Part shown: positions 1-64,000 of the stretch, piece after piece
Position numbering within the stretch: position 1 is the first letter of the stretch
How the letters are laid out: each line of letters opens with the position of its first letter
Assembly: GCA_002300355.1 (NCBI GenBank)
Contig: NSGV01000001.1
Span: 1,674,001 to 1,738,000 of the forward strand
Direction: 5' to 3'
DNA: 64,000 nucleotides
Origin: Streptomyces sp. TLI_235
Lineage (GTDB): Bacteria > Actinomycetota > Actinomycetes > Streptomycetales > Streptomycetaceae
Notes under the pieces: generated by a model
The model's database searches: none
Told to the model about the DNA's origin: nothing
What the model saw: only the letters and a program-made list of their open reading frames with translations
Made by a program: the position numbers and the translations under genes

Positions 1-159
1 TGGGATGTCGGGGGCGGCCGCGAGGGCCGGGGCGGGCCGCGCGGACGCGGCGGGGGCGAGCAGCGTCGCGGCAAGGGCTGCGGCCGCGACGGCGGCCAGG
101 GCGGCGGGACGGCGCAGGCGGGGTCGCCGCTGCGCACGCCGGTGGGCATGCAGGGACAC
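1..159 (-). CDS. N-terminus of a secreted protein (partial, runs off left edge)
   Basis: A leftward reading frame opens with GTG at 159 (complement of CAC 157-159) and is still open at base 1, giving 53 residues. It has a basic N-region (HRRAQRRPRLRR) followed by a long Ala/Leu-rich hydrophobic stretch ending in an A-S-A type site, a classic Sec signal peptide. A GGAG sits about 6 bases upstream of the GTG. An ATG at 149 lies in another frame and gives a Pro/Arg-rich peptide with no signal, so it was rejected. The mature protein lies outside the window, so its function cannot be named. It is divergent from the secreted-protein gene that follows. Confidence 0.6.
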   Translation of the reverse strand, partial: MSLHAHRRAQRRPRLRRPAALAAVAAAALAATLLAPAASARPAPALAAAPDIP

Positions 160-420
160 GTAGGACTCCGGATTCCGGTGGGGCAGAACGGGACCTGACG
201 GTGCGGCCGCCCGGTGGGGTGGGGGTGGGCGACCGTGAACTTGACGCGCTCATGATGATCAGGCTTCGGTAAAGTCACCGTCAAGAGGCCGTCAGGTAAA
301 GGCCGTTCGCCTGACGCCCGTTCACCGCCGCGCCCCCGGACGGAGCAGCAGCGGGCGCCGGTCCGGCCCCGGCCCGGCACAGTGGCCAGGAGTGCCCCCC
401 GTTGCGAAAGGCCCGCCGGC
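160..420. promoter_or_regulatory. Divergent intergenic region with CGTCAGG inverted repeat
   Basis: This region separates two divergent genes for secreted proteins. Bases 238-300 are less G+C-rich than the surroundings and contain TTGACG at 241. An inverted repeat CGTCAGG (290-296) / CCTGACG (310-316) lies downstream. Promoter and operator roles are inference from position and symmetry. Confidence 0.3.
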
Positions 421-1311
421 ATGCCGCCCAACCCGCGCCCCCACCCGATCCGCCGTCTGCTCGCCGCCGCCCTGCTGGCCACCGCCCTGCTTCCGGCGGG
501 CCCGGCCGCCGCCGCCCAGCACCTGCGTACCGTCTACGGGCGGCCCGTCCCGTTGGGCGACGGCGCCGCCCACGCCTACGCCCGGCTTCGCGGGGACAAG
601 CCCGTGGAGATCGGAGTCGCCCTGACCCGCGGCTCGCTCGACGATCTGCCCACCGAGCCGGCCGACGGCAAGCACTGCTTCGACCGCGACGGCGACGGCA
701 CCATCGACCCGATGCACGAGTGCGCCGGCGGCCACGAGTACGCGCTGGCCCTGCCCCGGGCCCTGCGCGGCCTGCCCGGCATCCCGCTGACCTTCGCCAT
801 GCTCAACTGGGACCCGGCCGGCCACGGCCCGCCGAAGGTCTACGACCGCCCGCACGTCGACGTGCACTTCTACCTGCAGTCCGACCGGGAGCGGCAGTCG
901 ATCCGCCCCGGCCCGTGCGGCGCCCTGGTCAACTGCGACGACTACGCCACCGCGACCCGGCCGCTGCCGCCCGAGTACCTGCCCGCCGACTACACCGACA
1001 GGGGCATCGTCCAGGTCGCCATGGGCAACCACCTCACCGACCTCACCGGCGAGGAGTGGCACGGGCAGGGATTCACCCGCACCTTTGTGTACGGCACCTA
1101 CGACGCGAGGATCACCTTCCTGGAGCCGATGATCACGCTGGCCACGCTGAAGGCCGCCGAGAGCGCCGATCCGGCCGACGCCTGCCGGCCGGTGAAGCAG
1201 CCGCAGGCCTGGCAGGTGCCCGGATGGTACCCGCGCGCCTACTGCGTCCGGCACTCCGCCGAGAGCGGTGAGTACACGGTGTCGCTGGAGGACTTCGCGC
1301 GGCACAGCTGA
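421..1311 (+). CDS. Secreted TTHB210-like (DUF5602-type) protein
   Basis: The 296-residue product starts at ATG 421. A GTG at 382 in the same frame would add 13 residues, but 421 places the signal peptide (RRLLAAALLATALLPAGPAAAA) at the normal distance from the start. The mature part carries the HVDVHFYL stretch (around residue 140), which I associate with the TTHB210-like/DUF5602 family, and an early DRDGDGTIDP segment that resembles a calcium-binding loop. Four to six Cys residues could form disulphides outside the cell. No catalytic role is known to me. Family assignment is from memory of the motif, not a search. Confidence 0.7.
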   Translation: MPPNPRPHPIRRLLAAALLATALLPAGPAAAAQHLRTVYGRPVPLGDGAAHAYARLRGDKPVEIGVALTRGSLDDLPTEPADGKHCFDRDGDGTIDPMHECAGGHEYALALPRALRGLPGIPLTFAMLNWDPAGHGPPKVYDRPHVDVHFYLQSDRERQSIRPGPCGALVNCDDYATATRPLPPEYLPADYTDRGIVQVAMGNHLTDLTGEEWHGQGFTRTFVYGTYDARITFLEPMITLATLKAAESADPADACRPVKQPQAWQVPGWYPRAYCVRHSAESGEYTVSLEDFARHS

Positions 1312-1347
1312 TCACCGCCGTCCCACCCGCCCAGACCTGGAGGTCCC

Positions 1348-1647
1348 ATGCCGCCCGTCGGACTGCTCGCCCGCATCGAGGCCAAGCCGGAGCACGCCGA
1401 GGAGGTCGCCGAGCTGCTGCTCGCCGCCCTGCCGATGGCGGTGGAGGAGGTGGACACCCGGACCTGGTTCGCCTTCCGCGAGAGCGAGACGGTGTTCGGC
1501 ATCTTCGACACCTTCGACGACGCACAGGGCCGCGAGTACCACCTGCAGGGCCGGATCGCCGCCGCCCTGATGGAGGCCGTGCCCCGCCTGCTCACCGCCC
1601 CGCCCGACATCCGCTACGTGGACCTTCTGGCGGCGGCGCTGCCGTAG
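1348..1647 (+). CDS. Putative quinol monooxygenase / ABM-domain protein
   Basis: This 99-residue protein has the length and pattern of the antibiotic-biosynthesis-monooxygenase (ABM, dimeric alpha/beta barrel) fold. It opens with GLLARIEAKPEHAEEVAELL, then TRTWFAFRESETVFGIFDTFDDAQGREYHLQG, and ends in a short strand. Small stand-alone ABM proteins act as cofactor-free oxygenases on quinols or as accessory proteins of unknown substrate. A GGAGG precedes ATG 1348 by 7 bases. It follows the secreted-protein gene by 36 bases in the same direction and may be cotranscribed. The substrate cannot be predicted. Confidence 0.75.
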   Translation: MPPVGLLARIEAKPEHAEEVAELLLAALPMAVEEVDTRTWFAFRESETVFGIFDTFDDAQGREYHLQGRIAAALMEAVPRLLTAPPDIRYVDLLAAALP

Positions 1648-1712
1648 CCGCCCCCGGCGTCCCCTGATCGATGCGCTCCGCGGACGTACGGTGGACAGGG
1701 AGAGGCGCAGCC

Positions 1713-3002
1713 ATGTACTACCCCGACCGCGAGGAAGCGGGCCGCCGGCTGGCGGCCGAACTGCAACGATGGCGTGGGGCCGACCCGGTCGTGGTGGCCC
1801 TGCCGCGCGGCGGCGTCCCGGTCGCCGCACCGGTGGCCAGGGCGCTCCGCGCGCCGCTGGACATCTGTGTGATCCGCAAGCTGGGCGTGCCCTTCCAGCC
1901 CGAGCTCGGCATGGGCGCGATCGGCGAGGACGGCGCCCGGGTCGTCAACGACGCGGTGGTGCGCAGCGCCCGGGTCACCCACGAGCAGATCGCCGAGGTC
2001 GAGCGGCAGGAGCGCGCCGAGCTGGAGCGCCGGGCCGAGAAGTACCGCCGGGGCCGCGCGCCCGTCCCGCTGACGGGCCGCACGGTGATCGTGGTGGACG
2101 ACGGGGTGGCCACCGGCTCGACCGCGCTGGCCGCATGCCGGATCGTCCGCGCCCGGGGCGCCGCCCGGGTGGTGCTGGCGGTGCCGGTGGCGCCCCAGGA
2201 CTGGGCCGCCCGGCTCGGCAAGGACGTCGAGGAGCTGGTCTGTCCGCACACCCCGGCCCGGTTCTGGGCGATCGGCGAGTTCTACGCCGACTTCTCGCAG
2301 ACCTCGGACGCCGAGGTGATCGCCCTGCTCGACGAGGCCGCCGAGCGGCAGCGGGAGCCGGAGGACCCGGAGATCACCCTGGAGGTGGGCGGCGTGGAGC
2401 TGCTCGGGGTGCTGACCCGGCCGCAGGACGCGCTGGGCCTGGTGCTGTTCGCGCACGGCAGCGGCAGCGGCCGGCTCAGCCCGCGCAACCGGTACGTGGC
2501 GGGCGAGCTCAACCGGGCCGGGCTGGCCACCCTGCTGTTCGACCTGCTCACCCCCGCCGAGGAGATCGACCGGGTGAAGGTCTTCGACACCGAGCTGCTC
2601 GGCGGCCGGCTCGCCGCGGTGACCCGTCTGGTCGCCGGCCGGCCGGACTGCGCCGGACTGCCGGTCGGCTACTTCGGCGCGAGCACCGGCGCGGCGGCCG
2701 CACTGCGGGCGGCCGCCGAGCCGGACCTGCGGGTGGCCGCGGTGGTCTCCCGCGGCGGCCGGCCCGACCTGGCCGCGGACCGGCTGGCCGAGGTGACGGC
2801 GCCGACGCTGCTGATCGTCGGCGGTGCGGACCGCACGGTGCTGGAGCTGAACCGGCAGGCCGAGGCGCGGATGCGGGCCGGGACGGCGCTGGCGGTCGTC
2901 CCGGACGCCGGCCATCTCTTCGAGGAGCCGGGCGCGCTGGAGGCGGTGGCCGCGCTGGCCGCGGAGTGGTTCGCCGAGCACCTCGCGCCGGTGCCCCGAT
3001 GA
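1713..3002 (+). CDS. Phosphoribosyltransferase-dienelactone hydrolase family fusion
   Basis: The 429-residue protein has two domains. Residues 1-215 are a type I phosphoribosyltransferase-like domain with VVALPRGGVPVA, a RKLGVPFQPELGMGA segment and the PRPP-loop motif VIVVDDGVATGSTA. Residues about 230-425 are an alpha/beta hydrolase with FAHGSGSG, the nucleophile elbow GASTGA, an acid-bearing LIVGGADRT and the terminal histidine in DAGHLFEEP. ATG 1713 was chosen over 1671 because GGGAGAGG lies just upstream and the protein then begins at the conserved YYPDREEAG. Such fusions are common in actinobacteria and sometimes belong to dormancy/stress regulons. The physiological reaction is unknown. 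Confidence 0.82.
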   Translation: MYYPDREEAGRRLAAELQRWRGADPVVVALPRGGVPVAAPVARALRAPLDICVIRKLGVPFQPELGMGAIGEDGARVVNDAVVRSARVTHEQIAEVERQERAELERRAEKYRRGRAPVPLTGRTVIVVDDGVATGSTALAACRIVRARGAARVVLAVPVAPQDWAARLGKDVEELVCPHTPARFWAIGEFYADFSQTSDAEVIALLDEAAERQREPEDPEITLEVGGVELLGVLTRPQDALGLVLFAHGSGSGRLSPRNRYVAGELNRAGLATLLFDLLTPAEEIDRVKVFDTELLGGRLAAVTRLVAGRPDCAGLPVGYFGASTGAAAALRAAAEPDLRVAAVVSRGGRPDLAADRLAEVTAPTLLIVGGADRTVLELNRQAEARMRAGTALAVVPDAGHLFEEPGALEAVAALAAEWFAEHLAPVPR

Positions 3003-4376
<1,374 letters not shown>

Positions 4377-4403
4377 CCCACCCCCTGACGAGGAGACCGG
4401 GAC

Positions 4404-5603
4404 ATGGCGCACTACCGGCAGCTGGGCGACATCCCGCCCAAGCGGCACACCCAGCACCGCACACCCGAGGGCGGGCTGTACTACGAGGAGTTGATGGGCG
4501 AGGAGGGATTCTTCTCCGACTCCTCGCTGCTCTACCACCGGGGCATCCCCTCGGCGATCGTGGACGCCCGTCCGTGGGAGCTGCCGAACCAGGCCACCAC
4601 GCCCAACCTTCCGCTGATCCCCCGCCACCTGAAGCTGCACCAGCTCTTCGGCGAGGACTGGAAGGGTGTCGACGTGGTGGCCGGGCGCCGCCTCGTCCTC
4701 GGCAACGGCGACGTGCGGATCTCGTACGTGGTCGCGGGCGCGCCGAGCGAGCTGTACCGCAACGGGCTCGGCGACGAGTGCGTGTACGTCGAGGACGGCA
4801 CGGCCACCGTCGAGACCGTCTTCGGCTCGCTTGAGGTCGGCCGCGGCGACTACGTGATCATCCCCCGGGCCACCACGCACCGCTGGGTGCCGACCGGCGA
4901 CGGGCCGCTGCGCGCGTACTGCATCGAGGCGAACAGCCACATCACCCCGCCCAAGCGGTACCTGTCCCGGTTCGGGCAACTGCTGGAGCACGCGCCGTAC
5001 TGCGAGCGGGACCTGCGCGGGCCGGTCGGGCCGCTGCTGGTCGAGGGCACCGACGTCGACGTGCTGGTCAAGCACCGCGGCTCGACCGGCGTGGTCGGCA
5101 CCCGCTACACCGTGCCGCACCACCCGTTCGACGTGGTCGGCTGGGACGGCTGCCTCTACCCGTACGCCTTCAACATCGAGGACTTCGAGCCGATCACCGG
5201 CCGGATCCACCAGCCGCCGCCGGTGCACCAGGTCTTCGAGGGCAACAACTTCGTCATCTGCAACTTCGTGCCGCGCAAGGTGGACTACCACCCGCTGTCG
5301 ATCCCGGTGCCGTACTACCACTCCAACGTGGACAGCGACGAGGTCATGTTCTACTGCGGCGGCAACTACGAGGCCCGCAAGGGCTCCGGGATCGGCCAGG
5401 GCTCGATCTCGCTGCACCCCGGCGGCCACACCCACGGCCCGCAGCCGGGCGCGTACGAGCGGTCCATCGGCGTCGAGTTCTTCGACGAACTCGCCGTCAT
5501 GGTGGACACCTTCAAGCCGCTGGAGCTCGGCGAGGGCGGCACCGCGAGCGAGGACCCGGGCTACGCCTGGACGTGGTCCGGCGGACGGGGGCCGGGCCGG
5601 TGA
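4404..5603 (+). CDS. hmgA: Homogentisate 1,2-dioxygenase
   Basis: The 399-residue cupin-type Fe(II) enzyme opens the homogentisate ring to maleylacetoacetate. Recognisable segments are YRQLGDIPPKRHTQHR at the N-terminus, the C-terminal metal-site region YYHSNVDSDEVMFYCGGNYEARKG and the SLHPGGHTHGPQPG signature. The length fits the shorter bacterial homologues. It starts 27 bases after hppD with a GAGGAG SD, and its TGA overlaps the GTG of the next gene by four bases (GTGA, 5600-5603), implying translational coupling. No maleylacetoacetate isomerase gene is present, so isomerisation may depend on a gene elsewhere or on mycothiol-linked chemistry. Confidence 0.95.
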   Translation: MAHYRQLGDIPPKRHTQHRTPEGGLYYEELMGEEGFFSDSSLLYHRGIPSAIVDARPWELPNQATTPNLPLIPRHLKLHQLFGEDWKGVDVVAGRRLVLGNGDVRISYVVAGAPSELYRNGLGDECVYVEDGTATVETVFGSLEVGRGDYVIIPRATTHRWVPTGDGPLRAYCIEANSHITPPKRYLSRFGQLLEHAPYCERDLRGPVGPLLVEGTDVDVLVKHRGSTGVVGTRYTVPHHPFDVVGWDGCLYPYAFNIEDFEPITGRIHQPPPVHQVFEGNNFVICNFVPRKVDYHPLSIPVPYYHSNVDSDEVMFYCGGNYEARKGSGIGQGSISLHPGGHTHGPQPGAYERSIGVEFFDELAVMVDTFKPLELGEGGTASEDPGYAWTWSGGRGPGR

Positions 5604-6412
5604 AGGCGCTCTTCGCGGGACTCTTCGACGACGCCGCGCTCTTCCCGCCCGGCGACCTGCCGCTCGCCGAGGCCGTGCCGGCCCACCGCGGCCACCGCGC
5701 CGCCTGGTACGCGCCGGCGGTCGGCCCGTTCCTCTGCGGCCCCGGCCGGCTGGCCGACCTCCTCGCCACCGCCGGCACCGGCCCGCTGCCGGTCGGGCTG
5801 GTGCTGCCGCAGGGCGGCCCCGGCCCCGCCGAGGCCCTGAAGGCGGCCGCCGGGCTGGACGTGGTGGGCATCGAGATCGCCACCGCCGACGTCGCCGCCA
5901 CCGTGGCGCAGCTGGCCGCCGAACTGCCCGAGGGCGTCGACGCGGCCGTCGAACTGCCGCGCGGCGGACGGCCGGAGGACACCCTGGACGCCCTGGCGGG
6001 CACCCCGTACCGGGCGAAGTACCGCACCGGCGGGCTCACCGCCGAGGCCTTCCCGCCGGTCGGCGAGCTGGCCGCCTTCCTGGTCGGCTGCGCCGACCGC
6101 GCGCTGCCGTACAAGTGCACCGCGGGCCTGCACCACGCCGTCCGACACACAGACCCGCGGACCGGGTTCGAGCACCACGGGTTCCTCAACGTGCTGCTCG
6201 CCGCGGCCGCGGGCGACCGGGCCGGTGCGGTGGAGGCGCTGAACGAGCGATCGGCGACCGTCGTCGCCGCCGCCGTCGCCGCCCTGACGGACACCCAGGT
6301 GGCGGCCGCCCGGCGGTCGTTCACCTCCTTCGGCACCTGCAGCATCGCCGAACCCCTCGACGACCTGGCCGACCTCGGCCTGCTCAGCCCACCCCCGCTG
6401 GAGGACCGTTGA
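5600..6412 (+). CDS. Conserved-looking unknown protein inside the tyrosine catabolic operon
   Basis: The GTG at 5600 overlaps the hmgA stop and gives 270 residues. The upstream in-frame start at 5573 lies inside hmgA and was rejected. The protein alternates hydrophobic strands and Ala-rich helices (GPLPVGLVLPQGG; LDVVGIEIATADVAATV), suggesting an alpha/beta barrel-like fold. It contains a His/Lys/Arg-rich patch (YRAKYRTGG and YKCTAGLHHAVRHTDPRTGFEHHGFLN) that could be an active site. I do not recognise the family. Its tight overlap on both sides, with hmgA upstream and fahA downstream, makes a role in homogentisate breakdown likely; the absent maleylacetoacetate isomerase step is one possibility (inference only). 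Confidence 0.75.
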   Translation: MKALFAGLFDDAALFPPGDLPLAEAVPAHRGHRAAWYAPAVGPFLCGPGRLADLLATAGTGPLPVGLVLPQGGPGPAEALKAAAGLDVVGIEIATADVAATVAQLAAELPEGVDAAVELPRGGRPEDTLDALAGTPYRAKYRTGGLTAEAFPPVGELAAFLVGCADRALPYKCTAGLHHAVRHTDPRTGFEHHGFLNVLLAAAAGDRAGAVEALNERSATVVAAAVAALTDTQVAAARRSFTSFGTCSIAEPLDDLADLGLLSPPPLEDR

Positions 6413-7617
6413 CCTGGCTCGACATCCCGCAGGACTCCCCCTACGGCATCCGCAACCTGCCGTACGGCGTGTTCAGCGCGAACGACCAGCCCGGCCGGCG
6501 CCGGATCGGCGTCCGGATCGGCGAACACGTGCTGGACGCCGGGGCGGCCGCCCGCGCGGTCGGCGCGCCGTCCGTGCTGCTGGACGCCGACACCCTCAAC
6601 CCGCTGATGGCGGCCGGCCACCGCACCTGGCGCGAGGTCCGCGGCGCGCTCACCGAGTGGCTCACCGACGAGGCCCACCGCCCGGCGGTCGGCCCGTGCC
6701 TGCTGCCGCTCGCCGAGGTCGAACTGCACCTGCCGTTCGAGGTCGCGGACTACGTCGACTTCTACGCCTCCGAGCACCACGCGTCCAACCTGGGCCGGAT
6801 CTTCCGCCCCGGTTCGGAGCCGCTCACCCCCAACTGGAAGCACCTGCCGATCGGTTACCACGGCCGGGCCGGCACCGTGGTGGTCTCCGGCACCCCCGTG
6901 GTCCGTCCGAACGGGCAGCGCAAGGCTCCGGCCGATCCGGCGCCGAGCTTCGGCAAGTCCCGCCGGCTGGACATCGAGGCCGAGGTCGGCTTCGTCGTCG
7001 GCGCCCCGAGCGAACTCGGCACCGCCGTCCCGATGGCGGCGTTCCGCGAGCACGTCTTCGGCGTCTGCCTGCTCAACGACTGGTCCGCGCGCGACATCCA
7101 GGCCTGGGAGTACGTGCCGCTCGGCCCCTTCCTCGGCAAGTCCTTCGCCACCTCGGTCTCCCCGTGGGTCGTCCCGCTGGACGCGCTGGAGCACGCCCGG
7201 GTCGCCCCGCCCGCCCGCGACGTCGAGCCGCTGGAGTACCTCGACGACCGCGGCGGCGAGCCCTGGGGCCTGGACCTCGCCATCGAGGTCCGGCTGAACG
7301 GCCACCCGATCTCCCGGCCGCCGTTCGCCGCGATGTACTGGACGGCCGCGCAGCAGCTCGCCCACATGACGGTCAACGGCGCCTCGCTGCGCACCGGCGA
7401 CCTGTTCGCCTCCGGCACCGTCAGCGGCCCCGAGCCCGAGACCCGCGGCGCCCTGATCGAGCTCACCTGGAACGGCGAGCACCCGATCAAGCTCCCGGAC
7501 GGCTCCGCCCGGACCTTCCTGGAGGACGGCGACGAGGTGGCCATCACCGCCACCGCCCCCGGCCCGGACGGCACCCGGATCGGTTTCGGCGAGGTCGTCG
7601 GCCGGATCGTGCCCTGA
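6409..7617 (+). CDS. fahA: Fumarylacetoacetase
   Basis: The 402-residue hydrolase splits fumarylacetoacetate into fumarate and acetoacetate, completing the pathway. Typical segments are YVDFYASEHHASNLGRIFRP, the HLPIGYHGRAGTVVVSG stretch, the metal ligands in DIEAEVGFVVG, and LLNDWSARDIQAWEYVPLGPFLGKSFATSVSPW. The start is an unusual TTG at 6409 in TTGA overlap with the previous stop. A GGAGG (6400-6404) at correct spacing and the normal N-terminus (TWLDIPQDSPYG) support it; upstream in-frame starts run back into the neighbouring gene. It is the last gene of the operon and faces a convergent membrane-protein gene. Confidence 0.95.
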   Translation: MTWLDIPQDSPYGIRNLPYGVFSANDQPGRRRIGVRIGEHVLDAGAAARAVGAPSVLLDADTLNPLMAAGHRTWREVRGALTEWLTDEAHRPAVGPCLLPLAEVELHLPFEVADYVDFYASEHHASNLGRIFRPGSEPLTPNWKHLPIGYHGRAGTVVVSGTPVVRPNGQRKAPADPAPSFGKSRRLDIEAEVGFVVGAPSELGTAVPMAAFREHVFGVCLLNDWSARDIQAWEYVPLGPFLGKSFATSVSPWVVPLDALEHARVAPPARDVEPLEYLDDRGGEPWGLDLAIEVRLNGHPISRPPFAAMYWTAAQQLAHMTVNGASLRTGDLFASGTVSGPEPETRGALIELTWNGEHPIKLPDGSARTFLEDGDEVAITATAPGPDGTRIGFGEVVGRIVP

Positions 7618-7671
7618 CAGCCGCTCCGTCCGACCGTTCCGCCCGGCCGCCCGCTTCCCGGCCCGCCCCGC

Positions 7672-8280
7672 TCAGCCGGGGTGGACGGGGCAGGCGACCG
7701 GGCGGAAGGGCTTGCGCGGGCCGTTCACCGGGCGCAGCTCGGCCTGCCAGCGGTCGTCGATCACCCCGCGGGTGAGCCGGAACAGCTGGTTGTCGCCACC
7801 GGCCAACCGGCCCCGGTAGGCGGCCACCGCGGCGTCGTCGTCCAGCACCGCCAGGGCGACGCCCTCGACGAAGCAGATCGGGCAGCCGTCGGACAGCCGC
7901 ACCGAGGCGCCCGCCGGGTCGTCCGTCACCCCCTGCACCAGGACCGTGCCGAACGGCGCCACCGCCAGCACCACCAGCCGCGGCCCGTCCGGGCGCCCGG
8001 CCGCGGCCAGGATCTCCCGGTGCAGGTCGGCCGGGGCGGCGAGCCGGATCCGGCTCAGCACCGCCACCGCGAGGGCGATCTGCAGCAGCGCCAGCGCCAG
8101 CACCACGAAGGTGAACGGCACCAGCCAGCCCGCCCCCGGTCCGAGCCCCCGCCACAGCGCGACCGCGCCGACCACCACGATCAGCGCCATGCTGCCCGCG
8201 TTCGGGCCGCGCCGGAACGTCGTCCGCCCGAGCAGCAGCACCAGCGCCGCCGCGAGGGCGATGTCCAGAAAGGTCCCCAT
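7672..8280 (-). CDS. Small membrane protein of unknown function
   Basis: The 202-residue protein starts at the ATG complementary to CAT 8278-8280. The N-terminal 90 residues hold about three membrane segments (IALAAALVLLLG; SMALIVVVGAVALW; WLVPFTFVVLALALLQIALAVAVL). The remaining 110 residues are soluble and include DGCPICFVEGVALAVLDDDAAVAAY with a C-x-x-C pair and an R-L-T-R-G segment. It is divergent from the enoyl-CoA hydratase-like gene at 8362 and convergent with fahA. The family is not recognised. The pattern suggests a membrane-anchored cytoplasmic domain, but no function can be assigned. Confidence 0.65.
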   Translation of the reverse strand: MGTFLDIALAAALVLLLGRTTFRRGPNAGSMALIVVVGAVALWRGLGPGAGWLVPFTFVVLALALLQIALAVAVLSRIRLAAPADLHREILAAAGRPDGPRLVVLAVAPFGTVLVQGVTDDPAGASVRLSDGCPICFVEGVALAVLDDDAAVAAYRGRLAGGDNQLFRLTRGVIDDRWQAELRPVNGPRKPFRPVACPVHPG

Positions 8281-8361
8281 GCCCGCCCCTCCCCACCGGT
8301 TCCGCCGACCGGTCACCCGTATCGTTTCCCTCGGCACGGCCTTCGAGACGGGAGCAGCGGC

Positions 8362-9387
8362 ATGAGTGTGCAGGTCCGGCGGGACGGCAGGGCGGGACGG
8401 ATCGTCCTGGACCGGCCGAGGGCGCTGAACGCGCTCACCCACGGCATGCTGCTGGAGGTCCGCGACACCCTGCTGGCCTGGGCCGACGACGACACCGTCG
8501 GCACGGTCGTGCTCACGGGCGCCGGCGAGCGCGGGTTGTGCGCGGGCGCCGACATCCGGGTGCTGCACGACGACGCGCTGGCGGGCGGGGCCGGTGCCCG
8601 GGTGTTCTTCGCCGACGAGTACCGGCTGAACCACCTGATCTCCCGCTACCCCAAGCCGTACGTCGCCGTGATGGACGGCATCACCATGGGCGGCGGCGTC
8701 GGGCTCTCCGCGCACGGCGCCGTCCGGGTCGTCACCGAGCGGTCCACCGTGGCCATGCCGGAGACCAGGATCGGCCTGATGCCGGACGTCGGCGGCAGCC
8801 GGCTGCTCGCCCTCGCCCCCGGCGGACTCGGCCCCCACCTCGGCCTCACCTCCGCCTCGATGGGCCCGGGCGACGCGCTTCTCTGCGGCTTCGCCGACCA
8901 CTTCGTGCCGGCCGCCGCGCTGGAGGCCTTCACCGCGGCGCTCGCCGAGGCCGACCCCGCCGAGGCCGTCGCCGCGTACGCCGCCGAACCGCCCGCCGCC
9001 GCCCTCGCCGGGCAGCGCGCGTGGATCGACCACTGCTACGCGGCCGACACCGTGGAGGAGATCCTCGACCGGCTCGACGCCGCGGGCGAGCCCGCCGCCG
9101 CGTCTGCCGCCGACGAGATCCGCGGCAAGTCGCCGACCGCGCTCAAGGTCACCCTGGCCGCGCTGCGCCGCGCCCGCGGCCACCGCAGCCTCGGCGAGAC
9201 CCTGGAGCAGGAGTACGTGATCTCCTGCGCCGCACTGGACTCGCACGACCTGGTGGAGGGCATCCGCGCCCAGGTGGTCGACAAGGACCGCAACCCGCAG
9301 TGGAAGCCGGCCGCGCTCGCCGACGTCACGGACGAGGACGTGGCGCGGTTCTTCACGCCGGCCGGCGACCCGCTCGGCCTGGGGTGA
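8362..9387 (+). CDS. Enoyl-CoA hydratase/isomerase family, 3-hydroxyisobutyryl-CoA hydrolase-like
   Basis: The 341-residue crotonase-fold protein has the hallmarks of the HIBYL-CoA hydrolase branch: [13 protein letters not shown], the oxyanion segment [36 protein letters not shown], and [18 protein letters not shown] with a conserved Glu and Asp. Members hydrolyse 3-hydroxyisobutyryl-CoA in valine breakdown. A GGGAG SD precedes ATG 8362. The following gene is a second crotonase in the same direction, separated by 106 bases that contain a palindrome. Branched-chain amino acid catabolism is the likely context; strict hydrolase rather than hydratase activity is inferred from family resemblance. 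Confidence 0.85.
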
Positions 9388-9415
9388 CGACCGTCTCGCC
9401 TGGCGAGACTGGCGC

Positions 9416-9429
9416 ACCGACCGGTCGGT
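9416..9429. promoter_or_regulatory. Perfect 14-bp palindrome upstream of the enoyl-CoA hydratase gene (TetR-type operator candidate)
   Basis: ACCGACCGGTCGGT reads identically on both strands and lies 65 bases before the hydratase start. Its form matches operators of TetR-family regulators of acyl-CoA metabolism in actinobacteria. No TetR gene is visible in the window, so the regulator would act in trans. The role is inferred. Confidence 0.5.
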
Positions 9430-9493
9430 CGGAGATCGTATCCACCGTCAGGACGCGCGCCGAGCGGCGGCGCAGCGAAGGGAGTCAAGGACG

Positions 9494-10270
9494 ATGACCG
9501 AGTACGAGACGATCCTGGTGGACCGCAAGGGCCGGGTCGGCATCATCACGCTCAACCGGCCGAAGGCGCTCAACGCGCTGAACACGCAGCTGATGAACGA
9601 GGTCGTGGCCGCCGCCACCGCCTTCGACCGCGACCCGGAGATCGGCTGTCTGGTCGTCACCGGCTCGGAGAAGGCCTTCGCGGCCGGCGCCGACATCAAG
9701 GAGATGCAGGGCAACCGCTTCCCCGACGTCTACCTGGACGACTGGCTCGGCCCCTGGGACCGGCTCGGGCAGCTCCGCAAGCCGGTGGTCGCCGCGGTCG
9801 CCGGCTTCGCGCTCGGCGGCGGCTGCGAGCTCGCCATGCTGTGCGACATCCTGATCGCCGCGGACACCGCGAAGTTCGGCCAGCCGGAGATCAAGCTCGG
9901 CGTCATCCCCGGTATCGGCGGCTCGCAGCGGCTCACCCGCGCGGTCGGCAAGGCCAAGGCGATGGAGCTGTGCCTGACCGGCCGGATGATGGGCGCCGAG
10001 GAGGCCGAACGGGCCGGCCTGGTCTCCCGGATCGTCCCCGCCGCCGACCTGCTCACCGAGGCGATGGCCGTCGCGGAGACCGTCGCGGCGATGTCGGCGC
10101 CGGCCGCGGTGATGATGAAGGAGAGCGTCAACCGCGCCTTCGAGACCACCCTCGCCGAGGGCGTCCGCTTCGAGCGGCGGCTCTTCCACGCGGCCTTCGC
10201 CACGGCGGACCAGAAGGAGGGCATGGCCGCCTTCGCCGAGAAGCGCAAGCCCGAGTTCCAGGGCCGCTGA
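9494..10270 (+). CDS. Enoyl-CoA hydratase (EchA8-like)
   Basis: The 258-residue crotonase is close in length and motifs to short-chain enoyl-CoA hydratases. It has the N-terminal [11 protein letters not shown], the CoA/oxyanion segment [12 protein letters not shown], and both catalytic glutamates: Glu112 in GGGCELAM and Glu132 in [20 protein letters not shown]. It would hydrate trans-2-enoyl-CoA in beta-oxidation or amino acid catabolism. A GAAGGGAG SD is 10 bases upstream. A hairpin terminator follows. The upstream palindrome suggests acyl-CoA-responsive control. Confidence 0.93.
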
Positions 10271-10299
10271 CGGCCCGTCGGCCCCGCCCGGCCCGAACC

Positions 10300-10333
10300 G
10301 GCCCCGGTGTGCGATCCATTGCGCACCGGGGCC
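10300..10333 (+). terminator. Hairpin terminator after the enoyl-CoA hydratase gene
   Basis: GGCCCCGGTGTGC (10300-10312) pairs with GCGCACCGGGGCC (10321-10333), a 13-bp stem with one G-U wobble and an 8-base loop. There is no U-run, as is usual in this G+C range. Confidence 0.65.
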
Positions 10334-10334
10334 G

Positions 10335-10374
10335 CTGCCTGCGACGATCGCCTCTCGTACCGCAGGCAGGGGGG
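10335..10374 (+). promoter_or_regulatory. Leader hairpin next to the ribosome-binding site of the vWA gene
   Basis: CTGCCTGCG (10335-10343) pairs with CGCAGGCAG (10361-10369). The right arm runs into the purine-rich AGGGGGG that serves as SD for ATG 10383. Folding could limit ribosome access. This is sequence symmetry only. Confidence 0.35.
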
Positions 10375-10382
10375 TTTCGACC

Positions 10383-11213
10383 ATGTGGATGTTCTTCCGC
10401 CGGCGCAGACGCGGCACGGCCGCACCGACCGCCGGCCCGGCAGCCGCGCAGCCGCCGCAGGCCCCGGCCCGGCCGACCGCCCCGGCGCGGGCCGGCGCGG
10501 GCCCGGCGATCAGCCTCGACAAGCTCCAGGCCGCCGCACCCGCCCTGGTGTCGCTCTACAAGACCGCCGGTGTCTCGCTGCGCAAGCAGGGCCTGGACGG
10601 CCGCCGGGCCGCCGTCTACCTGGTGCTCGACCACTCCGCCTCGATGAGCGGCCTCTACCGGGACGGCTCCGTGCAGCGCCTCGCCGAGCAGTCGCTGGCG
10701 CTCTCCGCCAACCTGGACGACGACGGCACCGTCCCGGTGGTGCTCTTCAACGACCGGGCGTACGAGCCGCAGGAGGTCCGGATCGGTCGGCACGACGGCG
10801 CCGTGCAGCAGGTGCGGGCGGCGGTCGACGCGAAGTTCGGCGGCACCCGCTACGCCCCGGCGATGAAGGCCGTACTGAAGCACTACAAGGAGTGCGGGGC
10901 GACCGACCCGGCCTTCGTGATCTTCCAGACGGACGGTGCCGCGTTCGACAGGAAGGACGTCCAGGCGCTGCTGCGGTCCTCCTCCCAGCTGCCGGTCTTC
11001 TGGCAGTTCCTGGGCTTCGGCGAGCACGACGCCAAGCACTTCACGTTCCTCCGCTCGCTGACCGGCCTCGACGGCCGGGCCACCCCGAACGCCGGCTTCT
11101 GCGCCACCGGCAAGCACCCGCGCTCGCTCGCCGACGACGCCCTCTACGGGCGACTGCTGGCCGCCTACCCCGGGTGGCTGGACGCTGCGAAGGCGGCCGG
11201 CGTCACGGGCTGA
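10383..11213 (+). CDS. von Willebrand factor A domain protein (TerF-like)
   Basis: The 276-residue cytoplasmic protein has a basic N-terminus (FFRRRRRG), a Pro/Ala linker to about residue 45, then SLDKLQAAAPALVSLYKTAGVSL. The vWA domain follows, with a complete MIDAS: DHSASMSG, Thr in GGTRYAPAM, and Asp in FQTDGAAFD. The preceding segment resembles proteins of the tellurite-resistance TerF/vWA group. Such domains bind partner proteins through a divalent metal. No ter genes adjoin, so the partner is unknown. Its 3' end overlaps the convergent gene at 11203 by 11 bases. Confidence 0.82.
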   Translation: MWMFFRRRRRGTAAPTAGPAAAQPPQAPARPTAPARAGAGPAISLDKLQAAAPALVSLYKTAGVSLRKQGLDGRRAAVYLVLDHSASMSGLYRDGSVQRLAEQSLALSANLDDDGTVPVVLFNDRAYEPQEVRIGRHDGAVQQVRAAVDAKFGGTRYAPAMKAVLKHYKECGATDPAFVIFQTDGAAFDRKDVQALLRSSSQLPVFWQFLGFGEHDAKHFTFLRSLTGLDGRATPNAGFCATGKHPRSLADDALYGRLLAAYPGWLDAAKAAGVTG

Positions 11214-13059
11214 CCGCCGGCGGCTCCGGGCTGCTCTGCGGTTCCGGGCCGGTCCCCGGCTCCGGGCTTCGCGGCGGGGGCGGGCCGGGCGCCGGAGCGC
11301 CCGGCGGGACGGGGGTCGCGAGCCGGGCCAGGCCGCTGCGGGTGGCGGCGACCACGATCCGGTCGCCGGCCTGCAGCCGGTGGGCCCGGTCGGCGAAGTT
11401 CCACTGCAGGTCGGCTGGGCGGCGGGCGAGCCGGACGGCGAGCACCCGGACGCCGCCGGGCTGCTCGATGCCGTGCACGTCCTGGCCGGCCAGACCGGAG
11501 GTGGCGTCCACCGCGACCTCGGCGATCAGCAGCACGTGCCGGTACACCGACAGGGTGCCGAGCACCTCACGACCCATCAGCGCAGCGGCGAAGGCCGGTG
11601 CGGAGAGGTAGGAGACCGAGCGGGAGGCGACGTTGCCGAGCGTCGCGTAGACGTGGTGCGCGAAGTCGTCGTCGAAGAGCCGGACGACGATCCGCATGTC
11701 CGGCCGGACGGCCCGCGCCTCCAGCGCGGCCTCCAGGTTCGCCGCGTCGTCGCTGGTGACGGCCGCCAGCGCGCGGGCCTTGTGGATCCGGGCCCGGCGC
11801 AGCTGACTCTCCAACGGGGCGTCGCCGACCAGCACCGGGATGCCCCGCGCCCGGACGGCGGCGATGCCGCGGGCCTGCGGGTCGCGCTCGACACAGACCA
11901 CCGGCACGCCGGTCTCCTGCACCAGGGTGGCCACCCGGATGCCGACACTGCCGAGACCGACCACGACGACGTGGCCGCGCACCCCCGCGCTCGGGGCACG
12001 CGGCACCCCGCGGCGGCCGCTGGCCAGGGCCTCCACCACGACGGCGGTGGCGACCGGCATGAAGGTGATGCCGCAGAAGGTGATGACCACCTGCGCGGCC
12101 CTGGCCCAGATCCCGCCGGCCCCGGTCTGCCCGGGATCGTCCGGCTGGGCCGCTCCGGCGAGGTCGAGCAGCGCGAGGTAGACCGTCCAGCCGAGGTCGC
12201 GGTGGGCGAGGTAGAGGACGGCGGCGCTGAGCAGCACGGCGGCGAAGACGGTGCTCAGCACCAGCCGCATCCGGACGCCGGTGACGTAGCGGAGCGCGTC
12301 CAGCAGGGTCCAGCGCAGCCGCGAGGTCCACGGGATGCGCAGCGGCGGTTCCGAGGCGAGGGCCTGCAGGGCGGCGAGGCCGTCCTGGCCGCCGGGCGGG
12401 ACGGGTGGCACGGAGGGGTCGGCGCCGGGCGGCCCGTTGTCGCCGAATCTTCGGGCCAGTGCGATGAATTCGGCGGCCCGGCCGGCGGTCTCCGGCAGCA
12501 GCCGCAGCCGGGAGAGGTCCTGCCGGTCGATCCGGTCGGCGACCAGGCAGAGCCGGCCCTCGCCGATGTCCCCGTCGTACGCGATGTACAGGTACCGCCC
12601 GTCGACGGGCACGGAGTGCGGGCGGCCGAGGACGCCGTTGGCGAAGGCCGGCGCGGCGGTGGCGGAGCCGGAGAGCGCCGCGCAGTTGGGCAGCAGGCGT
12701 TCGATGTGCTCGCCGAGCCGCTGGTTGAACATCCGCAGGACGACCCGGATACCGGGGTTGGCTCCCTGCGCGGTCAGCGCGGCGTGGATGTTCTGCTGGT
12801 CGTCGCCGTCGACCAGGGCGATGCCGAGCGCGCCGGCGACCCCGGCGGCCCGCAGCGCCTCCTCGGTCACCGACCCGTACTCCAGCACGGCCGCGACGCC
12901 GGGCAGCCGCCCGATCCGCGGCCCGTGGTCGCGTTCGCGGTCCGGCACCACGGCGACCACCGGTACCTCGTACTGCTCCGTCAGCTCCGCCACCAGGCGG
13001 TGTGCGAGCGCATTGCCCCCGCACACGATGTAGTGCCCGCGGTGCCCGTCCCCTGTCAT
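11203..13059 (-). CDS. Channel-like membrane protein with two TrkA-N (RCK-type) domains
   Basis: The 618-residue protein opens with a degenerate Rossmann domain (GHYIVCGGNALAHRLVAELTE). It then has two membrane segments around residues 330-410 (LVLSTVFAAVLLSAAVLYLA; VVITFCGITFMPVATAVVV) and a second, intact NAD-binding domain (HVVVVGLGSVGIRVATLVQE) through residue 590. The layout mirrors potassium channels with tandem RCK domains, but there is no TVGYGD-like filter between the membrane segments. A paralogue with the same organisation is at 38785-40674. The start is ATG at 13059, 618 codons from the stop. Ion selectivity and ligand are unknown. Confidence 0.82.
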   Translation of the reverse strand: MTGDGHRGHYIVCGGNALAHRLVAELTEQYEVPVVAVVPDRERDHGPRIGRLPGVAAVLEYGSVTEEALRAAGVAGALGIALVDGDDQQNIHAALTAQGANPGIRVVLRMFNQRLGEHIERLLPNCAALSGSATAAPAFANGVLGRPHSVPVDGRYLYIAYDGDIGEGRLCLVADRIDRQDLSRLRLLPETAGRAAEFIALARRFGDNGPPGADPSVPPVPPGGQDGLAALQALASEPPLRIPWTSRLRWTLLDALRYVTGVRMRLVLSTVFAAVLLSAAVLYLAHRDLGWTVYLALLDLAGAAQPDDPGQTGAGGIWARAAQVVITFCGITFMPVATAVVVEALASGRRGVPRAPSAGVRGHVVVVGLGSVGIRVATLVQETGVPVVCVERDPQARGIAAVRARGIPVLVGDAPLESQLRRARIHKARALAAVTSDDAANLEAALEARAVRPDMRIVVRLFDDDFAHHVYATLGNVASRSVSYLSAPAFAAALMGREVLGTLSVYRHVLLIAEVAVDATSGLAGQDVHGIEQPGGVRVLAVRLARRPADLQWNFADRAHRLQAGDRIVVAATRSGLARLATPVPPGAPAPGPPPPRSPEPGTGPEPQSSPEPPAVSP

Positions 13060-13120
13060 ACCGGTGAAGCGTATGCGCAGAACCCGTCCGCCGGGCGGCC
13101 TGCAGGTGTCTGACGTGTGA

Positions 13121-13324
13121 TCAGTTCCGGTTTCGGCCGCCCGGTTCGCCGCCCTCGGCCGGGACGCCGTCCGGCATCCGCGGCCCGAGGTCCCGGGCGA
13201 GGCCCGCGAGCACCTTGTGCGCGAACCGGCAATGGTGTGGCCGGGGGCCGTTCTCCACGGTGTCCATGCGCGGAAGTACGCCGATCGCACCGGGCGCCTT
13301 CCCCCGGCGGCGGTAAGGCGCCAC
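13121..13324 (-). CDS. Possible small protein (67 or 48 residues)
   Basis: A leftward frame from GTG 13324 (67 aa) or ATG 13267 (48 aa) fills much of the 325-base gap between 13059 and 13385. The shorter form begins MDTVENGPRPHHCRFAHKVLAGLARDLG, which reads like a natural amphipathic helix and differs in composition from the Arg/Pro-rich shadows in other frames. No convincing SD precedes either start. No family is recognised. Coding status is uncertain. Confidence 0.33.
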   Translation of the reverse strand: MAPYRRRGKAPGAIGVLPRMDTVENGPRPHHCRFAHKVLAGLARDLGPRMPDGVPAEGGEPGGRNRN

Positions 13325-13384
13325 CGGCCACCCACAGTCGACGGACAGTCACCATGGCCTGCGCAACAGTCTCCGGATTGGGGG

Positions 13385-14008
13385 TCAGGCGGTGGCGGTG
13401 ACGCCGGCGACGAGGAGCAGGAGGACGGAGGAGACGGCGGTCATGCGGCGGGCGGCAGTGGGGGTGGAGCCGAGGGTGGTGCGGGCGCGGCCGGCGACGA
13501 GGGCGACGGCGGCGTAGACGAGGGCGCAGCTGAGGACGTTGACGGCGCCGAGGGCGAGGATCTGGCCGCCGACGGGGAGGGTGGCGGCGGGGTCGACGAA
13601 CTGCGGGACGAGGGAGAGGTAGAGCAGCAGGCCCTTCGGGTTGAGGAGGGCGGTGAGGACGCTCTGCCGCAGGACGGTCCGGGCGGGTTCCGGGCGGGAC
13701 TCGGGGAGGCGGCCGCCGTCGCGGCGCAGGGAGAGCAGCATGGTGACGGCGAGCACGGCGAGGTAGGCGGCGCCGGCCCAGCGGAGGGTGGGCAGGGCGG
13801 CGGGGACGGCGCGCAGGGCGGCGGCGAGTCCGGCGGCGGAGAGCAGGGTGTGGACGGTGTAGCCGGCGCAGACGCCGGCCACCGCGAGGAGCGCGGCGCG
13901 GCGGCCCTGGCCGAGCCCGCGGGCGGCGATGAGCAGCCAGTCGGGTCCGGGGGTGCAGACCAGCAGGAGGTCCACTCCCAGGAAGAGGAGCAGGGCGTGT
14001 GCGTCCAT
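13385..14008 (-). CDS. LysE/RhtB-family amino acid exporter
   Basis: The 207-residue protein has the six-helix pattern of LysE-type exporters. The family signature near the N-terminus is GVDLLLVCTPGPDWLLIAARGLGQGRRAAL, and TALLNPKGLLLYLSLVPQFVDP lies in the middle. It exports an amino acid or derivative across the membrane. It is divergent from an Lrp/AsnC regulator gene whose start is 121 bases away, the usual arrangement for LysE exporters controlled by Lrp-type regulators. The substrate is not predictable from sequence. Confidence 0.9.
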   Translation of the reverse strand: MDAHALLLFLGVDLLLVCTPGPDWLLIAARGLGQGRRAALLAVAGVCAGYTVHTLLSAAGLAAALRAVPAALPTLRWAGAAYLAVLAVTMLLSLRRDGGRLPESRPEPARTVLRQSVLTALLNPKGLLLYLSLVPQFVDPAATLPVGGQILALGAVNVLSCALVYAAVALVAGRARTTLGSTPTAARRMTAVSSVLLLLVAGVTATA

Positions 14009-14128
14009 GGGTTCGGTGTTCTCCGCGGCCGTGGGTCGGGTGTCGGTGACCGAAGGTAGCCGGACGGGCGAAGCAGCCGATGACCTGTTTGCGCAGTTCA
14101 GCGGGATGGTTTGGCAGAATATTGCGTC
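14009..14128. promoter_or_regulatory. Divergent promoter between LysE exporter and Lrp regulator
   Basis: The last 40 bases before the regulator are AT-richer and include TTTGCGCAG and TTTGGCAGAATATTG, in keeping with Lrp-type sites and a -10 element close to ATG 14129. The regulator has no clear SD and may be translated from a short or absent leader. Assignment is by context. Confidence 0.4.
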
Positions 14129-14605
14129 ATGGACCGCACTGACCGCAGAATCCTCCACGAGCTCCAGCAGGACGGCCGGCTGACCAACGCCGAGCTGGCC
14201 GACCGGGTCGGCCTGACGCCGTCGCCGTGCCTGCGCCGGGTGCGGCAGCTGGAGCAGTCCGGGGTGATCCGCGGGTACCGGGCGATGCTGGACGGCCCGG
14301 CGGTCGGCCGGGGCTTCCAGCCGTTCGTGACGGTGGTGATGCGGCACGAGGACCGGGCGACCGTGGCCGAGTTCGAGCAGCGGGTGGCCCAGCTGCCGGA
14401 GGTGGTGGAGGCGCACCGGCTGTTCGGGGACCCGGACTACCTGCTGAAGATCGCGGTGGCCGACGTCGCCGCGTACGAGCGCTTCATCACCGACGTGCTG
14501 TCCGGGCTCCCGGGGATCGCCCAGGTCAATTCGCTGATGACGATGAAGCGGGTGAAGGAGGACGCGGGCCTGCCGGTGCTGCCCGCCGGAGCCGGCCGCG
14601 GCTGA
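14129..14605 (+). CDS. Lrp/AsnC-family transcriptional regulator
   Basis: The 158-residue protein has an N-terminal helix-turn-helix (DRTDRRILHELQQDGRLTNAELADRVGLTPSPCLRRVRQLEQSGVIRGYRA) followed by the RAM ligand-binding domain (FVTVVMRHEDRATVAEFEQRVAQLPEVVEAHRLFGDPDYLLKIAVADVAAYERFI). Family members sense amino acids and form octamers on DNA. ATG 14129 was chosen because it places MDRTDRRIL at the usual N-terminus. It probably controls the divergent LysE exporter and itself. Confidence 0.93.
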   Translation: MDRTDRRILHELQQDGRLTNAELADRVGLTPSPCLRRVRQLEQSGVIRGYRAMLDGPAVGRGFQPFVTVVMRHEDRATVAEFEQRVAQLPEVVEAHRLFGDPDYLLKIAVADVAAYERFITDVLSGLPGIAQVNSLMTMKRVKEDAGLPVLPAGAGRG

Positions 14606-14738
14606 GGGTGCCCGTACGGATCCGCCCGTGCGGGTGGTGTCCGGCCGCCGTTCGGCAGCCTTGCGATTGCCGCCTCCGCGGACCGGCCGGACACTCGGAA
14701 AGGCCCGCGAACACGGACGACGGAACGAGGTGGAGACC

Positions 14739-14999
14739 ATGGCGGTCTGCGTGGTGTGCAAGAACGACTACTGGCTGTCCTTCGAGATCAAGACGGTCAG
14801 CGGCGACACGTACACCTTCGACAGCTTCGAGTGCGCGATGGAGAAGCTCGCGCCGCGCTGCGAGCACTGCAGTGTGCGGATCGTCGGCCACGGGGTGGAG
14901 GTGGCCGGGATGTTCTTCTGCTGCGGCAACTGCGCGCGGGCCAACGGCGGTCTGGGCGACCAGATCCGCGACGCGGTCGGCGCGCACCCGGGCGGCTGA
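14739..14999 (+). CDS. Small cysteine-rich (zinc-ribbon-like) protein
   Basis: The 86-residue protein carries cysteines in pairs: C-V-V-C near the start, a lone Cys in SFECAME, C-E-H-C in the centre, and C-C-G-N-C-A near the C-terminus. Conserved-looking DSFECAMEKLAPRCEHC and IVGHGVE lie between them. This layout fits one or two structural zinc sites. The SD is GAGGTGGAG just before ATG 14739, the third base of which follows a strong purine run. A stem-loop terminator follows. I recognise the pattern as a small actinobacterial family but not a function. Confidence 0.78.
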   Translation: MAVCVVCKNDYWLSFEIKTVSGDTYTFDSFECAMEKLAPRCEHCSVRIVGHGVEVAGMFFCCGNCARANGGLGDQIRDAVGAHPGG

Positions 15000-15007
15000 G
15001 CCGCGGG

Positions 15008-15040
15008 GCCCGGCCGCCGTCGGCAGGACGGCGGCCGGGC
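15008..15040. terminator. Bidirectional hairpin between convergent genes
   Basis: GCCCGGCCGCCGTC (15008-15021) pairs perfectly with GACGGCGGCCGGGC (15027-15040) around a 5-base loop, between the convergent Cys-rich protein gene and the GNAT-AAA gene. Confidence 0.75.
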
Positions 15041-15081
15041 ACGGTCGCCGCACGGATGCGGCCGCGCCGGCACCGCGCCGC

Positions 15082-16371
15082 TCAGACCCGGGCGTGCGAG
15101 CCGATGTCGGCCGTGAACTCCTCCGTCATCGCCGGGGTGACCGTCGGCCGGCACTGGGCGATGGCGGCCAGGTAGTCCTCCGTCCCCGCTCCGGCCGCGC
15201 CGGACGGCTCCTCGCCCGGCGCGCCGAGATCGCGTTCGAACGCCGCCTGGGCCGCGGTCCCCGCGGCGTGTTCGATGTCGGCGGGTGTGAAGAGCTCACT
15301 CGCCGCGACGAGAGCCCCGAGGTCGACGCCGGAGCGGCCGGCCGCGTACCGGGACCAGATCGCGCTGCGGGCGGCGGCGTCGGGGGTGCCGATCGGGATG
15401 AGGTAGTCGAACCGGCCGTGGCGCAGGAAGGCCGGGTCGAGCGAGCGGATCGAGTTGGTGGCGCACACCAGCAGCCGCTCCTCACCCTCGCGGAAGCCCG
15501 GGATCAGCTTGAGCAGTTCGTTGGTGACACCGTGCATGCCGCCGGCCGCGCCCTCGCCGCGGACCGGTGCGATCTCCTCCACCTCGTCGATGAAGAGCAG
15601 CACCCGTTCGAGCTCGGCGATCCGGGCGAAGGCGGTGCGCAGCGCGGCGGCCAGGTTGCCCTCGTCGGCGAGCCGGGACGGCAGCAACTCGACGAAAGGC
15701 CAGCCCAGCCGGGAGGCGACGGCCCGGGCGAAGGTGGTCTTGCCGGTGCCGGGCGGGCCGAACAGCGCGATCGCCCGCGGCGGCCGGACGCCGTGCCGGG
15801 CGGCCCGCTCGGGCTCGGCGAGCGGCAGCACCACCCGGCGTTCGATCAGCGACTTCTCGGCCTCCATCCCGGCCACCTTCTGCCACAGGTCGCCGGGCAG
15901 GACGCGGCCGCCGAGCTCCTCCAGCAGGCCGGCCGACGGGCCGTGCTGGGGCTCGGTCTTCTCGAAGTAGGCGACGGCCGGCCGGCGGCTGTACCCGGCG
16001 TTGTGCAGCCCCTCGCCGAGCTGCTCCTCCTCCGGCAGGACGTAGGCGATCCGGCGGACCCGGCGGTCCACCAGGCGGCGCTCCAGCTCGCGGAGCAGGG
16101 CGCTGGCGAGTCCGCGGCCGCGCCAGCCGGGGGCGATGGCGATCCGCATCACCCAGGCGCGGTCCCCGGCGACGTGGGCGAGGGCGGCGCCGATCGGGGT
16201 GCCGCGGTGGACGGCCACCACGGCGGGCTGGCGGGAGGTCAGCGCGGTGATGCACTCGGCGAGCGAGAACACCGACTCCTGGCCGAGTCCGGCGGTGGTG
16301 TCGATGAGATGGACGACCGCCGCCAGGTCGTCCTCGCGGTAGTCGTGGATCAGCCACTCGGTGGTGGACAT
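15082..16371 (-). CDS. GNAT acetyltransferase-AAA+ ATPase fusion protein
   Basis: The 429-residue protein joins two domains. Residues 1-145 resemble a GNAT fold, with VMRIAIAPGWRGRGLASALLRELERRL as the acetyl-CoA loop (R-G-x-G-x-A) and EGLHNAGYSRRPAVAYFEK after it. Residues 170-420 form an AAA+ module: Walker A FGPPGTGKTTFA, Walker B LLFIDEVEEI, sensor-1 CATN and an arginine-finger region FLRHGRFDYLIPIGTPD. ATG 16371 is preferred over GTG 16377. The AAA+ module may remodel a substrate that the GNAT part acetylates or merely recognises. Both active sites look intact at motif level. Targets are unknown. Confidence 0.83.
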   Translation of the reverse strand: MSTTEWLIHDYREDDLAAVVHLIDTTAGLGQESVFSLAECITALTSRQPAVVAVHRGTPIGAALAHVAGDRAWVMRIAIAPGWRGRGLASALLRELERRLVDRRVRRIAYVLPEEEQLGEGLHNAGYSRRPAVAYFEKTEPQHGPSAGLLEELGGRVLPGDLWQKVAGMEAEKSLIERRVVLPLAEPERAARHGVRPPRAIALFGPPGTGKTTFARAVASRLGWPFVELLPSRLADEGNLAAALRTAFARIAELERVLLFIDEVEEIAPVRGEGAAGGMHGVTNELLKLIPGFREGEERLLVCATNSIRSLDPAFLRHGRFDYLIPIGTPDAAARSAIWSRYAAGRSGVDLGALVAASELFTPADIEHAAGTAAQAAFERDLGAPGEEPSGAAGAGTEDYLAAIAQCRPTVTPAMTEEFTADIGSHARV

Positions 16372-16549
16372 CTGCACGTGCCTCGCCTCTCGTCCGTCCT
16401 GGTCGGGTGCCAGGACGGTAGGCGGCGGCGGTGTGCGGCGGCGTCTGCCGGAGCGGACAAGCGACCGGGTGCGAACCGTACGGACTGCGGGTGGCGCGGG
16501 CGCCGGGAACCGGCGGGGCCGGGGCCGGAACCGCGCGGGAACGGGCAGG

Positions 16550-17803
16550 TCAGAAGGTGAAGCGCAGCGAGCGGACGCGGTGGTCGAAGCTGGACGGGAT
16601 CAACGCGGGCCCGCCCACCGAGCGCAGCTCGGGCATCCGGGTGAACAGCTCGCCGAAGAGCACCTTCATCTCGTGCCGGGCGAGGTAGGCGCCGAGGCAG
16701 AAGTGCGGGCCGCCCCCACCGAAGCCGAGGTGCGGATTGGGCGAGCGGGTGATGTCGAAGGCGTCCGGGTCGGCGAAGACCGTCTCGTCGCGGTTGGCGG
16801 AGGCGAAGAACAGCACCACCTTCTCGCCCTGCTCGAGGCGGGTGCCGTTGAGCTCGTGGTCGGCGGCGACGGTGCGGCGGAACTGGATGATCGGGGTGGA
16901 GTGCCGGACGATCTCCTCCACCGCTCCGCCGATCCGCGCGTCGAAGTCCTCCAGCAGCAGCGCGCGTTGGCCCGCGTGCCGGGTGAGCAGGTCCAGGCCG
17001 TGGGCGAGCGCGTTGCGGGTGGTCTCCACGCCGGCGACCAGCAGCAGCGAGAAGAAGGCGCCCAGCTCGCGGGAGTTGAGGTGGCGGCCGTCGACGTCGG
17101 CGGTGACCAGGGCGGAGATCAGGTCGTCGGTCGGGCGGCGGCGGCGCTCCCGGCCGAGCGCGGCGATCACCAGCTGCATCCGGGCCAGTGCCCGCAGGCC
17201 GCGCCCGGGCACCCGCAGCCGGCCGCGGGCCACCCCGGTGTGCTCGGAGGCGTGGTTGACCTGGGCGAGGATCTGCCGGCGCTGCCGCTCGGGGATGCCC
17301 ATCATGTTGCAGATCACCTGGTAGGGCAGCTCCGCGGCGACGGCGGTGACGAAGTCCTCCGGGCGGCGGTCCAGCACCTCGTCGACGATCCGTGCGGCGA
17401 CCCGCCGGATGTCCTCCTCGACCCGCGAGATCAGGCGCGGGGTGAACGCGCGGGAGACGATCCGCCGCAGGTCGGCGTGGTGCGGGTCGTCCAGGTTGAC
17501 CATCGAGTCGCCGAACACCGTCCGCACCCAGCGGGCCGGCTCGGGGGTGGTCACCCCCGGGCCGCTGGTGAACACCTCGGGCGTGCGGCTCGCGGCGACC
17601 ACGTCGGCGTGCCGGACGAGCGCGAGGAAGCTCCGACCGGTGACCCGGTGGGTGAAGCGCACCGGCCCGTCCAGGCGCCGGAGTTCGGCGAAGGCCGCGG
17701 CCCGGTCGGCCTCCGGCAGCCGCCAGAAGCCGGGATCGGCGAGGTCGACGCCCGCGGGGGCGGGCGGGGTCGCGGTGGCCTGGGTGCCTGCCGGTGCGCT
17801 CAT
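16550..17803 (-). CDS. Cytochrome P450 (steroid/fatty-acid hydroxylase-like)
   Basis: The 417-residue soluble P450 has the I-helix motif AGVETTRNAL, an E-x-x-R (EEIVR) and the haem-binding FGGGGPHFCLG with Cys369. The segment SMVNLDDPHHADLRRIVSRAFTPR is reminiscent of the CYP124/125/142 type that hydroxylates methyl-branched lipids and steroid side chains. No ferredoxin gene adjoins. It lies 59 bases downstream of the EI24 gene on the same strand, perhaps as a readthrough unit. The substrate is inferred only from similarity and is uncertain. Confidence 0.9.
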   Translation of the reverse strand: MSAPAGTQATATPPAPAGVDLADPGFWRLPEADRAAAFAELRRLDGPVRFTHRVTGRSFLALVRHADVVAASRTPEVFTSGPGVTTPEPARWVRTVFGDSMVNLDDPHHADLRRIVSRAFTPRLISRVEEDIRRVAARIVDEVLDRRPEDFVTAVAAELPYQVICNMMGIPERQRRQILAQVNHASEHTGVARGRLRVPGRGLRALARMQLVIAALGRERRRRPTDDLISALVTADVDGRHLNSRELGAFFSLLLVAGVETTRNALAHGLDLLTRHAGQRALLLEDFDARIGGAVEEIVRHSTPIIQFRRTVAADHELNGTRLEQGEKVVLFFASANRDETVFADPDAFDITRSPNPHLGFGGGGPHFCLGAYLARHEMKVLFGELFTRMPELRSVGGPALIPSSFDHRVRSLRFTF

Positions 17804-17862
17804 GACGGCCTTTATCTTCCACCCGGTGGCGGAAAGTCAAATCGCCGTCACTCGCTGTGGTT

Positions 17863-18696
17863 TCACTTGCCCAGGTCGATGGCGTGATCCGATCGGTGCG
17901 CCGCGCCGGGGGCGTCGCCCGCCGGGTCGCCGTCCTCGTCCTGCAGCTCCTCCTCCGGCTCCACCGGGGCGAGTTCGCGGCCGAGCAGCGTGGCGCCGGC
18001 GACCGCGCCGGGCATCGCCAGCACCGTCACGAAGGGCACCAGGAAGAGCAGCACCAGCGGCACGCCGAAGCCGAGCGCCAGGCCGAGGCGGGAGCGCAGC
18101 AGCCGCAGCCGCTCCTTCTGCGGGATGCCGCGGCGCTGCAGCGCCACCGCGGAGAGCTCGGCGACCAGGAAGTATCCGGACACCGCGATGCCGATCGCCG
18201 GGACGGCCGTCTGGCCGACCACCGGCAGGAAACCGCAGAGGAAGAGCACCAGGCCGATCGCGGCGACCCGGACGAGGACGTACAGGCTGTCCCGGGCGGA
18301 GATCCACAGCTCCCGCCAGAGCGGCACGTCGGAGCGGGCCGGGGCGCCGCCCTCGGACTCGTCGACCTTCTCGCAGAGCGACTCGTAGAACGGCTGGCCG
18401 ACGAGCAGGGTCACCGCGGTGAAGGTGATCACCGACAGCAGCCCGCCGACCGCCACCGCGGCCACCGCGAGGGCGCCGCGCAGCAGGCCCTGCCACGGGG
18501 AGCCCCAGTCGTCGGCGAACGGCGTCGCCCAGTCGGCGAGGTCGCCGGACCACAGGACGAGCGCGGTCATCGCACCGGCGTACCCGACCAGGGTGATCAG
18601 CGCCGGGATCATCCCGAAGCCCCACCACCGCCCGTGCCGGGCCACCCAGCGCTGGCCCTTCAGGAGGTACCCGATCCCCGCCGCAAAATCTCGCAT
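17863..18696 (-). CDS. EI24-domain membrane protein
   Basis: The 277-residue protein starts MRDFAAGIGYLLKGQRWVARHGRWWGFGMIPALITLVGYAG, typical of actinobacterial EI24/CysZ-related proteins. It has about four to five membrane segments up to residue 225 and a highly acidic C-terminal tail (EPEEELQDEDGDP) expected in the cytoplasm. The LVGQPFYESLCEKVDE segment is characteristic. CysZ relatives move sulphate in proteobacteria, but the actinobacterial proteins have no established role. It is divergent from the NCS1 permease gene. Confidence 0.88.
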   Translation of the reverse strand: MRDFAAGIGYLLKGQRWVARHGRWWGFGMIPALITLVGYAGAMTALVLWSGDLADWATPFADDWGSPWQGLLRGALAVAAVAVGGLLSVITFTAVTLLVGQPFYESLCEKVDESEGGAPARSDVPLWRELWISARDSLYVLVRVAAIGLVLFLCGFLPVVGQTAVPAIGIAVSGYFLVAELSAVALQRRGIPQKERLRLLRSRLGLALGFGVPLVLLFLVPFVTVLAMPGAVAGATLLGRELAPVEPEEELQDEDGDPAGDAPGAAHRSDHAIDLGK

Positions 18697-18888
18697 GCGC
18701 CCAGCCTACGGGCCGGGGCCGACGGCATGATCACCCGCGCCGTCCCGGTCGCGACACAGCGGGGTAACGGGGTCGCAATCCGGCCGCGTTCCGCGGGCCG
18801 TGGGCGTACGGAGTGTACGGGGGCGCGGGCTCCGGTGGTGACGGTCCGTCCGTTGCCCGGGACGGGCCGGCGGGCGGACATTGTGGGG

Positions 18889-20295
18889 ATGACGACTGCC
18901 CCCGCCGCCTCCGCCGATCCGGCCGAGGACACCACCGCCTACGGTTCGCAGGTGCTCGCGGTCGAGCCGACCGGTGCCGAACCCGTCCCCGACTCCGCCC
19001 GGCACGGCCGCCCCTCCGGGCTGCTGTGGACCTGGCTCTCGCCGAACATGGAGTTCGCCACCGTGTACATCGGCGTCATCTCCGTGCTCTTCTTCGGCCT
19101 CGGCTTCTGGACGGCGACCGCCGCCCTGCTGCTCGGCACCGCCCTCGGCGCGGTCACCCACGGCGTGCTCAGCGCGTACGGCCCGCGGTTCGGCGTGCCG
19201 CAGATGGTCGCCGGGCGGGTGGCGTTCGGCCGGTGGGGCAACGCCCTGCCCGCGGTGCTGAACGCGGCCTGCGCCGGACTCGGCTGGTTCGCCGTCAACA
19301 GCGTCTCGGGCGCGTTCGCCCTGGCGACGCTGACCGGCCTGCCGGCCCTGGGCTGCCTGCTGTCGGTGGTGCTCGCGCAGGTGGCCGTGGCATACCTGGG
19401 GCACAACTTCGTGCACGCCTTCGAGCGGTACGCGCTGCCGCTGCTGACGGCGGTCTTCCTCGCCGCCTCCGCGGTGACCCTCGCCAAGGCCCACCTGGGC
19501 GGGCCGGCCGGGACCTCCGGCAGCGCCGGCGGATTTCTGCTCGCGTTCAGCGCCGCCTTCGGCTACGCGGCCGGCTGGAACCCGTTCGCCTCGGACTACA
19601 CCCGCTACCTGCCGGCCGACACCCCGCGGTGGCGGGCGGCGCTCTTCCCCGCGCTCGGCGTCTTCGCCGGGATCGCCCTGCTCGCCGTGGTCGGCGCGGC
19701 CTCGGCCACCATCGCCACCGGCGATAAGAACCCGACGGCGGCGTTCACCGGCCACCTGCCCGGCCTGCTGGGCGACCTGACGCTGCTGGCGATCGTCCTG
19801 GGCGCGGTGTCCGCGAACGCGATCAACGTCTACTCCGCCGGGATGTCCTTCGTCTCACTGGGGCTGCGCCGGCTGCCGCGCGGGCCGGTGGCCGCCGCGA
19901 TCGGTGTGCTGGGCTTCCTGGTCGCCTGGACCGGGCTCGCCGACGCCGGGCACGCGTACGAGGCGTTCCTGCTGGTCATCGCGTACTGGGTGGCGCCGTG
20001 GCTGGCCGTCGTGCTCACCGACCAGTGGCTGCGGCACCGGGCCGGCACCGGCGAGGCCGAGGCCGTCGCGCGGATGGCCGATCCGGCCCACGAGGTGTGG
20101 GCCGGACCGGCCGCGATGGTCGCGGGCACGGTGGTTTCGGTGCTGCTCTTCTCCAATCAGGAGGAGTTCAGCGGCTACCTGGTGCGGCTGGAGCCGGCGA
20201 TCGGCGACCTGACCTGCGTGGCCGGATTCGTGCTGACCGCAGTGCTGTACGCGGCGCTGCGCCGGGTGTCCGCGCCCCCGGCGGCCGCACGCTGA
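18889..20295 (+). CDS. NCS1-family nucleobase permease (cytosine/purine permease type)
   Basis: The 468-residue protein has about twelve membrane segments and NCS1 features: SPNMEFATVYIGVISVLFFGLGFW in helix 1, FGVPQMVAGRVAFGRWGNALPAVLNAACAGLGWFAVNS, and YAAGWNPFASDYTRYLPADTPRW. It imports a nucleobase or related compound with a cation. The following genes are a PucR regulator (convergent, overlapping by 121 bases), a cytosine-deaminase-type enzyme and an oxygenase, so a pyrimidine or purine substrate is likely. GGGG precedes ATG 18889 weakly. Confidence 0.9.
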   Translation: MTTAPAASADPAEDTTAYGSQVLAVEPTGAEPVPDSARHGRPSGLLWTWLSPNMEFATVYIGVISVLFFGLGFWTATAALLLGTALGAVTHGVLSAYGPRFGVPQMVAGRVAFGRWGNALPAVLNAACAGLGWFAVNSVSGAFALATLTGLPALGCLLSVVLAQVAVAYLGHNFVHAFERYALPLLTAVFLAASAVTLAKAHLGGPAGTSGSAGGFLLAFSAAFGYAAGWNPFASDYTRYLPADTPRWRAALFPALGVFAGIALLAVVGAASATIATGDKNPTAAFTGHLPGLLGDLTLLAIVLGAVSANAINVYSAGMSFVSLGLRRLPRGPVAAAIGVLGFLVAWTGLADAGHAYEAFLLVIAYWVAPWLAVVLTDQWLRHRAGTGEAEAVARMADPAHEVWAGPAAMVAGTVVSVLLFSNQEEFSGYLVRLEPAIGDLTCVAGFVLTAVLYAALRRVSAPPAAAR

Positions 20296-21590
20296 CCGGC
20301 CGTACGCTGACCGGCGGCCCGGCGGGCACCGGCCGGGCGGGCGGACGGGTCGGCCTGCAGCAGCCGGTGCGCGCAGGTGGCGAGCAGGAATTCGGCCTGG
20401 AGCTCGGGGTCGGCGACCTCGATGCCGAGCAGGCGCTCGATCCGCTCCAGCCGCTGGTAGAGGGACTGCCGGCCGATGTGCAGCAGGGCGGCGGTGCGGG
20501 TCGGCGAGCAGCCGTGGCGCAGGTGCACCTCCAGGGTGCGCACCAGGTCGCTGGCGTGCCGGGACTCCCACTCCAGCAGCGGGCCGAGCGCGTCCTCGGC
20601 CAGCCGGGCCCAGCGCTCGCGGCCGCCGGACCGGCTCAGCTCCCGTTCCAGGGTGAAGGCGCGGGCGGTCGCCACGTACGGGTGCTGCGGGCCTGGGCCG
20701 CGCGGCTCGGCGGGCGGCACGGTGACGGCGAGTTCGAGGGTGGCGGCGGCCTCGCGCAGGCTCTCCCCGTACCGGTCCCAGCCCGCCACGGCGGGGGCGG
20801 CCGGCCCGAGCGCGACCACCGCGCCCGGCGGGGCCGCCTCCTGCAGCACGGCCCGGACGGCGCGCACCGGGTCCGGCGCGGCCGGCACCGCCAGGACCGC
20901 GAACAGGCCGCCGCGCACCGCGGCCGCCAGGGCCGTGCCGTGCAGCCGACCGAGCAGCGGCGCGGTCATCCGGGTCGGCACGGTCTCGGGCAGACCGCGG
21001 GCGGCCAGGCCCAGCAGCCGGTGGCCGTCCGGCACCCGGAACCCGGCGAGTCCGGCGCGGGCGGCGGCCTCGGCCCGGCCCACCTTCACCCCGTCCAGCA
21101 GGTCGCCGATCAGCGCCCGGCCGTGGTCGGCGGCGCCGGGCGGCGCCTGCGGGTGGTCCCGCAAGCTCCGGGCCGCCCGCTCGGCCAGCGAGAGCGAGAC
21201 GATCGCGGTGTTCACCGCCTCGGCGACGCGGGCGAACGGCACCACCCGGCGCAGCGCCACCAGCGGCAGGCCCAGCCGCTCGGCCTCGGCCGTGACCGCG
21301 GCCGGCATCTGCGGCAGCGCCCGGCCGACCTCGGCGAAGAGCGCGGCCGCACCGCGTTCCGCCATGTCGCGGACACACGCGCGCTGCCGCTCCGGGGTGG
21401 CGCGGGCCAGCCCGTAGCCGTTGGTGAGCAGAAGTTCTCCGCCGGACAGGACGGCGCAGCCCTCGTAGACCTCGCCGGTGTGCACCCAGCGGACGGGCCG
21501 GTCCAGCCCGCCCCGGCCGGCCAGCAGCAGCGGGGCGGCCGCCCCGAGGACGTCGAAGGCGAGGATCTCGCGGACGGTGAGTGCGGGCAC
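20175..21590 (-). CDS. PucR-family transcriptional regulator
   Basis: The 471-residue protein has the N-terminal purine-catabolism (PucR) sensory domain (PALTVREILAFDVLGAAAPLLLAG ... VHTGEVYEGCAVLSGGELLLTNG). It ends its core with the PucR-type helix-turn-helix (LVRTLEVHLRHGCSPTRTAALLHIGRQSLYQRLERIERLLG). The GTG start at 21590 has GGAGG five bases upstream. About 60 low-complexity residues follow the usual C-terminus because the stop codon lies within the convergent permease gene. It probably regulates the neighbouring permease and/or the divergent deaminase in response to a nucleobase catabolite. Confidence 0.9.
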   Translation of the reverse strand: MPALTVREILAFDVLGAAAPLLLAGRGGLDRPVRWVHTGEVYEGCAVLSGGELLLTNGYGLARATPERQRACVRDMAERGAAALFAEVGRALPQMPAAVTAEAERLGLPLVALRRVVPFARVAEAVNTAIVSLSLAERAARSLRDHPQAPPGAADHGRALIGDLLDGVKVGRAEAAARAGLAGFRVPDGHRLLGLAARGLPETVPTRMTAPLLGRLHGTALAAAVRGGLFAVLAVPAAPDPVRAVRAVLQEAAPPGAVVALGPAAPAVAGWDRYGESLREAAATLELAVTVPPAEPRGPGPQHPYVATARAFTLERELSRSGGRERWARLAEDALGPLLEWESRHASDLVRTLEVHLRHGCSPTRTAALLHIGRQSLYQRLERIERLLGIEVADPELQAEFLLATCAHRLLQADPSARPAGARRAAGQRTAGQRAAAGGADTRRSAAYSTAVSTNPATQVRSPIAGSSRTR

Positions 21591-21800
21591 GGCGGCCTCC
21601 CGGCGGGTGGGACGGACGGGTGGGGTGTGCGGGTGGGGTGTACGGGCGCGGCTCACAGCGGGTGGGACTGGGAGGGGCGGGACGGGGCGGGGTGGGATGC
21701 CGCCGGGCGGGGAGTCCGACGCGGCAGGACGTCGGACCGGGCGCCAGGGAGGGTACGCACCCTTCGTTGCCACGGTGTTTCGGAATCGGAGGTGGAGCCG
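21591..21800. promoter_or_regulatory. Divergent promoter region between PucR regulator and deaminase
   Basis: A 210-base non-coding gap precedes both genes. Its deaminase-proximal 40 bases (ACCCTTCGTTGCCACGGTGTTTCGG) are AT-richer, followed by GGAGGTGGAG as SD for GTG 21801. It is the obvious place for a PucR site. No clear dyad was identified. Confidence 0.35.
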
Positions 21801-22241
21801 GTGGATGTGCAGCGGATGCTCGCGGTCGCGGTCGAGGAGGCCCGCGCGGGGCTGGCGGAGGGCGGCATCCCGATCGGGGCGGCGCTCTTCGACGAGCACG
21901 GCGAACTGCTCGGACGCGGCCGCAACCGCCGCGTCCAGGACGGCGATCCGTCCATGCACGCGGAGACGGCCGCCTTCCGCGCGGCCGGCCGGATGCGCGG
22001 CTACCGGCGGACCACGATGGTCACCACGCTGTCCCCCTGCTGGTACTGCTCGGGCCTGGTGCGGCAGTTCGGGATCGGCCGGATGGTCGTCGGCGAGGCC
22101 CGGACCTTCAGCGGCGGCCACGACTGGCTGGCCGAGCACGGCGTGGACGTCACGGTGCTGGACGACCCCGAGTGCGTCCGGCTGATGACGGACTTCGTCG
22201 CGGCCCGGCCGGAGCTGTGGTTCGAGGACATCGGCGAGTGA
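21801..22241 (+). CDS. Nucleoside/cytosine deaminase (CDA superfamily)
   Basis: The 146-residue zinc enzyme has the deaminase signatures M-H-A-E-T (zinc His and proton-shuttle Glu) and SPCWYCSG (zinc Cys pair). TMVTTLSPCWYCSGLVRQFGIGRMVVGE resembles yeast-type cytosine deaminases. GTG 21801 has GGAGGTGGAG just upstream; GTG 21792 in the same frame would destroy that spacing. It probably deaminates cytosine or a related base imported by the nearby permease. The oxygenase gene begins 20 bases downstream. Confidence 0.88.
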   Translation: MDVQRMLAVAVEEARAGLAEGGIPIGAALFDEHGELLGRGRNRRVQDGDPSMHAETAAFRAAGRMRGYRRTTMVTTLSPCWYCSGLVRQFGIGRMVVGEARTFSGGHDWLAEHGVDVTVLDDPECVRLMTDFVAARPELWFEDIGE

Positions 22242-22261
22242 ACCGGGAAGGAACGGACGGC

Positions 22262-23230
22262 ATGGCAGAGGTACGCATCCCCACCGTCGACCTCGGCGCG
22301 TGGACGCACGGCACGGCGGAGGAACGCGCCCGAACCGCCCGCAGCGTCGACGAGGCGCTCGGCCGGGCCGGGTTCCTGCTGCTCACCGGGCACGGGGTGA
22401 CCGAACGGGAGCGGGCCGAGGTACGCGCAGCGGCCCGCGGGTTCTTCGCCCTCCCCGAGGAGGCGAAGCGGGCGTACGCGGTGGCGGTCGGCGGCCGCGG
22501 CTGGCTCGGCCCCGACGCCGAGGCCAACGGCTACGCGGAGGGCACCGAGACCCCGCCCGACCTCAAGGAGTCCTGGACGGTCGGCGCCGAGCAGGCCACC
22601 GGGGACGCCGAACTGGACGCCTTCTGGTTCCGTCCGAACGTCTGGCCGAGTGCCGAGGCGCCGCGGCTGCAGGGCCTGGTGGAGGCGTACATGGCGCGGA
22701 TGCGGACCGTCGCCGAAGAGACGCTGCGGCTGCTCGCGGCGGCCCTCGGACAGCCCGAGGACTTCTTCACCCGGCACACCGGCGCCCCCACCTACACCTG
22801 CAACATCAACTGGTACCCGTCGGCCGGCACCGTCGGCGAACCGCTGCCCGGGCAGTACCGGATCGGCCCGCACACCGACTTCGGCACCGTGACCCTGCTC
22901 GACCGCCAGCAGGGCCGCGGCGGGCTCCAGGTCTGGACGGCCGAACAGGGCTGGGCCGACGCCCCCTGGGACCCGGCCGCGCTCACCGTCAACATCGGCG
23001 ACCTGATGGCCCGCTGGACGGGCGACCGCTGGCGGTCCGGACGCCACCGGGTCCTGCCGCCCTCCCCCGAGGCCCCGGAGGAGGAGCTGATGTCCCTGGT
23101 CTACTTCTACGAGTGCGACCCGCACACCGTGGTCAGCCCGCTGCCTGCCCCGACCGGACGCGTCGCGCACCCGCCGGTCGACTCCACGGAGTACCTGCGG
23201 GCCAAACTGGACGCGATCACGGTCGGCTGA
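22262..23230 (+). CDS. Isopenicillin N synthase-type / 2-oxoglutarate Fe(II) oxygenase
   Basis: The 322-residue protein has the DIOX N-domain (PTVDLGAWTHGTAEE ... GFLLLTGHGV) and the 2OG-FeII double-stranded beta-helix. Metal ligands are visible in GPHTDFGTVTLLD (H-x-D) and SGRHRVLPP (distal His). The usual R-x-S carboxylate-binding motif is replaced by L-M-S in EEELMSLVYFYE. The start at ATG 22262 has a GGAAGGAA SD 9 bases before. It follows the deaminase closely, so it may oxidise a nucleobase or its derivative. Whether it uses 2-oxoglutarate is open because of the missing Arg. Confidence 0.88.
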   Translation: MAEVRIPTVDLGAWTHGTAEERARTARSVDEALGRAGFLLLTGHGVTERERAEVRAAARGFFALPEEAKRAYAVAVGGRGWLGPDAEANGYAEGTETPPDLKESWTVGAEQATGDAELDAFWFRPNVWPSAEAPRLQGLVEAYMARMRTVAEETLRLLAAALGQPEDFFTRHTGAPTYTCNINWYPSAGTVGEPLPGQYRIGPHTDFGTVTLLDRQQGRGGLQVWTAEQGWADAPWDPAALTVNIGDLMARWTGDRWRSGRHRVLPPSPEAPEEELMSLVYFYECDPHTVVSPLPAPTGRVAHPPVDSTEYLRAKLDAITVG

Positions 23231-23257
23231 ACCGCACCGCACCGCGTCCGGGAACGA

Positions 23258-23299
23258 CCGTGCCCGCCGCCCCCGCTCGTCGGGGGTCGGCGGGCACGG
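23258..23299. terminator. Bidirectional hairpin terminator
   Basis: CCGTGCCCGCCG (23258-23269) pairs with CGGCGGGCACGG (23288-23299). An inner CCCCCG/CGGGGG extends the stem beyond a one-base bulge, with a CTCGT loop. It lies between convergent genes. Confidence 0.75.
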
Positions 23300-23318
23300 G
23301 CCCGTCAGGGGCGGACCG

Positions 23319-25145
23319 TCAGGCGCGGACCTCGGAGACGGCGGCGCCCAGCGCCTCCTTGATGCGGGGGCCGAGGCGGGTGAAGCCCAGCTCCTTCATC
23401 GCGGCACGGAGCAGCTCGTCGTCGGAGCGCTCGGTACCGTCGCCGTCCAGCCAGCCCACCAACGCGACCAGCTCGGCCGGCGTGTAGGCGGTGACGGCCT
23501 TGCCCGGGGTGATCTCCGGCTTCTCCGGCCGCCCGGCCGCAGCGGCCTCGACGACCGGCTCGACCTCGGGCTCCTCGACGACCGGCTCGGCCTCGACCAC
23601 CGGCTCGACCTCGACCACGGCCTCCTCGACGACAGCCTCGGGCTCGACCTCGACGGCCGGCTCCTCGACGACAGCCTCGGGCTCGACCTCGACGGCCGGC
23701 TCCTCGACGACGGCCTCGGGCTCGACCGCGGGCTCCTCGACCACCGGCTCGACCTCGGCGACCGGCTCGACGACCTCCTCCGGCTCGACCTCGGGCTCGG
23801 CGCCGGCCTCGACCTCGGGCTCGGGCTCGGCAGCCTCGGCGACCTCCTCCGCCACAACCTCGGGCTCGGGCTCGGGCTCGACAACGGCCTCGGCGACCGG
23901 CTCGACCTCGCTGACCGACTCGATCTCGACGACGGTCTCGACGACCTCCTCCGCCGACTCCTCGACCACCGGCTCGGCAACGGCCTCGGCGACCGACTCC
24001 TCGACGACCGCCTCAGGCTCGGCAGCCTCGACGGCGGCCTCGGCCACCGGCTCGGTCTCGGTCTCGGTCTCCGTGACCGCTTCGGCCTCGGCCTCGCCGG
24101 TGACGTCGGTGGCAGCCTCGGCAGTCTCCTCCTCGGCGTCCTCGGTGCCCTCGGCGTCCTCGGCGGCGCGCTCGCCGCCGTCCCGCGGACCGGCGGCGAG
24201 GGCCTGGCGGGCGGCCTCCTCCGCGTCCGTACCGTCCTCGGCGGCGCCGGCGGTGTGCCGGTCGTAGGCGGCGAGAGCGGCCTCGCGGTCGGCCTGACGC
24301 TCCGTCAGTTCGGCGAGCAGGTCCTCCAGACCCTGCTCGGCGAGGGCGGTGCGCAGGGCGGCGAGGGCCGGCAGCCGGAACAGGGTGCCCTCGTCCGCGG
24401 CCAGGCGGTCGACCAGGTCGGCGAGTTCGCCGAGCTGGAGGGCCTCCGGCTCCTGCTCGGGCAGCAGGCGGCCGAGGGCGCGGACGGCGGTGCCGAGCGA
24501 CTCGATGGCCTGGGCGGTCTCGGCGAGCAGGGCGCCGTCGACCGGGACGGCCGGGGCGCTGTCGCCGGTGGCGAGGGCGGACCAGTCGGCGCGGGCGCCT
24601 GCCGCCGCGGCGAGCGCGGCGTGCAGGTCGGCGCGGCCGAGCTTCTTGCCGGCCAGCGACTTGGCCTGCGAGCGCAGCGCCCAGCGGCGGCCGAGGGAGA
24701 GCTTGACGTTCTGCTCGGCGCGGAAGCGGCGGCTGCCGGTGGCGGCGGCGAGGGCGTCGAGGTCCGCCGAGAAGGCGTCGTCGCTCAGCGCCGCGGTGGC
24801 GGACTGCACGCGCTGCAGGACGTCGAGCAGGGTGCTGAGGCCGAGCAGGGTGTCCGGGACGTCGAGTCCGGCCTTGGCGGCGATGCCGCCGACGGCGCCG
24901 CCGACGGCGCGGATCTCGATGCTGCGGAGTTCGGCGAGGGTGGTGGAGGCGGCGCGCGCGTCCTCGCCCTCGGTGATGGTGTATGCGGCGGACAGCCAGG
25001 GGTTGGCGTCCGGGGTCAGGGCGAAGCCGCCCTGGTCGGCGTAGCGGCCGAGTTCCTCGCGGGTGTCCGGCCCGGCTTCGCCGTCCGGAGTGGCAGCCGG
25101 GGCCGGCACCGAGGCGTCGGCGTCGTTCAGGTAGCGCACTGTCAT
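23319..25145 (-). CDS. Long acidic-repeat protein of unknown function
   Basis: The 608-residue protein has three zones. Residues 1-330 are helical and Ala/Arg-rich with no membrane segment (RRFRAEQNVKLSLGRRWALRSQAKSLAGKKLGRADLHAALAA). Residues about 330-545 are an extreme Glu/Val/Pro/Ala tract with repeated E-P-A-V-E-V-E-P-E-A-V-V-E. The last 55 residues (TPAELVALVGWLDGDGTERSDDELLRAAMKELGFTRLGPRIKEAL) look like a small folded helical domain. That domain and the N-terminal zone remind me of the ends of large actinobacterial superfamily-1 helicase-like proteins, but the helicase core is absent. No function is known. ATG 25145 gives the natural start MTVRYLND. Confidence 0.72.
   Translation of the reverse strand: MTVRYLNDADASVPAPAATPDGEAGPDTREELGRYADQGGFALTPDANPWLSAAYTITEGEDARAASTTLAELRSIEIRAVGGAVGGIAAKAGLDVPDTLLGLSTLLDVLQRVQSATAALSDDAFSADLDALAAATGSRRFRAEQNVKLSLGRRWALRSQAKSLAGKKLGRADLHAALAAAAGARADWSALATGDSAPAVPVDGALLAETAQAIESLGTAVRALGRLLPEQEPEALQLGELADLVDRLAADEGTLFRLPALAALRTALAEQGLEDLLAELTERQADREAALAAYDRHTAGAAEDGTDAEEAARQALAAGPRDGGERAAEDAEGTEDAEEETAEAATDVTGEAEAEAVTETETETEPVAEAAVEAAEPEAVVEESVAEAVAEPVVEESAEEVVETVVEIESVSEVEPVAEAVVEPEPEPEVVAEEVAEAAEPEPEVEAGAEPEVEPEEVVEPVAEVEPVVEEPAVEPEAVVEEPAVEVEPEAVVEEPAVEVEPEAVVEEAVVEVEPVVEAEPVVEEPEVEPVVEAAAAGRPEKPEITPGKAVTAYTPAELVALVGWLDGDGTERSDDELLRAAMKELGFTRLGPRIKEALGAAVSEVRA
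23628..23705 (-). repeat. Two exact 39-bp tandem repeats in the acidic tract
   Basis: The 39-base unit at 23628-23666 is repeated exactly at 23667-23705 and continues in degenerate form on both sides (about 23560-24110). The unit is a multiple of three, so copy-number change keeps the reading frame and only alters the Glu/Val/Pro tract length. Confidence 0.85.
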
Positions 25146-25296
25146 GTGGAAGTCCGGTTCGTGGCGGGTGACGGGAGGGGGTTTGCGGAGAGAAAGCGCC
25201 GAGATGCGGCTCGACGGGTACGGCGGAGGGCCAGAATACGGGTGCCCGTTCGACGTGTGCACGCACCGGGCGGGGTTGTTGCGGAGCTGTGCCGTG

Positions 25297-26793
25297 TCAT
25301 GGCCCGGTCCGGGGTGCGAGGTGCCGGACATCGCTGAGCGTGACCGGCGGGAGGAAGTCACGCAGGGGTTCGCGCCGCCACCATTCCCCGGTGGATCTGA
25401 GTCGGCGCCAACTGCTGTACCGGTAGCGGTAGAGGCGGGCCCGGACGAAGGTGGGCGGGGTGTCCGGGAAGGGGTTGTGCCGGAGCAGCCGGAGGGTGTC
25501 CCGGTCGTTGACGAGGAGCCTGGCGACCAGGGGGGCGAACCAGGGCCGGGCGTAGGAGGGGGAGATGGCTGCGAACCACATGAGCCAGTCCAGGCGGAGG
25601 TGGTAGGGGGCGATCTGCCGCGGCATCCGCCGGAGTTCACCCGGTTTGCCCCGGAATCCGTAGGCCTGCCAGTGGGTGTCGGGGCCTGGGAGTTCGGCGT
25701 CGGTGCCCTCCAGGACGATCTCGTGGCGGATCCGGGTGACCGACCCGAAGGCACCGTAGCTGTTCACCAGATGGAGTCGGTCGTAGGAGCGGTTCATCGC
25801 CTGGTGGGGTGAGAGCAGGTTGCGGGCGGGCCGGTAGCTGAGGACGAGCACGCCGGCGGTGAGGGCGAGCACCAGCACCTCGTACCAGACGGGGGTGGCC
25901 GGGTAGTGGGGTGCGGCGGGCAGCGGGAGCGGCCGGCCGGCGGTGCCGGCGTCCACGACGGAGAGCGCCAGGGCGATGGTGAGCCAGTTCAGCCAGGCGA
26001 AGTTGCCGGAGAGCACCAGCCAGAGCTGGGTGACGGTCATCAGGGCGGCGGCGGTGCTCGCGACCGGCTGGGGCAGGAAGAGTGCGAACGGGACGAGGAG
26101 TTGGACGGCATGGTTGGCGCCGACCTCGATCCGGTGCAGCGGTTTCGGCAGGTGGTGGAAGAACCAGCTGAGCGGGCCGGGCATCGGCTGGGTCTCGTGG
26201 TGGTAGTAGAGGCAGGTCAGGTCGCGCCAGCAGGCGTCGCCGCGCCACTTGATCAGCCCGGCGCCGAACTCGACCCGGAAGAGCAGCCAGCGCAGCAGCC
26301 AGAGCACGGTGACCGGCGGGGCGGTGTCGCCGTTGCCGAGGAAGACGGCGAGCACCCCGGCCTCCAGCAGCAGCGACTCCCAGCCGAAGGCGTACCAGGT
26401 CTGGCCGACGTTGACGATGGAGAGGTAGAACAGCCAGAGCAGGGCCCACCAGAGCATCGCGGCCCAGAGCGGGACGAGGTCGCCGGCGCCGGCGAGCAGG
26501 GCGGCGGACAGGGCGGCGCCGGTCCAGGCGGTGACGGCGAACGCGCGGTCGCTGTAGTGCAGGTGGAAGAGGCTGGGTGAGCGGCGCAGCGGGACGGCCG
26601 CGGTGAAGCGGGGGACGGGCAGCATGCCGTGCTCGCCGATCAGGGCGCGGAACTGGCGGGCGGCGGCGACGAATCCGACGGTGTAGAGCAGCGCGAGCAG
26701 CCGCTGGAACACCTGGCGGGCGAGCCAGTACTCGGGGGCCGCGAACCACTCCACCTCGTGCGCTCCTCGGTCGTCCGCGCTCGGACCGTCCAT
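25297..26793 (-). CDS. Lipase maturation factor family membrane protein
   Basis: The 498-residue polytopic protein has features of the LMF1/LMF2 family: WFAAPEYWLARQVFQRLLALLYTVGF at the N-terminus, then FGWESLLLEAGVLAVFLG, LLFRVEFGAGLIKWRGDACWRDLTCLYYHHETQPMPGPLSWFFHHLP, and the C-terminal soluble portion with RLDWLMWFAAISP and FVRARLYRYRYSSW. The eukaryotic proteins assist folding of secreted lipases in the ER. Bacterial homologues are of unknown role, perhaps in maturation of secreted enzymes. GGAG/GGTAGG precedes ATG 26793. It is divergent from the EamA transporter at 26983. Confidence 0.92.
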   Translation of the reverse strand: MDGPSADDRGAHEVEWFAAPEYWLARQVFQRLLALLYTVGFVAAARQFRALIGEHGMLPVPRFTAAVPLRRSPSLFHLHYSDRAFAVTAWTGAALSAALLAGAGDLVPLWAAMLWWALLWLFYLSIVNVGQTWYAFGWESLLLEAGVLAVFLGNGDTAPPVTVLWLLRWLLFRVEFGAGLIKWRGDACWRDLTCLYYHHETQPMPGPLSWFFHHLPKPLHRIEVGANHAVQLLVPFALFLPQPVASTAAALMTVTQLWLVLSGNFAWLNWLTIALALSVVDAGTAGRPLPLPAAPHYPATPVWYEVLVLALTAGVLVLSYRPARNLLSPHQAMNRSYDRLHLVNSYGAFGSVTRIRHEIVLEGTDAELPGPDTHWQAYGFRGKPGELRRMPRQIAPYHLRLDWLMWFAAISPSYARPWFAPLVARLLVNDRDTLRLLRHNPFPDTPPTFVRARLYRYRYSSWRRLRSTGEWWRREPLRDFLPPVTLSDVRHLAPRTGP

Positions 26794-26982
26794 GCCTACC
26801 ACTCCGCCGCCGGTCCGGCGCGCGGTGGCGTCCGTCCGGGCCGCGGACTTCATCCGGAAGGCGCACGCCGTGCGGGGCGACGGTGCGGGGGCGGCGCGAC
26901 CGCAGGACGGAACGGGGCTCCCACGGGCCGGTCGGACTGTGATGTCATACCGAGTGTTCAGCACCGAACCAGGGAGACACCC

Positions 26983-27990
26983 ATGACGTCGGCTTCGCCG
27001 CCGCCCGCCGCCGACCCGTCCTGTCCCGATCCGTCCCGATCCGTCCCGCCGACCGGCTCGGTGGACGCGGTCACCGCCGCCGGCACCGGCACCGCCGCCG
27101 GCAGGCAGCGCGGCATCTCCGGCGCGGTCTGGGGCGCGCTCGGCATCGTCTACGTGGTGTGGGGTTCGACCTACCTGGCGATCCGGGTGGTGGTGGAGAC
27201 CATGCCGCCGTTCCTCTCCGGGGCGATGCGCTTCGTCGCGGCCGGGCTGGTGCTGGTGGCGCTGATCGCCCTGCGACAGGGCCCGGCCGCGCTGCTGGTG
27301 CGGGCGCGCGAGCTGGCCTCGGCGGCGCTGGTCGGCGTGCTGCTGCTGGTCGGCGGCAACGGCATGGTGGTGCTGGCCGAGCAGTCGGTGCCGTCCGGGA
27401 TGGCGGCGCTGATGGTGGCGAGCGTGCCGCTGTGGGTGGTGGTGCTGCGTCGGGCGCTGGGGCATCGGACCCCGTTCGCGACGCTGGGCGGCGTGCTGGT
27501 CGGCCTGCTCGGGCTGGTGGTGCTGAGCGCGCCGGGGCTGACCGGCGAGGTGCGGCCGCTGGGCCTGGTCGCGCTGCTGACCGGCTCGCTGCTGTGGGCG
27601 TGCGGTTCGGTGCTGGCCGGTCGGCTGCCGATGCCCGCCAATCCACTGACGGCCAGCGCGTACGAGATGCTCGCGGGCGGCGCCGGTGCGCTGGTGCTGG
27701 CGGCCGTCCGGCACGAGCCGCAGGAGTTCCACCCGGGCGCGGTGTCGACGGCCTCCTGGGCGGGCCTGGCGTACCTGGTGGTGTTCGGTTCGCTGATCGC
27801 GTTCAGCGCGTACGCCTGGCTGCTGCAGCGCGCGCCGCTGCCGCTGGTGGCCACGTACGCCTACGTCAACCCGGTGGTGGCGGTGTTGCTCGGGTGGCTG
27901 GTCCTCGCGGAGGCGCTGACCTGGCCGATCGTGGTCGGAGGTGCGGTGGTGGTCGCCGGGGTGTGCCTGGTGGTCCGCACCGAGAGGTGA
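26983..27990 (+). CDS. EamA/DMT-family transporter (YedA-like)
   Basis: The 335-residue protein has a 45-residue Pro/Ser/Thr-rich hydrophilic N-terminus, then ten membrane helices in two EamA repeats. Repeat one begins WGALGIVYVVWGSTYLAIRVVVETMPPFLSGAMRFVAAGLVLV. Repeat two contains ASWAGLAYLVVFGSLIAFSAYAWLLQRAPLPLVATYAYVNPVVAVLLGWLVLAE. This matches metabolite exporters of the drug/metabolite transporter superfamily. An AGGGAGA SD is 7 bases before ATG. The substrate is unknown. It is the first of three DMT proteins in the window. Confidence 0.92.
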   Translation: MTSASPPPAADPSCPDPSRSVPPTGSVDAVTAAGTGTAAGRQRGISGAVWGALGIVYVVWGSTYLAIRVVVETMPPFLSGAMRFVAAGLVLVALIALRQGPAALLVRARELASAALVGVLLLVGGNGMVVLAEQSVPSGMAALMVASVPLWVVVLRRALGHRTPFATLGGVLVGLLGLVVLSAPGLTGEVRPLGLVALLTGSLLWACGSVLAGRLPMPANPLTASAYEMLAGGAGALVLAAVRHEPQEFHPGAVSTASWAGLAYLVVFGSLIAFSAYAWLLQRAPLPLVATYAYVNPVVAVLLGWLVLAEALTWPIVVGGAVVVAGVCLVVRTER

Positions 27991-28088
27991 TCGGACGGGC
28001 CCGGAGCATCCGCCGCCGGGGCGGCGTAGGTGAGTTGAGAAGTTGTCGGCTCGATCGGCGCTCGGAAGGCCTGGAGGGGATCATGTAT

Positions 28089-28141
28089 TCAACAAGATAA
28101 CAATGTGGTCGAGAAATCTTAATGAACGTTTTACTTGTTGA
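28089..28141. promoter_or_regulatory. AT-rich leader with TCAACAAG inverted repeat (operator candidate)
   Basis: TCAACAAG (28089-28096) and CTTGTTGA (28134-28141) form an 8-bp inverted repeat in the only strongly AT-rich stretch of the surrounding 10 kb (28083-28140). The CAACAAG half-site resembles operators of ROK-family XylR-like repressors. It lies 74 bases before the sugar-binding protein gene. The remaining sequence of the 224-base gap shows no coding signal. Confidence 0.5.
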
Positions 28142-28214
28142 CGGCCCACGGCGTCGGCGGATTGACTTCCTCGTCGCCGCACCCCGCGGCGCTGTCAGGG
28201 AGGCACCACCCACC

Positions 28215-29300
28215 ATGAACGCAATGACGCGTCGCATCCTCGCCGGCACGGCCGCTGTGTCGGCGGCGCTGTCACTCGCCGCGTGCGGCTCGAGCAGCGA
28301 TGCGGGCTCCTCCTCCGGGACGAAGACCATCGGTCTGCTCCTCCCGGAGAAGTCGTCGTCGACCCGGTACGAGAGCTTCGACAAGCCGCTGATCGAGGCC
28401 TCGGTCGCCGCGCTGTGCACCAAGTGCGAGGTCGACTACGCCAACGCGGACGGCGACGAGACCGTCCAGAAGCAGCAGTTCGACGCGCTGCTGGCCAAGG
28501 GCGTCAAGGTCATCCTCCTCGACCCGGTGAACTCGGGCGCCACGGCCTCCTGGGTGGATGCGGCCGCCAAGAAGGGCGTCAAGGTCATCGCGTACGACCG
28601 CCTCGCCGCGGGCAAGGTCTCCGCCTACATCTCCTTCGACAACGAGCGCACCGGCGAACTGCAGGGCCAGGCCCTGCTCGACGCGCTGGGCGGCAAGGCG
28701 TCGAGCGCCAATGTCGTGATGATCAACGGCGCCGAGTCGGACCCGAACGCCGCGCAGTTCAAGAAGGGCGCGCACAAGGTCCTCGACGAGAAGGTCAAGA
28801 AGATCGTCTACGAGCAGTCGGGCGAGTGGAAGCCCGAAGTCGCGGCGACCAAGGTCAACGAGGCGATCGGCCACTTCGGCAAGAGCGGCATCCAGGCCGT
28901 CTACTCGGCGAACGACGGCATGGCCACCTCGATCATCGGCGCGCTCAAGGGCGCCGGCATCAACGTGCCGGTCGGCGGCCAGGACGCCTCGCTCGACGCG
29001 ATCCAGCGCATCCTGACCGGCGAGCAGACCTACACCATCTACAAGCCGTACAAGCCCGAGGCCGACGCCGCCGCCACCATGGCCGTCTACCTCGTGAAGG
29101 GCCTGGACATCACCTCGGTCGCCAGCGCCATGACCGAGAGCAACGGCCTGCAGATCCCGTCGATGCTGCTCAGCCCGATCGTCGTCACCAAGGAGAAGGT
29201 GGCCTCGACCGTCATCGCCGGCAACCTCTACAAGGCCGCCGAGGTCTGCACCCCGCAGGTCGCCGACGCCTGCAAGGAAGCCGGCATCGAGGTCAAGTGA
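28215..29300 (+). CDS. Sugar ABC transporter substrate-binding lipoprotein (RbsB/XylF type)
   Basis: The 361-residue protein has a lipoprotein signal with lipobox LSLAAC (Cys about residue 21) and a class B periplasmic-binding fold. It has KTIGLLLPEKSSSTRYESFDKPLIEA, VDYANADGDETVQKQQFDALLAKGVKVILLDPVNS, KVIAYDRLAAG, and YSANDGMATSIIGALKGAG, closest in pattern to XylF-type xylose-binding proteins. It would capture a pentose or similar sugar outside the membrane. An SD of GGGAGG lies 13 bases upstream. Unusually, no ABC ATPase or permease gene follows; the next gene is convergent. Confidence 0.92.
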   Translation: MNAMTRRILAGTAAVSAALSLAACGSSSDAGSSSGTKTIGLLLPEKSSSTRYESFDKPLIEASVAALCTKCEVDYANADGDETVQKQQFDALLAKGVKVILLDPVNSGATASWVDAAAKKGVKVIAYDRLAAGKVSAYISFDNERTGELQGQALLDALGGKASSANVVMINGAESDPNAAQFKKGAHKVLDEKVKKIVYEQSGEWKPEVAATKVNEAIGHFGKSGIQAVYSANDGMATSIIGALKGAGINVPVGGQDASLDAIQRILTGEQTYTIYKPYKPEADAAATMAVYLVKGLDITSVASAMTESNGLQIPSMLLSPIVVTKEKVASTVIAGNLYKAAEVCTPQVADACKEAGIEVK

Positions 29301-29306
29301 GGCCAT

Positions 29307-29355
29307 GCGGCCACCCAGCGGCCGGGCGTCAGCCCCGCGCCCGCTGGGTGGCCGC
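29307..29355. terminator. Bidirectional hairpin overlapping the 3' end of the convergent EamA gene
   Basis: GCGGCCACCCAGCGG (29307-29321) pairs perfectly over 15 bp with CCGCTGGGTGGCCGC (29341-29355). The right arm encodes the last residues of the leftward EamA protein, and its stop codon sits in the loop. Confidence 0.75.
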
Positions 29356-30222
29356 GATGCATCCCAGCACGGACAGCGCCGCCAGCGGCGCCGCCGGGGA
29401 GAGCCGCTCCCCCAGCACCAGCACCGCCCAGCCCAGCGTGAGCAGCGGCTGGGCGAGCTGGAGCTGGCTGGCCTTCGGCACGCCGATCTCCGCCATCCCC
29501 CGGTACCAGACCACGAACCCGCCGAACTGCGAGACCGCCGCCGTGTAGGCGAGGCCGGCCAGCGCCCGCGGCCCCAATTGCACCGGCTCCGCGGCCAGCG
29601 CCAGACCGGCCGTCAGGGCCGAGATGGGGAGCGCCGCCACCACGGCCCAGGCGATCACCTGCCAGCCGGGCATCGCGCGGGCCAGCCGCCCGCCCTCCGC
29701 GTAGCCCGCCGCGCACACCACGAGCGCCGCGCCGAGCAGGACGTCCGCCCGGCCCAGCGCGCCCCGGCTCTGCTGCACCGTGAACGCGAGGACCACCGCC
29801 GCCCCGGCCAGCGCCGCCCACCAGAAGCCGCGGGACGGCCGCCCGCCCGAGCGCAGCGCCGCCACCGCGGCGGTCGCCAGCGGCAGCAGGCCGATCACCA
29901 CCGCCGAGTGCGCGGTGGACGAGGTCTGCAGGGCCAGGGTGGTGAGCAGCGGGAAGCCGAGGACGCAGCCGCCCGCCACCGCGAGCAGGCCCGGCCAGTG
30001 GGCGCGGCCGGGCAGCGGCACCCGGGCGAGGAGCAGCCCTGCGCCGGCCACCGCCGCGGCGAGGACGCCGCGCAGTCCGGCGGCCGTCCACGGCCCGAAG
30101 CCGGTGAGCGCCCAGGCGGTGGCCGGGAAGCTGAAGGAGAAGGCAAGGACGCCGAGGGCCGCGAGGGTGGTGCCGCCGAGTGCTACTGATCGAGGGGCGA
30201 TAGCGCTATCGTGTGCTGTCAT
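29329..30222 (-). CDS. EamA/DMT-family transporter
   Basis: The 297-residue protein has ten predicted membrane helices with two EamA repeats. The first runs LAALGVLAFSFSFPATAWALTGFGPWTAAGLRGVLAAAVAGAGLLLA. The second contains ALAGLAYTAAVSQFGGFVVWYRGMAEIGVPKASQLQLAQPLLTLGWAVLVLGERLS. Its start codon shares the tetranucleotide CATG (30220-30223) with the divergent MocR regulator, so it is very probably the target of that regulator and exports a related amino compound. No SD can exist for a start this close to the opposing gene except inside that gene. Confidence 0.9.
   Translation of the reverse strand: MTAHDSAIAPRSVALGGTTLAALGVLAFSFSFPATAWALTGFGPWTAAGLRGVLAAAVAGAGLLLARVPLPGRAHWPGLLAVAGGCVLGFPLLTTLALQTSSTAHSAVVIGLLPLATAAVAALRSGGRPSRGFWWAALAGAAVVLAFTVQQSRGALGRADVLLGAALVVCAAGYAEGGRLARAMPGWQVIAWAVVAALPISALTAGLALAAEPVQLGPRALAGLAYTAAVSQFGGFVVWYRGMAEIGVPKASQLQLAQPLLTLGWAVLVLGERLSPAAPLAALSVLGCIAATQRARG
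30198..30211. promoter_or_regulatory. 14-bp perfect palindrome at the EamA/MocR divergent start
   Basis: CGATAGCGCTATCG (30198-30211) is perfectly symmetric and lies 9 bases before the MocR ATG and within the EamA N-terminal codons. TATCGT inside it would fit a -10 element for leaderless mocR transcription. TGCTAC (30181-30187) and GTAGCA (30231-30236) flank it as an outer inverted pair. An autoregulatory operator is inferred. Confidence 0.5.
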
Positions 30223-31651
30223 GCACGAGCGTAGCAGTGGGGCGGATCTCGCCGCGATTCTCCGGGACGATTTGGACCGCTACCCGGTCGGCGGACGGCT
30301 GCCGTCCAGCAGGGCGCTGATGGAGCGCCACCAGGTGAGCCCGGTGACGGTCGCCCGGGCGATCGCGCTGCTGGCGGCCGAGGGGCTGGTGGTCTCCCGG
30401 CCGGGCGCCGGGGTGTTCCGGGCGGCGGCGCCGCGGCCGGTGCCGGCCGCCGGGGACACCTCCTGGCAGGAGGTCGCGCTCAGCGCCGAGGCCGGGGTGC
30501 CGCCGACCCGGTCCGCGGACGCCTCGGGGGTGATCGCCGCGCTCGCCGTCCAGCCCGCCGAGGTGATCGACCTCAACGGCGGCTACCTGCACGCCACGCT
30601 CCAGCCCGAGCAGGCCCTGGCCGCGGCGCTCGCCCGGGCCGGCCGGCGACCGGGCGCATGGGGCCGGCCGCCGCTGGAGGGCCTGCCCGAGCTGCGCGCC
30701 TGGTTCGCCCGGGACATCGGCGGCACGGTGAGCGCCGCCGAGGTACTGGTGGCCGCGGGCGGGCAGAGCGCCCTCACCACCGCCCTGCGCTCGCTGGCCG
30801 CCCCCGGCGCCCCGGTGCTGGTGGAGTCGCCCACCTACCCCGGGCTGCTGGCGGTGGCACGCGCGGCGGGACTGCGCCCGGTCCCGGTGCCGGTGGACGC
30901 CGACGGGGTACGGCCCGGCCTGCTCGCCGACGCCTTCGCCGCCACCGGGGCGCGGCTGTTCGTCTGCCAGCCGCTCCACCAGAACCCGACCGGTGCGGTG
31001 CTCTCGGCCGAGCGGCGGCCCGAGGTGCTGCGGATCGCCCGGCAGGCCGGGGCGTTCGTGGTCGAGGACGACTTCGCCCGGCGGCTCGCGCACGCCGACG
31101 CTCCCCCGCCACCGCCGCCGCTCGCCGCGGACGACCCGGACGGGGTCGTGGTGCACGTCCGCTCACTGACCAAGCCCACCTCGCCCAACCTACGGGTGGC
31201 GGCGCTCACCGCGCGCGGGCCCGCCCTTGAACGGCTGCGCGCCGTGCAGGCGGTGGACAGCTTCTTCGTGCCGCGGCCGCTGCAGGAGGCGGCCCTGGAA
31301 CTGGTCGGCGCACCCGCCTGGGGACACCATCTGCGCACGCTGGCCGGGCGGTTGCAGGAACGCCGGACGGCGCTCGCCGGGGCCTTGCAGCGGCTGCGAC
31401 CGGAGCTGCTCCCGGTCCGGCTGCCCGTCGGCGGCCAGCACCTGTGGCTGCGGCTGCCGGACGGCACCGACCCGCAGGGGCTCGCCGCCGCCGCACTGCG
31501 GGCCGGCGTGGCCGTCACGCCGGGGCGGCCGTACTTCACCGCCGAGCCGCCGGCCCCGTACCTGCGGGTGGGCTACGGCGCCGCCGAGGGCGTCGACCGG
31601 CTGGCCGCCGGCGCGGAGCGGCTGGCGCGGGCGTTGGAGGGGCCGGTCTGA
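30221..31651 (+). CDS. MocR-type regulator (GntR HTH + class I aminotransferase fold)
   Basis: The 476-residue protein has an N-terminal winged helix (LRDDLDRYPVGGRLPSSRALMERHQVSPVTVARAIALLAAEGLVVSRPGAGVF). An aminotransferase-like domain starts near residue 95, with the PLP lysine at Lys318 in RSLTKPTSPNLRVAAL and CQPLHQNPTGAVLS preceding it. MocR proteins use PLP chemistry as a sensor and usually control a linked transporter or PLP/GABA/taurine genes. ATG 30221 is the only start giving a complete HTH. It overlaps the divergent EamA start codon by two bases, so both may have leaderless transcripts. Confidence 0.93.
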   Translation: MHERSSGADLAAILRDDLDRYPVGGRLPSSRALMERHQVSPVTVARAIALLAAEGLVVSRPGAGVFRAAAPRPVPAAGDTSWQEVALSAEAGVPPTRSADASGVIAALAVQPAEVIDLNGGYLHATLQPEQALAAALARAGRRPGAWGRPPLEGLPELRAWFARDIGGTVSAAEVLVAAGGQSALTTALRSLAAPGAPVLVESPTYPGLLAVARAAGLRPVPVPVDADGVRPGLLADAFAATGARLFVCQPLHQNPTGAVLSAERRPEVLRIARQAGAFVVEDDFARRLAHADAPPPPPPLAADDPDGVVVHVRSLTKPTSPNLRVAALTARGPALERLRAVQAVDSFFVPRPLQEAALELVGAPAWGHHLRTLAGRLQERRTALAGALQRLRPELLPVRLPVGGQHLWLRLPDGTDPQGLAAAALRAGVAVTPGRPYFTAEPPAPYLRVGYGAAEGVDRLAAGAERLARALEGPV

Positions 31652-31688
31652 TCCGTCCGTCCCGCCGTGCGCCCGCGGCGGGAGGCCG

Positions 31689-31715
31689 GGCCGGGGCGCC
31701 GTGCGCGCCCCGGCC
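31689..31715. terminator. Hairpin terminator between mocR and GAF-PAS genes
   Basis: GGCCGGGGCGC (31689-31699) pairs with GCGCCCCGGCC (31705-31715) around a 5-base loop, located between convergent genes. Confidence 0.7.
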
Positions 31716-31725
31716 GGAGCGCGGG

Positions 31726-32808
31726 TCAGCCCGTCAGTCCGGGGCGGCCCGGCGGGTACGGGGGCAGCATCTCGCCGGGGTTGCGGCCGGACTGCTGCAG
31801 CCGGTCCACCAGCAGGGCGGCGAGGGTGCCGAGCTCCTCCTCGGTGCGCGACTGGGCGGTGATGTCCATGCCGACCGTCAGGACACCGTTGACCATGCCG
31901 GTGCGCGCGTTGCGAAGCGGGGTGCAGGTGAAGGTGTACACCTGCTCCGCGCGCCGGGCACCGGGCAGGTAGGACTGCACCCGGATGTCCTTGAGGACGG
32001 TGGCGCGCCCGGTGCGGTAGGCCTCCCCGACCGCGAGCGGCAGACCGGCGGCGGCCAGCTGGGGGTAGGCGTTCGCGAGGTCCGCGTAGGGGCCGGGGGC
32101 GCCGAAGATGCCGGCGTGCTCGGCGTTGGCGTAGCGGATGGCGTTGTCGGTGCCGTCGGTGAGCATGATCGGGAACGGCGAGCCGTCGAAGGCGGCGAAC
32201 ATCTCCTGCTGCTGGGCGAGCAGGTTGTCGCGCAGCCGGATCTCGGAGAGCAGCGCCTCGGCGAGGTGCTGGATGTCCTTGAGCCGCTCGCGGCCCCACT
32301 GGCGGGGCTCGCGGTCCAGGACGCAGACGGTGCCGATGATGGTGTTGGTGTCGTCCACCAGCGGGGCGCCGAGGTAGGCGCGCACGCCCAGCTCGTCCAC
32401 CACCGGGTTACCGGCGAAGCGGGGGTAGGCCAGGATGTCGTCCAGGGCCAGCGGCGAGCGCTGGGCCACCACGTGCGGGCAGAACCCGTGGCTGAGCGGC
32501 ATCTCGCGGGCCGGGAGGTCGAACGCGATGCCGCGGTCGGCCCAGGAGTCGTCCTCGACCGGCTGGGCCTGCGCCGGATTTGGCGGAATGTAGAGCCCGC
32601 GGAACATCTGGCGGTCGTCGTTGATGAAGTTGACCATCGCGATCGGGGCGCGGGTGATGCTGGCCGCGAGGTGCGCGAAACGGTCGAAGGCCTCGTCCGG
32701 GCTGGGGTCGTTGAGCCCCAGGTCGCGGAGCCGGCGCGTCCGCTCGGACTCACCGCCACCTCCCGGATAGCCGTTCTGAGCGCTCATCACATCAGTCATG
32801 GCGGACAT
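31726..32808 (-). CDS. GAF-PAS sensory protein without an output domain
   Basis: The 360-residue soluble protein holds a GAF domain at about residues 40-200 (AHLAASITRAPIAMVNFINDDRQMFRGLYIPP ... SHGFCPHVVAQRSPLALDDILAYPRFAGNPVVDELGVRAYLGAPLV ... GTVCVLDREPRQW). A PAS-like domain follows at about 215-335 (FAAFDGSPFPIMLTDGTDNAIRYANAEHAGIFG ... RNARTGMVNGVLTVGMDITAQ). A short helix ends the protein. There is no kinase, phosphatase, cyclase or DNA-binding domain. Starts at 32808, 32799 and 32787 are all possible and none has a good SD; the longest is given. It may bind a small molecule and act through a partner. Confidence 0.78.
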   Translation of the reverse strand: MSAMTDVMSAQNGYPGGGGESERTRRLRDLGLNDPSPDEAFDRFAHLAASITRAPIAMVNFINDDRQMFRGLYIPPNPAQAQPVEDDSWADRGIAFDLPAREMPLSHGFCPHVVAQRSPLALDDILAYPRFAGNPVVDELGVRAYLGAPLVDDTNTIIGTVCVLDREPRQWGRERLKDIQHLAEALLSEIRLRDNLLAQQQEMFAAFDGSPFPIMLTDGTDNAIRYANAEHAGIFGAPGPYADLANAYPQLAAAGLPLAVGEAYRTGRATVLKDIRVQSYLPGARRAEQVYTFTCTPLRNARTGMVNGVLTVGMDITAQSRTEEELGTLAALLVDRLQQSGRNPGEMLPPYPPGRPGLTG

Positions 32809-33118
32809 GGTGTCAGAAGTGTTTGACCGGCGGGATCGGAGACGTCTGGTCAGACGGACATCGACGAAGGGGAAAGATCCATTCCCATCTGGAACACGGT
32901 CAAATCCTGTCGCAAAAACGTCGCGCACAGTTCACGCCAATCCATGATCACGCTATGGAGGTGTGAAGTGACGCATATGACAATGAGTCCTTGCCGAGGG
33001 CGGGTCACCGTCCAACCGCGCGCGGCCCTCAACGGCGCGGCGGCCGTCTCGACCGTCCCCTCCGGTCACGCGCTCAGGAGGCGGGACGGCGGCGCTCCCG
33101 ACCGACGAGAGGACGCCC
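32809..33118. other. Intergenic region between GAF-PAS and acyl-CoA dehydrogenase-like genes
   Basis: This 310-base gap is AT-richer than its surroundings in 32860-32990 and should hold promoters for both divergent genes. A very good SD (GGAGGTG, 32957-32963) is followed by GTG 32968 and ATG 32977, but that frame runs through into the next gene as an Arg-rich shadow, so I do not call a gene. No clear hairpin or operator was found. Confidence 0.4.
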
Positions 33119-34345
33119 ATGCTGGGCCAGGACTGCTTCACCGACGAGCGGCACGAGCAACTTCGTGCAGAGGTAAGGGAGTTCGCGGAGAAGGAGGTTC
33201 GTCCCCAGATCTCCAGGATGGAGACCGAACGGACGATCGAGCACGACCTCGCCAGGGAGATCGCCCGCAGAGGGTGGATCGGCGTCACCATCCCGCGGGT
33301 GTACGGCGGCCTCGGCCTCGGCCACGTGGCCAAGACCGTCATCATCGAGGAGCTGTCCCGGGTCAGCGGCGCGATGGGCGCCATCGCGCAGGCCTCCCAG
33401 CTCGGCGTCGCCAAGGTCATCCACTTCGGCTCCGAGCAGCAGCGCCGGCAGTGGCTCCCGCAGTTCGCGGACGGCCGCGCACTGCCGACCATCGCGGTGA
33501 CCGAGCCGGAGTCCGGCGGCCATGTGCTCGGCATGGCCGGCACCGCCCGCAAGCGCGGCCGCGACTACGTGCTGAACGGCCGCAAGTGGTTCGTCGGCAA
33601 CTCGCACATCGGCGACGTGCACGGCGTGGTGTTCCGCACCGGTAAGGGCTCCCGCGGCCTGTCCGCCTTCCTGGTGCCGAGCGACGCACCCGGCCTCCGG
33701 CTCGGCGACCCGGGCCGGCAGAGCGGCCTGCACGGCTTCAGCTTCGGCGAGTTGATATTCGAGAACTGCCGCATCCCGGCCACGAACCGGCTCGGCGAGG
33801 ACGGCAGCGGCCTGGACGTCGCCTACTCGTCCAGCATCCTGTACGGCCGGCCCAACCTCGCCGCCGTGGCCCTCGGCATCCACCGGGCGATCGTCGAGGA
33901 CACCGTGCGCTTCGCCGAGGACCGCTCGCTCTACGGCAAACCGCTGGCCGAACTCCCCAACATCGGACTGAAGATCGGCGAGATGCAGTCCCGGCTGATG
34001 ACCGCGCGGCTGGCCGCCTACCACGCCGCCCACCTGCTCGACCTCGGCCGGCCGTGCGACGCCGAACTGATGAACTCCAAGCTGGTGAACACCGAGTACG
34101 CGCTGGACTCGGCACGCAACGCGATGGAGATCCACGCCGCGCGCGGCCTGCAGACGGACTTCCGGATCGAACGCTACCTGCGGGACGCCACCCACATCTA
34201 CCCGCCGGCCGGCACCTCCGACGTCCAGCGGCTGCGCCTGTGCCAAGTGGCCGCGGGCAGCTACGGCGTGCAGTGGTCCGAGAAGCTCGCCGAGCTGGTC
34301 AAGGTGCACAGCACGGCGTGGACCCCCCAGGCGCTCGCGGTCTGA
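33119..34345 (+). CDS. Acyl-CoA dehydrogenase family protein lacking the usual catalytic Glu
   Basis: The 408-residue flavoprotein has the three ACAD regions: an N-terminal helical domain, the FAD-binding strand section (TIAVTEPESGGHVLGMAGTARKRGRDYVLNGRKWFVGN) and the C-terminal helical domain (RSLYGKPLAELPNIGLKIGEMQSRLMTARLAAYHAAHL). The region that normally reads I-Y-E-G-T-S with the catalytic base is ATHIYPPAGTSDVQRLRL, so that Glu is missing. Such variants occur among ACADs in secondary metabolism. GAGAGGACG precedes ATG 33119. No partner ACP or PKS genes adjoin. Oxidation of an acyl thioester by another base, or a non-dehydrogenase role, is possible. Confidence 0.88.
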   Translation: MLGQDCFTDERHEQLRAEVREFAEKEVRPQISRMETERTIEHDLAREIARRGWIGVTIPRVYGGLGLGHVAKTVIIEELSRVSGAMGAIAQASQLGVAKVIHFGSEQQRRQWLPQFADGRALPTIAVTEPESGGHVLGMAGTARKRGRDYVLNGRKWFVGNSHIGDVHGVVFRTGKGSRGLSAFLVPSDAPGLRLGDPGRQSGLHGFSFGELIFENCRIPATNRLGEDGSGLDVAYSSSILYGRPNLAAVALGIHRAIVEDTVRFAEDRSLYGKPLAELPNIGLKIGEMQSRLMTARLAAYHAAHLLDLGRPCDAELMNSKLVNTEYALDSARNAMEIHAARGLQTDFRIERYLRDATHIYPPAGTSDVQRLRLCQVAAGSYGVQWSEKLAELVKVHSTAWTPQALAV

Positions 34346-34355
34346 CCGCCCGCCC

Positions 34356-34390
34356 GCGTCCGCCCGGTGCGCCCGGCGCCGGGCGGACGC
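34356..34390 (+). terminator. Hairpin terminator after the acyl-CoA dehydrogenase-like gene
   Basis: GCGTCCGCCCGG (34356-34367) pairs perfectly with CCGGGCGGACGC (34379-34390) around an 11-base loop. Confidence 0.72.
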
Positions 34391-34586
34391 CAAGCCTCAC
34401 TCGACGTCAGATGATGTTGCTCACCCGCCCGTCGGGGCTGGTACCGTGCTGGCGTCGACGGCACAGCTGCGCGAATCCGCTTGATGACGGTCAGTCAACA
34501 TGCGGGTATCCTTGCGCGGCCCGCACCGTCGCCACCCGTCGACTCGCACGGGGTCACGCCGTTCTGCACCCGCACGAGGAACTCAG
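34391..34586 (+). promoter_or_regulatory. Promoter region of the conservon operon
   Basis: The 196 bases upstream of cvnA contain an AT-richer stretch (34480-34515) with TTGATGACGG and TATCCTTG. The spacing is longer than ideal for a sigma-70-type promoter, so the match is weak. GAGGA 10 bases before ATG 34587 is the SD. Confidence 0.35.
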
Positions 34587-36404
34587 ATGCCAGGCATACC
34601 GGCCGAGCGCCCCGGCCACCGCGCCGGCCGCGCCGGCTCGCTCCGTACGTCCCTCCTCCCCCTGGTGCTGGTGCCCTGCGCCGGCCTGGCCGTCGCCTGG
34701 GGCTACGCCGGCGTCCTGCTGCTGCACAGCGGGCACGGCCTCGCCTTCGGGCTCGGCACCGCCGCGGTGGCCGCCGTGCTGGCCTGGAGCCTCGTCCAGG
34801 GCCGCAGCACGGCCCGGGTGCTCACCGCCCGGGTGGACGCCCTGCGGGAGATCACCCGCACCCTCGCCGAGTCCGAACTGCCGGCCGTCGTCCGGCAGCT
34901 GGAGGCCGGCGAGGTCGTCCCCGCGCCGGTCGACGGCCGCCCCGTGCGGCGCTCGGAGGGCGACGAGATCCAGCAGGTCGCCGAGGCGGTCGACGCCGTC
35001 CGGCGGACCGCGGTGACGGCCATCGTCCAGCAGGCGCAGGGCCGCGAGGGCACCAAGAAGGTCTTCCTCAACATCGCCCGCCGCACCCAGGTGCTGATCC
35101 ACCGCCAGATCACCATGCTGGACGAGCTGGAGCGCCGGCACGAGGAGCCCGAGCTGCTCAAGGAGCTGTTCGCGGTCGACCACCTGGCCACCCGGATGCG
35201 CCGCAACGCGGAGAACCTGGTGATCCTGGGCGGCGCGCTGCCCGCCCGCCGCTGGCGCAACGCCGTGCCGATGGTCAACGTGCTGCGCTCGGCGGTCTCC
35301 GAGACCGAGAACTACGCCCGGGTGGTCGTCCAGGGCGTGCCGCGCAGCGCACTGGCCGGCCAGGCCGTCGCCGACGTCATCCACCTGATCGCCGAGCTCA
35401 TCGAGAACGGCACCACCTTCTCGCCGCCGTACACCCAGGTGCAGGTCTCGGCGCAGGAGGTCCCCAAGGGCCTCGCCGTCGAGGTCGAGGACCGCGGCCT
35501 CGGCATGACCGAGGACGAGTACGAGCGGCTCAACGCCTACCTGGCGGACCCGCCGGAGCTGGACGTCGCCGCGCTCGGCGACGACCTGCGGCTCGGCCTG
35601 TTCGTGGTCTCCCGGCTCGCCGCCCGGCACGAGATCCAGGTCGCGCTGCGGCCCTCGCCCTACGGCGGCACCCGGGCCATCGTGCTGCTGCCCACCGCGC
35701 TGCTGGAGGCCGCGCCGGCGCCCGCGGGCTTCCCCGGTCTGCCGTTCGGCGCCCGGGTGGCCGACCAGGCCCAGGCCCGGTCGGCGGGCGGCCTCACCGC
35801 CGGCGCGTCGATCCCCGGTCTGCCCGGCGCGGTCGTCTCCGCCGTCCCGTTCCGTGTGCCGACCGCACCCGCCGTGCCCGCCGCACCCCTGCCGGACGTC
35901 GACCCGGCGCTGTTCGCGGCACCGACACAGGCGCTCGCCGGGGAGCGGGCCGTCCACGAGGCCGCCCCGGAGGCACTGCAGCTGCCCACCCGGCAGCCGC
36001 CGGCACTGCCCGCCGCCCCGGCCTTCGGGCCGGCCGTTCCCACCGTCCCCGCGCCCCCGGCCGTGCCGGACGTCCAGGAGCTGCAGGACCCGCAGGACCT
36101 GCCGGAGGCCGACGGCGAGCTGCGCACCCCGAAGGTGCTGCCGAAGCGGGTCCGCAACGCCAGCCTGGCCGACCAGCTCCGGGAGGCCGCGGCCGCCGAG
36201 CGCACCGGCGGGACGGGCGGCGCCGTACCGCGGCCGGCCCCGCCGGCCCCGGACGAGGACGCCTCGCCGCAGCGCTCGCGCGCCACCATGGCGGCCATCC
36301 AGCGCGGCACCCGGACGGCCCGCGACACCGCGCTGCCCCGGCCCGGCACCGACGAGACCTCCACCGCACCCGACCATGCCCCCGCTCGCGAGGACCAGCT
36401 CTGA
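34587..36404 (+). CDS. cvnA: Conservon sensor protein CvnA (histidine-kinase-like ATPase)
   Basis: The 605-residue protein has two N-terminal membrane segments (LLPLVLVPCAGLAVAWGYAGVLLL; GLAFGLGTAAVAAVLAWSLV) and a HAMP-like linker. A dimerisation region follows (TKKVFLNIARRTQVLIHRQITMLDELERRHEEPELLKELFAVDHLATRMRRNAENLVILGG). The HATPase domain has its N-box in HLIAELIENGTTFSPP and a G-box in VEDRGLGM, and a 200-residue Pro/Ala-rich tail ends the protein. The large extracellular NIT sensor of longer homologues is absent. Conservon kinases lie at the membrane with a roadblock protein, a DUF742 protein and a small GTPase. ATG 34587 has GAGGA upstream. Its TGA overlaps the next ATG by one base. 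Confidence 0.93.
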   Translation: MPGIPAERPGHRAGRAGSLRTSLLPLVLVPCAGLAVAWGYAGVLLLHSGHGLAFGLGTAAVAAVLAWSLVQGRSTARVLTARVDALREITRTLAESELPAVVRQLEAGEVVPAPVDGRPVRRSEGDEIQQVAEAVDAVRRTAVTAIVQQAQGREGTKKVFLNIARRTQVLIHRQITMLDELERRHEEPELLKELFAVDHLATRMRRNAENLVILGGALPARRWRNAVPMVNVLRSAVSETENYARVVVQGVPRSALAGQAVADVIHLIAELIENGTTFSPPYTQVQVSAQEVPKGLAVEVEDRGLGMTEDEYERLNAYLADPPELDVAALGDDLRLGLFVVSRLAARHEIQVALRPSPYGGTRAIVLLPTALLEAAPAPAGFPGLPFGARVADQAQARSAGGLTAGASIPGLPGAVVSAVPFRVPTAPAVPAAPLPDVDPALFAAPTQALAGERAVHEAAPEALQLPTRQPPALPAAPAFGPAVPTVPAPPAVPDVQELQDPQDLPEADGELRTPKVLPKRVRNASLADQLREAAAAERTGGTGGAVPRPAPPAPDEDASPQRSRATMAAIQRGTRTARDTALPRPGTDETSTAPDHAPAREDQL

Positions 36405-36838
36405 TGACGACCCAGCACACCGAAACCCAGCGCGATCTCAACTGGCTGCTGGACGAGTTGGTCTCCCGGGTACCGGAGACCAGGCACGCCGTGGTGCTGT
36501 CCGAGGACGGCCTGCTCGTCGGCATGGACAAGAACCTGGACCGCGCGGACGGCGAGCACCTCTCCGCGGTCGCCTCCGGCCTGCAGAGCCTCGCCCGCGG
36601 CGCCGGCCAGCGCTTCGACGGCGGCCGGGTCCGGCAGACGGTGATCGAGATGGACCACCTGTTCCTCTTCGTCACCACCGCGGGCCAGGGCGCCCGGCTG
36701 GCTGTCCTCACCTCCGAGGCGGTCGACGCCGGACTGATGGCGTACGAGATCAACATGCTGGTCAAGCAGGTCGGCGCCTACCTCACCGCCGCGCCGCGCA
36801 GCGATGCCGGCCGCGACCGGACGGGTGACCTTGCGTGA
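36404..36838 (+). CDS. cvnB: Conservon roadblock/LC7 protein CvnB
   Basis: The 144-residue protein is a roadblock/LC7 domain: LNWLLDELVSRVPETRHAVVLSEDGLLVGMDKNLDRADGEHLSAVASGLQSLARGAGQRFDGGRVRQTVIEMDHLFLFVTTAGQGARLAVLTSE. In conservons this protein is thought to modulate the GTPase CvnD, much as MglB does for MglA. It is coupled to cvnA (TGATG) and to cvnC (GTGA overlap at 36835). Confidence 0.95.
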   Translation: MTTQHTETQRDLNWLLDELVSRVPETRHAVVLSEDGLLVGMDKNLDRADGEHLSAVASGLQSLARGAGQRFDGGRVRQTVIEMDHLFLFVTTAGQGARLAVLTSEAVDAGLMAYEINMLVKQVGAYLTAAPRSDAGRDRTGDLA

Positions 36839-37206
36839 CCCCCGAGGAGGCGTGGTTCGACCGGGAGGCGGGGCATCTCGTCCGCCCCTACGCGATCACC
36901 GGCGGGCGGACCGAGTCGGGCCGCACCGAGTACTCGCTGATCACCCTGGTGGTCACCGCCGACCCGCGCGTCGACACCACGCGGCTGGCTCCCGAGCCGG
37001 CGGCCATCCTCGGCATGTGCCGGGAGCGGCCGCTGGCGGTCGCCGAGATCGCGGCCCGGCTCGACCTTCCGGTGAGCGTGGTCAAGGTGCTGCTCGGCGA
37101 CCTCGCCGACACCTCACTGATCATCACGCGGGCACCGGTGCCGCTGGCCGAGGTGCCGGACCTGGCCCTCGTCCAGGCCGTCATCGACGGCGTGCGCAAC
37201 CTCTGA
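36835..37206 (+). CDS. cvnC: Conservon DUF742 protein CvnC
   Basis: The 123-residue protein has the DUF742 pattern FDREAGHLVRPYAITGGRTESGRTEYSLITLVV at the N-terminus. A winged-helix-like second half follows (ILGMCRERPLAVAEIAARLDLPVSVVKVLLGDLADTSLIIT). It starts with GTG 36835 in a four-base overlap with cvnB. It is a standard third component of cvn operons, and its biochemical role is not established. Confidence 0.95.
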   Translation: MTPEEAWFDREAGHLVRPYAITGGRTESGRTEYSLITLVVTADPRVDTTRLAPEPAAILGMCRERPLAVAEIAARLDLPVSVVKVLLGDLADTSLIITRAPVPLAEVPDLALVQAVIDGVRNL

Positions 37207-37228
37207 GAACAGCTAGGAGCACAGCACG

Positions 37229-37807
37229 ATGACCCAGAGCCTGGTCCCCGGGGCGGTCAAGATCCTGGTGGCCGGCGGTTTCGGCGTGGGCAAGACCACC
37301 ATGGTCGGCTCGGTCAGCGAGATCGAACCGCTGTCGACCGAGGAGCGGATCACCCAGGCCAGCGTCGGTGTGGACAGCCTGGACGGCGTCCGCGACAAGT
37401 CGACCACCACGGTCGCGATGGACTTCGGGCGGATCACCCTCCGGGACGACCTAGTGCTCTACCTCTTCGGCACCCCGGGGCAGTTCCGCTTCTGGTTCAT
37501 GTGGGACGACCTGGCGCTGGGCGCGCTCGGCGCGATCATCCTGGCGGACACCCGGCGGCTGGAGTCCAGCTTCGCCGCGGTCGACTACTTCGAGCAGCGC
37601 GGAGTGCCGTTCGCGGTCGGTGTGAACTGCTTCCACGGCCGCCGCGAGGCGAGCGCGGAGGACGTCCGGGCCGCGCTCGACCTCGACGAGTCGGTGCCGG
37701 TGGTGCTCTGCGACGTCCGCGACCGGGCCTCCAGCAAGGAGGTGCTGCTGGCGCTGCTGGACCGCGTCCGCAGCGGGGCCCTGGCGGCGACCGCGCAGCC
37801 GGCCTGA
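37229..37807 (+). CDS. cvnD: Conservon small GTPase CvnD
   Basis: The 192-residue GTPase has the P-loop GGFGVGKTT, switch/G3 segment LFGTPGQFRFWFMWDDL and a G4-like site VNCFHG where Asp of the N-x-x-D guanine-specificity motif is His. It acts with the membrane-associated CvnA-C complex in signalling linked to development or secondary metabolism. An SD (TAGGAGC) precedes ATG 37229. It ends the operon; no cytochrome P450 or other downstream cvn member follows, and the next gene is convergent, seven bases away. Confidence 0.94.
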   Translation: MTQSLVPGAVKILVAGGFGVGKTTMVGSVSEIEPLSTEERITQASVGVDSLDGVRDKSTTTVAMDFGRITLRDDLVLYLFGTPGQFRFWFMWDDLALGALGAIILADTRRLESSFAAVDYFEQRGVPFAVGVNCFHGRREASAEDVRAALDLDESVPVVLCDVRDRASSKEVLLALLDRVRSGALAATAQPA

Positions 37808-37814
37808 GCACGCC

Positions 37815-38666
37815 TCACACGGGGGCGAGTTGGAGGACGGCGATGCCGGCCACCACGACCGCCCCGGCGGCCATCCGGGCGGCGCCGAGCCGCTCCCGGA
37901 AGACCAGGGCGCCGATCAGCGCGGCGATCACGATGCTGGTCTCCCGCAGCGCGGCGATCGTCGCCAGGTCGCCGTGCGCCTGGGCCCACACCACCAGCCC
38001 GTACGCGGTGAGCGAGAGCACCCCGCCGGCCAGGCCCCGCACCCAGCCGGGGCCCGGCTGGCAGAACAGCGCGGGGCCGCGCAGCAGCACCGCGGCGAGC
38101 AGCATGCCGGCGCCCTGCAGGACGAACAGCCAGGCGATGTAGCCGAGCACGGTGTCGGAGGTGCGCACGCCCGTCCCGTCGACCACGGTGTAGCCGGCGA
38201 TCATCGCGCCGGTGCCCAGCGCCGCGCCGACCGCTGGCAGCCCGGCCCGGCCCGGGACGCCGTCGGCCAGCGCCAGCCCGGCCAGCCCGGCCGAGATCAC
38301 CAGGACGCCGGCCCACTGGCCGGTGCCGAGCGGGCGGCCGAGCACCAGCACCGAGAGGGCGGCGACCAGCCAGGGCGCCGTTCCGCGGGCCAGCGGGTAC
38401 ACCTGGCCGAAGTCGCCCAGCCGGTAGGCCTGCAGGAGCAGCAGCTGGTAGAGCACCTGGAGCACGGCGGAGGCGGCCAGCCAGGGCCAGGCGCGGGCGT
38501 CCGGGAGCGGGGCGAGGCAGGCCATCAGGAGGCCGCCGACGAGGAAGACCGCGTTGATCAGGGCGAAGCCGGCCACCTTGTCGGGGAGGGCGTGGGCCAG
38601 GGCGTTCCACACCGCGTGCAGCGCCGCCGCCACCAGTACGACCATCGGCACCACTGTTGCGTCCAT
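37815..38666 (-). CDS. EamA/DMT-family transporter
   Basis: The 283-residue membrane protein has ten helices and two EamA repeats (MVVLVAAALHAVWNALAHALPDKVAGFALINAVFLVGGLLMACL ... VYPLARGTAPWLVAALSVLVLGRPLGTGQW ... LRETSIVIAALIGALVFRERLGAARMAAGAVVVAGIAVLQL). The internal ATG at 38666 was chosen over 38732 because it starts right before the first membrane helix. It is probably a metabolite exporter with unknown substrate. It is convergent with cvnD and divergent from the channel-like gene at 38785. Confidence 0.9.
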   Translation of the reverse strand: MDATVVPMVVLVAAALHAVWNALAHALPDKVAGFALINAVFLVGGLLMACLAPLPDARAWPWLAASAVLQVLYQLLLLQAYRLGDFGQVYPLARGTAPWLVAALSVLVLGRPLGTGQWAGVLVISAGLAGLALADGVPGRAGLPAVGAALGTGAMIAGYTVVDGTGVRTSDTVLGYIAWLFVLQGAGMLLAAVLLRGPALFCQPGPGWVRGLAGGVLSLTAYGLVVWAQAHGDLATIAALRETSIVIAALIGALVFRERLGAARMAAGAVVVAGIAVLQLAPV

Positions 38667-38784
38667 GCCCGCTCCCGTCCCCGTCGCAGACGTCCGAGGG
38701 TACCAACCCGTGCGAACGTGACGAATCATCAACGCCGCTGCGGGAAGATCGCGTTACGGTCACGGCCCTGCCAGGATGGCGGGC

Positions 38785-40674
38785 ATGTCCACCACCACCG
38801 GGCCCGCCCCCGCCCTGCCCTCCCAGCCCGCCCCGGCGGCCGGGCACGTCGAGACCGCCGGCCGGACCGAGACCGCCGCACGGCCCGCCGCGGCCGAACG
38901 GGCGGACGAGCACGGGCACATGATCGTGTGCGGCCAGGACACCCTCGCCTTCCGGCTGGCCCTCGAACTCACCACGCTCTACGGGCGGCGGGTGACCGTG
39001 GTGGTGCGCTCCGTCCTCGAGGGGCACGGCCCGCAGATCGCCGCGCTGGCCGAGGAGCGGCGGCTGCCCGTCCGGGTGGTGGAGGCCGCCGAGCCGAGCA
39101 CCGCGGTCCTGGCCGAGGCCGGCATCCGGGAGGCCGCCGCGCTCGCCCTCACCGGCTCCGACGACCAGGCCAACGTGCAGTCCGCGCTGCGGGCCCGCCG
39201 GCTCAACCCCGGTGTCCGGCTGGTGCTGCGGGTCTACAACCGGCGGCTCGGCCGGCGGGTCGGCCAGCTGCTCGACCGGGCCGTCGCCGCCCGCACCCCG
39301 GACGGCGGACCGGCCCCGGAGGCGTCCACCACGGTGCTCTCCACCTCGGCGACCGCGGCCCCCGCCCTGGTGTCCGCCGCCGTCTCCGGCCACCCCGCGG
39401 TGGTGCACGTCGACGGGCGGCTGCTGCGGGCCGCCGAACTGCCCCCGGACGGGCAGCCGGAGGGCACCGAACTCGCCACCCTGGCGCTGCTCGCCCCGGG
39501 CGGCCACGGGCGGCCGCCGGTGCTGCTGCCCGGCCCGGAGGAGGTGTCGCCGCCGGACGGCCGGCGGCTCGTCCTGGAACTGCTCGGGCACCCCGAGGAG
39601 CGGCGGCCGCGGCGCCGGCTGCCCGGGCTGTCCGGCCTGCCGGTCGCCGCGCTGTTCTCCCGCCGGCTGCGGATCGCGCTCGGTTCGCTGACCGCGCTGC
39701 TCGCCCTGTTCGCCGGCCTCACCTCCGCCCTCACCGGCGAGAACCCGCTGCACACCGCCTACCTCGCGGTGCTGGACGTGATCGCGATCGCCGACCCGGC
39801 CACCGCCGACACCCCGGCCCGCAAGGTGCTGCAGATCCTCACCGCGCTGAGCGGCCTGCTGCTGATGCCGCTGCTGACCGCCCTCGCCCTGGAGGCGCTC
39901 GGCACCTTCCGGGCCGCCTCCGCGCTGCGCCGCCCGCCGCGCGGGATCTCCGGGCACGTGGTGCTGCTCGGCCTCGGCCGGGTCGGCAGCCGGGTGCTGG
40001 ACCGGCTGCGCGAGCTGGACCTGCCGGTGGTCTGCGTGGAGAGCGACCCGACCGCCCGCGGGGTGGCCCGGGCACGCGCCTACGGGGTGCCGGTGGTGCT
40101 CGGCGACGCCACCCAGGAGGGGGTGCTGGAGGCCGCCCGGGTCGGCCGGGCCCGCGCGATGCTCGCGCTGACCAGCAACGACTCCACCAACCTGGAGGCG
40201 GCGCTGTCCGCCCGCGAGTGCAATCCGGCGCTGCGGGTGGTGATGGGCCTGTTCGACGACGACTTCGCCGCGGACGTGTACCGGGCGCTGCGCGACTCCT
40301 ACCCGGACGCGGACACCCGCAGCCACAGCGTCTCGTTCCTGTCGGCGCCGGCCTTCGCCTCCGCGATGATGGGCCGGCAGGTGCTCGGCGCGATCGCGGT
40401 CGGCCGGCAGGTGCTGCTGCTCGCGGCGGTGGACGTCGGCGACCACCCGGAGCTGGCCGGGCGGACGGTCGCCGCGGCGCACCGGCCCGGGGCCTGGCAG
40501 GTGCTCGCGCTGGACGTCGCCGAGCCCGCCCGGCGCGCCCGCGACCTCGGGCTGACCTACCGGGCCCGCCCGGAACTGCGCTGGAACCCGCCCGCGGGGC
40601 ACGTGCTCGACGCGGGCGACCTGGTGGTGGTCGCGGCCACCCGGGAGGGCCTCGGCCGCCTGCTGCGTGCCTGA
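38785..40674 (+). CDS. Channel-like membrane protein with two TrkA-N (RCK-type) domains, paralogue
   Basis: The 629-residue protein matches the 11203-13059 product in layout. A degenerate first Rossmann domain (HGHMIVCGQDTLAFRLALELTTLYG) is followed by a variable middle. Two membrane helices lie around residues 300-365 (IALGSLTALLALFAGLTSAL; ILTALSGLLLMPLLTALAL), then an intact second TrkA-N domain (GHVVLLGLGRVGSRVLDRLREL ... VVLGDATQEGVLEAARV) and a TrkA-C-like end. No potassium-filter sequence is present between the helices. ATG 38785 has AGG at 9 bases, better than ATG 38776. It is likely an NAD(H)-gated ion or solute conduit, inferred from architecture. Confidence 0.82.
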   Translation: MSTTTGPAPALPSQPAPAAGHVETAGRTETAARPAAAERADEHGHMIVCGQDTLAFRLALELTTLYGRRVTVVVRSVLEGHGPQIAALAEERRLPVRVVEAAEPSTAVLAEAGIREAAALALTGSDDQANVQSALRARRLNPGVRLVLRVYNRRLGRRVGQLLDRAVAARTPDGGPAPEASTTVLSTSATAAPALVSAAVSGHPAVVHVDGRLLRAAELPPDGQPEGTELATLALLAPGGHGRPPVLLPGPEEVSPPDGRRLVLELLGHPEERRPRRRLPGLSGLPVAALFSRRLRIALGSLTALLALFAGLTSALTGENPLHTAYLAVLDVIAIADPATADTPARKVLQILTALSGLLLMPLLTALALEALGTFRAASALRRPPRGISGHVVLLGLGRVGSRVLDRLRELDLPVVCVESDPTARGVARARAYGVPVVLGDATQEGVLEAARVGRARAMLALTSNDSTNLEAALSARECNPALRVVMGLFDDDFAADVYRALRDSYPDADTRSHSVSFLSAPAFASAMMGRQVLGAIAVGRQVLLLAAVDVGDHPELAGRTVAAAHRPGAWQVLALDVAEPARRARDLGLTYRARPELRWNPPAGHVLDAGDLVVVAATREGLGRLLRA

Positions 40675-40732
40675 GCGGCCCCGGGCCGAAGCGCGTGCGG
40701 TCGAGGCGTGCGGGCACGTGCGGCCGGGCATG

Positions 40733-40781
40733 CGGCGGGCCCGGCCGCCGGGGGTGGACCCCCGAGCGGCCGGGCCCGCCG
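40733..40781. terminator. Very strong bidirectional hairpin terminator
   Basis: CGGCGGGCCCGGCCGC (40733-40748) pairs with GCGGCCGGGCCCGCCG (40766-40781). CGGGGGT (40749-40755) pairs with ACCCCCG (40758-40764), giving a 23-bp stem with one bulged A and a two-base loop. It lies between convergent genes. Confidence 0.85.
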
Positions 40782-40789
40782 GTCGGCCG

Positions 40790-40999
40790 TCAGGCCTGCT
40801 GGATCGCCCAGAACTCGGCCCAGTTCAGCAGGCCGTCCTTGCTGGTGTCGGCCTTGGCGATGACCGCCTGGGCCACCGGCACGGAAACGTAGGGGTCGCC
40901 CATCTCGGCCATGACCTTGGAGTACTCCTCCGGCGAGATGAAGCCGTCCCCGTTGATGTCGAACCGGGCGAACGTCGCCTTGGCCTTGTCGATGTCCAT
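40790..40999 (-). CDS. Small EF-hand calcium-binding protein
   Basis: The 69-residue protein has two complete EF-hand loops: D-I-N-G-D-G-F-I-S-P-E-E (residues 14-25) and D-T-S-K-D-G-L-L-N-W-A-E (51-62). All the expected acidic or polar ligands and the terminal Glu of each loop are present. It resembles the CabB/CabC and calerythrin-like small proteins of streptomycetes, which buffer calcium and influence aerial growth. There is no signal peptide, so it is cytoplasmic. It has its own AAGGAG SD before ATG 40999. Confidence 0.93.
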   Translation of the reverse strand: MDIDKAKATFARFDINGDGFISPEEYSKVMAEMGDPYVSVPVAQAVIAKADTSKDGLLNWAEFWAIQQA

Positions 41000-41130
41000 C
41001 TCGGCAGGTGCTCCTTCTGGGTGATGCGATGACGCCCGTACGATACCGGCGCCGGACGACCGGGAGGAGCCCAGCCACCCCTGCGGGCGATCCGATGGCC
41101 TCCCCGGCCCGGCCCCGCCAGACTGGGGAG

Positions 41131-41985
41131 GTGCCCGAACTACCGGAAGTGCAGGCGCTGGCCGAGCGGATGACCGAGGCCTGCGCGGACCGCTCGCTGG
41201 CCCGCGTCGAGGTGCTCTCGGTGCAGGTGCTGAAGACCTTCGACCCGCCGCCGCAGGCGCTGCACGACCGCGCGGTGGCCGGGGTCGGGCGGCACGGCAA
41301 GTTCCTCGACCTGGCCACCGACGGCGGCCCGCACCTGGTGCTGCACCTGGCCCGGGCGGGCTGGGTGCACCGTCGGGCGTCCTTCCCCGCGAAGCCGCCG
41401 GGCCGGCGCGGGCCGCTCGCGCTGCGGCTGGTGCTCGACGACGGCTCCGGCTTCGACGTGACCGAGCAGGGCACCACCAAGCGGCTTGCCGCGTACGTGG
41501 TCGCCGACCCGGCCCAGGTGCCCGGCATCGCCCGGCTCGGCCCGGACGCGCTCGCCGTCACCGAGGAGCAGCTCGCCGCGCTGGCCGCCGGCACCCGGCA
41601 GCGGCTCAAGACCTTCCTCACCGACCAGACCGTGCTGGCCGGCGTCGGCAACGCCTACTCGGACGAGATCGCGCACCGGGCCCGGCTCTCCCCGTACGCG
41701 ACGGCCGCCCTGCTGAAGCCCGCACAGCTGGCCGGTCTGCACGCTGCGCTGCGGGCCGTGCTCGGCGAGGCCCTGGAGCACGCCAGGGCGGTGCCCGCGG
41801 ACGGGCTGAAGGCGGAGAAGAAGGCCGGGCTCGCGGTGCACGGCCGCGAGGGCGAGCGCTGCCCGGTCTGCGGGGACACCGTCCGGTCCGTCAACTTCGC
41901 CGACTCCTCGCTGCAGTACTGCCCGACCTGCCAGACCGGCGGGCGGACGCTCGCCGACCGCAGACTCTCCCGCCTGCTCAAGTAA
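41131..41985 (+). CDS. Fpg/Nei-family DNA glycosylase
   Basis: The 284-residue base-excision-repair enzyme starts at GTG 41131, which gives MPELPEV, so the catalytic Pro2 and Glu3 are in place; no other start would do this. It carries RHGKFLDL, the DNA-binding TFLTDQTVLAGVGNAYSDEI helix-two-turn-helix, and a C-terminal zinc finger (CPVCGDTVRSVNFADSSLQYCPTCQ). It removes oxidised bases and nicks the abasic site by beta/delta-elimination. GGGGAG lies directly before the start, closer than usual. Fpg and Nei subtypes were not resolved. Confidence 0.93.
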   Translation: MPELPEVQALAERMTEACADRSLARVEVLSVQVLKTFDPPPQALHDRAVAGVGRHGKFLDLATDGGPHLVLHLARAGWVHRRASFPAKPPGRRGPLALRLVLDDGSGFDVTEQGTTKRLAAYVVADPAQVPGIARLGPDALAVTEEQLAALAAGTRQRLKTFLTDQTVLAGVGNAYSDEIAHRARLSPYATAALLKPAQLAGLHAALRAVLGEALEHARAVPADGLKAEKKAGLAVHGREGERCPVCGDTVRSVNFADSSLQYCPTCQTGGRTLADRRLSRLLK

Positions 41986-41994
41986 TGTGCTTGA

Positions 41995-42036
41995 ATCTGC
42001 TCGATCCATGCGTTTTCCAAGCAGAATCGAGCAGAT
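41995..42036. promoter_or_regulatory. 11-bp inverted repeat upstream of the PfkB sugar kinase
   Basis: ATCTGCTCGAT (41995-42005) and ATCGAGCAGAT (42026-42036) form a perfect inverted repeat with a 20-base spacer, ending just before the SD (CAGGGGGA) of the kinase. TCTGCTCGATTCTGCTT on the complementary strand repeats the half-site directly. It could be an operator, possibly of a DeoR-type regulator, or a leader hairpin. There is no U-run for a classical terminator. Confidence 0.5.
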
Positions 42037-42044
42037 CAGGGGGA

Positions 42045-42971
42045 ATGCCGGCCGTGCTGCTGGTCGTCACACCGAACCCGGCCCTGGACGTCACCTACAC
42101 CGTGCCGGTGCTGCGCCCGCACACCACCCACCGGGTCGGCGCGGTCGCCGCCCGGGCCGGCGGCAAGGGCGTCAACGTGGCCCGGGTGCTCACCGCGCTC
42201 GGCCACGAGGCCCTCTCCGTCCTGCCCCTCGGCGGCGCCACCGGTGCCGCCGTCGCGGCCGACCTGGCCACCGCCGGACTGCCCCACCGCGCGGTACCGA
42301 TCGCCGGCGACACCCGCCGCACGGTCGCCGTCGCCGACCCGTCCGACGCCACCCTCTTCAACGAACCCGGCCCGGCGATCTCCCCCGCCGAGTGGCGGGC
42401 CCTGGCCTGCGCCGTCGAGACGGCCCTGCCCGCCGCCGGCGGCGTCCTGGTGCTCTCCGGCAGCCTCCCGCCCGGCTGCCCCGAGGACGCCTACGCCGAA
42501 CTCGTCGCACTCGCCCGCGGCCGCGGCGCGGTCACCGTCCTGGACGCCGACGGGCCCGCGCTCACCGCCGCCCTGGCGGCCGGGCCGAGCGTGGTCAAGC
42601 CCAACGCCGCCGAACTGCGCGCCGCCACCGGCATCGCCGACGTACCGGCCGCCGCGGCCGAACTCCGCCGCCGCGGCGCGGGCGCGGTGGTCGCCTCGCT
42701 CGGCCCCGGCGGCCTCTACGCCCTGACCCCGACGGGCGCATGGCGCTGCGCACCACCCGAGACCGCCACCGGGAACCCCACCGGCGCCGGCGATGCCGCG
42801 GTGGCCGCCCTCGCCGCCGGCCTGCTCACCGGCGCCGACTGGCCCGACCTGCTCTCCGAGGCGGTGGCACTCTCCGCCGCCGCCGTCCTCGCCCCCCTGG
42901 CCGGCGACTTCGACCGCACCGCGCACCGCCGCTTCCGGAAGGCCGCCGACGCGGTACCGGCTGGCATCTGA
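42045..42971 (+). CDS. 1-phosphofructokinase-type PfkB sugar kinase
   Basis: The 308-residue kinase has the PfkB N-terminal signature (VTPNPALDVTYTVP ... RAGGKGVNVARVLTALGHEALSVLPLGGATG), the middle LSGSLPPGCPEDAYAELV and the catalytic C-terminal motif TGNPTGAGDAAVAALAAGLL with the base Asp. This matches hexose-phosphate kinases such as 1-phosphofructokinase or tagatose-6-phosphate kinase. A CAGGGGGA SD precedes ATG 42045. No PTS gene adjoins, so the in vivo sugar is uncertain. Confidence 0.9.
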   Translation: MPAVLLVVTPNPALDVTYTVPVLRPHTTHRVGAVAARAGGKGVNVARVLTALGHEALSVLPLGGATGAAVAADLATAGLPHRAVPIAGDTRRTVAVADPSDATLFNEPGPAISPAEWRALACAVETALPAAGGVLVLSGSLPPGCPEDAYAELVALARGRGAVTVLDADGPALTAALAAGPSVVKPNAAELRAATGIADVPAAAAELRRRGAGAVVASLGPGGLYALTPTGAWRCAPPETATGNPTGAGDAAVAALAAGLLTGADWPDLLSEAVALSAAAVLAPLAGDFDRTAHRRFRKAADAVPAGI

Positions 42972-43006
42972 CGCGGCGTCGGCGCGGGTGACGCGTCCGA
43001 TCCGGT

Positions 43007-43999
43007 TCAGCGGGTCGAGGCCTCGCCCAGCCAGCCGAGGGCCGCGCACTGGATACCGGCCTGGAAGCGGCTGCGGGCGTCCATCCGGACCATCAGGTCG
43101 GCCATCATCCGGCGCACCGTCCGCAGCGAGACGCCGAGCCGCTGGCCGGCCCGCTCGTCGGTGAGCCCTTCGGCGAGCAGCCGCAGCAGTTCGCGCTCCT
43201 GGGCGGTGAGCCCGTGCGGATCCCGCTGAACGCTCTCGCCGAGCGGCCGGGCCTGCTCCCAGACCTGCTCGAACAGGGCCCGCAGGGCGGCGATCACCCC
43301 GGGGCTGCGCAGCAGCACGGCGCCCTTGCGGGCGTCCTCCGGGTCGATCGGAACGATCGCGGTGGCGTTGTCGACCAGGATCATCCGCAGCGGCAGCGTG
43401 GGCACGGTGCGGACCGCGCCGCCGAGGCCGTGCAGCCAGCGGGCGTACTGCACCGTGGCGGGGTCGTTGCGGACGCTGTCCTGGTAGAGGGTGCGCATCC
43501 GCACGCCGCGCTCCAGGCTCTCCTGGTCGAGGACGCGACTGGCCTCCATGACCTGCGGCGGCTGCGGGCCGCCCGGGGCGAAGGAGAGCACCTCGGCGGC
43601 GGCGTCGGAGGCGAGTTGGACGAGGCGGTCGCGGACCTCGTCGAGACTGCTGATGAGCTCGATGCCGGGCTGGTTGGCCGGCGCGTGGACGCTGGCGTAC
43701 TCGGCGATCAGACCGGCCATCGCGGCGCGGCTGCGTTCGATCTCCTGCTGACGGCGGGCGGCCTCGGCCTCCTGCCGGGCGAGTAACGTCGCCAGGCCGA
43801 GTTCCGGGTTGACGGCCCGCCAGCGGTCGCTGGCGCCGGTGGGTCTGGTGAGGGCGAGGTCGGCGAGGCGGTCGAGCGCGGCCCGCACCTCGGACTCCTC
43901 GGACTCCAGCCGCTCGGCGATGCCGCGGGTGTCGAGCTCCGGATGCAGGAGCATCGTCCGGTAGACCGCTTCGCCGAACGGATCGAGGCCGATCGGCAC
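43007..43999 (-). CDS. LuxR-type regulator with N-terminal TrmB-like winged helix
   Basis: The 330-residue protein has an N-terminal TrmB/winged-helix module (LDPFGEAVYRTMLLHPELDTRGIAERLESEESEVRAALDRLADLAL). A central ligand or signalling region follows (AAAEVLSFAPGGPQPPQVMEASRVLDQESLERGVRMRTLYQDSVRNDPATVQYARWL), then a C-terminal LuxR helix-turn-helix (GLTAQERELLRLLAEGLTDERAGQRLGVSLRTVRRMMADLMVRMDA). This type is common near natural-product genes in streptomycetes. GTG 43999 is chosen; GTG 44017 is also possible. The target is unknown. Confidence 0.88.
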   Translation of the reverse strand: MPIGLDPFGEAVYRTMLLHPELDTRGIAERLESEESEVRAALDRLADLALTRPTGASDRWRAVNPELGLATLLARQEAEAARRQQEIERSRAAMAGLIAEYASVHAPANQPGIELISSLDEVRDRLVQLASDAAAEVLSFAPGGPQPPQVMEASRVLDQESLERGVRMRTLYQDSVRNDPATVQYARWLHGLGGAVRTVPTLPLRMILVDNATAIVPIDPEDARKGAVLLRSPGVIAALRALFEQVWEQARPLGESVQRDPHGLTAQERELLRLLAEGLTDERAGQRLGVSLRTVRRMMADLMVRMDARSRFQAGIQCAALGWLGEASTR

Positions 44000-44302
44000 T
44001 GCCCCGCTCAACAGCACGCCACCAGAAGTGCGAACACCATCACACCCTCCTGCGAGCGGGGTCGACCGGTGGATCCGACAGGGCGCGAGCATATCGCCAC
44101 CGACTCGAACACAGAACACTCTTGCGGGCAATCCCGGCGGTCCGATGGATGAACGGTGAACGGGCGCGGACCCCCGTCGCGCATTCTCCACGGTAGGGGG
44201 CCCGCCGCCCACCGCACCGCCCGGTGGCATGTTGCTGCCAGGCGGAGATCTGACACCGGCCGCTGCCGCCAAAGATGTTGTGCATCCGTCAGGCTGGATG
44301 AC
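44000..44302. other. Divergent intergenic region
   Basis: This roughly 300-base gap separates the LuxR-type regulator from the small gene at 44303. It is AT-richer between 44030 and 44160 (CGAACACCATCACACCC; CTCGAACACAGAACACTC), where promoters of both genes are expected. Short frames here lack SDs and natural composition. No dyad of note was seen. Confidence 0.4.
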
Positions 44303-44626
44303 GTGTATGCGATCCGCGTCCACCTGGCGGCGCGGAGCGGCCGGCCGCTCCGCGCACTGGTGGAACCCGCCGTCCGGGCCGGGCTGGAGCGCGGGCTCCG
44401 GGGCCCCGCCCGGCTGAGCCACGCGCGCATCCGGCAGACCGCCGACTCGCTGGACGCGGTGGTCTTCGTCGACGCCGGATCCCTGCTGGAGGCCGAGGAC
44501 CGGATGCGCGACGCCTGCGGCGAACTCGTCGCCGAGGAAGGCGAACTGAGCGGCTGGGAACTGCGCTTCTGCGAGGCCGACCCGTGGATCGCGCTCGGTC
44601 TGCACGCCCTGCCCAGCCGCCCCTGA
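44303..44626 (+). CDS. Small unknown protein (107 aa)
   Basis: The frame begins at GTG 44303 (VYAIRVHLAARSGRPLRALVEPAVRAGLERGLRG) and ends with SLLEAEDRMRDACGELVAEEGELSGWELRFCEADPWIALGLHALPSRP. The alternating strands and helices suggest a small alpha/beta (ferredoxin-like) fold. Upstream residues of the longer frame are Arg-rich and unnatural, so the GTG was taken, although the SD (CAGGCTGGA) is weak. No family is recognised. Confidence 0.55.
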   Translation: MYAIRVHLAARSGRPLRALVEPAVRAGLERGLRGPARLSHARIRQTADSLDAVVFVDAGSLLEAEDRMRDACGELVAEEGELSGWELRFCEADPWIALGLHALPSRP

Positions 44627-44881
44627 CCGCGGCCCGTACCCGCCGCCGGGCGGCCGGCCGAGCTGGCCTCAGGGTGTCACGGCACTCTGGTGCCAGCTCC
44701 GGCTGCTGACACGGACCGGCCCGAGCCGCCACTCTCGAGGTGTCGGCGGAACGGCGGACCGCAACCGGGACAGCAGCCCCCATCGGGGCCCGGCCACGGA
44801 CAACCCGCCCCGCCCCCTGACACCACAGCGCCCCGGAAGCAGCCCGGGGTCCAGCCGAATGCGAGAGGATCGGGCATCCCC
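44627..44881. other. Non-coding region upstream of the small secreted peptide gene
   Basis: The 255 bases contain GGTGTC/GACACC half-sites and several short GC hairpins but no frame with natural composition. GAGAGGATC about 14 bases before ATG 44882 is the likely SD. Nothing else is supported. Confidence 0.35.
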
Positions 44882-45076
44882 ATGACGCAGAAGGTCCGTT
44901 TCATCACGATTGTCGCCCTGGGTCTCGGCGTGCTCACCGGTGTGGCCGCCACCACGCAGACCGGCGGCAGCGGGTCCGCCCCCTACCGGGCCGACGGCGG
45001 CTCCTCCCCCGCGCCCACGTCCACCCCGCTCCCCCCGCTGCCCACCGGCCACCAGGACACCTGGGGCTGGGGCTGA
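44882..45076 (+). CDS. Small secreted or membrane-anchored peptide (64 aa)
   Basis: ATG 44882 opens MTQKVRFITIVALGLGVLTGVAATTQTGG, an N-terminal hydrophobic helix after a short basic start. A Pro/Ser/Thr-rich tail ends in H-Q-D-T-W-G-W-G. This looks like a signal or anchor sequence with a 35-residue exposed tail. It precedes a LuxR-type response regulator gene by 110 bases on the same strand and could be linked to it functionally. No homologue is known to me. Confidence 0.6.
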   Translation: MTQKVRFITIVALGLGVLTGVAATTQTGGSGSAPYRADGGSSPAPTSTPLPPLPTGHQDTWGWG

Positions 45077-45186
45077 GCCGAACCGGCCGACACCACCCCC
45101 CGGCACCGCCCCCGGCGCCGGCCCCCGCAACCCGGCCGGCCGGACGCACCCGCAGACCGAGACGTCGACGCCCCCGAGGTAGCCGG

Positions 45187-45855
45187 ATGACCACCGTCCT
45201 GGAAAGCCCGCTCCACCCGGCGGCCCCCACCGCCCAAGGCGGCACCGCCGCCGTCCGCGTCCTGCTCGCCGACCGACACCACCTGTTCCGCTCCGGGCTC
45301 GGCGCACTCCTCGGCCGGGAGAGCGACCTCGCCGTGGTCGCCGAGTCCCCCACCGCCGAGGAGGCCGCCGCCGAGGCCGCCCGTACCAGGCCCGCCGTCG
45401 CCGTCCTCGACCCGGACCTGCCGGGCCCCGGCGGCCCGGCCACCGCCGCGCTGATCCGCGACCGGGCCCCGGCCACCGCCGTCCTGCTGCTCACCGACCG
45501 GGCCCGCACCGCCGACCTCCAGCGGGCGGTCGCCGACGGGGTGGCCGGCGTCCTGCTCAAGGACGTGCCGCCGGCCGCACTGATCTCCGCCGTCCGGGAA
45601 CTCGCCCGCGGCGGACGGGTCTACGACCCCCGGCTGGTGGTCGACGCGGTACGCGGCGGCGCCTCGCCCCTCACCCCGCGCGAGGTCACCGTGCTCGGCC
45701 ACGTCGCGGACGGCTCCACCATCCACGAGGTCGCCGCCGCGCTCTCGCTCTCCCCCGGCACCGTCCGCAACTACGTCTCGGCGGCGATCGCCAAGACCCG
45801 CGCCCGCAACCGCTGCGACGCGATCCGCATCGCCCGCGAACGCGGCTGGCTCTGA
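45187..45855 (+). CDS. Orphan NarL/LuxR-type response regulator
   Basis: The 222-residue protein has an N-terminal receiver (VRVLLADRHHLFRSGLGALLGRESDLAVVAE ... VAVLDPDLPG with the phospho-acceptor Asp; VLLKDV with the conserved Lys). The second Asp of the acidic pair is Arg (ADR), so canonical phosphorylation may be weakened. The C-terminal LuxR helix-turn-helix is LTPREVTVLGHVADGSTIHEVAAALSLSPGTVRNYVSAAIAKTRARNRCDAIRIA. No sensor kinase adjoins. It is the last rightward gene before the convergent RiPP operon and is a candidate regulator of it. The SD is GAGG before ATG 45187. Confidence 0.92.
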   Translation: MTTVLESPLHPAAPTAQGGTAAVRVLLADRHHLFRSGLGALLGRESDLAVVAESPTAEEAAAEAARTRPAVAVLDPDLPGPGGPATAALIRDRAPATAVLLLTDRARTADLQRAVADGVAGVLLKDVPPAALISAVRELARGGRVYDPRLVVDAVRGGASPLTPREVTVLGHVADGSTIHEVAAALSLSPGTVRNYVSAAIAKTRARNRCDAIRIARERGWL

Positions 45856-45887
45856 CGCTTGGAACACAGCACGGGGTAAACCGATGA

Positions 45888-45942
45888 GGGGCGCGTGGGG
45901 GCACCTCCCGGCCGAAGGCTGGGAGGTGCCCCCACGCGCCCC
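45888..45942. terminator. Perfect 22-bp stem hairpin between response regulator and RiPP operon
   Basis: Bases 45888-45909 pair perfectly over 22 bp with 45921-45942 around an 11-base loop (GGCCGAAGGCT), followed by CTTAG. It separates convergent transcription units and would terminate both. Very similar palindromes (a GGCACCTCCC arm with a CCGAAGG loop) recur between genes in streptomycete genomes, so it may be a dispersed element (from memory). Confidence 0.85.
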
Positions 45943-45968
45943 TTAGTGGTTGGCCCGCGTCCCTTGGG

Positions 45969-47456
45969 CTATCCCCTCGCCTGGGGGATCATGTCGGCGA
46001 AGCCGTGGGCGGTGCGGGGGATGCCGGCGGCGCGGCTGCCGATCAGGAATTCACCGACGGAGGACTCGGCCGTCCAGTCCAGGCCGAGGGCCCGTGCGGC
46101 CGCGTCGGTGTCGCCGGAGCCGAGGCCGCAGGGGGCCAACCCCATCGCCGTCGCCACCAGGTAGAGCGTCTGGTAGACGACGCCGACGTGCTTGAGCGTC
46201 AGCGCGTACGCGATCTGGCTGTACTTCCAGGAGAGCCGGCCGAAGCGCGAGGTGACGGTGAGCAGCACCTGCGGGTCGACGCTGCACCCGGTCGCCCGCC
46301 AGGCGGCCGTCATCAGTTCGCGGAACGCCGCCTCGTCGCCCGGCCCGGTGAAGGGCCGGGGCCGCAGCCGGTGCGCGGCCGCGTCGTACCGGTAGACGCC
46401 CGGCACCAGCCCCTCGCAGCGCACCACCGAGAGGTAGACCTCGAGTTCACCGGTGGCGCCGCCGGCCGGGTACGGGCGGTCGACGATGTCGTAGCCGTGC
46501 GGGTCTGCCGGGTCGCCGGGGACGACCCGCCGGACCCGGGCCACCCGGTAGAGCAGTTCGCCGAGTTGGTCGAGGGTGACCGGCCGCTCGGCGTAGCTGC
46601 GGACGGAGCGGCGGCCCTCCAGGACTTCGGAGAGGGCCGGGTCGCGGGCCAGCACCTCGTCCCAGTCGGGGACGGGCAGGTCGATGCCGGCGCCTTCCTC
46701 GCGCGGGCCGGTGCCGGGGATCGCCGGCAGCTGGGCGACGTCGGGGTGGGCGAAGACGCCGCCGCTCGGGTAGTCGTGCCGGCCCGGGCGGCTGCGGGCG
46801 TGGAAGAGCAGGTCGTGGAAGTCCCACAGCGGCGGTTCGCCCTGCGCGGTGTCGTCCAGGAAGCCGGCGCCGGCGAGCAGTCCGGCGAGCGACCGTCCGG
46901 CCGCGGGGGCGAGGCCGGCCAGCAGTGCCGCCTCCGCCACCGGGCGGGAGGCGGTGACCGCCGCGACGAAGGCGCCTGCGGCCGGCCGGTGCAGGGTGAG
47001 CCGGAACGGCGCCGTAGGGGACTCCAGGACGCATGCCCCGGCGTGCTCCTCGGGCAGCCGCCGCAGGTAGGCGAACCGGGAGAGCACCGCGGTGTCGGAC
47101 GGCAGGGTGAGACCGGGCAGTCCGGCCGAGCGGGCGATCGGCACGGCGGTCGCCAGCGGTACGCCGAGCGGGTCGGCGAGCGTGGTGGTGACCAGGTACG
47201 GGAAGCGCCGCAGCAGGTGCAGCAGCCTGCCGCCGACGGGGAGTTCGTCGAGGTCGACCTCGGTGCGGGTGAGTTCGGCGAGCCGGTCGACGGTCTCGGC
47301 GCCGAGGGCGTGCACCCGCTGGCGGCCCCAGGGGTGGCTGAGTTCGAGGTCGTCGCCCTGGGCGGTGACGACGACCTCCGGGCGCAGCCGCAGCAGGGTG
47401 CGCAGGGGGCCGCCGCCGGCCGCGAGGTCGGGCGGCAGCTGTTCGGTCACGGTCAT
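45969..47456 (-). CDS. sagB: SagB-type (McbC-like) azoline dehydrogenase
   Basis: The 495-residue protein has an N-terminal half with a winged-helix/RRE-like character. Its C-terminal nitroreductase-fold SagB domain (about residues 270-490) contains LEGRRSVRSYAERPVTLDQLGELLYRVARVRRV, YPAGGATGELEVYLSVVRCEGLVPGVYRYDAAAHRLR and LKHVGVVYQTLYLVATAMGLAPCGLGSGD. SagB enzymes use FMN to oxidise thiazolines/oxazolines made by YcaO enzymes to thiazoles/oxazoles. A GGAGG SD lies before ATG 47456. It is the last gene of the operon, 59 bases after the YcaO gene. Confidence 0.92.
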   Translation of the reverse strand: MTVTEQLPPDLAAGGGPLRTLLRLRPEVVVTAQGDDLELSHPWGRQRVHALGAETVDRLAELTRTEVDLDELPVGGRLLHLLRRFPYLVTTTLADPLGVPLATAVPIARSAGLPGLTLPSDTAVLSRFAYLRRLPEEHAGACVLESPTAPFRLTLHRPAAGAFVAAVTASRPVAEAALLAGLAPAAGRSLAGLLAGAGFLDDTAQGEPPLWDFHDLLFHARSRPGRHDYPSGGVFAHPDVAQLPAIPGTGPREEGAGIDLPVPDWDEVLARDPALSEVLEGRRSVRSYAERPVTLDQLGELLYRVARVRRVVPGDPADPHGYDIVDRPYPAGGATGELEVYLSVVRCEGLVPGVYRYDAAAHRLRPRPFTGPGDEAAFRELMTAAWRATGCSVDPQVLLTVTSRFGRLSWKYSQIAYALTLKHVGVVYQTLYLVATAMGLAPCGLGSGDTDAAARALGLDWTAESSVGEFLIGSRAAGIPRTAHGFADMIPQARG

Positions 47457-47515
47457 GCGGAGTACCTCCTCCGGGAGGGGCGGGCCGCCGAGCAGCACGG
47501 CGGCCCGGCACGTCG

Positions 47516-49801
47516 TCAGATGAAGATCGGGACGGGGTTGAGATCCTCCTCCCGGGTCGGCCGGTCGAGCCAGCCGAGGGCGAGCGGCACGTCGTAGAGG
47601 CGGCCGGGGGCGAAGCGGGCCCAGAAGTGCCGCATGCCCGGGACGATCACCTTGGCGACCGGCAGGCCGACGTCGGGGCGGGTCTGGTCGAGCACCAGGA
47701 ACTCCATGCCGCGGTCCTCGACCAGGCGTTGGGCGAGCGCGAGGTCGTCGGCGAGGTCGGTGCCGGCGAGCTTCGTCCAGCGGCCGGGGCCGGCGGCCGC
47801 GGTGGCCGGGGCGGGCAGCAGGTGGGGGTTGCCGGCGATCGTGGCCGTGGTCCACCAGGCCTTCTGCTCGGGGTCGGCGCCGGCGTAGCTGACCCGGCCT
47901 TCGGCGTCGCCCGCGACCGGGCCGAGGAACTGGTTCATCTCGGTGAGTGCCCGGGTGAGCGCGATGTGCGGGTCGAGGTGGGCGCCGAAGGCGATCAGGA
48001 TGTCCTCGGCGGGCTTGTCCACACGCCGGGAGAAGGCGCCGACCACCGGGATGCCGAAGTCCGAGGTGAGGTCGAGGGCCCAGATCTCGCGGCGCAGCCC
48101 CCGGTAGACGTCGCGGAGTTCGGCGATGTACGGGTCGTCGAAGGCGTTCAGGTCGACGGCGGGACGCTGCACCCGGTTGTACCACCAGAGGGCGACGGCG
48201 TCGCGTTCGACGAGCTCCAGGAAGCCCTGCAGGGCGGCGTCCTCGAAGGAGGTCCCTGCCGCGCAGCCGTTGGAGTCGCCGGCGGCGAAGAAGCCGTTGC
48301 GGTGCCGGTAGCCGTAGTAGAGGGACATGGTGGGCAGCCAGCGGGTGCGCCGCTCGGTGAGCGACCAGGCGGGCGACCATTCGATCCGCTCGTCCTCGCG
48401 GAACCGCTCGGGCACGGTGTTGAACATCGAGCGGCGGGCGTTCCAGCGGGCCCGCTCCTCGTACTGGCGGTCGCTGTACAGCAGGGTGCGGGCGGGGTGG
48501 ATCGCGGCGTCGCCGAGTTCGGTGAAGTTCGCGGTGCGGCGGGCCTCGTCGCCCTGGAAGACGCCGGAGTAGCGCTCCATGGCCTCGCCGAGCGCGCTGG
48601 CCCGGGCCTGGACGTCGGTGCGGCCCTTGCCGCAGCTCACCGAGCGCAGGCCGGTGCGGAGTTGGCGCAGGTCGCCGCTCTGCCGGGAGAGGTTCTGCCC
48701 GGAGACGTACACCCGCAGGCCGGTGGGGGTGCGGGCGGCGGGCACCAGCGAGGTCACCACGCCCGTCACCGGGGAGAGTTGGGGCCGGTAGCGGTCCAGC
48801 ATGTCCTCCGGCGAGGCGGAGCGGTGGCCACCGTCCGCGGTGAACGCCTTGGGTCGGGAGGTGAACGCGACCGGGGCGAGCTGGCGTTCGGCCATCAGGC
48901 CGGGGTCGCCGCAGGACGGGCACTGCGGGCGGCGCACCAGCCGGTGGCGTTCGGCCTCCAGCAGCACGGTGTCGAAGGTGAGCACCACCGGCTCCGAAGG
49001 GCGCACCCCGGCGAGCCACTTGGCGGCCTCCAGGGCGGCGAGCTGGGCGCCGGTGCCGAGGGTGGGTGCGAGGTGGGCGCCGGCGGTGGAGATCGGGGTG
49101 TCCTGGCCGAGCCGGTGCTGCAGGTAGCTGAGCGACTGGCGGTTGGCGGAGAGCCGGTGGGCGAGGCACTCCCAGCAGCCGGTGGCGTCCTCCCCGGAAC
49201 CGGAGGCCCCGGAACCGGGGGCCCCGGCGCCGGGGACGAAGACCGGGCCGACCCAGACGATCGAGCCGACCGGGCGGGCGAGCAGCCAGGGGCGGCCGCT
49301 CTCCCGGGCGGCGCGGTCGCGGTCGGCGAGCCCGGGGTGCAGGTAGTCCTCGGTGAGGGCGACGGTGAACTCGGCGCCCTCGTCGACGGTGACGCCTGCG
49401 GCGGCGAGCGCGTCGAGGAAGGGCTGCGGATCGAGGTCGCCGTACACCTCGACGCGGGCCCGGGAGGTGCGCAGCGTCGCGGAGGCGGCGGCGCCGTCCA
49501 GTCCGGCCATCTCCAGGTAGGCGGCGCCGGCCGGGTCGTCGACCGGCCCGGCGGGGGCGAGGTAGCCGCGGTCGCGGAGGGTGCCGACGGCGCCGAGCAC
49601 CTTGTCGGCGGGCACCGTGCCGTCCAGGGCGGCGCCGATCTGCTCGGCGCTGCGGGTGCCGTCCAGCAGCGGGGCGAGACGCTGGGCGAGGGCGCCGTCG
49701 ACCACGGAGACGCCGCGTTCGGAGACCAGGTAGACGGCCTCGCCGTCGACGACGTACGGGGTGTAGTGGCGTTTGAAGCCGATCGCGGTGGTGTCGGACA
49801 T
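47516..49801 (-). CDS. Fused E1-like/YcaO azoline-forming cyclodehydratase
   Basis: The 761-residue protein combines the two subunits of a TOMM cyclodehydratase. Residues 1-85 form a winged-helix leader-binding element (RRE: KRHYTPYVVDGEAVYLVSERGVSVVDG). Residues about 90-330 are the E1-like part with a four-Cys zinc site (C-W-E-C and C-P-S-C). The rest is YcaO, with ATP-site motifs in SALGEAMERYSG and EDAALQGFLELVERDAVALWWYNR. The Pro-rich C-terminus (LNPVPIFI) is typical of active cyclodehydratases. It would convert core Cys and possibly Ser/Thr to azolines using ATP. It lies 25 bases after the LanM gene. Confidence 0.95.
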   Translation of the reverse strand: MSDTTAIGFKRHYTPYVVDGEAVYLVSERGVSVVDGALAQRLAPLLDGTRSAEQIGAALDGTVPADKVLGAVGTLRDRGYLAPAGPVDDPAGAAYLEMAGLDGAAASATLRTSRARVEVYGDLDPQPFLDALAAAGVTVDEGAEFTVALTEDYLHPGLADRDRAARESGRPWLLARPVGSIVWVGPVFVPGAGAPGSGASGSGEDATGCWECLAHRLSANRQSLSYLQHRLGQDTPISTAGAHLAPTLGTGAQLAALEAAKWLAGVRPSEPVVLTFDTVLLEAERHRLVRRPQCPSCGDPGLMAERQLAPVAFTSRPKAFTADGGHRSASPEDMLDRYRPQLSPVTGVVTSLVPAARTPTGLRVYVSGQNLSRQSGDLRQLRTGLRSVSCGKGRTDVQARASALGEAMERYSGVFQGDEARRTANFTELGDAAIHPARTLLYSDRQYEERARWNARRSMFNTVPERFREDERIEWSPAWSLTERRTRWLPTMSLYYGYRHRNGFFAAGDSNGCAAGTSFEDAALQGFLELVERDAVALWWYNRVQRPAVDLNAFDDPYIAELRDVYRGLRREIWALDLTSDFGIPVVGAFSRRVDKPAEDILIAFGAHLDPHIALTRALTEMNQFLGPVAGDAEGRVSYAGADPEQKAWWTTATIAGNPHLLPAPATAAAGPGRWTKLAGTDLADDLALAQRLVEDRGMEFLVLDQTRPDVGLPVAKVIVPGMRHFWARFAPGRLYDVPLALGWLDRPTREEDLNPVPIFI

Positions 49802-49826
49802 GGCGGTCCCTCGGGGTCTCGGGCGG

Positions 49827-52800
49827 TCAGCGCAGGGTGGCGAGCGGGGCGGTGGCGGGGTCGAGCAGACGCAGCAGCAGCAGGCCGACGGCGGCGGTGC
49901 CGTCGAGGGCGCAGAGGTTGATCCGGTCGTCGGCGGCCCGGTCGGGGTGCCAGCGGCCGGTGGCCTCGTGCCGGGCGATCAGCTCGCCGACGAGCAGTCC
50001 GGCGGCTTCCCTGCCGTCGTAGAACGGGCCGGGCAGCAGCGTGTCGGTGCCCTCGGGGACGGTGTGCAGCAGGCCGGCCTCGGCGGCGGTGAGTGCCTCG
50101 CCTGCGGTGGCGACCAGGTCGCGGGTGGTGCGGCCGGCGATTCCGGCCGCGCCCACCGGTGGGGTGAGGGCGCCGAGTTCGGCCGGGTCGACGCTGCCGG
50201 CGCCGAGCGAGACGGCGGTGTCCAGGCAGGCGAGCCGGCCAGCCCGGGTGGCGGTGGCGAACAGGTGTCCGCGGAGGCGTTCGCGGACGGTCTCGGGGGC
50301 GGCGAGCAGGGTGGGTGCCTCGGCGAGGGTGCGGGCGAGGGCGGCGGCGACCGAGTCGGGGCCGGCCGGGACGAGGTCGAGGAAACCGTTGTCGGCGCTC
50401 TCCTCGGCGTCCTCCGAGCTGAGGCTGGCCAGCGCGGCGGCGGCGAGGGTGTGGATGCCGTCCTCGGTCGGCGTGTGGCCGGGGCCGGTGGCGCGGCGCA
50501 GCCGGAGCAGGTTGAGCAGCAGTCCGGCGGTTCCCATCGGGGTGTCGGGCTGCGGGGTGCGGATTGGGCGTCCGGGGCGGGCTGGGGCGGGGGTGGCGAC
50601 GGCGAGCGCGCCGGGCACCAGGGCCTGGGCACGGGTGAGGAGTTCGGGTTCGCCGAGCAGGAGGCCGGCCCGGGCGAGGGCGTGGATCAGCGAGCCGGGG
50701 CCGGCCAGTCCGCCGGGGACGGGGGCGCCGGCGGCGAGCCGGCTGTCGGCGGCGAAGGCGAAGCCGCGCGGGGAGTCCGGGTCGATGAGGCCGGCGGCGG
50801 TGGTGAGGGTCTGCAGGGCGGCGCGGTGGAAGCGGGGTTCGCCGGTGGCGGCCCAGAGTTCGGCGAGCAGCACGGCGAGGCCGGGGGTGCCGGTGACGAG
50901 GTCGAGGCCGAGCACCTCGACCTGGCGCAGGCCGGTGCCGGGGTACCAGCTCTGGCCGAGCCAGCCCTGGCCGCGCCGGTCGGCGAGGATGCGGTCGCCG
51001 ATCCGGACGGCGTGGCCGAGGAGTTCGCCGGAGCCCGGGGTGGTGGTGCGGCGGGCGCGGCCGGCGGGCGGGGCGGGCAGTTCGGTGCCGGCCCGGGCGG
51101 CGTCGATGCAGCCGGTGAGGACGGCGAGGTGGGCGTCCAGGTCGAAGGTGTCGAGTTCGGCGACCCGGTGCTGGAGGCGCTGCCAGCCGGTGCCCTGGAA
51201 GTGGCCGGGGATCTCCCGGCCGTCGGCGGTGAAGACCGAGGAGGAGGTGGTGAGGGAGCGGAAGAACGGGATGTCGAGCACCCGGTAGGAGTCGAGTTCG
51301 GCGAGGACGACCTCCAGCAGGTCGCCGCGGCCGGGGTCGCCGGCGCGGGCGGTGACGGCGCCGTGCAGGGCGCCGGCGATGACCGTCTCTCGGGTGGCCC
51401 CGCTGTCGAGGGCGAGCGGGCTGGTCGAGGCGCGGACGATCTTGTACCCGTCCCAGGTGTGCCGCCAGATGTAGCGCACCCAGATGCCCCGGAAGGGTGC
51501 CAGCGGGCCGTCCGCGGACGCGAGTTCGCCGCGCAGCGCGTGGAGGGCGGCGTGCATCTCGCGGTAGCCGGCGGTGAGGTCGTCGGTGTACTGCCACGGG
51601 TCGGCGGTCCGGCCGTCGTGGACGGGCCGGTACGGGGGCAGCGGCAGCGCGGGCACGCCCGGGGCGACCTCCAGGCTGCCGATCCGGGAGAGGCAGCCGA
51701 TGTCGAGGGCGCCGGAGTGCTTGGCCGGTGTCCAGGCCTGGAAGGCCATCGCGGTGCGCACCACGGTGGACTCCAGTTCGTCCAGCAGGCCGTGCTGGCC
51801 GGGGCTGAGCACCGGCGGCGCCTGGACGCGCGGGTAGAGCAGGCACTCCAGGTCGATCAGCGCCGGGTGCTCGCCGTCGGCGATCAGGTTGTCGGCCCAC
51901 AGGTCGCGGCCCTCCAGCAGCTGGACGAGCCGGATCGTCATGCCGAGCCGCCGGTAGAAGCGGGCGAAGCCGCCGCGGTCGGCGCAGGGGCGGTGCGGGA
52001 CGAGCTCCTCCCAGCCGTAGTCGCTCTCGCAGTTGGCGGCGAGCGAGGCGCCGTGGCCGTCGTCGCCGCGGTCGCTGCGCAGCAGCACGGTGCGCACCGG
52101 CAGGTCGAGCGGGAGTTCGCGGTTGAGTCGGCGCACCAGGTCGAGGTAGGCGGCGGCGTGCCGCATGTCCTTGGGCTTGTAGACGACGGCCCGGCCGCCC
52201 GCGAAGTGCAGCAGGGCGACCGAGCGGCCGCCGGCGTGCCGGTCGCCGGCGTCGCCGCGGACCTGGTCGAGCGGCCCGGGGTCCTCGCCCTGCCAGAGCT
52301 GCTCGACCAGCAGGGCGCGGTCGGCGGCGAGCCGGGCGAACAGCTCGGTCTGCACGTACTGCCACTGCCGGCAGACCGTGCCGACCAGGTGGGCGAGGGC
52401 GGGCAGCCGCTCCAGCCGGGCCAGCCAGCCCTCCACGGAGGTGTCCAGGCCGCCGGCGGCGTCCCAGTCGGTGGCGCGGGGGCGGCCGGTGGCGGCCTGC
52501 AGTTCGTGGCAGAGCGAGAGGTTGCAGGCCTCGGTGAGCCGGGCGGTCAGGGTGCCGGCCAGGTCGGCGCGGGCCCGGTCGGTGACGGGGACGCCGAGGA
52601 TGCCGCCGGGGCCGTCGGGCAGCAGCGCAGCTGCGGCGGCCCCGAAAGCGGCGGTGAGGGCGCCCGGCACGGCGGTCCTGGGGCCGGGCACGGTGGGCAG
52701 GGTACGCAGGAAGGCGGCCAGGGCGAGGGCCCAGGGCGGCAGTTCGCCCGGGTCGGCGAGGATGACGGGGCGCAGGCCGTCACCGAGCGGCCGGCCGGTC

Positions 52801-53105
52801 TCGGCGAGGTGGTCGAGCAGCACGCCGGCGCCGCCGTGGCCGCCGGCCGCCCGCCGCAGCCAGGTGTCGACGGCGGCGGCGCGGGTGCGCCGGTCCTCGT
52901 CCGGGTCGGGGGCGAAGTACGCGGTGCCGTCGGAGCGGGCGGCCGCCCGGTCGTCGAAGGAGGCCGCGGCGGTCACCACGGCGCGCAGCCGCTCGTCGCC
53001 CCGGGCGGTACCGGGGAGCAGCCGGGCGGGGCCGGCGCCCTGGTCGGCACGCCCGTCGGCGGCGGTGTCGGCGGGGCGGAGCCAGGTCTGCAGGTCGAGC
53101 GACAT
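49827..53105 (-). CDS. lanM: LanM-like lanthipeptide synthetase with degenerate cyclase domain
   Basis: The 1092-residue protein has a LanM dehydratase domain (residues about 130-640). Kinase residues are visible: Lys310 in VVYKPKD, Asp401 and Asn406 in RDLWADNLI, and Asp418 in ALIDLECLL. The His usually two residues after the first Asp is Trp403. Arg544 and Thr550 keep the spacing of the phosphate-elimination pair. The C-terminal LanC-like half retains glycine-rich helix motifs (LVTGTPGLAVLL; GGLAGPGSLIHALA; LDGTAAVGLLLLRLLDP) but has no W-C-x-G and no C-H-G zinc ligands. It probably dehydrates Ser/Thr without zinc-dependent ring formation. ATG 53105 is one base past the exporter stop. Confidence 0.92.
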   Translation of the reverse strand: MSLDLQTWLRPADTAADGRADQGAGPARLLPGTARGDERLRAVVTAAASFDDRAAARSDGTAYFAPDPDEDRRTRAAAVDTWLRRAAGGHGGAGVLLDHLAETGRPLGDGLRPVILADPGELPPWALALAAFLRTLPTVPGPRTAVPGALTAAFGAAAAALLPDGPGGILGVPVTDRARADLAGTLTARLTEACNLSLCHELQAATGRPRATDWDAAGGLDTSVEGWLARLERLPALAHLVGTVCRQWQYVQTELFARLAADRALLVEQLWQGEDPGPLDQVRGDAGDRHAGGRSVALLHFAGGRAVVYKPKDMRHAAAYLDLVRRLNRELPLDLPVRTVLLRSDRGDDGHGASLAANCESDYGWEELVPHRPCADRGGFARFYRRLGMTIRLVQLLEGRDLWADNLIADGEHPALIDLECLLYPRVQAPPVLSPGQHGLLDELESTVVRTAMAFQAWTPAKHSGALDIGCLSRIGSLEVAPGVPALPLPPYRPVHDGRTADPWQYTDDLTAGYREMHAALHALRGELASADGPLAPFRGIWVRYIWRHTWDGYKIVRASTSPLALDSGATRETVIAGALHGAVTARAGDPGRGDLLEVVLAELDSYRVLDIPFFRSLTTSSSVFTADGREIPGHFQGTGWQRLQHRVAELDTFDLDAHLAVLTGCIDAARAGTELPAPPAGRARRTTTPGSGELLGHAVRIGDRILADRRGQGWLGQSWYPGTGLRQVEVLGLDLVTGTPGLAVLLAELWAATGEPRFHRAALQTLTTAAGLIDPDSPRGFAFAADSRLAAGAPVPGGLAGPGSLIHALARAGLLLGEPELLTRAQALVPGALAVATPAPARPGRPIRTPQPDTPMGTAGLLLNLLRLRRATGPGHTPTEDGIHTLAAAALASLSSEDAEESADNGFLDLVPAGPDSVAAALARTLAEAPTLLAAPETVRERLRGHLFATATRAGRLACLDTAVSLGAGSVDPAELGALTPPVGAAGIAGRTTRDLVATAGEALTAAEAGLLHTVPEGTDTLLPGPFYDGREAAGLLVGELIARHEATGRWHPDRAADDRINLCALDGTAAVGLLLLRLLDPATAPLATLR

Positions 53106-53106
53106 C

Positions 53107-55386
53107 TCACATCTCCTGGAGTCGGGCGAGGCGGGTGAACAGCGGGTCGGTGCCCAGCAGTTCGTCGTACGTGCCGGTGGCGGTGACCCGCCCGCCGGAG
53201 AGCACGTGGATGCGGTCGGCGGTGCGGACGGTGCTGAGCCGGTGGGCGATGACCACGCGGGTGGTGTCGAGGCCGGCGACGGCCTCGGCGACCTTGCGCT
53301 GGGTGGCGTTGTCGAGGGCGGAGGTGGCCTCGTCCAGCAGCAGGACGGCGGGCCGGCGGACGAGGGCGCGGGCCAGCAGCAGCCGCTGGACCTGGCCGCC
53401 GGAGAAGCCCTGGGCGTCCTCGCCGATCCGGGTGCCCAGGCCGAGCGGCAGGCGCCGCAGGTCGTCGGCGATGCCGGCGAGTTCGGCGGCGGCCCAGACC
53501 TGGTCCTCGGTGACCTCGCTGTCGGTGCCGGCGAGGTTCTCCAGCAGCGAGCCGCGCAGCATCCGGCCGTGCTGGAGGACGGCGCCGAGCCGGCGGCGGA
53601 CCAGCCGGGCGTCGAGGGTCGCGAGGTCGCGGCCGTCGTAACGGACCGTCCCGGACTCCGGCCGCTCGAAGCCGAGCAGCAGCCGGACGAGGCTGGACTT
53701 GCCGGCGCCGGACGGGCCGACCACGGCGACCAGTTCCCCGGGCGCGGCGTGCAGCGAGACGCCGTCCAGGGCGGGGGCGGCGGTGCCCGGGTAGCGGAAC
53801 ACCACGTTCTCCAGGGCGACTTCGCCGCGCAGCGGGCCGGGGTCGGCGAGCGCCTCCGCCCGTTCGCGCGGCCCGCTCTCGGCGAGGATCGGCCGGAGCC
53901 GGTCCAGTACCGGGGCGATGCCGTAGGCGCCTGCCGCGGCGTGGGTGACCTGGCCGAGCGCCATGGCGACCTGGCCGGCCGCGACACCGGCGGCCATCAG
54001 GTGCCCCGACGGGGTGTCCCCGGCGGCCGTCGCGCCCGCCAACAGAACGGCCAGCAGCAGCGGTTGCAGGGCGGCGGTGACCGCGCCGGCCGCGGCGTCG
54101 GTCCGCTGGGCGGCGGCGTCGGCCCGCTTCTGGGCGGCGAAGGGCACCGCCCAGCGGGCGAAGGCCTGGATCTCCCGGCCCGCGGTCTGGATCTTGTCGA
54201 TGCCGAGCAGCAGCCCGTAGAGCACGCCCTGCAGCCGGCCGTGCAGGGCGAACACCTCGCTCTCGTACCGTTGCCGGCGGCGGCCGAGGGCCAGCAGCAG
54301 CCCGGTGACCGCCAGCACGGCGACCAGCAGCAGCCCGCCGAACCACGGGTCGACCAGCAGCACCACGGTCAGGCCCGAGGTGGCGAACACCGCGCCGAGC
54401 ACCGCGCCGACCAGCACCTCGGACATCGCCTGGCGGGCCTGGGCGACCGCGTTCGCCCGGTGCACCAGGTCTCCGGTGGTGAAGTCGCGGAAGAACCGGG
54501 CGTCGTGGCCCAGCAGCCGGTCCCAGACGGCCGGTTCCAACGCGGACTGCACCCGCCCGGTCAGCCGCACGGCCGCCGTGTTGCGGACGAGCACCAGCAG
54601 CCAGGACGCCGCCACCGCCGACCCCAGCAGCAGGGCCAGCCAGCGGACGGGGTGCCGGTCGGCCGCCAGCAGCTGCGGCAGCAGCACACCGGTGCTGAGC
54701 GGCACCAGCAGGCCGAGCAGGGCGGCGGCCAGTCCGGCCGCGGTGAGCCGGGCGAGGTCCCGGCGGGCACCCGGCACGGCCAGCACGAACCGGGCCAGTC
54801 CGGCCGGGCCCAACTCGCCGGGCGGCAGCGGCGGGTACAGCAGCAGGGCCCGCCGCTGCAGCGCCACCCGGTCCTTGCGGCCGGCGGGCCGGCCGACCGC
54901 CGGGTCGTACGGCCGGTGGCCGCCGGCCGGGCGCGGCACCAGGGCGATCGGGCGCCCGTCGTCCGCGGCGAAGCCGACCACCGGCCCGGCCAGCCCGGCG
55001 GGGTCGCCGTGCCCGTCCGCGCCGGCCGGCAGGGTGATCGGGCGGGACCGCACCCCGGCCGACCGCAGCAGCGCGGCCAGCGGGTCACGGGCCGTCCGGA
55101 CGGCGGCGGGCAGGCCGCCGTCCGCGGCCGGGGTTCCACCGGCGCGGTCGAGGCCGAGCGCGACCAGCACGGCGCGGGCCTGCCCGGCCGGGTCGGCCGC
55201 GGCGGGCGGGCCCGCGGCGCCGCAGGAGCCCGCGGCGTGCAGTTCGCCCAGGGCCGCGGTCAGCGCCGACCGATTGGCGGCGGCGGTGGCGGCCGGGCCG
55301 GTCGCCGGCGTGGTGGCCGGGCCGGTCGCGGGCGTGTCGGCCGCCGTGCGGGTGGTGGCGCGGGCGGCGGTCGTGGTGACGGTCAT
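53107..55386 (-). CDS. NHLM-type ABC exporter (permease-ATPase, no active peptidase)
   Basis: The 759-residue half-transporter has a roughly 250-residue Ala/Pro-rich N-terminal extension with a direct repeat (A-T-G-P-A-T-T-P-A-T-G-P). Six membrane helices follow (LARLTAAGLAAALLGLLVPLSTGVLLPQLLAADRHPV onward), then an ABC ATPase with Walker A GPSGAGKSS, signature FSGGQVQ, Walker B LLLDEAT and H-loop IAHRL. It matches the second ABC protein of NHLM bacteriocin systems, which pairs with the peptidase-bearing exporter. ATG 55386 overlaps the upstream stop (ATGA). Confidence 0.92.
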   Translation of the reverse strand: MTVTTTAARATTRTAADTPATGPATTPATGPAATAAANRSALTAALGELHAAGSCGAAGPPAAADPAGQARAVLVALGLDRAGGTPAADGGLPAAVRTARDPLAALLRSAGVRSRPITLPAGADGHGDPAGLAGPVVGFAADDGRPIALVPRPAGGHRPYDPAVGRPAGRKDRVALQRRALLLYPPLPPGELGPAGLARFVLAVPGARRDLARLTAAGLAAALLGLLVPLSTGVLLPQLLAADRHPVRWLALLLGSAVAASWLLVLVRNTAAVRLTGRVQSALEPAVWDRLLGHDARFFRDFTTGDLVHRANAVAQARQAMSEVLVGAVLGAVFATSGLTVVLLVDPWFGGLLLVAVLAVTGLLLALGRRRQRYESEVFALHGRLQGVLYGLLLGIDKIQTAGREIQAFARWAVPFAAQKRADAAAQRTDAAAGAVTAALQPLLLAVLLAGATAAGDTPSGHLMAAGVAAGQVAMALGQVTHAAAGAYGIAPVLDRLRPILAESGPRERAEALADPGPLRGEVALENVVFRYPGTAAPALDGVSLHAAPGELVAVVGPSGAGKSSLVRLLLGFERPESGTVRYDGRDLATLDARLVRRRLGAVLQHGRMLRGSLLENLAGTDSEVTEDQVWAAAELAGIADDLRRLPLGLGTRIGEDAQGFSGGQVQRLLLARALVRRPAVLLLDEATSALDNATQRKVAEAVAGLDTTRVVIAHRLSTVRTADRIHVLSGGRVTATGTYDELLGTDPLFTRLARLQEM

Positions 55387-57662
55387 GCCCCCTCCTGGGT
55401 GCCGGTCGCCCGGTCGGCGAGCAGCGTGCGGTACGGGCCCGGTACGGCGGCGAGTTCGGCCGGGGTGCCCTGCTGGACGATGCGGCCGCCGGCGAGCACC
55501 ACCACCCGGTCGGCGGCCTGCACGGTGCTCAGCCGGTGGGCCAGCACCAGGCAGCTGGTGCCGCGGCGGCGCAGGTGCGTGTTGACGGCGGCCTCGGTGT
55601 GCGCGTCGAGCGCCGAGGTGGCCTCGTCCAGCACCAGCAGGGCCGGCTCCAGGGCCAGCGCGCGGGCGAGTTCGAGGCGCTGGCGCTCGCCGCCGGAGAG
55701 GTTGCGGGCGTCCTCCTCGATCCGGGCGCCGTCCGGGCCACCGCGTCTGCGGACCAGGTCGGCGGCCTCGGCGTCCTCCAGTGCCCGGTGCAGGGCGTCC
55801 TCGGGGAGTGCCGGGTCCCAGAGTGTGAGGTTCTCCCGGACGGTGCCCTCGAAGAGCCGCAACTGCTGTTCCACATAGGCCACCTGGGCGGTCACGACGG
55901 CGCGGTGCCAGTCGTCCCTGGGGCGTCCGTCGAGCAGCACCCGGCCGCCCCAGGGGCGCAGCACCCCGGCGGCGAGCCGGGCCACGGTGGACTTGCCGCT
56001 GCCGCTGGTGCCGACCACGGCCACCCACTCCCCCGGTCGGATCCGCAGCGAGATGCCGGAGATCGCGGGCGGGCGGTTGGGGTCGTAGCCGAAGGACACG
56101 TCCTGGAGCTCCAACTCGCCGGTCAGTCGGACGGGCTCGGCCGGGGCGTCGAGGACGGGGGTGAGGAAGGGGTCGGGCTCGGTGGTCTCCACGTCCTCCA
56201 GCAGCGCGTTCTGCGCCCGGGCGATGGTGAACTCCGATCCTGTTCCGACTAGTTGGCCGACCGGCAGAAGGAAGCCGTTGAGCAGCAGCAGGAAGGCCAC
56301 CAGGGTGCCGAGGGAGAGCGAGCCGCCGAGCAGCAGCGAGGTGCCGGCCACCACCACGGTCGCGGTGGCCGCCGAGTTGAGCGCGCCCGGCAGCGAGAGC
56401 GGCACGATCACCGCGGCGGTGACCTTCTGGCCGGTCTCCATCGCCCGGGCCTGCCAGCCCGCCCAGGAGCGGAAGAAGGAGTCCTCCGCGCCCTCGGCCT
56501 TCACCGTCTCGATCGCCGACACTCCGGCGAAGGCCACGCCGTCGCGCTTGTACTGCTCGGCGTGCAGCCGGTGCACCAGGCCGCCGCGCCGCCGGTCGGC
56601 GACCCGCAGCGCGAGCACGTCCAGCACGGCCACCGCGACGGGCACCGCGGCCAGCCGGGGCTCCAGCCAGGCCAGTGCGCCCAGGTGGACGGCGGCCGCG
56701 GCGGCGGAGGCGGCGGCGCCCGCGGCCCGGTACGAGAGCAGGGCGGCCAGGCCGTCGTTCATCTGCACCCGGGTCACCAGGCCGCCGAGCTGCCGGCGGT
56801 GGAAGAACGAGCCTGGCAGCCGCAGCATCCGCCACAGGAAGCCGGAGGCGCCGCGGGCCGCCATCGCCTCCAGCACCCGGTTGACCAGGCTCTGCTGCAG
56901 CCAGGTGCCGAGCAGCACGGTCGCGGCGACGGCAGCCGCCGTCAGGGTGAGCGGCAGCGCCCAGGAGGCGGTGCCGGCCAGGGTCACCGAGGTGAGGTAG
57001 GCGCGCAGCAGGAAGGCCGCCGCGACGCCGGGCACCGCGAGCAGCACCGCCAGCAGCACGGCGAGCAGCAGCGGACCGGCGAACGGGCGCATCCGGCCGG
57101 CCAGGGCGCGCAGCAGCGGAAAGCGGCGGCCGCCGCGCTCGAAGTCCGGACCCGGCTCGAAGCCGACGGCGATCCCCGCGAAGGATTCCCAGAACTCCGC
57201 CGGCGAGGCCGAATAGGAGCCCAGGGAGGGGTCGTTGATGTGCACCCGGCCGCGCCGGACGCCCTCGAAGACGGCGAAGTGCGGGCCGGTGACCAGCACC
57301 ATCGACGGCACCGGCACCTTGTCCAGGCCGAGCAGGCGCCCTTCCGCGCGGACCACCCGGCGGCCGCGGGCCGTGAGCCCGTACCGGCCGGCGGCGCGGG
57401 CCACCGCGGCGGCGCTCACCCCGTCCCGGCTGACCCCGCAGGCCCGCGACGCCTCCTGCAGGGTGACCCGCCGCCCGAAGGCGCCGAGCACCACGGCCAG
57501 GCAGGCCGCGCCGCAGTCCTGCTCCTCCATCTGCGGGACGACCGGGGTGCGGAGATACCGGCGCTGCCCGGGCTTCCTCCGCGACGGTCCGGCCCCGGAG
57601 TTCTTCGGGGCCCTTGTCGTGCTGTCGGCGCCGGCCGGGGTCTCCCGGACGTCGAGGCTCAT
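55383..57662 (-). CDS. C39 peptidase-ABC exporter (PCAT, NHLM type)
   Basis: The 759-residue protein begins with a C39 peptidase domain with Cys50 (EEQDCGAACLAVVL), His128 (TGPHFAVFEG) and Asp144 (INDPSLGSY). A six-helix exporter and an ATPase follow (VVGTSGSGKST; LSGGERQRLELARALALEPALLVLDEATSAL). It should cleave the precursor after its Gly-Gly and export the core peptide. It starts at ATG 57662 in ATGA overlap with the membrane-fusion gene and ends overlapping the next exporter gene. Confidence 0.95.
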   Translation of the reverse strand: MSLDVRETPAGADSTTRAPKNSGAGPSRRKPGQRRYLRTPVVPQMEEQDCGAACLAVVLGAFGRRVTLQEASRACGVSRDGVSAAAVARAAGRYGLTARGRRVVRAEGRLLGLDKVPVPSMVLVTGPHFAVFEGVRRGRVHINDPSLGSYSASPAEFWESFAGIAVGFEPGPDFERGGRRFPLLRALAGRMRPFAGPLLLAVLLAVLLAVPGVAAAFLLRAYLTSVTLAGTASWALPLTLTAAAVAATVLLGTWLQQSLVNRVLEAMAARGASGFLWRMLRLPGSFFHRRQLGGLVTRVQMNDGLAALLSYRAAGAAASAAAAAVHLGALAWLEPRLAAVPVAVAVLDVLALRVADRRRGGLVHRLHAEQYKRDGVAFAGVSAIETVKAEGAEDSFFRSWAGWQARAMETGQKVTAAVIVPLSLPGALNSAATATVVVAGTSLLLGGSLSLGTLVAFLLLLNGFLLPVGQLVGTGSEFTIARAQNALLEDVETTEPDPFLTPVLDAPAEPVRLTGELELQDVSFGYDPNRPPAISGISLRIRPGEWVAVVGTSGSGKSTVARLAAGVLRPWGGRVLLDGRPRDDWHRAVVTAQVAYVEQQLRLFEGTVRENLTLWDPALPEDALHRALEDAEAADLVRRRGGPDGARIEEDARNLSGGERQRLELARALALEPALLVLDEATSALDAHTEAAVNTHLRRRGTSCLVLAHRLSTVQAADRVVVLAGGRIVQQGTPAELAAVPGPYRTLLADRATGTQEGA

Positions 57663-58576
57663 CGCGCGACCCCCTTGCCGAGCACCGCCTGGTAGGGGTG
57701 GCGGGCACCGAGATCGACCTCGGCGGTGACGGGCAGCGGTCCGGGCAGGCCCGCTGCCGACTGCTGCGCGGCGGCCGCGAGTTCGGCGTACGCCGTCCAG
57801 ACCGGGGCCGAATCGGTGGGCAGGCCCGGGAGCGGGACGGGCAGCGTGCCGTCCAGCGAGTCGGCCCGGGCGGGCAGCGGGTCGACCGCGGTGATCACCG
57901 CCCGGACTGCTCCGGCCCCGGGAACCGGCACCAGCACGGTCCGCCCCGGCCGAAGCTCCCGGGCCTGTGCCGGGTCGGTTGCGAACAGCCGGATGGTGAG
58001 CGGGAGTTCGATCGGATCGAGGGTGAGGACGGGGACGCCTGGGGCGAGTTCGGCGCCGGGGGCGGCGAGCAGGGCGGTGACCGTGCCGGCTCGGGTCGCC
58101 CGGAGCTCGCTCCGGCGGCCGTCGGTGCCGCGCAGTTCGGCGACGGCCTGGCCGGTCGCCACCCGCTCACCGGGGCTCACCAGCAGCCGGGCGAGGGTAC
58201 CGGGCTGGTCGGCCCGGACGGTCGCGGGAGCCGCGCCGTGGGCCACGACCGCGTTCACCGGCAGGGTGTGCGGCAGGGTGCCGAAGGCGACCCAGGCCGC
58301 CCCGGCACCCACCGCGAGCAGCAACGCCCCGGCGGCGGCCGACAACCGCGCACCGACGAGCCTGACGGGCTGGTCCAGGCCGGGTTCGAGCACGGCCGCG
58401 GTCGGCGCGGGCCCCGTCCGGTCGGCAGTCGGCGGCACGGTCGGGTCCGGGGCTGCGGCTGCGGCTGCGGCTGCGGCTGCGTCCGGGGGGTGCGCGGCCG
58501 CGGTGTCCGGTGTCGTGGTCGGTGCGGCGGTTCCACGGCCGCGGCGGTTGCGTTTTCCGGTGACGGTTCCGCTCAT
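57659..58576 (-). CDS. HlyD-like membrane-fusion/adaptor protein of the NHLM system
   Basis: The 305-residue protein has a 70-residue low-complexity N-terminus containing a poly-Ala run. A single membrane helix follows (AAGALLLAVGAGAAWVAFG), then a biotinyl-lipoyl-like hairpin (VRADQPGTLARLLVSPGERVATGQAVAELRG ... LRATRAGTVTALLAAPGAELAPGVPVLTL) and a beta-rich end. Adaptors of this type accompany NHLM exporters even in Gram-positive bacteria, where they may organise the exporter at the outer membrane face. It overlaps both neighbours by ATGA. Confidence 0.88.
   Translation of the reverse strand: MSGTVTGKRNRRGRGTAAPTTTPDTAAAHPPDAAAAAAAAAAPDPTVPPTADRTGPAPTAAVLEPGLDQPVRLVGARLSAAAGALLLAVGAGAAWVAFGTLPHTLPVNAVVAHGAAPATVRADQPGTLARLLVSPGERVATGQAVAELRGTDGRRSELRATRAGTVTALLAAPGAELAPGVPVLTLDPIELPLTIRLFATDPAQARELRPGRTVLVPVPGAGAVRAVITAVDPLPARADSLDGTLPVPLPGLPTDSAPVWTAYAELAAAAQQSAAGLPGPLPVTAEVDLGARHPYQAVLGKGVAR
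58451..58480. repeat. Five tandem copies of GGCTGC encoding poly-Ala
   Basis: The hexanucleotide is repeated five times in the N-terminal linker of the membrane-fusion gene. Slippage would change only the length of the Ala run, since the unit is in frame. Confidence 0.9.
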
Positions 58577-59823
58577 GCCTGCCCCACCCCCGTCAGGACC
58601 GGCCGGGGCGGGCAGTGCAGCGGGAGTGCGCGCAGGCCGCCGAAGACGAACTGGGTGCTCCAGGGGGCGGTTTCCGCCGTCAGCGGGGTGCCGAGCTCGC
58701 GGCTCTCGTGGGCCGCGGCGAGGCCGCGCAGGACGGCGGCGCCGGCCATCAGGGAGAGCGGTGCGCCGAGGCAGTGGTGCGGACCGTGGCCGAAGGCCAG
58801 GTGGCGAAGCTCGGCCCGGTCCGGGTCGAAGCGGTCGGGGTCGGCGAAGCGCCGCGGGTCGCGGTTGGCGGCGGCGTACAGCAGCAGGGCGACCCGGCCG
58901 GCGGGGATGACGGTGCCGCCGACCTCGACGTCGCGGGTGAGGGCGCGGGCGCTGGCGCGGACGGGGCTGCCGAGGCGCTGGGCCTCGTCGAAGACGGCGA
59001 CCGCGTCGGCGGGTCGGGCGCGCAGGCGTTCGGCGAGGCCCGGCGTGTGGAGCAACTGCCAGACGGCGACCGCCAGGCCGGAGGTGAGTGTCTCCAGGCC
59101 GTTGGCGAGCAGCATGACGACGAAGGCCAGCAGGTCCTGGTCGTCGAGTCGGCCCTCGGCGCGGGCGACGGTGAGCCGGCTGATCAGGTCGTCGCCGGGT
59201 TCGGCCGCCCGCGCGGCGCAGAGTTCCTCCACATAGGCGCGGAACTGGTCGAATTCGGTGTCGAGTTCGGCGATGCGGGCGGCGCCTTCGGTGCCGTTGA
59301 AGTCGTCGAGCAGGGAGCGGGCGACCAGGCGGGCCCAGCCGGTGACGCGGTCCTGCTCGCTGTCGGGGATGTCGAGGATGGCGCAGGAGACGGCCACCGG
59401 CAGCGGCACGGCGAGGTCGGTGACGACGTCGAACGAGCCTGCGGCGAGCAGGGGTTCGAGCAGCCGCTCGGCGGTGGACTCGATCCGGCCGCGCATCTGC
59501 TCCAGCCGGCGGGCGCTGAAGGCGGTGGTGGCGAGCCGCTTGAGGCGGGTGTGGTCGGCGCCGTCGCGCATCGGCAGCATCCGGTCGACCACCCGGGAGA
59601 GCGCGGTGGCGCCGGCCCGGGGCAGGCCGACGGAGGCGGGGTCGACGGCGGTGCCGGGGTGCATGAGGACGGTGACGATCTCCTCGTAGCCGGAGACGAC
59701 GTGCACCCGGCCGAGGTCGAGCACCGGGGCCTCGGCGAGCAGTCGGCGGTAGAGCGCGGGTGGGTCCTGCTGCGCGGCGGGCTGTTGGATGAACCGCGTC
59801 AGCTCGTGCCGGAGGCTGTCCAT
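58573..59823 (-). CDS. Cytochrome P450 of the RiPP cluster
   Basis: The 416-residue P450 has a non-canonical I-helix (LLANGLETLTSG), E-x-x-R in DEAQRLGS, the R-D-P-R-R-F-A-D-P-D-R-F meander and the haem loop FGHGPHHCLG with Cys351. ATG 59823 is 103 bases downstream of the precursor stop, and its stop overlaps the adaptor start (ATGA). It probably hydroxylates, epoxidises or crosslinks residues of the modified peptide. The position and type of oxidation cannot be predicted. No ferredoxin gene is present in the cluster. Confidence 0.93.
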   Translation of the reverse strand: MDSLRHELTRFIQQPAAQQDPPALYRRLLAEAPVLDLGRVHVVSGYEEIVTVLMHPGTAVDPASVGLPRAGATALSRVVDRMLPMRDGADHTRLKRLATTAFSARRLEQMRGRIESTAERLLEPLLAAGSFDVVTDLAVPLPVAVSCAILDIPDSEQDRVTGWARLVARSLLDDFNGTEGAARIAELDTEFDQFRAYVEELCAARAAEPGDDLISRLTVARAEGRLDDQDLLAFVVMLLANGLETLTSGLAVAVWQLLHTPGLAERLRARPADAVAVFDEAQRLGSPVRASARALTRDVEVGGTVIPAGRVALLLYAAANRDPRRFADPDRFDPDRAELRHLAFGHGPHHCLGAPLSLMAGAAVLRGLAAAHESRELGTPLTAETAPWSTQFVFGGLRALPLHCPPRPVLTGVGQA

Positions 59824-59926
59824 GCCCGGCTCTCCTCAACTGGGTCGGTGGTGGTTCTGAGTTGGGGCGGAAACAGGGGTGCCGCGGTGGAACCCGCCAG
59901 GCGGGCCCACCGCGGCACGGAACCCG

Positions 59927-60091
59927 TTACTCCGCGGCGGTCTCGGCGACCGAGTTGGACACGGAGCTGAAGCTGGAGACCGGGCAGGCGGCGCAGGCCA
60001 GCGAGCTGACGCTGATGCCACCGTTGACGGTGTCGAGCTCCTCGACCTCGATGTCGAACTGCTCGTTCTCGGTGATCTCGTTCTCGGCCAT
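59927..60091 (-). CDS. RiPP precursor peptide with double-glycine leader
   Basis: The 54-residue peptide starts at ATG 60091 with a GGAGGGAG SD. The leader (residues 1-25) is acidic and contains F-D-I-E-V-E-E-L-D-T-V-N-G-G, combining the FDxEVEEL-type recognition motif of azole peptides with a C39-cleavable Gly24-Gly25. The 29-residue core has two Cys (core positions 8 and 11, in L-A-C-A-A-C-P), nine Ser, one Thr and no Lys or Arg. Ser-Ser pairs occur at core positions 4-5, 14-15 and 17-18. It is the first gene of the operon. Cys are the likely thiazole sites, and Ser may become oxazoles or dehydroalanine. Confidence 0.93.
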   Translation of the reverse strand: MAENEITENEQFDIEVEELDTVNGGISVSSLACAACPVSSFSSVSNSVAETAAE

Positions 60092-60356
60092 GGTGGTCTC
60101 CCTCCGCTGAGCGGCGCCGTTCCCCGGCCGGGGCCCGGTCGCCGTTCTCCGCCGTTCGCTCGCCGGCCTTTTCTCCGACTCGCTCCCGGCGACGAGAAAA
60201 ATATGCACCCGGGGCACAGGCGTACGACAGTAGGGGATGTCAGGAATTCATCCCTGGAAAATGACACACTCTCGCACATGACATTTTGAATGACCCCTGA
60301 CCTGTGCAAATACTGGCTCTTGCCTTGGGAACCCGGCACCCCTCACGCTGTATTCC
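60092..60356. promoter_or_regulatory. Divergent promoter region of the RiPP operon and ABC-2 exporter
   Basis: The 265-base region is AT-rich near 60195-60310. Leftward, CATATTTTTC (around 60197-60206) suits a -10-like element upstream of the precursor leader. ATGAC occurs three times on the same strand at 60261, 60278 and 60290. The ABC ATPase start at 60357 has no SD and TGTATT ends two bases before it, so its true start or leaderless status is uncertain. Confidence 0.45.
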
Positions 60357-61325
60357 ATGACATCCACCATCAGCTCCGGAATTCCCGGGACAGCAGCCGT
60401 GGAAGTGCGGGACCTGCACCGCCGCTACGGCGACTACGAGGCGGTGCGCGGTGTTTCCTTCACCGTGGCCCGCGGCGAGCTCTTCGCCCTGCTCGGCACC
60501 AACGGCGCCGGCAAGACGACCACGCTGGAGGTGCTGGAGGGCTACGGCCCGCCGAGCTCCGGCACGGTGCGGGTGTTCGGCCTGGACCCGTACGCGCAGG
60601 GGCCCGAGGTCCGCCGCCGGACCGGCGTGATGCTCCAGGAGGGCGGCTTCTTCAAGGAGTTGACCGTCCGGGAGACGGTCGACTCCTGGCGGTCCTTCCT
60701 CACCGGGCCGCGGCCGACCGCCGAGGTGCTCGGCCAGGTCGGTCTCACCGAGCGGGCGGACACCCGGGTCGCCCAGCTGTCCGGCGGCGAACGGCGCCGC
60801 CTCGACCTCGCGCTGGCCGTGCTGAACGACCCCGACCTGCTCTTCCTGGACGAGCCCACCACCGGCATGGATCCGGAGGCCCGCCGCACCACCTGGCGGA
60901 TCGTCAAGGAGCTCCAGGCGGCCGGCACCACCGTCCTGCTGACCACCCACTACCTGGAGGAGGCCCAGCAGTTGGCCGACCGGGTGGCCATCATGGACCG
61001 CGGCCGGCTGGCCGCGGTCGGCACGGTGGACGAGGTGCTCGCCGGGCACGGCACCCGGATCACCTTCCCGCTGCCGTCCGGTGTCAGCGAGGCCCGACTC
61101 CCGCAGGTGCTCGGTGAGTCGGCAACCGTCTCGGACGGCGTCGCAACGTACACCGCGACCCGCACCGCCCCGGCGCTGGCCGCCCTGCACACCTGGGCCG
61201 CCGAGTGGTCGGTGGAGCTGGACGGCATCGAGGTGCGGTCCGCCTCCCTGGAGGACGTCTTCCTGGAACTGGCGCACGACGGCCGCGGCAAGGACGCGGC
61301 ACACGAAGGGACGGCTGCACGATGA
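60357..61325 (+). CDS. ABC transporter ATP-binding protein (ABC-2 type, immunity/export)
   Basis: The 322-residue ATPase has Walker A LLGTNGAGKTTT, Q-loop MLQEGGF, signature LSGGERRRLDLALA, Walker B LLFLDEPTTGMD and H-loop TTHYLEEA. A C-terminal extension of about 80 residues typical of CcmA/drug-exporter ATPases follows. It overlaps the permease gene by ATGA. Being divergent from the precursor operon, it is probably a self-protection or secondary export system. ATG 60357 lacks an SD; GTG near 60402 is an alternative. Confidence 0.92.
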   Translation: MTSTISSGIPGTAAVEVRDLHRRYGDYEAVRGVSFTVARGELFALLGTNGAGKTTTLEVLEGYGPPSSGTVRVFGLDPYAQGPEVRRRTGVMLQEGGFFKELTVRETVDSWRSFLTGPRPTAEVLGQVGLTERADTRVAQLSGGERRRLDLALAVLNDPDLLFLDEPTTGMDPEARRTTWRIVKELQAAGTTVLLTTHYLEEAQQLADRVAIMDRGRLAAVGTVDEVLAGHGTRITFPLPSGVSEARLPQVLGESATVSDGVATYTATRTAPALAALHTWAAEWSVELDGIEVRSASLEDVFLELAHDGRGKDAAHEGTAAR

Positions 61326-62212
61326 CCACCACCAACACCACGGGCACCCTCGCCGCCGGCCGGGCCGCCGCAACGGCTCCGGGCACTCGCACGGCCGCAC
61401 CACGCGGCTGGCTCGGCTACGCCCGCGGCCAGTTCCTGCTCTCCTGGCGGGTGTTCTGGCGCAACCGGCGCTCCACCTTCATCGGTTTCCTGCTGCCGGT
61501 GCTGCTGAACCTGGTGGTCGCCGCGCCCCTGCGCGGCAAGGAGATCGCCGGGGTGAGCGCGGCCGGCTACACCACCGTCGGCTTCATCGGTCTGGCCCTG
61601 GTGACCTCGTTCATCAACCTGCTGAACGGCCTGGTCGCCCGCCGCGACGACCTGGTCCTCAAGCGGCTGCGCGGCACCGAGGTCCCGGCGACGGCGATCT
61701 TCGCCGGCCAGATCGGCGCGGGCGGCGCGGTGGTGCTGCTGCAGGTCGTGGTGCTTGGCGCGGTCTCGGTGGGCTGGTTCGGCACCGCACTGCCCGCCGA
61801 TCCGCTGCTCCTGCTGCTCGTCCTGGCCGGCGGCTACCTGCTGTTCGCGGTGCTGGCCGTGGCGCTGTCCGGTGTGACACCGAGCGCGGAGGCGGCGCCG
61901 ATGGTGGCCACCCCGGTGCTGCTGCTCTGCATGTTCGGCAGCGGTGTGGTCGCCCCGCTCGCCTCGCTGCCCGAGTGGCTGCGACCCGCCGCGCACGTCC
62001 TGCCGCTCGCCCCCGTGGTGGAGGGCCTGCGGACGGCCTGGTTCGGCCGCGGCTTCGGCCACGAGACCTGGGGCGGCGCCCCGCTGGAGCGGCTCGACCT
62101 GCTGCACGGCTGGGCACACGCCGCCCCCTCCCTGCTGATGATCGCCGCCTGGGGCGCCGCCGCCGCCGTGCTCGGCCGGCGGCTGTTCCACTGGGAGCCC
62201 CGACGCGGCTGA
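61322..62212 (+). CDS. ABC-2 type permease
   Basis: The 296-residue protein has a 35-residue hydrophilic N-terminus, then ABC-2 features: FLLSWRVFWRNRRSTFIGFLLPVLLNLVV, a second pair of helices around GFIGLALVTSFINLLNGLVARRDDLVLKRLRGTEVPA, and three to four more helices including PMVATPVLLLCMFGSGVVAPLASLPEWLRPAAHVLPLAPVVEGLR. It forms the membrane part of the exporter with the preceding ATPase, coupled by ATGA overlap. The substrate is inferred from context. Confidence 0.93.
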   Translation: MTTTNTTGTLAAGRAAATAPGTRTAAPRGWLGYARGQFLLSWRVFWRNRRSTFIGFLLPVLLNLVVAAPLRGKEIAGVSAAGYTTVGFIGLALVTSFINLLNGLVARRDDLVLKRLRGTEVPATAIFAGQIGAGGAVVLLQVVVLGAVSVGWFGTALPADPLLLLLVLAGGYLLFAVLAVALSGVTPSAEAAPMVATPVLLLCMFGSGVVAPLASLPEWLRPAAHVLPLAPVVEGLRTAWFGRGFGHETWGGAPLERLDLLHGWAHAAPSLLMIAAWGAAAAVLGRRLFHWEPRRG

Positions 62213-62216
62213 CCGG

Positions 62217-62244
62217 CGCGCACCCCGCCCGGCAGGGGTGCGCG
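62217..62244 (+). terminator. Hairpin terminator after the ABC-2 permease
   Basis: CGCGCACCCC (62217-62226) pairs with GGGGTGCGCG (62235-62244) around an 8-base loop, four bases after the permease stop. Confidence 0.65.
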
Positions 62245-62318
62245 GGGCCGCCGCCCGGATGTGCGAGAGTGCGGACGGACGGATCGTCGGCAGGCACGGA
62301 ACGGGGAGCGTGGGCACG

Positions 62319-63812
62319 GTGGCAGGGCGGACTTCCGGCAGCACACCGGGCGGAGCCGGCCGAGTGGACGCCGTGGTGGTCGGCGCCGGGCCGAACGGAC
62401 TCGCCGCCGCCCTGCTGCTCGCCGCCGCCGGCCTGGAGACCGTCGTGTACGAGGCCGCGGAGACCGTCGGCGGCGGCCTGCGGACCGCCGAGACCACCCT
62501 CCCCGGCTTCCGGCACGACCTCTGCTCGGTCGCCCACCCGATGGCCCTGGCCTCGCCGTTCTTCCGGGCCTTCGGCCTCGCCGAACGGGTCGAGCTGCTG
62601 CAGCCCCCGGCCGCGTACGCACAGCCGCTGGACGGCGCCCCGGCCGGGATCGCCTACCGCGACCTGGACCGCACCGCCGAGCGGCTCGGCCGCGACGGCC
62701 GGGCCTGGCGGGCGCTGTTCGGCCCGCTGGTCGACCGTTGGCAGGGCACCGTCGACGCCGCACTCTCCGACCAGCGCCGTCTCCCCGCCGAGCCGCTGAC
62801 GGCCCTTCGGCTGGGCCTGCGGATCGCCGAGTTCGGCACCCCGGCCTGGGGGGCGCGGCTGCGCGAGCCGGCCGCCCGGGCCATGCTCGCGGGCGTCGCC
62901 GCGCACGCCGTCGCCCCGCCGCGCGCCTTCGCCCCGGCCGGCGCCGGCGTGCTGCTGGCCGCCCTCGGGCACGCCGTCGGCTGGCCGGTGCCGCGCGGCG
63001 GCAGCCAGGCGATCGCCGACGCGATGGCCGCCGAACTGGTCCGCCTCGGCGGCCGGATCACCACCGGCCACCGCGTCGAGTCGCTCGCCGAACTCCCTCC
63101 CGCCCGCGCCGTCCTGCTCGATCTCACCCCCGCCGGACTGCTCCACCTGGCCGGGCCCGCCCTGCCCGACCGATACGCCCGGCGGCTGCGCGCCTACCGC
63201 TACGGCTCGGCCGTCAGCAAGGTCGACTTCGCGCTGGCGGGGCCGGTGCCCTGGGCCGACCCGGCCTGCGCCGAGGTGGGCACCCTCCACCTGTCCGGCA
63301 CCCGCGAGGAGACCGTCGCCGTCGAACGGGAGGTGGCCGCGGGCCGCCACCCGGCCCGCCCGTACGTACTCGCCGTGCAGCCCGGCATCGTCGACCCCGG
63401 CCGGGCCCCGGCCGGCCGGCACACCCTCTACAGCTACGCCCACGTGCCGCACGGGTCGACGGTGGACGTCGGGGACGCCGTGGAACGGCAGATCGAGCGC
63501 TTCGCCCCCGGCTTCCGCGACCTCGTGCTCGCCAGGACGGTCACCACCGCCGCCGACCAGCAGCTGTACAACGCCAACTACGTGGGCGGCGACATCGGCG
63601 GCGGCGCGATGACCCTATGGCAGACGGCCTTCCGCCCCGTCCCCGCCCTCGACCCGTACGCCACCCCGCTCGACGGCGTCTACCTCTGCTCCGCCGCCAC
63701 CCCGCCCGGCCCCGGCGTCCACGGCATGGCCGGCCTGCACGCCGCCCGCCGCGCCCTGAAGCAGCGCTTCGGCCTCACCGGAGATCCCCTGCACCGCCTG
63801 GCACGGGGCTGA
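62319..63812 (+). CDS. FAD-dependent phytoene-desaturase-like oxidoreductase
   Basis: The 497-residue protein has the N-terminal dinucleotide-binding motif VDAVVVGAGPNGLAAALLLAAAGLETVVYEAAETVGGGLRT. A conserved C-terminal FAD segment is YATPLDGVYLCSAATPPGPGVHGMAGLHAARRAL, as in the crtI/NAD(P)-FAD oxidoreductase group. GTG 62319 has GGGGAG at suitable spacing; GTG 62310 is too close to it. The family desaturates or isomerises polyprenes or other lipids, but many actinobacterial members are uncharacterised. It is separated from the RiPP genes by a terminator and may be unrelated. Confidence 0.88.
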   Translation: MAGRTSGSTPGGAGRVDAVVVGAGPNGLAAALLLAAAGLETVVYEAAETVGGGLRTAETTLPGFRHDLCSVAHPMALASPFFRAFGLAERVELLQPPAAYAQPLDGAPAGIAYRDLDRTAERLGRDGRAWRALFGPLVDRWQGTVDAALSDQRRLPAEPLTALRLGLRIAEFGTPAWGARLREPAARAMLAGVAAHAVAPPRAFAPAGAGVLLAALGHAVGWPVPRGGSQAIADAMAAELVRLGGRITTGHRVESLAELPPARAVLLDLTPAGLLHLAGPALPDRYARRLRAYRYGSAVSKVDFALAGPVPWADPACAEVGTLHLSGTREETVAVEREVAAGRHPARPYVLAVQPGIVDPGRAPAGRHTLYSYAHVPHGSTVDVGDAVERQIERFAPGFRDLVLARTVTTAADQQLYNANYVGGDIGGGAMTLWQTAFRPVPALDPYATPLDGVYLCSAATPPGPGVHGMAGLHAARRALKQRFGLTGDPLHRLARG

Positions 63813-63963
63813 GCCCGGCCGGGTTTGCGGAATCGCCGTTGACGAGCCCGCCGCCGCTGCCGGAGGCTGTCCCGGACCGGCCGTCAGAAGGCCGACCGGA
63901 CCGACCGCTCCGGGGCACGGCGGCCCGTTCCGGCCGACCGAACCGCCGCTCAGGGAGGGAACC

Positions 63964-64000
63964 GTGCAGCCACGGACCCGGGCCGCACTGGCCCTCCTCG
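63964..64000 (+). CDS. Start of a probable secreted protein (partial, right edge)
   Basis: GTG 63964 is preceded by GGGAGGGAACC, a strong SD. The 12 visible codons read V-Q-P-R-T-R-A-A-L-A-L-L, the basic then hydrophobic beginning of a signal peptide. The rest lies outside the window. Confidence 0.5.
   Translation, partial: MQPRTRAALALL

Follow-up and report, generated by a model that had tools for sequence, protein, structure and literature searches.

Peptides in which a LanM-type dehydratase acts together with a YcaO protein were described as dehydrazoles by Pei, Zhu and Nair in 2023 (PMC10676384), where some 50 such clusters were reported, each with a long leader as presented there, and one of them, from Streptomyces sp. 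SN-593, with a P450. The reconstituted enzyme CcaM was shown to act only on Ser preceding an azole and not to need the leader (PMC10676384). The carnazolamide cluster (cca, Chryseobacterium carnipullorum) has a YcaO protein, a dehydrogenase, a DUF4135 enzyme whose cyclase half is without zinc, and a Ser/Cys-rich core. Nostatin A, the natural product of a related cluster (nst, Nostoc), was isolated in 2024 and is described as built of Dha/Dhb-azole-residue tripeptides (PMC11583998). Goadsporin (god, Streptomyces; PMC5303826) has a linear core behind a short, 30-residue leader, and its Dha residues are reported to require prior azoles. A 2020 survey had noted that certain clusters for class II lanthipeptides also contain YcaO genes (PMC7268733), and PMC9576775, in the parts consulted, deals with ordinary lanthipeptides and thioamitides. 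Within the literature searched, the terms dehydrazole, carnazolamide and LanMbC occurred only in PMC10676384, the core string ACPVSSFSS was not found, and neither a product of a short-leader, P450-bearing member nor mass or structure data for short-leader members were found.

The locus considered here lies in a 64,000-nucleotide stretch of Streptomyces sp. TLI_235, called the window below. With a probability of roughly 0.8, its operon is predicted to pair a 54-residue precursor with dehydrazole-type enzymes and to yield a linear peptide bearing some five azoles and three dehydroalanines. In common with dehydrazole clusters the window has a DUF4135 gene beside YcaO, a zinc-less cyclase half and an azoline dehydrogenase (SagB). 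Whereas cca and the dehydrazoles have long nitrile-hydratase-like leaders, it has a short leader, C39/NHLM-type exporters and a P450, and no epimerase or methyltransferase was found at its operon; the comparison with carnazolamide is one of cluster descriptions. The P450-bearing cluster of strain SN-593 may belong to the same subfamily. The nst cluster shares YcaO, an oxidase and a LanM-like protein, but has a 30-residue core, a long leader, an epimerase, further radical SAM chemistry and a modified proline. The sequence-only reading had presented a LanM in the place of split LanB dehydratases as a distinct biosynthetic logic. That role is likely, but the logic is not new, having been described for dehydrazoles and nostatin A; a characterised cluster thus exists for the core enzyme logic, though not for this precursor or product. 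What goes beyond the consulted text of PMC10676384 and PMC11583998 is a Trp mark, the short leader and a core found on exchanged leaders.

The operon and its conserved surroundings

Eight genes on the minus strand between 45969 and 60091 were confirmed (Table 1), and with them the operon of YcaO/SagB azole machinery, LanM-like protein, P450 and exporters that had been proposed. With phmmer at E up to 1e-4, 15 of the 16 Streptomycetaceae loci hold matches to all eight side by side, which speaks against a chance grouping; the loci were fetched through the LanM-like protein, and the 80 loci used are the best of 166 relatives. The exception (L015) is a short contig, at whose end LanM stands alone, and was left out of the locus counts, the residue table and the trees; some genes have broken frames at three further loci (L007, L009, L011). 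The precursor, correctly taken to be the only one, starts the operon at 15/15 complete Streptomycetaceae loci among the best 80 of 166 relatives, and the P450 gene adjoins it in the locus of the myxobacterium Minicystis (L017) too. The P450 contains the motif FGHGPHHCLG, which we take to be its haem-ligand motif. The transport genes had been read as NHLM exporters, and NHLM models are indeed their best matches, but with scores below the curated cut-offs (Table 1; for the HlyD-like protein a weak match to NHLM_micro_HlyD, 29.9 against 156.2 bits).

Conservation reaches beyond positions 45969 and 60091 on both sides. The DrrAB-type exporter was matched at 15/15 complete Streptomycetaceae loci (best 80 of 166 relatives), as were the response regulator and the LuxR-type regulator; the DrrA-type ATPase was also matched at 13 of 16 Streptosporangiaceae/Micromonosporaceae loci.

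Table 1. Features of the locus, in window coordinates, with the evidence on which each assignment is based.
Feature	Position	Strand	Evidence
Precursor peptide, 54 aa	59930..60091	-	upstream ribosome-binding site; 35 protein matches; opens operon
Cytochrome P450, probable tailoring oxidase	58573..59823	-	PF00067, 81 bits
HlyD-like adaptor, small, between P450 and ABC1 genes	57659..58576	-	PF13437, 26.9 bits (cut-off 22.2)
NHLM-type exporter ABC1 with C39 peptidase domain	55383..57662	-	TIGR03796, 693.6 bits (cut-off 853.3); PF03412
NHLM-type exporter subunit ABC2 (permease/ATPase)	53107..55386	-	TIGR03797, 603.1 bits (cut-off 709.4)
LanMbC-type dehydratase, DUF4135 kinase/lyase and LanC-like domain	49827..53105	-	PF13575, 270 bits
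YcaO cyclodehydratase with a fused leader-binding domain, predicted azoline former	47516..49801	-	TIGR03882, 125.1 bits (cut-off 36.9); SagD-type TIGR03604, 274.6 bits (cut-off 219.25); PF02624, 332 bits
SagB-type flavin dehydrogenase, predicted azoline to azole	45969..47456	-	TIGR03605, 153.5 bits (cut-off 78.4); PF22767; PF00881
DrrA-type ABC ATPase, with a likely role in self-protection or additional export	60357..61325	+	PF00005; best NCBIfam match drrA, 232.3 bits (cut-off 312.45)
ABC-2 permease partnering the DrrA-type ATPase	61322..62212	+	PF01061
NarL/LuxR-type response regulator, likely cluster regulator	45187..45855	+	PF00072, PF00196
LuxR-type regulator, possible cluster edge	43007..44605	-	PF00196

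The LanM-like dehydratase

Behind the DUF4135 domain of the LanM-like protein lies a LANC_like match whose score equals the cut-off (23.2 of 23.2), and the whole protein scores 301.2 in the class II LanM model, whose cut-off is 304. It shares the DUF4135 fold and most catalytic residues with the class II synthetases CylM and LicM2, and differs from them in its YcaO linkage, its missing zinc-site residues and a Trp in place of a His. The LanM alignment (A1) comprised 27 of the 120 listed homologues and the window. Residues equivalent to CylM D252, H254, K274, D347, N352, D364, R506 and T512, whose roles in the kinase and elimination reactions are taken from the CylM work (PMC4550811), are kept in 39/39 YcaO-linked enzymes. 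In the cyclase half, the two best Cys columns, which were taken as zinc ligands by frequency and motif and not by alignment to CylM, hold Cys in 0 and 1 of the 39 YcaO-linked enzymes (the window having it in neither) against 80 of 93 others, and the zinc-site motifs WCxG and CHG are absent from all 38 YcaO-linked loci. By its residues the protein fits the LanMbC type, with kinase and elimination residues kept and zinc-site residues lost. The LanM assignment of the sequence-only reading stands for the domain architecture, but not for a class II enzyme with a zinc-dependent LanC half, and a lanthipeptide in the thioether sense is not supported: since the zinc-site residues are lost, thioethers are not expected.

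At the column of CylM His349, Trp is present in 37 of the 39 YcaO-linked enzymes, including that of the window (Trp403), and His in 83 of 93 others; the exceptions include two cyanobacterial YcaO-linked enzymes with His and seven of the 93 others with Trp. Neither Trp nor tryptophan is mentioned in the main text of the CcaM paper (PMC10676384). It could be argued from this column that the enzyme, having Trp where the active-site His would be, is inactive and serves as a scaffold, and that azoles only are formed, and the CylM substitution H349A is indeed reported to lower activity (PMC4550811). The same CylM variant is, however, described as still dehydrating slowly (PMC4550811), all 39 enzymes retain every other residue examined for the kinase and elimination reactions, and at one locus (L035) a Trp-type enzyme adjoins the nostatin A core as printed in PMC11583998, which places a Trp-type enzyme in a kind of cluster proven to yield a Dha/azole product, here one with both Dha and Dhb. 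On the kept residues and the nostatin A precedent, an inactive enzyme is considered quite unlikely and was rejected.

A genuine class II lanthipeptide carrying additional azoles, in which the LanM-like enzyme would dehydrate Ser, the LanC half would join Dha to Cys and YcaO would act on the remaining residues, draws on the DUF4135 and LANC_like architecture, on LicM2 as the solved structure nearest to the model, and on the two Cys of the core, one of them (Cys11) invariant. Beyond the missing zinc-site motifs and the missed LanM cut-off, the other Cys argues against it: with Ser at position 8 in 8 of the 45 precursors, a thioether at this position could not be a general feature. With the zinc-site residues lost and Cys8 exchanged for Ser, this alternative is very unlikely and was likewise set aside. 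A thioether at Cys11 would still be compatible with the sequence.

The precursor and its predicted maturation

The 54-residue precursor consists of a 25-residue leader ending in NGG, a 21-residue conserved core (ISVSSLACAACPVSSFSSVSN) and an 8-residue tail, SVAETAAE; the leader is not the long NHLP leader of proteusins. Its only NCBIfam match is the thiocillin family RiPP model (23.0 bits, cut-off 25), and it was matched by 35 proteins, among which P0121 has the identical sequence and could be the protein of the window itself. The core pattern [ILV][SA][VI]SS[LI]x[CS]xACPVSSF[SG]S[VIL][SA]N fits 45/45 precursors with 22 distinct cores, a set from which P0156, the Minicystis precursor extended by residues upstream, was left out and in which P0121 may again be the window's own. 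Positions 5, 8, 11, 15 and 18, the predicted azoles, are Ser or Cys in all 45, with position 8 being Cys in 37, and the predicted Dha positions 4, 14 and 17 are Ser, except that two precursors have Gly at 17. At positions 2 and 20, where Ser does not precede a predicted azole, Ala is found in 6 and 4 of the precursors, respectively. The conservation of the core in these 45 precursors agrees with the dehydrazole rule of dehydration only before an azole.

For the predicted linear peptide, the DIEVEEL strand of the short leader would likely be gripped by the leader-binding domain of the YcaO fusion, after which YcaO and SagB would install azoles at core positions 5, 8, 11, 15 and 18, with position 2 optional. 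The LanM-like enzyme would then probably phosphorylate Ser4, Ser14 and Ser17, each directly before an azole, and eliminate the phosphate, likely independently of the leader and without thioether ring formation. The P450 would probably contribute an oxidation; the C39 exporter would likely cleave after Gly-Gly and then export the product, and the producer would probably be protected by DrrAB. With five azoles and three Dha, the calculated [M+H]+ would be 1861.778 for the 21-residue core and 2620.123 if the tail were retained, and a single hydroxylation by the P450 would add 15.995. Recognition of so short a leader is not a given, because long leaders are present in every cluster described in PMC10676384 and because in MprC, another proteusin system, a folded leader is required besides the L(X)4L motif.

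The azoles reported for goadsporin at 2, 5, 8 and 15 and its Dha residues at 4 and 14 all fall on Ser or Cys in the window core, a match of six positions with p 0.004 (permutation, register fixed). Goadsporin has a further azole at 12, where the window core has Pro. If formed as predicted, a 21-residue core partly in goadsporin register but made through a different dehydratase would represent two chemistries leading to a similar scaffold. A strict goadsporin- or thiopeptide-like pathway, homologous to those clusters, would suit this register, the Dha before azole and the short thiocillin-type leader, but is most unlikely and was rejected: the LanB-type GodF/GodG with glutamylation and the N-acetylation of goadsporin have no counterpart found at the window locus, where no LanB-type protein, pyridine synthase or acetyltransferase was detected among 10 operon and neighbouring proteins (Pfam and NCBIfam, E up to 0.001) or 9 further neighbours (Pfam, E up to 0.001), and the enzymes cluster with dehydrazole-type enzymes of Minicystis and Streptosporangiaceae.

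Leaders, trees and a tentative exchange of modules

A near-identical core occurs on long leaders in Minicystis and in probably metagenomic precursors, some with Tat-type signals, and three kinds of leader are thus found on a near-constant core: short, nitrile-hydratase-like, and nitrile-hydratase-like with a Tat-type signal. These observations suggest a broader reading, which is put forward tentatively and which we consider somewhat likelier to fail than to hold. Members of two phyla, and probably other bacteria as yet uncultured, would make one near-invariant azole/Dha core and exchange the module that delivers it: a short Gly-Gly leader paired with a C39 exporter, a folded leader of the nitrile-hydratase-like kind, or this folded leader with a Tat signal directing Tat export. 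Leaders could be exchanged since the dehydratase would recognise the core with its azoles rather than the leader. The Trp for His would be part of an azole-reading, enolate-free active site, and the conserved molecule would imply a conserved target. RiPPs usually keep the leader fixed and vary the core, and such an arrangement would turn this around. If the core is kept by selection while leaders, signals and exporters are swapped, the family would amount to a natural leader-swap experiment, open to a direct test of the idea that a RiPP is no longer tied to its leader once dehydration does not depend on it. The exchange of His for Trp would make azole-dependent dehydratases easy to recognise by sequence and would single out one residue in the proposed enolate-free elimination.

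A selection test on 16 short-leader precursors gave a core pN/pS of 0.60 against 0.35 in the last 16 leader codons, and thus the core is not the most constrained part within these precursors. The homologues were, moreover, partly gathered by shared core words, so that sampling favours conserved cores; 16 loci found through LanM alone (15 Streptomycetaceae and Minicystis) are free of this bias. In a concatenated LanM, YcaO and SagB tree, Streptomycetaceae and Minicystis form one clade with support 100/100, the tree being built from the window and 16 hand-chosen loci of the 36 YcaO-linked ones among L001-L037 (L036, L052 and L064 being among those left out), with Minicystis on a long branch of unlike letter make-up and a meeting of long branches flagged in the SagB tree. 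The alternative in which the 13 actinobacterial rows form a clade that excludes Minicystis was rejected with p-AU 8.5e-6, the tested clades having been named after the single-gene trees had been seen. One locus with a broken LanM (L011) was left out of the single-gene trees, and the P450 tree lacks resolution at its base.

A plasmid search with YcaO and LanM as query returned 20 records, all of which cover less than 80% of the query, the best ones matching its YcaO end, and tblastn of one Tat-signal precursor (P0162) against plasmids gave no match. The Minicystis precursor found matches in 4 of 377 Myxococcota genomes, one being Minicystis itself; of the other three, two cover leader residues only and the third is weak (40% identity, residues 48-118 of 124). 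The nitrile-hydratase-like leader model TIGR04351 matches 8/8 same-core relatives tested, above its cut-off in P0155 only. The Tat-type signals carry a twin-arginine motif, and TIGR01409 scores above its cut-off in P0162, P0164 and P0165 and below it in P0163, while the Pfam Tat model is below cut-off in P0162 and P0164 and does not match P0163. The N-terminus of a further precursor, P0161, resembles a Sec-type signal by eye.

An eight-gene operon and its surroundings

The genome to which the window belongs measures 9.25 Mb, and the window's LanM-like protein is 93% identical to its counterpart in Kitasatospora sp. DSM 101779, with Kitasatospora strains the nearest named relatives. The sequence-only reading had placed YcaO/SagB enzymes, a LanM-like protein, a P450, NHLM exporters and a precursor in one operon, and the analysis confirmed this operon, with eight genes in all.

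Features of the cluster and its neighborhood in the window
Feature	Strand	Position	Order in operon
Eight-gene operon	minus	60091 down to 45969	
Precursor, 54 residues	minus	within 60091-45969	first
P450	minus	within 60091-45969	second
HlyD-like protein	minus	within 60091-45969	third
Two NHLM-type exporters, first one with C39 peptidase	minus	within 60091-45969	fourth and fifth
DUF4135/LanC-like protein	minus	within 60091-45969	sixth
Leader-binding/YcaO fusion	minus	within 60091-45969	seventh
SagB dehydrogenase	minus	within 60091-45969	eighth
Likely cluster span		~43007 to 62212	
Long inverted repeat		45880-45945	
Flavin amine-oxidase-type gene		62238-63812	
Second P450 gene		16550-17803	

Among loci fetched for the best 80 of 166 LanM-like relatives, all eight genes were matched in the same order at 15 of the 16 from Streptomycetaceae (the 16th being a contig fragment), with broken frames in some genes at 3 of the 15. 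The cluster likely extends beyond the operon, because its flanks at all 15 complete loci hold a DrrAB-type exporter, a response regulator and a LuxR-type regulator. The precursor was found in 30 of 297 sampled Streptomycetaceae genomes (the window's own counted), these hits falling in 2 of the 17 genera. A near-perfect inverted repeat, recognized by eye, separates the response regulator gene from the SagB gene that converges with it, and is probably their shared terminator. The flavin amine-oxidase-type gene comes after DrrAB in the window and in its two nearest relatives (loci L001 and L002). It was not matched at the remaining 13 complete loci, for which coverage past DrrAB was slight. The second P450 gene lies outside the cluster, and elsewhere the genome encodes another LanM-type protein, less closely related (35% identity; L082, G000:C1:48821-51115).

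A constant core behind exchangeable leaders

Forty-five precursors (the window's and 44 others, 35 from one search and 9 from another, with P0121 possibly the window's own) all fit one core pattern, in 22 distinct cores, although common words in the core were part of how these homologues were collected. LanM alone led to the 15 Streptomycetaceae loci and to that of the myxobacterium Minicystis rosea, which are free of that bias and all carry the core. Positions 4, 5, 10-16, 18 and 21 are invariant in the 45. Elsewhere, 37 precursors have Cys at position 8 where the other 8 have Ser, 43 have Ser at position 17 against 2 with Gly, and Ala occurs at position 2 in 6 and at position 20 in 4. In 16 short-leader precursors, pN/pS is 0.35 for the last 16 leader codons versus 0.60 for the core, indicating a more constrained leader end.

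The window's leader has 25 residues with a Gly-Gly end; scored with the thiocillin family model, the window's precursor falls slightly short of the cut-off. At the M. rosea locus (L017), precursor, P450, LanM-like, YcaO and SagB genes follow one another as in the window, and no exporter was matched among them; the core of its precursor, IAISSLACIACPVSSFSSLSN, sits behind a nitrile-hydratase-like leader. By sequence, P0155 and P0158-P0165, probably of metagenomic origin, likewise combine such a leader with the same core. TIGR04351, the nitrile-hydratase-like TOMM leader model, matched all eight proteins tested (P0155, P0157, P0160-P0165), above cut-off in P0155 alone (65.8 versus 65); P0155 also passes the thiocillin model (27.2 versus 25), and therefore bridges the two leader types. 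A twin-arginine motif precedes the leader in P0162-P0165, where the NCBIfam Tat model scored above cut-off in 3 of 4 and the Pfam Tat model in none of the three tested. In an alignment of ten precursors, the invariant columns all fall in the core, the first Met excepted. DIEVEEL of the window's leader aligns with DLSIEEL of P0155, and hence with a strand of the L(X)4L type, which YcaO recognition domains bind (PMC12455567, in part). Because that strand alone is insufficient for the long leader in the system described there, the YcaO of short-leader clusters is presumably adapted to its leader.

Relation to dehydrazoles and goadsporin

The sequence-only reading had also proposed, as a new logic, that a LanM-type dehydratase with azole enzymes replaces a split LanB. 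That claim is overtaken by earlier publications: the logic appeared in 2023 as the dehydrazoles, with about 50 clusters reported and carnazolamide reconstituted (PMC10676384, as far as available), and a 2020 survey had recorded that some class II clusters contain YcaO genes (PMC7268733, likewise in part). The same portion of PMC10676384 describes a P450 in the Streptomyces sp. SN-593 cluster, one cluster with several precursors of highly divergent leaders, and CcaM (type LanMbC), which dehydrates only Ser directly before an azole and needs no leader. What is new here is a short-leader, P450-bearing branch of the dehydrazole pathway in which the leader is exchangeable and the core constant. Core conservation agrees with the CcaM rule on the assumption that Ser4, Ser14 and Ser17 are converted to Dha and positions 5, 8, 11, 15 and 18 to azoles.

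Nostatin A, isolated in 2024 as a natural product of a dehydrazole-type cluster, has its printed core (accessible part of PMC11583998) at locus L035 of Nostoc sp. KVJ20, which therefore serves as a positive control inside the data set. The window core splits as ISV SSL ACA ACP V SSF SSV SN, and so tiles into the tripeptide units given for nostatin A (a Dha or Dhb followed by a heterocycle and a free residue; PMC11583998) and goadsporin (X-[S/T/C]-X; PMC5303826, in part). Goadsporin forms azoles at T2, T5, C8 and S15 and Dha at S4 and S14 (PMC5303826), and the window core has Ser or Cys at each of these six positions. With register fixed, a random permutation of that core achieves this with probability 0.004, a match that is suggestive but does not prove kinship. 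Goadsporin has a further azole at position 12, which is Pro in the window core.

Evolutionary history and a possible pathway

In a concatenated LanM, YcaO and SagB tree (17 rows), Minicystis joins Streptomycetaceae at 100/100; topology tests rejected both a clade of the 13 actinobacterial rows without Minicystis (p-AU 8.5e-6) and one that puts Minicystis together with Streptosporangiaceae/Micromonosporaceae (p-AU 2.7e-5). The grouping is to be read with care because Minicystis is a long branch, of letter make-up unlike the rest, and the groups to be tested were chosen once the first trees had been seen. SagB gave the same grouping at 97/95, but with a warning of long branches meeting there. 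A quick, midpoint-rooted LanM tree set Minicystis, several further proteins and Streptomycetaceae apart from Streptosporangiaceae/Micromonosporaceae, and the P450 tree showed no resolved placement. The simplest story would be that core and enzymes crossed between phyla as one cluster, while the leader and the route of export were exchanged.

The sequences themselves establish the gene content, the residue patterns, the conservation of the core and the exchange of leaders; chemistry, recognition, export and protection are read from them. For the pathway itself, we infer that azole formation would come first, after which a leader-independent Trp-type enzyme (LanM-like, with Trp where LanM has its active-site His) would form Dha before three azoles. 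The P450 would tailor the product, the C39 peptidase would cut after Gly-Gly ahead of export, and DrrAB would protect the producer.

Nitrile-hydratase-like precursors with other cores were found, using an ad hoc motif, at all 16 Streptosporangiaceae/Micromonosporaceae loci (L018-L031, L034, L037), often at least three per locus with differing cores rich in Ser, Thr and Cys. Two of the Micromonosporaceae loci (L028 and L031) also have a P450, of a distant kind, beside another core. In P0067, most of a Trp-type DUF4135 domain is joined directly to a YcaO domain in a single reading frame, which may be a true fusion or an assembly artefact. Trp also replaces His in seven short DUF4135 proteins of 831-849 residues (P0074, P0075, P0082, P0085, P0089, P0091, P0096).
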